From a virus, in IMG/VR virus record IMGVR_UViG_3300006754_000073, positions 1 through 31,762 of that record: a stretch of 31,762 bases of DNA. The stretch is one strand, 5' to 3'. Below the pieces are notes generated by a model. The model was not told the origin of the DNA and searched no databases. It saw nothing but the letters and a program-made list of their open reading frames with translations. Positions 1 to 31,762 of the stretch are shown here, piece by piece. The position numbers and the translations under genes are program-made. How positions within the stretch are numbered: the first letter of the stretch is position 1; every line of letters starts with the position of its first letter.

Positions 1-1124
1 ACGGACAAGTCATTAAAGAACGACCCCGACACACGATCGAGCAGGAACGGACCGATGTTACTGTCCGTGAGCGGGATCTTGGGCAGGGGCAGAAGCTCTG
101 ACTCGTAAGAGGGGTTGGCAACTAGGTACAGCTGGTCAGTCCTGCCATCCTCTAGCTCATCCGGGATGCCTACATCGATTGTGATCTGGTAGGTGATACG
201 TCCGTCGGGGTGAAAGCCAGATGGGGTCGATTCGACAACATCGTAGTCGAAGAACTTGAAGTTGATTTGGTCACCGGGGTAGATGGGATGGTCTGAGTGA
301 ACCACAAAAGTGGTTACGGAAGAGAACCGACTCCACGTCAGGTTGTCACCTGTCACGGGGGTGACTAGTGTGGAATCAGCTACTGTGTCGAAGCCCTCTT
401 CGTTAGTACAGACCCAGCTGCTACTTGCGTAGGAGGCACCTTCAAGGATGAAGACATGGGAGTGGGAAGCCGAAGATCCCGCAAGGAAGTCAGAGGGTCT
501 ACTCCAGTCGAAAACAGATACCTCCCACACACCATTCTCGCTGGGGTCTGTCTGTCCCGTCAGAAGAATGCGATCCCCCGCAGACAAAACCACGCCATCA
601 ACCGTAGGTTCCCCTACTAGGCTCTGGTTGGAGTCTGCCAACACACGGCAGGATTCCTTCGGGTCCAAATCCCTGACGAACTTGTCCGCAATTGCCGCGC
701 CGTCAGGGTCTGGGGAAAATGTCCCGTTGAGTTCGAGCGGGTGCCCATACAACCTGACCTCAGTTTCAGATGGGTACCCTGTGATGAGGGGCTCAGACAG
801 CAGTAGAGTGTCCCCATCGTCCAAGATGTCATCCACAAAAACGAACACCTTGTCATCGAGCTTGATCTTGGACCCTACGTCAATCCAAGAGATCGATTCA
901 GACAGAGGTAACCGACTGGTCTCTGCTGAGACAGCAGAGGATAGGGTTGTCTGGTTCTCTGGGAGCCAAATGGGCAGAGGTGAGCCAACCCTGCGGGCGA
1001 ACCTCAGCCGCCCAGACAAGAAGGGATCAAGGGGGTGAGCGATACCCCGCGTCTTAACAAACGCAGAGTTGTGACTTGGCAGCTTGCCATTAATTAGCTC
1101 GAAAAGCTTTCGAATTCGACCCAT
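1..1124 (-). CDS. Tail-fibre/adhesin-type structural protein, 3' part beyond window
   Basis: The frame is open from an ATG at 1124 to the left edge, giving at least 374 residues, so the C-terminus lies outside the window. The N-terminus reads MGRIRKLFELINGK. Around residues 167-205 is the pattern TVDGVVLSAGDRILLTGQT followed by DPSENGVWEV. This matches a motif common in phage tail-fibre and baseplate-attached proteins (VDGVxLxxGDRVLLxxQTxxxENGIYxV). The rest is beta-rich and acidic, with runs such as VGSKIKLDDKVFVFVDDIL. The start follows the stop of the SWIM-like gene by two bases (TAG CC ATG), so the two are probably co-translated. The assignment to fibres rests on that motif and on the neighbouring fibre genes. 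It could equally be a baseplate-peripheral protein. Confidence 0.72.
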   Translation of the reverse strand, partial: MGRIRKLFELINGKLPSHNSAFVKTRGIAHPLDPFLSGRLRFARRVGSPLPIWLPENQTTLSSAVSAETSRLPLSESISWIDVGSKIKLDDKVFVFVDDILDDGDTLLLSEPLITGYPSETEVRLYGHPLELNGTFSPDPDGAAIADKFVRDLDPKESCRVLADSNQSLVGEPTVDGVVLSAGDRILLTGQTDPSENGVWEVSVFDWSRPSDFLAGSSASHSHVFILEGASYASSSWVCTNEEGFDTVADSTLVTPVTGDNLTWSRFSSVTTFVVHSDHPIYPGDQINFKFFDYDVVESTPSGFHPDGRITYQITIDVGIPDELEDGRTDQLYLVANPSYESELLPLPKIPLTDSNIGPFLLDRVSGSFFNDLS

Positions 1125-1126
1125 GG

Positions 1127-1879
1127 CTAGCAGCAGTCCGTGTCATAAGAGAAGGCGAGAGATCGCAGATTCTCGGAGATCCTGGCGAAGCGAGCCTCAC
1201 GTGGAGGCAGCTCGTCCTCGGAGGGAAGTTCCTCTTCCTGCTCCTCAGGGGCTTCTGTTTCTTGTGACGGCTGTTCGTCTTGCGGCTGCATCTGAGGAGC
1301 GGGCGGAGGTGACTCGACCTCCGGCTCTTCTACGACTTGGTCGGTTACAGCCTGCTCGCTCCAGAACTGAATCGAGGCAGGTAGTGCTGCATAGATATGC
1401 TTGCAGACCTTTCCTACTCCACGAGGGTTTCGGATCCGAGCAGGCTGGCCGTTACTGTACAGGATGTCTGACGAGCCATAACGGCTCAGCGCCCATTCAC
1501 AGTTGTACCGGAAATAGGCGCAGGAGCAGCTTACCCACACGGGGTTGGTCGGACCTGGTCGACCTGGAACCACGTTGTCTCCCGACAGACCAGGAGCCTG
1601 GAGCGGAGCCCAGCAAAGGACCACTCGCTTCGGAGCACCTGACTGGGGGCGGTTGTCCTTCTTGGCACATTGCACCAAGAATCCCATACGAAACACAGGG
1701 CCCAGGTTTGCCAAGTTCTTGAACCTGCCCCCTCTAGGCTCCCATATGTCAGGCTGGCGTACAAGTCGTACATCTCCACAATTGGCACTCTCCTGGATAA
1801 CAACTGAGTCGCTGTTGGCCAGGAGAGAAGAGGGAGTCAGAGGATGAAGCCCTCCGTATGGTGAGGCATACACTCGCAT
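1127..1879 (-). CDS. SWIM-type zinc-finger-like phage protein
   Basis: 250 residues. Residues 118-161 contain CSC (C118, C120), a further C127, and CKH (C159, H161). This is the CxC...CxH arrangement of SWIM-type zinc-binding motifs, embedded in aromatic and polar sequence (YSNGQPARIRNPRG) of the kind seen in conserved phage proteins. Residues 182-228 are a disordered, Pro/Glu/Gln-rich acidic stretch, and a short conserved-looking tail (ARFARISENLRSLAF) follows. SWIM domains in other proteins bind zinc and then DNA or protein. What this one does in a phage is unknown to me. It lies between a membrane-protein gene and a fibre-type gene, which suggests a virion-assembly or virion-associated role (inference). 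The ATG at 1879 is preceded by GAGGT three bases away, a slightly close ribosome site. Confidence 0.7.
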   Translation of the reverse strand: MRVYASPYGGLHPLTPSSLLANSDSVVIQESANCGDVRLVRQPDIWEPRGGRFKNLANLGPVFRMGFLVQCAKKDNRPQSGAPKRVVLCWAPLQAPGLSGDNVVPGRPGPTNPVWVSCSCAYFRYNCEWALSRYGSSDILYSNGQPARIRNPRGVGKVCKHIYAALPASIQFWSEQAVTDQVVEEPEVESPPPAPQMQPQDEQPSQETEAPEEQEEELPSEDELPPREARFARISENLRSLAFSYDTDCC

Positions 1880-1911
1880 CCCACCTCAAATAAGCTGAGA
1901 CAGGAGAGAGT

Positions 1912-2229
1912 TCACGATTCGTGCTTCTTCTCCAACCCTAGAAGCACTAGATCCAGGTAAGGGTAAAAGAACACTCCCATGAATGCATAGATCAATCCAT
2001 ACAGCAGTGTGGTTGGATCCCACACCCAACTGCTCGGTAGGAGTGCAAACGCTAGCCAGCCTGCATGAAACCCAGTGCAGTACCTACATTGCAGCAGCTG
2101 GTCAACTAGCTGCGACCTTGCAGCCGCCCACTGACGTGGGGTATCAAATATAGTTGCATCGCGCAGCCCGAAGCCAATTCCGAACATAACTACAGGCGTC
2201 AACACCATCAGCAAAGCGTCTTCGTACAT
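1912..2229 (-). CDS. Small membrane protein with CxxC-GFHxGW motif
   Basis: 105 residues with about three hydrophobic segments: residues 5-22 (LLMVLTPVVMFGIGFGL), about 57-66, and 74-98 (LYGLIYAFMGVFFYPYLDLVLLGL). Between the first two is LLQCRYCTGFHAGW, a CxxC pair followed by GFxxGW. Small membrane proteins of the DUF1360-like type carry similar motifs, usually with no known function. The ATG overlaps the TGA of the upstream gene by one base (TGATG), so translation is probably coupled. In a phage fibre/lysis region this may be an accessory envelope or lysis protein, but nothing in the sequence proves that. The charged tail LEKKHES should face the cytoplasm by the positive-inside rule. Confidence 0.75.
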   Translation of the reverse strand: MYEDALLMVLTPVVMFGIGFGLRDATIFDTPRQWAAARSQLVDQLLQCRYCTGFHAGWLAFALLPSSWVWDPTTLLYGLIYAFMGVFFYPYLDLVLLGLEKKHES

Positions 2230-2576
2230 CAGGTACCTGTGGTTTCGTGTTCACCTGAATCCTTGCGAATAAAGGCACCTTCTTCGAGTGAGAGGACCCA
2301 GGAGCCCTCCTTGAGGTTTAATCCATGGGCGTCTGCGAGGCCTTGGCCATAGTTGGAAAGGGTTGCCTGCGCCTTCTTTACCTCTCTCCGTGCATCAGTT
2401 AGGGCTTGCTCGTACTCGTTGAGCACCCTAGCCCACTGCTCTTTTGCATCAGTCAGCTCCAGATACACCTGCCCAAATTGAGCCTTGTTGGCGTAGAGTC
2501 GCTTCATGTGCTCGTCTAAAGTTGCAAGTGTCTCAGGCGATAGCTGGATATAGTCTTTGGCCGTTACGTCAGTCAT
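2229..2576 (-). CDS. Hypothetical coiled-coil protein
   Basis: 115 residues, mostly helical and charged. Residues 15-80 have regular hydrophobic spacing typical of a coiled coil (TLDEHMKRLYANKAQFGQVY, then AREVKKAQATLSNYGQ). The C-terminal 35 residues look like a small beta hairpin ending in a polar tail. No family is recognised. The start is ATG at 2576, with AAGGA five bases upstream, a good ribosome site. It overlaps the next gene by one base. A chaperone or a small virion connector would fit the location, but this is a guess. Confidence 0.7.
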   Translation of the reverse strand: MTDVTAKDYIQLSPETLATLDEHMKRLYANKAQFGQVYLELTDAKEQWARVLNEYEQALTDARREVKKAQATLSNYGQGLADAHGLNLKEGSWVLSLEEGAFIRKDSGEHETTGT

Positions 2577-2627
2577 GGTTTCCTTAGTCAGAATGAGTAA
2601 GTGGGAGCCCTCAATGTGAGGGCTAGT

Positions 2628-2990
2628 TTAGATCGTGGAAGTATCCCAGTGATGAACCATGGCGGTCCAGGTAATGTTGGTGGCAGCAGCACCAATGACG
2701 TTCACTTCCAGAGCACCAGCACCATTATCCTGGATCTCTATTGCCCAAGCGGCGCCACCTGCACTGCCATCGTCGGCATGCATAGAAATCGAATCCACTA
2801 GCACAGACGCCTCAAAGGTGGTGTACCGGGTAGCGTGGTAGGCAAAGCGTCTATGGTTTGCTCGTGATCCACCAGTCTCATACGCCTGAATGAAGATAAC
2901 CAATGCACGATCACCAGCGGGGCAGGTGAAGAACAACTTGGGGGTTGCGTCAGACGTGGTGGTGGAAGTAGTTTCAGCTCTGAAAATCAT
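2628..2990 (-). CDS. Small beta-rich structural protein
   Basis: 120 residues with no charged clusters and high Ala/Thr/Gly/Ile content. It reads as alternating strands (ALVIFIQAYETGG, FEASVLVDSISMHADDG, ALEVNVIGAAATNITWTAMV). It resembles small jelly-roll or beta-sandwich virion proteins that accompany phage fibres. The start ATG at 2990 has GAGG eight bases upstream; that GAGG overlaps the TGA stop of the 587-residue fibre gene, tying the two translationally. A role as a fibre-tip or capping protein is inferred from position only. Confidence 0.7.
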   Translation of the reverse strand: MIFRAETTSTTTSDATPKLFFTCPAGDRALVIFIQAYETGGSRANHRRFAYHATRYTTFEASVLVDSISMHADDGSAGGAAWAIEIQDNGAGALEVNVIGAAATNITWTAMVHHWDTSTI

Positions 2991-3000
2991 ACGATTCGCC

Positions 3001-4764
3001 TCAAGACGTTACTGGCCAGGAAAGAACTCCGTTGAACTCACGGCCCGTGGTGGACGTGCTATGTCCGACAGTAAGACGATCCGTTGAGGTCATGGTGAAC
3101 TCCGCCGCTGTGATCGCGGCCGTTTGGTCTCCAGTAGTAGCCCCACTCACGGTAAGCTCCTGGGCTGGCCAATCGATCGTAAATGTAAGTCGCTGGTGCG
3201 CGGAGAACGTAATGCCCAACGGAGTAATGACGTTTACACTTGCGGCCTGAAGGCGCACCTCTAATGTACTGGCGTTCTTGTAGAGGTAGAAAACGTCACT
3301 ATTCCCATTCGCTAGGATATAGGAGAACTGCCCCGCAGGAGCCTCTGCGCTCGACCATGCCGGCCACACATCGATAGTGAAGCGACCACTATTGATCCGC
3401 TCAGGCCACGGGCTCCCTTCTGAACTCAGAAAACTTGGACGCTCAAACGCCCTCGTCGCAGATGCTCCCTCTGTTTGGATCAAGCTAGAAGGGTATGCCC
3501 CTGCCTCAAACTGCCAACCCCACGAAATCACACTACCCAGCGTGGCCACCTCGCCTCCACCGTCGATGGTTGACGCAGCCGCTGGGTATAGCCGCACGTT
3601 CAGCGACCCAGTCGTGGCCACACTAAACGACACACACACATGCCACCACGCACCGCTATCGAGCACAGTAATGCTTGTACCAGACCCGGAAAAGTCGTGG
3701 TACGCCCCGGTGGACGTATTCACGCGAAAACTGACCGCAGACGGAGTGATAGTACCCGTTCCGGCTGTGATCGAAATGTGAGGGAAACGAGAGGTGACTG
3801 CATCTTTTGCTATGTAGCAAGAGAGCACGTGCGCCCCTGTTGCTGTTGTCGTAACAACGGTCTGCCGATACCCCTGTGCTACCGCGGAGGCATCAGTTGC
3901 CTCGTAAGCAGTAACACCACCATCAGGTGCAATCTCTCCTCCCACTACTGAGGCATTGCTAGCGCTCCACGCCGAGAGGTCGGCGCTGTGCGTGATGAGA
4001 TTAGTCCGGGCCCCCTCGACCAAGAGGGCACCATCACTCAGGATGCGTGGTACATCCGTGGCCTTCCATCCAGCCTCGGAATCGATTTGATCGACGTAGA
4101 CAGTGACGCCCCCGACAGCCGTAACCGTCGCACTCCCGAGGGTTGTGCCCACGGCTGGGTGGATGAGGAGTTGGATGGTGTTCGTGTTGGGCGAAGTAAG
4201 CTCGACAGTGAGCAGCCACCACGACGCGTCGTGGCTTGTGAGCGTGTGAGAGGCTGAGATCCACCCGGTGTTCACCCGTGTTGCTGTGGCACCGGTCGAA
4301 GTGTTGACATCGATGTATCGCAGCGCGCTACCAGCACTGTCTTTGAACTGAAACTCTGGGAACCGCGTCTCATCAGCATCCTTTGCGATGTAGACGCGGA
4401 ACCGATAAGTACCGTCGGTGGCCATGGCCACCGACCCGATCCACTCCACCGCCTCGTACCCAGAGGCGTTGTCATCCTCAAGATAGGTTGCATCGGTACC
4501 ACCGTTCGGATCTGCTTGTCCGCCTGTAATAACAGGCGAAAGAACTGTCACCCAGTCCGAGGCAATGTCTGGGCTTGGTGTTTCGTGCAAGGCCCAGCCT
4601 ACGGCGTCGTACGTCCATCCTTCACGAGGGTCTACTAGCGCACTCCTACTGGCGCGAAAGAACGTCGCATCACCGTAGTCGAGCAAGACAGCTGAGACGG
4701 CCTGGACTAAAAAGCCACCACTTGAAACTACCAAACCACCGCCTGAAACGATAAAGTCAGCCAC
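3001..4764 (-). CDS. Receptor-binding/tail-fibre protein with duplicated beta domain and LamG-like end
   Basis: 587 residues starting at GTG 4764, which directly follows the TAA of the long-fibre gene; GGTGA lies five bases upstream. The N-terminus is a short hydrophobic Gly/Ser/Val stretch. Two related domains follow, at about 67-230 and 264-435. Both contain YIAKDA-x5-RFP and VNTSTGA, which shows an internal duplication. A linker LLVEGARTNLITHSADLSAW and the motif GWQFEAGAYPSSLIQTEGAS (about 416-435) are typical of phage fibre and carbohydrate-binding modules. Residues 455-587 look like a LamG/concanavalin-type sandwich. The likely role is glycan or receptor recognition at the fibre tip. 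No hydrolase active site can be pointed to. A 22-bp perfect palindrome lies inside the gene at 4414-4435. Confidence 0.82.
   Translation of the reverse strand: MADFIVSGGGLVVSSGGFLVQAVSAVLLDYGDATFFRASRSALVDPREGWTYDAVGWALHETPSPDIASDWVTVLSPVITGGQADPNGGTDATYLEDDNASGYEAVEWIGSVAMATDGTYRFRVYIAKDADETRFPEFQFKDSAGSALRYIDVNTSTGATATRVNTGWISASHTLTSHDASWWLLTVELTSPNTNTIQLLIHPAVGTTLGSATVTAVGGVTVYVDQIDSEAGWKATDVPRILSDGALLVEGARTNLITHSADLSAWSASNASVVGGEIAPDGGVTAYEATDASAVAQGYRQTVVTTTATGAHVLSCYIAKDAVTSRFPHISITAGTGTITPSAVSFRVNTSTGAYHDFSGSGTSITVLDSGAWWHVCVSFSVATTGSLNVRLYPAAASTIDGGGEVATLGSVISWGWQFEAGAYPSSLIQTEGASATRAFERPSFLSSEGSPWPERINSGRFTIDVWPAWSSAEAPAGQFSYILANGNSDVFYLYKNASTLEVRLQAASVNVITPLGITFSAHQRLTFTIDWPAQELTVSGATTGDQTAAITAAEFTMTSTDRLTVGHSTSTTGREFNGVLSWPVTS
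4414..4435. repeat. Perfect 22-bp palindrome in receptor-binding gene
   Basis: The arms gtcggtggcca and tggccaccgac (11 bp each) abut without spacer at 4424/4425. The palindrome contains NcoI- and MscI-type hexamers (ccatgg, tggcca) and encodes GSVAMATDG in the first copy of the duplicated domain. Confidence 0.96.
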
Positions 4765-7431
4765 TTAGTTCACCGGGTCTGGGGCCTCTGACGGATCAAT
4801 CTCAACAAGAGGTATTTTGAACACTCTTCCCGTCTTACGGTCATGCGCATAAAGGCCATGACGATCCTCATTGATTGTCCAGTGTGCATCGTCAGTTTGT
4901 CCATGCAGTTCGATGTCGCCCACATTGGAAACCACCGTATTGATCTCCTTCCATCGCAGCGAAGAAGTACCGCACATCCAGGTGTTGTCGACATCGGGTG
5001 TGAACTCGGGATCCGTACCAGTGTTATCGAGCAGCACAGCTTCGCTGTTCACCGCAATACCCAGGATGTTAGTGCCACCATCGTACAAGCCCATGGCCTG
5101 GTTTCCGACCTGGAGGGCGGGGGCTACCTTTGTCCCGTCCAGCGGCACAGCCACCACATCGTCAGCCACACGAAAGACAATGTCAGCGCCCTGCTGCACC
5201 AGCAGACCAGTACGGCCACCAGACCCAGTCGCAGTCTCTGTGATGTTGACCACAAGTCCTGCGTACCCGGCTGTTCCGGTTTGATTCACCGTGCCTGCAA
5301 CTTGCGCAAAGACCTGAAGGCCGCTGCTGCCCGTGAAACTATTGGCGTTAGTCAAATCCACAGCAGGAGACCCAGTGGTTACACTACCTTGCGCTGTAAG
5401 CGTTCCGTTGGCCTCGATCGTCCCATCCCGTTGCACGGTGATTCGCGTGGTGCCTACGTCTTGCAACTCTAGGATCGGATCAGAGGCAGTGGCGGCGTCT
5501 GTGAGGACCAAGATGTCTGTGCCGGCACATACGCCGCGCATCTCGCCCGCACCACTCCACCGAAAGCCCGTGCTGGGTTCGCTCAAGAAAGAGAGTGAGG
5601 GATCAGTGACATAGCCGTCACTAACGTGCAGTGCTCCCTGAACGTCGATGGCAGCCACCGTGGTTCCAGCGAGCCGCAGATCCATCATGCGCTGATCCGC
5701 GCCGCTACCATTACCGGGCGCCAGTACATCAACTGCCAGCGCGTTCCAGCCATCTCCGACTGTGTTCTGAAGAGTGGGGTCGAACTCCAGCTTACAGAAG
5801 TCGATCTCGCCACTGCCGTTCGCCGCATCGTGGGGGCCGACGCGCATTACCTCTTCGCCGCCCGCGGCAACACGCAGGATGTCGTCGCCGCTGCCGGCCC
5901 ACGTGATCCCAGTGTCGTCATCCGTGAAGCTAGCGATGATCGGCAATCCTGCTCCTGCCGCAGCGACCTGAAGCTGTCCAGTAGACATCAGCTGCATGAA
6001 GCTGGTGCCACCAAGCTGAAGATCCATCAGTTTGTTGGCGCTGCCAGGCACTGAGGTCTCGGTGACGTTGACCTTCAGCCCCGTGTAGTTTCCGCTGGTC
6101 AGTTTGTTGACCGTGTAGGACAGGTCGAAGGCCACCTCGTCACCGGTCGCTGCACTTAGCAGTCCGTCGACCACTGCGGCCTGACCACCTCCGGCGGTGA
6201 TGGTGAGCGTGTCGCCCTCGACGACCACCGCATCTGCTCGGTACCGCGCTGTGGCGGTACCGTCCGTGACCGTGACCCCGTCCTCATTCGCCCCTGCCGC
6301 AGTGAGCGCGATGGGAGTCGCGGACACAAGAGTGACTGTGGGATCCCCATCGTACGCATCTTGAAGAGTAACTGTGCTACCGGGGGCCGCCTGCGGCTCC
6401 CACCGAGCAGCTCCACTATTCCAGGTCAGCACGTAGGCGTTGGTGGGCACCGTAGAAGCAACATCGCGTCCCTGAAGCTTGCCTACGGTGGGATTTGGGT
6501 ATGTACCCGAGAGGTCACCTCCAGCTGCCCCTCCAATCGTTCCTGTGACTAGTGTACCGGTACTATCTACCTCCCATACAGGGGTAGAATCTACCCCCAA
6601 AGAAAGCAGCAACTTGGGCCCAGAAGCTCCAAGTGCAGTGTCAACTACGTTACCCTGGATAAGGGTAAACCCATCAGAGGTAGAGTTAAGTTGTGAAGCA
6701 TCCCCTGCTACGGACAAAAATGACGTGACACCAGATCCGTCTACCGGCGCCCCCAGTACCTCTAGTACAGAGTCTCCGTCTGCTGAAATGATTAGTGAGT
6801 CCCCTGAAACGGAGGAGCTAACACCAGTGCCACTATTTGGTGCGAAAGCATAGCTTGGGGCTGCAGCTGACCCTGACGGAGCTAGTTGAGGCCAGATTCC
6901 ATCTACAGTTGAAAGCTGTGACCAGTCTGTGTTAGTAGGCCCCGACTTAATGTAGGCAACTCCGTCAGACGTCAACAACAGAGATCCCAGCCCTGATGCA
7001 AATCCGGTAACGTCAGGGGCTGCGGACCCGGTGCCGTATACTACGGAGGCCGAACTTGCTGGCCCATAAGACGGAGTGCCTGAGGGTGCAAAGGTAAGAG
7101 CTAGCTGATAATCGAAATCAACAAAGTTAGATTCCCACGGAGAATTGAACGTGCCACGACTACTAAAGATTTCTCCAGCAATATCAAGCTCAAAGGAACT
7201 CCCAGTACTGTTCCTGGTCAGCTCTACTGCCGATGTCCCTGCAGGGGCGTCAAGTACTCTAAAGAGGGTGGCGCTCGCAATAGTACTGTCATTTACTGGC
7301 TCAATGACAAAAGGTAACCCACCGCCAGTTGGACGAACCCGGTTGATCAATAACGAGTCAGCAGTGGGATTTGCCTGCCGCTGGATCGTTTCTGACGGGT
7401 AGTTGGTGCCAATGAATTTCAGATCAGCCAT
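4765..7431 (-). CDS. Long tail-fibre protein
   Basis: 888 residues from ATG 7431. This start is chosen because AGGT lies six bases upstream and the protein then opens with MADLKFIGTNYP. An in-frame extension to 7530 would overlap the upstream gene and adds a basic, Cys-rich peptide unlike the rest. Residues 304-315 (GGDLSGTYPNPT) and 354-363 (VTLQDAYDGD) are phage-fibre hallmarks. Repeating segments follow, such as YTGLKVNVTETS and YAGLVVNITETA. Near the C-terminus VDNTWMCGTSSLRWKEI resembles the segment that precedes S74 chaperone domains in other fibres, but no full chaperone domain follows. The composition (Gly, Thr, Ser, Ala, Asp) suits a trimeric beta fibre. Its job is probably to project the adhesive 587-residue protein encoded next. 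Confidence 0.85.
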   Translation of the reverse strand: MADLKFIGTNYPSETIQRQANPTADSLLINRVRPTGGGLPFVIEPVNDSTIASATLFRVLDAPAGTSAVELTRNSTGSSFELDIAGEIFSSRGTFNSPWESNFVDFDYQLALTFAPSGTPSYGPASSASVVYGTGSAAPDVTGFASGLGSLLLTSDGVAYIKSGPTNTDWSQLSTVDGIWPQLAPSGSAAAPSYAFAPNSGTGVSSSVSGDSLIISADGDSVLEVLGAPVDGSGVTSFLSVAGDASQLNSTSDGFTLIQGNVVDTALGASGPKLLLSLGVDSTPVWEVDSTGTLVTGTIGGAAGGDLSGTYPNPTVGKLQGRDVASTVPTNAYVLTWNSGAARWEPQAAPGSTVTLQDAYDGDPTVTLVSATPIALTAAGANEDGVTVTDGTATARYRADAVVVEGDTLTITAGGGQAAVVDGLLSAATGDEVAFDLSYTVNKLTSGNYTGLKVNVTETSVPGSANKLMDLQLGGTSFMQLMSTGQLQVAAAGAGLPIIASFTDDDTGITWAGSGDDILRVAAGGEEVMRVGPHDAANGSGEIDFCKLEFDPTLQNTVGDGWNALAVDVLAPGNGSGADQRMMDLRLAGTTVAAIDVQGALHVSDGYVTDPSLSFLSEPSTGFRWSGAGEMRGVCAGTDILVLTDAATASDPILELQDVGTTRITVQRDGTIEANGTLTAQGSVTTGSPAVDLTNANSFTGSSGLQVFAQVAGTVNQTGTAGYAGLVVNITETATGSGGRTGLLVQQGADIVFRVADDVVAVPLDGTKVAPALQVGNQAMGLYDGGTNILGIAVNSEAVLLDNTGTDPEFTPDVDNTWMCGTSSLRWKEINTVVSNVGDIELHGQTDDAHWTINEDRHGLYAHDRKTGRVFKIPLVEIDPSEAPDPVN
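6239..6262. repeat. Self-complementary octamer cggtaccg repeated twice
   Basis: cggtaccg occurs at 6239-6246 and again at 6255-6262. Each is itself a palindrome, and together they can pair as an 8-bp stem with an 8-base loop. It lies within the long-fibre gene. Confidence 0.9.
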
Positions 7432-7437
7432 GGTGTT

Positions 7438-7441
7438 ACCT
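7438..7441 (-). promoter_or_regulatory. Ribosome binding site that decides the long-fibre start
   Basis: AGGT, partly formed by the TAG stop of the upstream gene, lies six bases before the ATG at 7431. This supports the 888-residue fibre and excludes the longer frame that would overlap the spanin-like gene by 91 bases. Confidence 0.75.
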
Positions 7442-7847
7442 ACTGAGCGAGTGCAAAAACGACGAGTGAGACTACAACTCCCAAAACTAGGCCTACACCA
7501 AGAGAAAATAGAGCGCCATTCTCGTCCCACCAGCTATACTGACTCAAGGCCGTAATGCGAGAACGCTGCTCCCCTACAAACTCTTCGTACAATTGGGCAC
7601 TCACTTCGAGTTCTCTGAGGCGAACTCGTGTCTCTACTCTAAGACGGTCTACCTCGGCGGCATCTTCGATGCATTCACCTGCAGCGGCTTCTGAGATTAA
7701 AAGGCCAGTGAAAGGCGCTGGACGCCCTTCCAGCAAGGGCACGGATAGCTGGGGGCCCGTAGGTACCTCTTGAGCGAAACAGAGGCAAGCTTGCCCCGTA
7801 ATAAGGATTACCAAGAGAGTAAAAGCCCTCAAACGACTAGTCACCAC
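7440..7847 (-). CDS. Signal-peptide, C-terminally anchored membrane protein, spanin-like
   Basis: 135 residues. Residues 5-25 form a signal peptide (LRAFTLLVILITGQACLCFA) with likely cleavage after CFA. Residues 34-60 carry PLLEGRPAPFTGLLISEAAA; the pattern 'xGxxAPFxGxLxxxxA' recurs in small phage membrane proteins near lysis genes. Residues 60-100 are a charged helix able to form a coiled coil, and residues 112-134 are a strong transmembrane segment. The topology is periplasmic domain plus C-terminal anchor, the reverse of a classical Rz i-spanin, so the spanin label is tentative. The start is one of two adjacent GTG codons (7847 or 7844) overlapping the end of the acidic-repeat gene. No canonical lipobox is present. 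Confidence 0.68.
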   Translation of the reverse strand: MVTSRLRAFTLLVILITGQACLCFAQEVPTGPQLSVPLLEGRPAPFTGLLISEAAAGECIEDAAEVDRLRVETRVRLRELEVSAQLYEEFVGEQRSRITALSQYSWWDENGALFSLGVGLVLGVVVSLVVFALAQ

Positions 7848-14286: not shown

Positions 14287-16404
14287 TCATCCCCCAGGCC
14301 GCAAAGCTTCCATCAATGTGTCATGAAGGAAGCTGAACATGAGGGAGTAAGCGAGGCTAGCCTGTCGAAAATGAGGGTACTCGCTGGTGTGCTTGGCAGC
14401 GAATTGACCCAAGGTGTTCGCAGTGTCTCGGATGGCCTCAGAGTGCCTGAGGATTTCCAGTTCTGCTTTCTCAGATCTGGGGAAGCTGTCCCTGAGGAGA
14501 GGGACTAGCTTTGCTTTGTGCTGCGGAAGCAACGCCTGAAGCTGCTTGACATCGTCCTGCTGCTTTTCCTGCTCAAGTAGCTCGAAGCGCTTCTTCTCCT
14601 CGGCGGCCATTGCCCCGTCCAAGGGGGACCCATCTATGCCCTCGCGCTGCTCTCCCAACAGCACTAACTGTTGGTTTAGCTGACGAAGCTCCTGCTGGAT
14701 CAGTTGTCGCTGTGCGGGGTCGCGGGTCTCGCGCAACGCCTTACGGTAAGCGGCAATCGACTGCTTGATTTTGTTGGAGAACTTGCGAATGTCACTAAGC
14801 TCTTTTTCTACTCTACGACGCTTGTCCTTTGGAGACTCTCGCCTAGAGCCCAGATCTTTCTTCGCGTACTGCGTCTTTTCGCGCCAGTCGTTGATCTGCT
14901 TAACCAGGTCCTTTGTCCCACTAAACAGTGACTTAGACAGCTCCACGCCCTTGTCTAGAACATTCTTCCCAAAGTCCTTGAACGAGATGGCATCCTTCTC
15001 TAGGTCACCCTCCAGGAGTGAGGTGTAGATGGCCCGAGCCTCAACCAGATTACCGTCATCGTCCTCGTAAATGAGGGAGGCGTTCATGACGTTGGCCATG
15101 TACTCGTAGAGGCTGGGGATGGTGAGCATCGCCGTTCGATGCATGGGGTTGCGCATGAACGGCTTCACCGCCTCCTTAGCCTTGAGGGCACGAGAGATGA
15201 TCTTGGCGTTGATCTTCTGGATCTCCGCATCGATCTTGGGGTCAGAAGGGATATCCGGAGCGATCCTATGACGAATGAACTGCTCATAGTCCTTTGAATA
15301 CGTCAGTGCCAGGGTACGGAGCTTTTCTGACCGCTCCATCAGCATCTTTGGAGCAACATTAGGATCAGGTTTCGGATCAGGGGCTACTTCCTTCTCCACC
15401 TGCTTCTTGATGTCCTCGATGGGAGGAACAGCCTGCGGCTTGACCCCTGGGGTAACCTTGGGCTCCCCCTGGTTCTGCTCCAATACATCAAGGATCTTCT
15501 GCTCGACTCGTAGATCCTTGAGCTGCTCCTCTTTTTGGAGGATGTTCATGACGGCCGTGGACAGCTTGGAAGCCAGTGACTTGGCCTCTGCCTCTAATTT
15601 CTTCAGCTCTCGCTTGAGGACATTACGAGTCGCACGATCAGTGAGAGGGGCCTTGTCTAAGAGCTTGCGGGCATGGAAAACAGCCTCAGTGTTTGAATCC
15701 TGCTTCTTCCGGATGGCAAGAACCTCAGACCTAAGCTTCTCGATCAGATCGAGGGTATCTTTGGCCTGCTGGACTAGGTCAACGACAAGATCATCATCTT
15801 CAATACCCGGAGTGGCAGAGGCTGCGTCGTTGGCGTCAGCTAGCTGGTCGATGAGCTTCTCGTCGACGTAGTCCGTCGCCGACTTTGCCGCGTCGAACGA
15901 GCGAATGACAGACGTGACGCTGTCAAGCTCACTCACGATGAAGTTGATGGCCTCTTCGAGGCTGCGCCTCTTCGCCTTCAACTCCTCGTCGTCGGGAGTC
16001 TCCTCCAGTTGGTCTGATACAGCCTCAATCTGTTCCAGCAAAGCATCATGCTTACTCTCTAGATCGGCCGCCTGATTTCGCAGCTGCTGCTCGCTCTTCT
16101 CCATGTCGGCAATGATATCAGCCCACTGCTCGTACATGGCATCGATGGCATCAGCCCGCTGCTGGGAGGCCTCCTCCCACTGCTTCTTGGTAAGTCCCCT
16201 ATCTAGGATTTCAGGAACCTCGTCAATCGCTAGCTGGCCAAGGTCTTCGGCACTGAATCCAAGGTTCTTGAGGGCCTTCAGATCATCAGGCTCAATTACA
16301 AGATCGGCGTCTGAAACATCGAGTTCCATGACGCTGTCTTCTTGTTCGGCTCTGCGCTGCATACGCGCGCGGCGAAGCGCTGACGGGTCTGTGAGAATTG
16401 GCAT
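14287..16404 (-). CDS. Large charged coiled-coil protein
   Basis: 705 residues, very rich in Glu, Lys, Gln, Leu and Asp. Coiled-coil-like heptads occupy about 70-150, 215-320 and 505-615 (for example LKRELKKLEAEAKSLASKLS and RQLNQQLVLLGEQREG). Between them are a Pro-rich linker (PKVTPGVKPQAVPPIEDIKK, then PDPKPDPNVAPK, about 320-355) and a more globular helical domain at about 355-480 (PFMRNPMHRTAMLTIPSLYE). The C-terminus is hydrophobic-helical (LAYSLMFSFLHDTLMEAL). No enzyme motif or P-loop is seen, which argues against an SMC-type ATPase. The start ATG 16404 has AGGT six bases upstream. Possible roles are an internal or injected virion protein, a tail-associated rod, or a scaffold; none is proven. 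Confidence 0.75.
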   Translation of the reverse strand: MPILTDPSALRRARMQRRAEQEDSVMELDVSDADLVIEPDDLKALKNLGFSAEDLGQLAIDEVPEILDRGLTKKQWEEASQQRADAIDAMYEQWADIIADMEKSEQQLRNQAADLESKHDALLEQIEAVSDQLEETPDDEELKAKRRSLEEAINFIVSELDSVTSVIRSFDAAKSATDYVDEKLIDQLADANDAASATPGIEDDDLVVDLVQQAKDTLDLIEKLRSEVLAIRKKQDSNTEAVFHARKLLDKAPLTDRATRNVLKRELKKLEAEAKSLASKLSTAVMNILQKEEQLKDLRVEQKILDVLEQNQGEPKVTPGVKPQAVPPIEDIKKQVEKEVAPDPKPDPNVAPKMLMERSEKLRTLALTYSKDYEQFIRHRIAPDIPSDPKIDAEIQKINAKIISRALKAKEAVKPFMRNPMHRTAMLTIPSLYEYMANVMNASLIYEDDDGNLVEARAIYTSLLEGDLEKDAISFKDFGKNVLDKGVELSKSLFSGTKDLVKQINDWREKTQYAKKDLGSRRESPKDKRRRVEKELSDIRKFSNKIKQSIAAYRKALRETRDPAQRQLIQQELRQLNQQLVLLGEQREGIDGSPLDGAMAAEEKKRFELLEQEKQQDDVKQLQALLPQHKAKLVPLLRDSFPRSEKAELEILRHSEAIRDTANTLGQFAAKHTSEYPHFRQASLAYSLMFSFLHDTLMEALRPGG

Positions 16405-16407
16405 GGG

Positions 16408-17469
16408 TTACCTTGATAGGCTACCATCCCACTCAATCCCTAAACCGTTGCCAAGACTGAGGATTTGGCGGCCATTGTCCACAAATGATCGGTACGGAAT
16501 CTGGTCAGATATGTACCGGATACCCCTCAGATAACCTCGGTTATCCTCCTCATACCCAACCTGTTCCGTGCCGATTGCCACCTTGGCATGGTCCCACCTA
16601 AGGTCGAAGTCACTAGCAGGAAGTGACGTGAACATGTTCTGTTGGGTGACGTCACCATAAGTGATGGCAGAATAGGTGACCTGAGTGGCCAAGCTATCGT
16701 CCAAGCAATCAATTGATGAAAGGGCGCCAAGGGCGCCCAGGGTAGGAGACCCTGCAAGGGAGCACACAAATCTATCGTCGTCAGCGGGGCGCCTACTCTC
16801 ACCAGCACCAAAGTAACCCAACTCAAAAACGCCAGTCCCCGCATTGTCCTGGGACCAGATACGAACATGCGTGTCATCCACCAAAATGTACCACACAGGA
16901 GTGGTGTCAGAGGTCACTGACCTTACAGGAAGTGTGGGGACAGTCCAAGAGCCACTCCACCCAGCGTTAGGGCTTACTTGAATGTCAATAGTGTCAGTAA
17001 CTCCACCTGCCACGGCAAGGTTTGCCTGCCATAGCGGCGTAGCAGACCCAGCTCGGCCCTGTACTACGTACTCCACGGCCCCCACGGACAGAGAAGGATC
17101 TACAATCCGCCACGAAATAGAAGTGTCATCCAAGAAAGATGAGCCATACACTCCTCCCTCTAAGACTAGCTCAGAGCTGGAAGCTAGTCCCACGATCCGG
17201 TAAACGCCGTTGTTATTAAAGTTGCTGTCGTAGACAGTGAGCCACAGCCCAATGTGGCCTGCGTTGAATACGCCAGACGGACTTAGGAATCTGTTAGGGC
17301 TGTCAGAACTAACTTCTCCGTCTGTGCCGGTAGCACTAGGGGACTCAAACACAGCGAGTGGGTTCGCGTATACCCCAGTCCAATCGAGGCTGTATACGAG
17401 GAGTTCCCTTAGGAGAAAGTGAGCAGTTCGCCCATCTTCCTGTAGGCGCTTGATGATCTTGGTGGGCAT
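16408..17469 (-). CDS. Baseplate/adhesin structural protein, paralogue of gene at 11489
   Basis: 353 residues. The N-terminus is basic and helical (MPTKIIKRLQEDGRTAHFLL) and the rest is beta-rich, Gly/Ser/Asp/Val-heavy. The C-terminal half is homologous to the 373-residue protein at 11489; the most diagnostic block is the end, RGYLRGIRYISDQI...LSLGNGLGIEWDG. The gene follows the 1676-residue protein with seven bases between stop and ATG. I recognise no named family. Being duplicated around the coiled-coil island, it is likely a repeated element of the baseplate arm or fibre network. A 7-bp hairpin (gggcgcc, 3-base loop) lies within it at 16722-16738. Confidence 0.75.
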   Translation of the reverse strand: MPTKIIKRLQEDGRTAHFLLRELLVYSLDWTGVYANPLAVFESPSATGTDGEVSSDSPNRFLSPSGVFNAGHIGLWLTVYDSNFNNNGVYRIVGLASSSELVLEGGVYGSSFLDDTSISWRIVDPSLSVGAVEYVVQGRAGSATPLWQANLAVAGGVTDTIDIQVSPNAGWSGSWTVPTLPVRSVTSDTTPVWYILVDDTHVRIWSQDNAGTGVFELGYFGAGESRRPADDDRFVCSLAGSPTLGALGALSSIDCLDDSLATQVTYSAITYGDVTQQNMFTSLPASDFDLRWDHAKVAIGTEQVGYEEDNRGYLRGIRYISDQIPYRSFVDNGRQILSLGNGLGIEWDGSLSR

Positions 17470-17472
17470 TAA

Positions 17473-20400
17473 TTAGTCTCTCTTGAGAAGAGGACGTCCG
17501 ACAAGGTGAAAGGCGTCCAGAGCTGATCCTACGGCAACTACAGAAATACTACTCAATGTGTTTACACCCACAGAGACGCCCATGTATACGGAAGAACCAG
17601 GTGTTCTCATCGCGTATGGAAGTGCGGTTAGCACTCCGGAGGCGGGGCCCTGTGTAGTGCCGTATGACCTAACAGTCCTTCGGTTAACTGTGTAGTTACG
17701 CGGAAGCTCAAGCCTTGAAAGACTACCAAAGGGAGGCACCACGTTGAACGCCAGTTCCCTGATAGTAGAGTCAGACCCAGGGAGGTAGGCTAAGAAGTTC
17801 TCCCCATAGAGGTCGGAGGTTGCAGTTTCAACACGTAGAGTGGAACCGCGGGCCGGTGATAGGGGGTAGGAGGAACGACCAGGAGAAATGTATTTCCCCT
17901 CCAAGTCAGTAAACTCTGTGGTCCAGCTGGCGGGTACTTCGAACACCGCTCCCCGGTGTAGCGTGTTACCTTCATTCTCCCCGCCCGACAAGTCTGTCAC
18001 GTGGGTTGAGTAATAGTACGTTGCATCATCAAACTGGCTGTCTACTGCAGTAAACCCAAATCTAAGCCCATACAGTCGAACATCTCCTGCAAATGTCGTT
18101 TCGAGGCGCAGACGGTAGTCGTACACATCTGTGAGGGCAAAGGTAGGATTTGCATCCTGCCACACTGCTTTGGTATTACCTTCCACAGTCGCAAGGTTTT
18201 CCACTGTGAAAATTCCCTGCAGGACAGAAGTCCAAGTACTAGACCCTGGAAGCCGACGTTCTAACCAAACTGAAAGTGGTGTTGAGGAGGCATCGGAATA
18301 CACATCAGCGTACACAGAAACAAGCTGATCAAAAGAAGCAGACCCGACAAGGGGAAAGACCAAGCTTGCTGCACTGAGTGTGGCCTGGAAGTAAGACTCG
18401 GTCGCAGAGGGGGTTTGATACGCCCATGTAGTCCCTGAGCTGGTAAGGCCCGAGCCAAGGTCAATGCTACGAACATGGGTATCAACGCGATCTGCGGGTG
18501 CGGGACGGATTGTTCGATAATCCAGAAGTCCTTCTGCCACATATTGCAAGGTGACAGACGAGGGCTTTGGATCTGCAGGGTAAGGGAGCCTCTCAGATAT
18601 AGCTACGGGGGGTGATTCTCCCGTACGGTATCTGGGATCTCCTAGATCCTCACGAACGAAACCTGAAGATGAGAGGTACCTAATCGCCCCGCTGTCTAGA
18701 CCACTTGCGTTGATACTACCAATATCCTGACCACGGGTGCTGGGTTCCGCGAAAGTACCAGGGAAAGAGACATTGTTCCCAGGAACACTAGGGTGAAGGA
18801 AGGGGGCGTTCACACCAGCGGTTGTAATAACTTGGTCCCCGATTGTCTCTACGCGTCCCAGGAGATAGTTCTCCAACGCGGACGATATGCCTTGGTAGGG
18901 CGAGTACGTGTACCATACACGCAACACATCAGCACTAAGAAGGGGGCGTGCAACAGGGCTAACTACTCTGATTTGGGGTTCCAAGGTGGCAGTGTAGTCT
19001 CTACGTACTGAATAGAACGTAGAGCGCGGACCAATTGTATGCTCCGACGTGGCGGCGTTATTGAACGCCACACCGTAACTCAACAACTGCGATCCGTCCA
19101 TCCCGACAGTAACTAGGTCGGCCCCATCGGTCCAGTAGGTGTACGAGCCAGCCTCGTGCACCAAAAACTGGGCGTCTGCATTTAACCTATTGTTCGCAGG
19201 CGTAGCGGCTGCCGCATTTGGAGACCGAATTCCCAAAGGTGAAAGCCCTACCTCAGAGAAGGATACGACTTCCCACCCTTGGTAGGTCTGTGGTACATGA
19301 GGAAAAATCGTTGGACGCTCCACTGTGATGGAGGAGGCGCCGGCCCTGTGAGGTACGTCGGCGTAGCCCCAGGCATACGGGCCTCTAACCTGCTTCGAGG
19401 CGGGGTAAACTTCGACCCAAGAATCAACGAGGTCACCAGAAACCATTACTTCAAGATCAACGGTAACAGCGCCTGTACCGGCGGTAAACTCCACCTCAAT
19501 GCGCTCTAGTCCAGGGGATACTCCCGTAACATCTGTTAGCCTGGCGTACCGCAAGGCAGGCAAGCCAGACACGGTGTCGGTGTATTCTCCGTCGTGAATA
19601 TGGTACGAAGCGATACCGTACATGCGAATGGCGGTGGAAGAGGAGGCCAGCTCAGGTAAAGCCGCCAGTATGTCTGCCTGAGTGATCTCGGCAACAGGAG
19701 GGGCACCCGCCAGGGTCACTGTTACGTGGGCAGTGAGTGCCCCCACATGTACCCTGCGTCCGTTGACTTCGGCACGATGTACTGTCTCCGGCACAGCAAA
19801 CAAAGAATGATTATTGAGATAGGCTAAGTCCCTATCACGGTTTGGCTTGACTGCCCAGAAGTTACAGTAGACATCCATGTTAGCCGACACAGCGCCAGGC
19901 AGGGTCACATCCATGACAATCTGTGTTACGTGACCAGCACCGTTTGAAACGGTGCTGGTCTCAGTAATTGAGCAGGCACGTAGATTGAGGTCAAAATCCT
20001 CACGAGCTAGAACTGGGAGGCCACCTGGCCCAAACGCATTAGGGGAAAAAGTGAAGTTGGTTGTAGCAAAGTTAAGTGCGATGTTTTCATCTGTCAGAGA
20101 CAGGTGATAACCAGCGGGGGCGGTAACAGTGAGAACCCCAGCACTTCCACCTGAGTAAGTCCAAGCAAAGGAACCAGACAGATCAGAACGATTTACTGTG
20201 GGGTTTGAGAAACTCCAGCACAGTAGATCTGCCTCATCCGACTCTGACCAGATTCTGCGCATACCGTCTGGTGCGGCAGCAGGCGCAAAATGCCCAGTCA
20301 GAGTACTGGACGCAATACGGTCTACATGAAGCAACTTGGTACCCGCCACAAGAGCTGACGGGTCGTAAGGGTTGACAACAAACTTTGTGTCTAGCTCCCC

Positions 20401-22503
20401 ACGAACAAGCTTTTGAAAAGACTCGTGTAGGACTGCATCTACATCAGATGCGTCTTCAAGAATGGAGTGCCGTAGATCTAGGACTTCCTGCGGAAAGGGT
20501 AGACTGGCGGACTGATTTGGTAGCCCTGGATAAGCTGATCTATCTGCACCATTCGGGTTGGTAGACGGATTGTAAGCAGCAGTATTTCGTCGATGGACTA
20601 ATGCAACAGGTATAGCCCAAATCTCAGAGTCTGCGTTTTGGTCTTCGTGGGCCAAGGCAGGACGTGACCACAGGCCAGGATCAGTTCCTGACTTAGTGTA
20701 GCCTGCAGCAGTCATGCTGTCGTCCTCGTCCAGCTCGGACGTAAGCTCGTACGTCCTGAACACTCCGATCCAAGGTACGGATCGGAGACCTTGTCTTGGG
20801 TACCGCCGCAACTCAGATGGACCAGTAAAAGCTACGTTTCCTGGGGGGTGGGCGGTGGGGAAGACTTCTAGTGCTACAAGATCTCGTCGACCCGAAGCAG
20901 CCGGAGGACTTGGTAGGTCAACAGTTACACTTGAACCATCCAAACTTAAGTCGCGCCCAAGAACTCGAATTACCGAGTCATGAACTGTTAGAGTCCCAGC
21001 TCCATAACTGAAGGGGGTTCCCATGCCGCGCACCCAGCCTGACGGATAAAGGTCAGCGTTTGCAAGGTTCGTACTGTTTGTTTGGGCCACAGTACTTGCG
21101 GCAGCAGCTCCTCCGCCCAGCTCCGCACGCGGTGCAACATCAAACACATACCTGGAATCTTCATCATCAGGACGCGTTTCCTGGATGTAAGCAGAAGGTC
21201 CAGTTTCGGCCGTAGTTCGCCTGACGATTAGCAGCGGAATGGCCCAAGATACGTCATCGTAGGCTGAAGTGGTTGCGGCAGCGGACCAGATTCGCTGGTC
21301 CGTCTGGTCCGTAGCTACAGAAAAGACATTTCCGTCTATGTTTGTAACACTTGATGCTGCGAGTGAGGTCTCGTGCAAGGCACCGCTGGCAACGCCAGCA
21401 ACGGACGAAATCTGCCAGCGTGTAACCACAGTGGTGGTAGAGTCAATCTGCTCAATCTTAGAGAAACCGTAGTTGGGACTGGTATGTCTCTCTGCAAGGG
21501 TTTCAAGCGCTGCTTGAATCGTACTAAGGGTACTTGTGCCGCCTACAATAAAATCATTGTCCCACGTTGTGGTGGCAGGGTCGGCAACCTCCTCTCGCCA
21601 AACTTCCATATACACGAGGTCGTACCTGCCGGCGGCAGGGGCTGTCAGACTGAGTTCTGTGTATGGAGTCTTGACAAAGTGGCCATTTATCACTGCATGG
21701 AGTGGTTGCAAATCAATTTGATTTGCAACCGAAGGCTGTGTCTGTACTGGTAGTCCTTCAGCCCCATAATGGGAAAACCCACCACTACCTGCGGTTACAG
21801 AGTAGTCATTATCGATTGAACCAACAATACCAGACCCGTTGAATGCCCTTGTCTTCTGAGCCTCTAAAGCATCCGATGCGGCCTGTGCGTTGCCGATGGC
21901 AACAGCACCGCCAGAAAGAACCCATGAGCTGGTAGAGGCTTCCCACACAAACACCTGATGGGTGTCTAAGGTAAGACGGACATCGCCATCACGATTCTGC
22001 TCAGTAGGGAGCGACGCGAAGTCTGCAACTGGCTTCTTCCATCCAGCGAGACCCAGCTTTTCGCCCCAGTCCCCCACAGAATAGTCAACAACCACACCAA
22101 CGTCAGTCAGGGCCGACGTGCCATAGGGCAGCTCAAACCGTGCAAAGGTGATGAAGAAGTCGTTGTGAACTGAAGTTGTCCACGTTGTTTCTGGGACAAT
22201 CTGCAGGTTTGCAATCGGGGAGGTACCGACCCGGTATTCAAGGTGCAGTACCAAGTAGCTGACCCGCGGGACACCCACTGTGCTGGAGGCAAGGACTGTC
22301 CGAGTCTCGCTATCATCCGAAATTGCAACCATCCCATCATACCCAGAGGCAATGAAAGGATCTACGGTGACCTGCAGACTGGTAGATGACAGGGTTAGAG
22401 CACCCCCATCAAAGATGGCCCTATCCACAATCCGGGCCTGAGTTGCGTTCAGGTCCAGCGTGCTGTCAGGGTTTCGGAAAGCTAGGAGGGGCCTAAGGGC
22501 CAT
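17473..22503 (-). CDS. Giant baseplate/adhesin protein with tandem domain duplication
   Basis: 1676 residues, the largest gene here. Residues 157-200 (KPVADFASLPTEQNRDGDVR, then VFVWEASTSSWVL) match a common fibre module. Two related domains follow: copy one has YDLVYMEVWREEV (294-306) and WAIPLLIVRRT (420-430); copy two has RRDLVALEVFPT (539-550) and WAIPVALVHRRN (629-640). 'RRDLVxLEVW...WAIPxxLVxRR' is seen in large phage tail or virion proteins. The remaining 1000 residues are beta-rich, with no catalytic motif visible. The start ATG 22503 is preceded by TAGGTG. The position after the gpI-like and collar-like genes suggests a baseplate-attached host-recognition scaffold. Several perfect inverted repeats lie inside this gene. 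Confidence 0.8.
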   Translation of the reverse strand: MALRPLLAFRNPDSTLDLNATQARIVDRAIFDGGALTLSSTSLQVTVDPFIASGYDGMVAISDDSETRTVLASSTVGVPRVSYLVLHLEYRVGTSPIANLQIVPETTWTTSVHNDFFITFARFELPYGTSALTDVGVVVDYSVGDWGEKLGLAGWKKPVADFASLPTEQNRDGDVRLTLDTHQVFVWEASTSSWVLSGGAVAIGNAQAASDALEAQKTRAFNGSGIVGSIDNDYSVTAGSGGFSHYGAEGLPVQTQPSVANQIDLQPLHAVINGHFVKTPYTELSLTAPAAGRYDLVYMEVWREEVADPATTTWDNDFIVGGTSTLSTIQAALETLAERHTSPNYGFSKIEQIDSTTTVVTRWQISSVAGVASGALHETSLAASSVTNIDGNVFSVATDQTDQRIWSAAATTSAYDDVSWAIPLLIVRRTTAETGPSAYIQETRPDDEDSRYVFDVAPRAELGGGAAAASTVAQTNSTNLANADLYPSGWVRGMGTPFSYGAGTLTVHDSVIRVLGRDLSLDGSSVTVDLPSPPAASGRRDLVALEVFPTAHPPGNVAFTGPSELRRYPRQGLRSVPWIGVFRTYELTSELDEDDSMTAAGYTKSGTDPGLWSRPALAHEDQNADSEIWAIPVALVHRRNTAAYNPSTNPNGADRSAYPGLPNQSASLPFPQEVLDLRHSILEDASDVDAVLHESFQKLVRGELDTKFVVNPYDPSALVAGTKLLHVDRIASSTLTGHFAPAAAPDGMRRIWSESDEADLLCWSFSNPTVNRSDLSGSFAWTYSGGSAGVLTVTAPAGYHLSLTDENIALNFATTNFTFSPNAFGPGGLPVLAREDFDLNLRACSITETSTVSNGAGHVTQIVMDVTLPGAVSANMDVYCNFWAVKPNRDRDLAYLNNHSLFAVPETVHRAEVNGRRVHVGALTAHVTVTLAGAPPVAEITQADILAALPELASSSTAIRMYGIASYHIHDGEYTDTVSGLPALRYARLTDVTGVSPGLERIEVEFTAGTGAVTVDLEVMVSGDLVDSWVEVYPASKQVRGPYAWGYADVPHRAGASSITVERPTIFPHVPQTYQGWEVVSFSEVGLSPLGIRSPNAAAATPANNRLNADAQFLVHEAGSYTYWTDGADLVTVGMDGSQLLSYGVAFNNAATSEHTIGPRSTFYSVRRDYTATLEPQIRVVSPVARPLLSADVLRVWYTYSPYQGISSALENYLLGRVETIGDQVITTAGVNAPFLHPSVPGNNVSFPGTFAEPSTRGQDIGSINASGLDSGAIRYLSSSGFVREDLGDPRYRTGESPPVAISERLPYPADPKPSSVTLQYVAEGLLDYRTIRPAPADRVDTHVRSIDLGSGLTSSGTTWAYQTPSATESYFQATLSAASLVFPLVGSASFDQLVSVYADVYSDASSTPLSVWLERRLPGSSTWTSVLQGIFTVENLATVEGNTKAVWQDANPTFALTDVYDYRLRLETTFAGDVRLYGLRFGFTAVDSQFDDATYYYSTHVTDLSGGENEGNTLHRGAVFEVPASWTTEFTDLEGKYISPGRSSYPLSPARGSTLRVETATSDLYGENFLAYLPGSDSTIRELAFNVVPPFGSLSRLELPRNYTVNRRTVRSYGTTQGPASGVLTALPYAMRTPGSSVYMGVSVGVNTLSSISVVAVGSALDAFHLVGRPLLKRD
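19932..19960. repeat. Perfect 14-bp inverted repeat, 1-base spacer, inside giant gene
   Basis: The left arm gaccagcaccgttt (19932-19945) and the right arm aaacggtgctggtc (19947-19960) are exact reverse complements around a single g. The site lies inside the 1676-residue gene and encodes the segment TSTVSNGAGH. In single-stranded RNA the 1-base spacer opens to a small loop, giving a strong hairpin of roughly 12 pairs. A perfect 29-base odd palindrome is not expected by chance in 32 kb. Confidence 0.96.
20763..20787. repeat. 9-bp inverted repeat with 7-base loop inside giant gene
   Basis: ctccgatcc (20763-20771), loop aaggtac, ggatcggag (20779-20787). The arms are exact reverse complements. 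It lies in the coding sequence for RSVPWIGV. Confidence 0.93.
21282..21302. repeat. 8-bp inverted repeat with 5-base loop and an extra right arm
   Basis: cggaccag (21282-21289), loop attcg, ctggtccg (21295-21302). An additional ctggtccg follows directly (21304-21311), so two alternative stems can form. The repeated arms encode TDQTDQR in the giant gene. Confidence 0.9.
21704..21730. repeat. Perfect 13-bp inverted repeat, 1-base spacer, inside giant gene
   Basis: The left arm ggttgcaaatcaa (21704-21716) and the right arm ttgatttgcaacc (21718-21730) are exact reverse complements around one t. The site is within the giant gene and encodes VANQIDLQ. This is a second long odd palindrome in the same gene, with an unrelated sequence. 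Confidence 0.96.
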
Positions 22504-22515
22504 AGTCGCACCTAA

Positions 22516-22992
22516 TCAGAGTTGGACGAAAACTTCGTAGACAAACCGATCACCGGCAGCCTTATACTTAAGCGGAAAGTTTGCAATGGCAAAGAGGAAC
22601 TGAGTTCCAATCTCGGGGTCTCCCGCGACAGGCGAATACACCACAGTGCCAAGGAGGCAAAGAGAACTCACTGCCCCTGTAGCCTCGCCCGCTTCGACAG
22701 CACATGTGTAGACCGGACAAGAAAAACTAGCGAACCCGACAGTATCAACTGCGTCTACCAGAGAGCAGCCACCAGTTGTGGTGATACTCTCGATCGGTGA
22801 TCCCTCTGGACCACAGTAACATCCCGTCCTACCAGGATCGGGAGACAAGGCCAAAGTTGGATCCACAGGGTCATGGCCGTTGGCGCCGATGACGAACGAG
22901 TCCACGACGAAAGACTTGCCAGAGGCAAGCATTTCCCCAATTCGGGCTTTTCCCTGATTCGTGACTAGGGCTACGGCTTCAATTGTGGGCAT
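22516..22992 (-). CDS. Collar/fibre N-terminal-like protein (copy 1), Cys-rich
   Basis: 158 residues. The opening (ALVTNQGKARIGEMLASGKS, then FVIGANGHDP) has the tail-collar fibre pattern 'vTxxGxaxiaxxxxxG...vxxGxxGhdP', and the end (VVYSPVAGDPEIGTQFLFAI) matches its paralogue at 10544. It carries six cysteines (C58, C60, C76, C92, C97, C112) in an inserted middle section that the paralogue lacks, suggesting a metal site or disulfide-stabilised loop. In P2-like phages a gene after gpI encodes the fibre that attaches to the baseplate, and this gene follows the gpI-like gene. The start ATG 22992 has GGTGAG upstream. Confidence 0.76.
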   Translation of the reverse strand: MPTIEAVALVTNQGKARIGEMLASGKSFVVDSFVIGANGHDPVDPTLALSPDPGRTGCYCGPEGSPIESITTTGGCSLVDAVDTVGFASFSCPVYTCAVEAGEATGAVSSLCLLGTVVYSPVAGDPEIGTQFLFAIANFPLKYKAAGDRFVYEVFVQL

Positions 22993-23032
22993 GATTCACT
23001 CACCCAGATAATGCTTGGTAGAGAAGATTAAT

Positions 23033-23058
23033 ACTCGGTGAGGCGGCAGCCTCAGAGT
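23033..23058 (-). terminator. Hairpin in the largest intergenic gap, possible weak terminator or RNA-processing site
   Basis: The 72 bases between 22993 and 23064 are the longest gap in the window. They contain a stem tgaggc/gcctca with loop ggca (23039-23054), extended by actc/gagt across a 2-base bulge (23033-23036 with 23055-23058). It begins only a few bases after the stop of the gpI-like gene. No T-run follows on the transcribed strand (the next bases read ATTAATCTTC), so it is not a classical intrinsic terminator. It may tune expression between the baseplate and fibre genes. Confidence 0.4.
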
Positions 23059-23064
23059 CGAGGA

Positions 23065-24537
23065 TTATGGAGCCAGCAGAGTGGCGGAAGCTGAGATGGG
23101 AACCTCGACATCGATAGTGGCGAGAGATGCACCCAAACCAACAGAGGCAGGACGCCCAAAGCAGCAGTCAAGGTCCTCGAACAGTCGAGCATCTGGGTGC
23201 ATGGTGTCTAGGCATGACCCAGAGTCGAACCGGTCCACTAGGTGTGTTCCGAACCAACCGTCACAGAGCGGGTCTGCCTCCTCACACGAATCCAAGGGGA
23301 TCCCAGCGTCAAAGGCAATAAGCCCTCGATACTGAACAACCACTGGGTGGGAAGGTGGAGCCACGTCCAACACCAGCACACTGGTCCCAGGGACGACGTA
23401 ATGGGGAGGAAATGAAGTTCCCGCCGGATCATTGATAGATACTGAAACTACCGACTCAACAGGGTTAGCCAGTGTAACGTACGGAGCGCCTAATACCCCA
23501 GTGACTGCCCCTGTAGTGTCAATCGACACAGCCGAGAAGCTTTCGGAGTATGGCAGGATAGAATCCAGACGAGTCCTGCCCAATGCCAGCTCAACAGTTG
23601 TGTCGAACGGGTACGACCACGCACAGAACGCAACCTCTGATTCAACCAGCGTTGTAACACTGACGACTATAGGGAGACAATCCTGAGTGATAAGTGCCAG
23701 AAGGGAGCACTCTCTTGTGTCGAAGTCAAAACTGTGACTCTCGACAGTCCCCATGAAGTTAACTACGACCCGCTCATCGGAAACAGAGACTAGTTCTGCA
23801 ATAGATCGTGGGAGGTTGTCCATCAGCTTGATGAAGGCGGCCCATGTTCCTACGCACAGGTTTGGGTGCCAAACGTGGAACTCAAAGCCGCCCTCGTCGT
23901 GGGCCGCCGAATACACAGGGAGAACTGCAGGATCAAAGAACTCAAGGTCTACCTGCGTCGGGCGCACCACTGGGGTGGTGTTGGATGCTGCAGTGACGAT
24001 GTCGTCTACACCACGAGTGGTGGCGGTCTCGTTGATGAGCGCCCGGACAGCTAGCTTCCCGGCCAGGATGCGCATAGCCCGTGTGGGCGGCAACATCTCC
24101 TGGAAACCAATCTGGTGTTCCACAGCTCGCAAAGACAACTCGCTATTGAGCTGCCTTTCGGCGTCTTCAAACTTCGAATGAACGTTGAAGAAGTACTCGT
24201 CGGCGAAAGCCTTTAGGAAAGTGGCATAGTTGGTGGCCACCACCTTGATGAAGAACTCAGAGTCAGTTGTTCGGGCGAAGATTTCATTCGTCCCCGCCGT
24301 CAGCTGAAGCTGAATTTGCTGCCGCTGGCTGAGCAATACAGTTCGAAGGACTTCCTTACTGTCGATGAAGATGGTGACATTGTCACCCACATCTCCCTCA
24401 AGGATGAACGAGGTGGTACCCTCGATAAGAGGTAGAGTGAACGTAGACCTATGCCACTGTGTGCCTGAAGGGACACCAGCGAGAAGCTCTGAGTAAAGGT
24501 CATCAGACGATGACTCGGCCGGGTAAATGCGAATCAT
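23065..24537 (-). CDS. Baseplate protein, gpI-like
   Basis: 490 residues. Residues 1-110 are a beta domain (TSFILEGDVGDNVTIFIDSK). Residues about 110-215 are helical, with LNSELSLRAVEHQIGFQEML and RILAGKLAVRALINETATTR, which resembles the helical core of tail protein I (gpI) family members. The middle has HVWHPNLCVGTWAAFIKLMD and FDTRECSLLALITQDCLP, followed by a beta-rich, Cys-containing C-terminus (DSCEEADPLCDGW, LDCCFGRP). It follows the gpJ-like gene, with two small genes between, matching the J-I order of P2-like baseplates. The family label is moderate because the similarity is recognised by pattern and order only. It could also be a gp7-like wedge protein. Confidence 0.62.
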   Translation of the reverse strand: MIRIYPAESSSDDLYSELLAGVPSGTQWHRSTFTLPLIEGTTSFILEGDVGDNVTIFIDSKEVLRTVLLSQRQQIQLQLTAGTNEIFARTTDSEFFIKVVATNYATFLKAFADEYFFNVHSKFEDAERQLNSELSLRAVEHQIGFQEMLPPTRAMRILAGKLAVRALINETATTRGVDDIVTAASNTTPVVRPTQVDLEFFDPAVLPVYSAAHDEGGFEFHVWHPNLCVGTWAAFIKLMDNLPRSIAELVSVSDERVVVNFMGTVESHSFDFDTRECSLLALITQDCLPIVVSVTTLVESEVAFCAWSYPFDTTVELALGRTRLDSILPYSESFSAVSIDTTGAVTGVLGAPYVTLANPVESVVSVSINDPAGTSFPPHYVVPGTSVLVLDVAPPSHPVVVQYRGLIAFDAGIPLDSCEEADPLCDGWFGTHLVDRFDSGSCLDTMHPDARLFEDLDCCFGRPASVGLGASLATIDVEVPISASATLLAP

Positions 24538-24538
24538 T

Positions 24539-25018
24539 TCAGTGGGTTAGAAGCTGAGCACGCCGCTCTAGGAAGTACATGAGGCTCTCCAGCTCACTCG
24601 CAGTGGAGGCCAGACGGTCCTCCAACCCAAAAGTAAGCCCAGTGGACCCGCCAATCTCAGCCGCAATCTCACGGAAGTTGTGTACCAGACTCTTGACTTC
24701 CTCGAAAACCAAGACGGCGAGTGCGTCAGGATTCTGGAGCGCCCCCTCCAGGTGGGGCATGATGCTGTCCATGCGCTCTCTGACATATGTGGCCTGAGCC
24801 AAGGGGCAGACTACGCGATCGTTGAACTCCGAGTGGGCGGTCAATACCTCTGCCAGCGGGTCCAACAACTCATCTAGCTTCTCGTATACTACCTTGTAGA
24901 GACCATGGTCCCCAGGGGCAGAGGGGCCAAATACCCGCCAGTGGGCGGTCTGGCTGACCATGGAGAGAAAACGCAGTTCCCAAACAAGGTTTGCAAGAAT
25001 TTCGAGGTTCATGCTCAT
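24539..25018 (-). CDS. Dps/ferritin-like protein
   Basis: 159 residues, the normal Dps length. The motif TAHWRVFG (H26, W27) is followed by H38, D53 and E57. The spacing H+12, +27, +31 equals that of E. coli Dps H51, H63, D78 and E82, the ferroxidase residues; only the fifth ligand, D67, is replaced by Lys (K42). The rest is a long helix bundle (YEKLDELLDPLAEVLTAHSE and EEVKSLVHNFREIAAEIGG) ending in helices like those of Dps (GLEDRLASTASELESLMYFL). Dps proteins form dodecamers, oxidise iron with peroxide, and often bind DNA. No basic N-terminal tail for DNA binding is present. It overlaps the 79-residue gene by ATGA inside the baseplate operon, so it could be a virion component, a host-stress protector, or a fold reused structurally. 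Confidence 0.74.
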   Translation of the reverse strand: MSMNLEILANLVWELRFLSMVSQTAHWRVFGPSAPGDHGLYKVVYEKLDELLDPLAEVLTAHSEFNDRVVCPLAQATYVRERMDSIMPHLEGALQNPDALAVLVFEEVKSLVHNFREIAAEIGGSTGLTFGLEDRLASTASELESLMYFLERRAQLLTH

Positions 25019-25254
25019 CGGGGAACTCCACGAGGTGGAATGTAGTTCTCGACACTCTTGAAATCAGAGTCGGAGACTGTGCCGGTCCCCTTGTCAAGAT
25101 CATCTACATCCTTCTTTTTCCGTACGTAACGCTCTCCCGTAGGACCGCTGTAACGATCCTCTTCAGGTAAGGGTGCGTCCTCGGGGTGGGGAAGGTTGTC
25201 CACGTTGGGGATCGGCCCGTTGTTGGACACAGTTGAGAAGTCTAGAAGGCTCAT
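25015..25254 (-). CDS. Small Pro/Asp-rich hypothetical protein
   Basis: 79 residues, probably disordered: NVDNLPHPEDAPLPEEDRYS, then GERYVRKKKDVDDLDKGTGT. It begins MSLLDFSTV and ends YIPPRGVPR. The ATG overlaps the gpJ-like gene stop and the TGA overlaps the Dps-like start, both as ATGA, so it is firmly embedded in the operon. No family is recognised. Disordered short proteins at this position may link wedge components. Confidence 0.62.
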   Translation of the reverse strand: MSLLDFSTVSNNGPIPNVDNLPHPEDAPLPEEDRYSGPTGERYVRKKKDVDDLDKGTGTVSDSDFKSVENYIPPRGVPR

Positions 25255-26651
25255 CGGCGTCTCTCAATATTAATGCTGTCAGTACCGGCAACGGGGTACT
25301 CGAAGGGTCGAAGCTCCACTACGTCTACCGGCAAGGTGCCGGTCAGCTTCTTGGTAAAGCGTGTCAGCGTAACGGCACTTACCCCAGCAACCTCTGACGC
25401 CAAAGTAGTCTTGAGGATGGAGGGATAGAGGACACCACTGAACTCGCCAGTGTTGATGTAGTTAGAGGTCGAGTTGAAGGCTGAAGATACAGCGTCTGTG
25501 GCGTCAAAGCTGGACAGCACCTGAACAAGAAGCTCAGCTTCAATCTCTACAGGGATGGCCTCCCTAATGAGAATTTCGTTACGGTACAGCTGGGTCGACA
25601 GAGTATCGGCGTACGCTTGGACGTCAGTCACAAGACGATTGTAGGTATACGTGACCTCGATCGTAGAATTGTACCCAGGGATAGAATCCAACTCGACGCG
25701 ATCATCGGCCTGAGTTGAGCGGCGAGTCTGGTCTGTAGAGTCAGTTACAAGACTAAACCCCACGCTGTTTCCATCGACTGTGACAGAGCTAATGGCGAGT
25801 ACGGGAGCGTTGGCCAAAGAGAAAGAGCGCCGAACACCATCACCGATGAATGTGGCAGTGGCTTCCTCAGATCGCTCTCCAATGATGTACACGTCCCACG
25901 CCGAGCGACGGGTCCTTCGCCTGAAATTCTCAGTGTCAGAGGAGTAGATTATGGCAACGTCTGTGATGAGCGATGGCGCGAAGTTCATGATCAGGGACTT
26001 GAATCCATCACCTGAACCTTGAGCAGTGCCGTTGAACTTAGAGCGAATACGGGTGCCGAACCTGGAGTTGGACTCAAAGGGAGAGCCTCCCTCGATACGC
26101 TCACGGTTAACAACACCATCAATACCAGGGATGCTGTCCTTGATGACGCGAACTCGGTTGGGTGGGACATCAAAAGCATCCCCCGATCCCAGAGCTATGA
26201 CGGGAACACGGACTTCGTACCGGCGAAGTGAGGCGTTGTAGTAGGTGGCACGAGACGAGCCTCGGATGAAGGCATCACGTGTAGTCCTGTAGGAGATGGT
26301 ACGATCTGATGTAGAGACGACTGTCCCCGCAGGGATGGCGGTTACCTCGGAGGGCGACAGAGCCCGAGAGGAGTAGAACACTACGTGACCACTAGCAGCT
26401 TCCCCTGCCGAACGTCGCAGGCCATGATTGGCCCCATACAATTGAAGAACTGACGGGTCCCTGGAAAGTACGTAGTCGAGTGAGTAACGACGGGAAACGT
26501 CGTCGTACATCAGCTCGGTTCTCCGAACGACACGGGACCCCGGGGCGACGAAGATGTCGTAGATCGGCCCCTTAACCGTATCAATGGACGAGTCCTGGTT
26601 CTCAATGGACTGCGCGATTGAAGATTCGATCTGGTCTATCGTACGTGCCAT
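25251..26651 (-). CDS. Baseplate J / gp6-like wedge protein
   Basis: 466 residues. The N-terminus is helical (ESSIAQSIENQDSSIDTVKG). Residues 104-115 (AIPAGTVVSTSD), the strand SYRTTRDAFI, and the block VRVPVIALGSGDAFDVPPNR (about 147-166) form the characteristic baseplate-J core ('xIPAGTxxxT...VxVxAxxxGxxxNV'). GSPFESNSRFGTRIRSKF (189-206) and the helical/beta end (RNEILIREAIPVEIEAELLV, about 375) also fit. Family members form the ring of wedges that gives the baseplate its six-fold shape and triggers sheath contraction. It directly follows the gp25-like gene (TAA ATG), as in P2-like W-J order. Confidence 0.85.
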   Translation of the reverse strand: MARTIDQIESSIAQSIENQDSSIDTVKGPIYDIFVAPGSRVVRRTELMYDDVSRRYSLDYVLSRDPSVLQLYGANHGLRRSAGEAASGHVVFYSSRALSPSEVTAIPAGTVVSTSDRTISYRTTRDAFIRGSSRATYYNASLRRYEVRVPVIALGSGDAFDVPPNRVRVIKDSIPGIDGVVNRERIEGGSPFESNSRFGTRIRSKFNGTAQGSGDGFKSLIMNFAPSLITDVAIIYSSDTENFRRRTRRSAWDVYIIGERSEEATATFIGDGVRRSFSLANAPVLAISSVTVDGNSVGFSLVTDSTDQTRRSTQADDRVELDSIPGYNSTIEVTYTYNRLVTDVQAYADTLSTQLYRNEILIREAIPVEIEAELLVQVLSSFDATDAVSSAFNSTSNYINTGEFSGVLYPSILKTTLASEVAGVSAVTLTRFTKKLTGTLPVDVVELRPFEYPVAGTDSINIERRR

Positions 26652-27149
26652 TTAGAAGGTTCTCGTGTCGTCAGTAACAATTGATCCCGGTAGATTTGGC
26701 CGAGCGCCCGGGGGAAGTTGGTGACGCAGGCTAATCGTGAACGATGTCGTCAGCTTATCAGGCCCTGCGAACGGATGAATGTCTACAAAGAATACATAGC
26801 CAGTTTTTGAGACCTGAAAGACGCGGATAGCCCCTATGTCGGAAATAGCCTCAAAGCCAGACAACTGGTCAGGTCGTTTAGTTTGGAGGTCTCGCAGGCG
26901 CTCAACAGCATCCCGGACCATGGACTTGATCCGGCCCCGAGTGATCATGCCAAAGCCACCAAACTCAGGTGAGTTGGTAAACAGGTTGTCAGTCAGCAGA
27001 GAACCAAACCCACGACGAGAGTCGTACTCTGTCATAAGGGCGTCCGCTGAGTCTTGAGAAAGCTTCTCAATACCCTCCACCCAGTAAGCTCGACCGTCCG
27101 AGTCCTTTAGTACGATGTCGCCATCTGCCTTTTTGATCGTCTTAGACAT
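26652..27149 (-). CDS. gp25/gpW-like baseplate wedge protein
   Basis: 165 residues from ATG 27149, which overlaps the upstream TGA as TGATG; a longer in-frame start at 27179 lies wholly inside the upstream gene and is rejected. The centre (EYDSRRGFGSLLTDNLFTNS, residues 41-60) resembles the 'R.GfGs.L...LF' motif of the gp25/gpW lysozyme-like family, followed by a helix (RGRIKSMVRDAVERLRDL) and beta strands (GAIRVFQVSKTGYVFFVDIH). gp25-type proteins start sheath polymerisation in the baseplate and are not enzymatically active. The position directly before the gpJ-like gene is the strongest support. Overall similarity is modest and the protein is somewhat longer than typical. Confidence 0.72.
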   Translation of the reverse strand: MSKTIKKADGDIVLKDSDGRAYWVEGIEKLSQDSADALMTEYDSRRGFGSLLTDNLFTNSPEFGGFGMITRGRIKSMVRDAVERLRDLQTKRPDQLSGFEAISDIGAIRVFQVSKTGYVFFVDIHPFAGPDKLTTSFTISLRHQLPPGARPNLPGSIVTDDTRTF

Positions 27150-27691
27150 CAATCGTACTCCACAAGTAGGTCGCCCCAAGATTCAAGCTCGCGGCGAAGG
27201 GTCGAAATACCACCCTCAGGAACGGCCTGCTCAAGTACAGTCAACACGGAAAGGTCATAACTGAACCTGTCACGCTGCTCCACAATACCGCCAAGAGCCG
27301 TATTTGTTGCCTCGTTCAGGAGATCAACCTCAGTGATGTCCTCGAACCCGTCTGACATGTTCTGCAGTGTGGACTTGGTCTCGTCATAGATTTCGGAGAA
27401 GGACTCCATCCTCGTCAGCTTTGCTTCTTCGTTCGCTTTCCGCGCGGAGACGTATTCCGCCAGAAGGCGGTCACGGTTGTCGTTTGAGTTGGGGTCGTTC
27501 TCCAGAACTGTCTGGAAAAACTGGCTTACCTGGGTCCGCTCATCAATGGAGTTGAGGATAAGGAAAGTCTCGAAATCAGCACTGATCTCCTCGTCAAACC
27601 CGGACGTAACCCGGTAGAGCGACGGCCTATTGCCATCACCACGAGCAACTGATGAAACCAGCTCAGCCTCCTCTAGTGTAAGACGTCTCAT
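27149..27691 (-). CDS. Hypothetical helical baseplate-region protein
   Basis: 180 residues, charged and mainly helical (SARKANEEAKLTRMESFSEI, LESWGDLLVEYD), with Asp/Glu in excess. No family is recognised. The start (ATG 27691) overlaps the TGA of the 611-residue gene as ATGA and the stop overlaps the gp25-like start, so translation is coupled on both sides. In contractile-tail baseplate operons helical proteins in this interval serve as hub-wedge connectors, which would be consistent, but is inference only. Confidence 0.68.
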   Translation of the reverse strand: MRRLTLEEAELVSSVARGDGNRPSLYRVTSGFDEEISADFETFLILNSIDERTQVSQFFQTVLENDPNSNDNRDRLLAEYVSARKANEEAKLTRMESFSEIYDETKSTLQNMSDGFEDITEVDLLNEATNTALGGIVEQRDRFSYDLSVLTVLEQAVPEGGISTLRRELESWGDLLVEYD

Positions 27692-29523
27692 GATGGAATA
27701 AACCCAGCGACAGCGCGCAGCTGAAGGAGACGGGCCAGCTGTGTGACCTGAGAGGGAGCACAGCCCTCAGAGGCAGAGGATCCAGTTGGGAACGCAAGTG
27801 AGGTTGAGGAGCGGCGCTGCAGGAGTTGCGTACGCAGCGACCTAGCGGTCGACTTGATCGCCATACGTAGGCGACGAAGGGTCTCACCAACAGCCTCAAC
27901 AACAGCAGTCACTACCTCCAGGATATTCTGGAAGGACTCCAGGGACACTGAAAGCTCTAGTGGCATGTCAAATCCCTCATCCTCCAGGATGGCCCCCTGA
28001 CACTCTTGACCTAGGCCTGGTACGTCGGGGTACTGCCCTGATGCTGCACTGCTGAGGAAAGAGCCCATACAGGATGCGGCCCCCACGTTGGAGACAAGGC
28101 CCCTAACCCTCTGAATGTAGCCAGTCACAGTGTTGGACTGAGCCTCCACTACAGAAATGATTCCGTCAACAAGGTCGGCAGTAGACACGCCGGGTGTTCC
28201 GGGGCTTCCCGGGCCACCGATGCCACCGATGCCAGGGACTGATCCTGAAACTGTACCTAGTGAAGACAGAGGGGAAAACCCGCTACCAAAGAGACAGTCC
28301 ATCACCCCGGAGTCTACGTTCTCAAACACCAGGTTTAGGACAGACTGAACGTTGGTCAGGTTCGTCAGTACAGGTGCAATAGCCTGTTGTATCTCCTTGA
28401 CGAGCTGATCCACTACCTGCAGAGCAGACATGATCGAAGCAGCCGCCCCCTCAATGAACTCCTCAACCTCCCCTGTCTCTGAGGCAGCTCTACCACTCAG
28501 AAGCTCGGCTTTGATGCCGTACTGGAAAGTGCGGCTGATATCCATCGTAGAAAACAGCGCCAAAGCAGGTGATGAGTAAGACTTGACCCCGGCTGATGTC
28601 TTTGCGCCCACTGCAGGGGTGAGGGAATCATAGATCGAGTCGACGATGGCGGTTGTACCTGATGTTAGAGTCACCTTACCAGGCTCGCGTGCAAGGAAGG
28701 CATCAGCGTCATCGCCAAGAACGGTAAGAGCCCTGATGATGTCACGGGGGTCACGAATGACCTCTACAGTCATTCGGCCGGTGGAACGCCCGGCCAACGA
28801 GGCAGCAAACTCCGCGTTGGTCAAACCGAGGCGAACGGCCTTAGCACGGTTGCTAGTGCTGACGGTGGGCTCCCCGAGCCAGAATACGTAGATCTCGACG
28901 TCGTCCTCGGAGATGCCAACAGAAGCTGCGGCACTTTCGATGGACCGATCAAATCCAAGCGTAATTCGCTCCTCCACCCGAACTTCAGGACTGCAGCTGG
29001 TCGCCTCCGTCAGAGACACTTTCAAGTAGGTAGGCGCCATGACGAAGAAGGGGGCAAACAGGTCAAAGGGAACGTAATCCCTTGAGGGTCCCTCGATCAG
29101 GGGTAGCTCTCCCAGGGTAGGAACTGCATCCATCAAGCTCTCAATCCCGCCCGCTAGGTTTGCGAGGCGAGCCACAGGACCGAGGTCTGTGTCTCCAGGA
29201 GGAATGATTCGTCCGTTCACTACGTTCAGCCCGTAGGCTGACATGAGTGAAGTTTCTAGCGATGTGTCGTCTGCACCTGCAACGACCCCCGAGGCACTAA
29301 GAATGTCGTCCGTGGACGTATTGGCGATAGCCAGTACACGATCCATCGACGATTTTAGCGCAGCGTTGAAGTCAGATTCAACTGCTTCTGCAGTCGCTGA
29401 CAGGGCGGCGATCTCCGCACGTGTCTCAACAAGAATGTCTCCCAGCTTCTCCTGAAAGTCAAAGAGGGCTGAGTCGATCTCGGCGTTAGACCTGCAGCGA
29501 ATAGTAGGTTTGGTAAATGGCAT
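27688..29523 (-). CDS. Large baseplate-region structural protein
   Basis: 611 residues. Residues 13-75 are helical (DSALFDFQEKLGDILVETRA). A beta-containing central domain follows, at about 150-290 (VRVEERITLGFDRSIESAAA, VEIYVFWLGEPTVST). Residues about 350-400 are long helices (IMSALQVVDQLVKEIQQAI). Residues 431-445 (GIGGIGGPGSPGTPG) form a short collagen-like Gly-rich linker. The C-terminus is helical with Cys pairs and a basic tail (RRLRMAIKSTARSLRTQLLQ). No named family is recognised. The position between the small virion proteins and the gp25/J-like genes supports a baseplate or hub role. Its helix-rich ends suggest oligomer contacts. Confidence 0.7.
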   Translation of the reverse strand: MPFTKPTIRCRSNAEIDSALFDFQEKLGDILVETRAEIAALSATAEAVESDFNAALKSSMDRVLAIANTSTDDILSASGVVAGADDTSLETSLMSAYGLNVVNGRIIPPGDTDLGPVARLANLAGGIESLMDAVPTLGELPLIEGPSRDYVPFDLFAPFFVMAPTYLKVSLTEATSCSPEVRVEERITLGFDRSIESAAASVGISEDDVEIYVFWLGEPTVSTSNRAKAVRLGLTNAEFAASLAGRSTGRMTVEVIRDPRDIIRALTVLGDDADAFLAREPGKVTLTSGTTAIVDSIYDSLTPAVGAKTSAGVKSYSSPALALFSTMDISRTFQYGIKAELLSGRAASETGEVEEFIEGAAASIMSALQVVDQLVKEIQQAIAPVLTNLTNVQSVLNLVFENVDSGVMDCLFGSGFSPLSSLGTVSGSVPGIGGIGGPGSPGTPGVSTADLVDGIISVVEAQSNTVTGYIQRVRGLVSNVGAASCMGSFLSSAASGQYPDVPGLGQECQGAILEDEGFDMPLELSVSLESFQNILEVVTAVVEAVGETLRRLRMAIKSTARSLRTQLLQRRSSTSLAFPTGSSASEGCAPSQVTQLARLLQLRAVAGFIPS

Positions 29524-30134
29524 TAGACAAGAATGGGCTCCTGAATACTCAGAACTAACTCATGGGTTGTCTTAGCATACCCAACCTCCTGCACATACCC
29601 TCCTGCTGTAGGGCTCGGGCTGTTTGTAATGGCACCGGAGGAATCAATAAAGTAGGTGGTATCAGGAACTAAGGGTAGAAAAGGAAGACTGGAGGACTGA
29701 CTGTAAGTGAAAGCCCCGATAGCCTGAACACGGGCGGCGGCGGAGGAGATCAACTCTGTGACAACCCCTACCGAGGGGCCAAGCGCAGCAGCAGAAGAGT
29801 CAGCAAGATCAATGAAATCCTGCGATTCTAAAAACACCCATTGACCTACTTCTACTGTTCCGCCATGACTAAAGATCAAAGAGGGGGTTGATGACCCTGC
29901 CTGGCCCTGAACTGCAGTAAGAAGAGTTTCGTCGTTTGTGGCAAAATGGGCCAACGAGGGGTTAACACTCGACGTCATGGCTTCGGCCAAACCACGAATT
30001 ACTTCCATATAGTTAGCACCCCCAGTATTGACCAGTGCTCTCTGTCGAATGATGGTGTAAGTTCTAATGGCTTGAGCTAATGTCTCAGAGTCTACCTCTG
30101 GGAACTCGCTAGGATCGTCTGGGTTTTGAGGCAC
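29523..30134 (-). CDS. Small virion protein with fibre-type beta domain
   Basis: 203 residues from GTG 30134, with GGAG five bases upstream. The N-terminus is helical (DSETLAQAIRTYTIIRQRAL). Residues about 90-203 form a beta domain, with GGTVEVGQWVFLESQDFIDL, SVGVVTELISSAAARVQAIG, DTTYFIDSSGAITNSPSP and GGYVQEVGYAKTTHELVLSI. This 'GxxYYlsxxGxixxxxP...vxxVGxAxsxxxlxi' layout occurs in many phage decoration and fibre-shaft proteins. It lies next to the spike gene, so a spike- or hub-associated domain is likely. The gene shares its stop/start base with the next one (TAATG). Confidence 0.7.
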   Translation of the reverse strand: MPQNPDDPSEFPEVDSETLAQAIRTYTIIRQRALVNTGGANYMEVIRGLAEAMTSSVNPSLAHFATNDETLLTAVQGQAGSSTPSLIFSHGGTVEVGQWVFLESQDFIDLADSSAAALGPSVGVVTELISSAAARVQAIGAFTYSQSSSLPFLPLVPDTTYFIDSSGAITNSPSPTAGGYVQEVGYAKTTHELVLSIQEPILV

Positions 30135-30135
30135 G

Positions 30136-30588
30136 TTAGCTCCAAGAGACGGTGGCGCCGGAAGTTGAGTTAGTGGCTTGACCAGTAATCATCCATAGAT
30201 GGATGCTGTTACCGTACGTGACGGCCTCCTCGCGATGGGAGGTACGGGCGCCTCTCTCAAATAAGGGCAAAAAACCTACCTGACCCACAGGAGCTGTGGC
30301 TACCCATGCTGGAGCCATTCCGGCGCCGACTTGGATGCCAAACGCCAGGAACACTAACTCCATGGCCCCAGCAGTCGGAGAAGCTTCGACGTTGGTCTCG
30401 AAGATAGAGGTGAGGGAGGGCACCATTGCAGCCGCAGCGGCAGCCACGGTTGTTGAGGCCGGTATTACAGTACTAGTGTAGTTCTGCATAATAGTGGCCC
30501 ACTGCTGCGCACACAGAGCAGCAGTTTCTGGAGGTGACTCGAAAAGCCGCTCAAGGTCATCAACCAAATTAGACTGAAGAAGGGGCAC
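30136..30588 (-). CDS. Conserved-type phage virion protein, Ala-rich
   Basis: 150 residues from GTG 30588 with GGAG five bases upstream, part of the spike gene's last codons. An N-terminal helix (LVDDLERLFESPPETAALCA) leads to an Ala/Thr-rich stretch (PASTTVAAAAAAMVPSLTSI) and a hydrophobic, Gly-rich core (GIQVGAGMAPAWVATAPVGQ), ending in HLWMITGQATN. The combination 'PPetaaxCAxxWA...vvPaSTTvxaA' followed by 'PVGxxGF' and 'HxWMxTG' recurs in small virion proteins of large tailed phages. Function is unknown. Its location suggests a hub or spike-proximal component. Confidence 0.68.
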   Translation of the reverse strand: MPLLQSNLVDDLERLFESPPETAALCAQQWATIMQNYTSTVIPASTTVAAAAAAMVPSLTSIFETNVEASPTAGAMELVFLAFGIQVGAGMAPAWVATAPVGQVGFLPLFERGARTSHREEAVTYGNSIHLWMITGQATNSTSGATVSWS

Positions 30589-30590
30589 GA

Positions 30591-31762
30591 CTACTCCACG
30601 TAGTTTTTGGTGGAAAGAACGAGGTCAGGGAACCTAGCGATGTCGGCGGGGTTAAAGCTTGCTGGGCCCATAGGAGTCAGCACAGTGCTCGTGTCCAACC
30701 ACTGGTGAAGAGCGTCTCCCAGGACCGCAGCCTCACTGGCGTTGGCACCGTGATTGATTCGAGGAGCCTCCAACTCAATCTCTGATCCTGCCTCTAGTTC
30801 AGCTTTTGTTTCAACATCGATGAGCAGGTTACGACCTACAGAGTGCTGAGCATCGCGACCGGCGCTGGTCTTGATGTCGGCGTTCTGCACGTTGAGGTTG
30901 TAACCCTCGTCTGCGTCGTCAGGGAGATCTATGTTGTAGTTGCCATTAACGTCTACCTCAAACAGCGTGTAGGACTCTGGAGTTACGCCATACCTCACGC
31001 GAGAACGCAGCTTCTCCCCTGTTACGATTGAGGTGGCCTCATCTCCGTTGCTCTCGACAACATGACCCTCTCTCCTGTCTAACAGGATGCCGGGATCAGA
31101 GCGACTATTCAGAACAACCGAATACTCCTTAGCAAACTCAGAACTGCTTGGAGTAGGGATCCGTACAAACAGGGGTGAAACGGTGTCGTCGTCTTCGTAG
31201 CGCTTGACAACCCCAAAGCGTATCTCATCAGAAAGCTCCCCTACGGTGTGGTCTAACCCTCGAAAGGCGTAAGTGGGTGAATCGCTGACAGTCTCCAAGT
31301 TCTCTACATCGAACACTTGTTCCAGCACACCCCCACGTAGTGTAAGAGTCCCACCTGCCGCAAAGTGTGCTTGTGCCAGGCCGGGGCTGGAGATGTCGAT
31401 CTCCCCTTCACGCAGCCTACGGTAATAGAACTGCCTGTTGTCATACGTGGCGGCGATACGAGGAGACTGCGTCGTGGTGCTGTCTGAGTTCGAGTCCTCT
31501 TCTGCCATGTAGGCAGAAACGAAAGACTCACCCGAATCAGTTCGGGTATCCAAAATCAACCGAGTGGAACGCTCTGGCATCACTCGAATCCACGATCCGG
31601 GGCCTAGGTAGGGATGCGTGACCTGCATCCGGCGCCCACCCCTGCCAGAGATGTACTCCAGCTGGTCGGTGTCGGAGTTGATGGAAGTGACGGAAGCACC
31701 ATGAGGGCGTGTAGAATAGGCAGCCACGGTGCTTCGACGCTGCATTTCCTGCTGATAACGAC
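30591..31762 (-). CDS. Baseplate spike/gpV-gp5-like protein, 5' end possibly beyond window
   Basis: At least 384 residues counted from ATG 31745. The frame stays open to the right edge (RYQQE before that Met), and the AGGA before the ATG is too close to be a good ribosome site, so the true start may lie outside. Residues about 37-80 (RRMQVTHPYLGPGSWIRVMP, then LILDTRTDSGESFVSAYM) look like the OB-fold region of gpV/gp5 proteins. Residues about 285-335 form a repetitive strand pattern (NVQNADIKTSAGRDAQHSVG) typical of spike beta-helices. The end (ASEAAVLGDALHQWL, TPMGPAS, VLSTKNYVE) matches the usual C-terminus of phage hub/spike proteins. It pierces the envelope during injection. No lysozyme insert is visible. 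Confidence 0.76.
   Translation of the reverse strand, partial: RYQQEMQRRSTVAAYSTRPHGASVTSINSDTDQLEYISGRGGRRMQVTHPYLGPGSWIRVMPERSTRLILDTRTDSGESFVSAYMAEEDSNSDSTTTQSPRIAATYDNRQFYYRRLREGEIDISSPGLAQAHFAAGGTLTLRGGVLEQVFDVENLETVSDSPTYAFRGLDHTVGELSDEIRFGVVKRYEDDDTVSPLFVRIPTPSSSEFAKEYSVVLNSRSDPGILLDRREGHVVESNGDEATSIVTGEKLRSRVRYGVTPESYTLFEVDVNGNYNIDLPDDADEGYNLNVQNADIKTSAGRDAQHSVGRNLLIDVETKAELEAGSEIELEAPRINHGANASEAAVLGDALHQWLDTSTVLTPMGPASFNPADIARFPDLVLSTKNYVE

Follow-up and report, generated by a model that had tools for sequence, protein, structure and literature searches.

A Dps-family gene in a tail-baseplate operon

The stretch of phage DNA analysed here (31,762 nucleotides (nt); hereafter the window) carries a gene of the Dps, or mini-ferritin, family at positions 24539-25018 of its minus strand. 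This open reading frame (ORF) begins with ATG and encodes a protein of 159 amino acids (aa). It belongs to a minus-strand operon, the products of which are, in order, 384, 150, 203, 611, 180, 165, 466 (J-like), 79, 159 (Dps), 490, 158, and 1676 aa long. Intergenic gaps in this operon range from -4 to +2 nt as far as the 490-aa gene; the Dps gene itself shares 4 nt with the upstream 79-aa gene, and a 1-nt gap separates it from the downstream 490-aa gene.

A preliminary description of this DNA had located the gene between gpJ-like and gpI-like genes. The slot in a baseplate operon and the J-like gene were both upheld: the 466-aa protein (25251-26651, minus strand) matches PF04865 (E 1.8e-14) and the baseplate wedge family phrog_6 (E 3.8e-22), and in the PDB it weakly matches TRI-2 (CD1371; E 0.0095). 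However, a 79-aa ORF (25015-25254, minus strand) intervenes between the J-like and Dps genes. Its low-complexity product, which is always encoded directly upstream of Dps, has a conserved LDF near the N-terminus and an IPPRxVPR-like C-terminus; this protein and its relatives have the look of a linear tether that docks at both ends. As for the conserved 490-aa protein (23065-24537, minus strand), encoded directly downstream of Dps, the label "gpI-like" is unproven, because Pfam, PHROG, and PDB profile searches linked it to no known wedge protein, and its own structure model was poor (pLDDT 47).

The other annotated members of the operon also lie on the minus strand. The operon-conserved 165-aa protein (26652-27149) is gp25-like by place only and has no profile match; nothing was found when profiles of this and the 490-aa neighbour were compared with the PDB. 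The 180-aa protein (27149-27691) has no assigned function, and the 611-aa tail protein (27688-29523) has a weak tape-measure-like match in its homologue from contig L065. Beyond the 490-aa gene, the 158-aa protein (22516-22992) weakly matches the N-terminus of phage tail-collar fibres (PF12571, E 0.02), and the 1676-aa protein (17473-22503) is fibre-like by size and place, with no Pfam match. By eye, the 158-aa protein appears related to another collar-like protein of 191 aa (10544-11119); likewise, ORFs of 373 and 353 aa (11489-12610 and 16408-17469) appear related and have similar LGNGxGxxW ends. These two gene pairs suggest a duplicated fibre cassette. An ORF of 135 aa at 7841-8248 bears a ESDEESDEESDEE acidic repeat.

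Membership of the Dps family

In the translated ORF, H26-W27 is followed at +12, +27, and +31 by H38, D53, and E57, respectively. As the preliminary description had stated, this is the exact spacing of H51-W52, H63, D78, and E82 in E. coli Dps. Translation of the window in all six frames contains the pattern HW-x10-H-x14-D-x3-E a single time, and 2 of 300,000 shuffled versions of the 159-aa protein showed it; it is therefore not a chance feature.

A Pfam search with the single sequence gave no ferritin match, and other single-sequence searches were weak (NCBIfam Dps, E 0.02; PDB Dps, E about 0.2), while the comparison with PHROG 3636, a "DNA binding protein" family, gave an E value of 5.6e-6. 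By contrast, when a profile of the six-member clade described below was compared with the PDB, every match at E<0.01 was a Dps-family chain (best E 2.5e-6), the best sequence matches being DNA protection during starvation protein 2 (6tgt/2c2j) and neutrophil-activating protein. Profile-profile alignment (hhalign) with eight phage Dps proteins, one of which (L036) lies above the Pfam ferritin cut-off, yielded a probability of 96.8% and an E value of 3e-10 over residues 18-67.

A monomer model predicted by AlphaFold2, with 35 related phage sequences included in the input, had Dps topology (pLDDT 91, pTM 0.86), with helices at residues 5-28, 34-61, 72-94, 97-123, and 132-155. Its four-helix bundle is ferritin-like: a long additional helix (72-94) lies between B and C, and the C-terminus lacks a fifth helix. 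All 50 PDB matches listed by Foldseek were Dps, with TM scores of 0.47-0.76 and E values of just 3e-3 to 2e-2; the best viral match was an annotated Dps (E 2.3e-4). The helix pattern that had been read from the sequence was thus borne out, and a fold other than a ferritin bundle, named at the outset as an outcome that would refute the assignment, was not what the model showed.

The 159-aa protein is a true but divergent member of the Dps family, an identity backed by PHROG 3636, the clade profile, hhalign, and the predicted fold. That it is no Dps at all, merely a helical bundle in which HW...H...D...E arose by coincidence, as the missing Pfam match might suggest, is scarcely credible given the rarity of the pattern among shuffles, and is effectively refuted by the Foldseek, profile-profile, and clade-profile results. 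With bacterial Dps (PF00210; E. coli Dps, Deinococcus Dps2, HP-NAP) it shares the helix topology and the H-W...H...D...E spacing. It differs from them in having K (K or G in its clade) where the D67 position is Asp or Glu, in the long helix between B and C, in lacking a basic DNA-binding tail, and in being encoded in a phage baseplate operon.

A fixed genomic slot and a conserved metal site

The clade as known comprises six contigs, all of them metagenomic and together spanning five diverged lineages only. L001 (388 kb) is a near-copy of the window, with 98% Dps identity, and L064 (95 kb), L065 (392 kb), L071 (424 kb), and L074 (164 kb) were found by scanning with the proteins of the neighbouring genes. 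The gene order J-like, short PPR-tailed protein, Dps, 490-aa protein is common to all six, so that the position proposed as a check is indeed kept in related phages. In the reverse direction, a scan of the viral collection with the clade Dps profile returned those six contigs only; the same profile found no relative in bacterial and archaeal genomes. The Dps gene is single-copy in every contig of the clade.

This gene diverges about as much as its operon neighbours. Dps identity to the four diverged contigs was about 51-57%. When genes of the operon were compared, Dps gave 51-54%, and the neighbours (gp25-place, J, 79-aa, and 490-aa) gave 57-61%; between the window and L065 it was 53.5% for Dps, versus 58-61% for the same neighbours. 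A dN/dS of 0.033 (window versus L001) indicates purifying selection, and the six Dps proteins form one long branch with support of 100/98. The fixed slot, the co-divergence, and the single supported clade mark the Dps gene as an old resident of the operon and not a recent insertion. Within a single clade of huge phages, the tail-baseplate operon has this gene as a constant, single-copy member.

Of the five canonical ferroxidase ligands, four are present and invariant. H26, W27, G31, H38, Y45, D53, and E57 were unchanged in 35 of 35 aligned phage Dps-like proteins, although the conservation of HW and GDH is partly due to selection, because the scan patterns that fetched most of these proteins required an HW or GDH stretch; D53, E57, and Y45 were absent from the patterns. 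H26, W27, H38, D53, and E57 are also kept in both extra clade members, i.e., in 37 phage relatives altogether. Loss of the H/H/D/E set in close homologues, the second outcome that was to count against a Dps, was therefore not observed. The fifth ligand, D67 in E. coli, is replaced by K42, and is K or G in the clade. It had been singled out as the only difference, which is correct, yet the position is variable in phage Dps generally: among the 35 aligned proteins it is G in nine, E in eight, Q in six, A in six, D in three, K in two, and S in one. Loss of the acidic residue is therefore common in phage Dps.

In the canonical ferroxidase center, one monomer supplies two His and an Asp, and its partner contributes Asp and Glu; a water molecule links acidic residue 67 to the metal of site B (PMC6675082). 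Site A thus appears intact in the window protein, and site B is probably weakened. The cyanobacterial His-type proteins NpDps4 and TeDpsA provide a precedent for losing the D67 ligand: residue 67 is non-acidic and no metal is bound there, and yet iron is still bound and oxidised (PMC6675082). In these proteins, however, D78 is also changed to His and a third-subunit His assists (PMC6675082), whereas the window protein keeps the D78 equivalent (D53).

The window protein has a pI of 4.9, a net charge of about -11, and no K or R among its first 15 residues; a basic DNA-binding tail, which only some Dps have and which does not define the family, is absent. DNA coating through such a tail is therefore unlikely, and the earlier suggestion that the protein protects DNA is weakened in that sense.

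Possible roles of Dps-like proteins in this and other phages

The fixed place of the gene among baseplate genes makes it probable that Dps is produced along with the tail, of which it may form a part. On our preferred reading, to which we assign a probability of about 0.5, the gene encodes a metal-binding mini-ferritin that is produced late together with the baseplate and is probably attached to it. Through translational coupling, the 159-aa protein would be produced late, in step with baseplate parts, and would form a Dps-type dimer, perhaps a cage. At an inter-subunit site, H26 from one subunit and D53 and E57 from the other would bind a metal (site A), either Fe(II) or a different ion; site B would be weakened by the replacement of its Asp by K or G. 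The protein may then serve as a metal-binding accessory piece on the tail or a tail-assembly intermediate, rather than as a DNA coat. Overall, we would divide the weight into about 55% for a tail-associated protein and 35% for a free late ferroxidase, the rest going to a purely structural reuse of the fold. A bolder version, in which the baseplate of this huge-phage clade carries a working, metal-loaded mini-ferritin, a Dps adapted to a tail site that would bind iron or scavenge peroxide on the cell surface or in the course of penetration, is rather doubtful.

Iron in phage tails has reportedly been proposed under the "Ferrojan horse" idea, and to our knowledge no dedicated family of iron-handling proteins has previously been linked to it. 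The Dps clade offers a concrete, conserved candidate for such a link, and its genomic position leads one to expect that production is late and coupled to that of the tail.

Positional conservation alone can also reflect late expression instead of physical association. A soluble late Dps ferroxidase might bring down the levels of peroxide and free Fe(II) as the cell dies and so shield phage DNA and particles, the baseplate operon supplying just the late timing; we regard this as a serious but less probable explanation. It agrees with the invariance of the four metal ligands. Moreover, soluble phage Dps are known, and have been explained as lowering Fe(II) and peroxide stress (PMC8008677, PMC6669764): "Gratiaviridae" and 36 other gut phages carry DPS (PMC8008677), and the Dps genes of Lactobacillus phages adjoin DNA-metabolism genes (PMC6669764). 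We found Dps-like genes adjoining nucleotide-metabolism and replication genes in Lahexavirus and Grimontviridae, and beside DNA polymerase in L016 and L021. In LR745208, the Dps-like gene lies near SET-like, chaperonin-like, and RtcB-like genes (ORFs read by eye), far from the J-like gene of that genome (265.5 kb versus 480.7 kb). Where phage Dps-like genes lie in DNA-metabolism regions, as many do, a soluble role is likely. Against such a role for the window protein stand the exact slot kept in six contigs, the near-zero gaps that bracket the gene, and the degraded site B.

Phage Dps proteins of PHROG 3636 (Grimontviridae, Lahexavirus), "Gratiaviridae", and Lactobacillus plantarum phages (PMC8008677, PMC6669764) resemble the window protein in being phage-encoded and in sharing its invariant residues. 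However, those of their genes with readable neighbourhoods lie beside nucleotide or DNA-metabolism genes (PMC6669764), whereas the window clade is fixed in the baseplate operon and forms a long, well-supported branch of its own.

It is improbable that the ferritin fold is reused here as a purely structural wedge or linker, with a metal site that is vestigial or holds a structural metal only. The operon position, the co-divergence with tail genes, the loss of the acidic residue at the D67 position (K/G), and the long helix 72-94 would all fit such a reuse. Nevertheless, H26, W27, H38, D53, and E57 are strictly invariant at about 52% identity, which a structural role would not demand unless a structural metal were bound.

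The late, baseplate-linked mini-ferritin that we favour would not be the only phage Dps encoded among structural genes, since three further Dps-like genes among those fetched sit in virion modules. In L014, 4-nt overlaps tie such a gene (4285-4800; PF00210 above cut-off) to a 284-aa gene on one side and to an HK97-gp10-like gene on the other, after which comes the tail sheath. In L015, it lies directly after portal and head-morphogenesis-like genes (5728-6414), and in L038 near a head-tail adaptor gene (5830-6558). Phage Dps have until now been described as helpers against oxidative stress, and these cases show that they also turn up repeatedly within virion modules; searches of the open-access literature yielded no previous account of a Dps encoded in a baseplate operon or present in a virion.

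A Dps-like domain can also be part of a larger protein, forming the C-terminus of proteins of 882 and 991 aa in L009 (3793-6441) and L010 (3403-6378), respectively. In a viral structure library, Foldseek likewise found Dps-like folds within proteins named prohead protease. The N-terminal part of the L009/L010 fusion protein holds an HExxH-type motif, HELVHAVQ, and genes adjoining the L009 fusion gene bear similar HELVH motifs. PF19174 (DUF5856), a short family of unknown function, matches L009, L010, L025, L030, L064, and L065, in every case below its cut-off; the matches to the clade members L064 and L065 are weak, those to the fused L009 and L010 proteins are stronger, and the window protein is unmatched. 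PF19174 may, judging from these sequence matches, be a Dps-type family. Finally, a groEL-like chaperonin gene is located no more than 2.5 kb from the Dps-like genes of L003/L025 and L011; it was identified by phrog_5725 (E 5e-70) in L011 and by eye in L003/L025.
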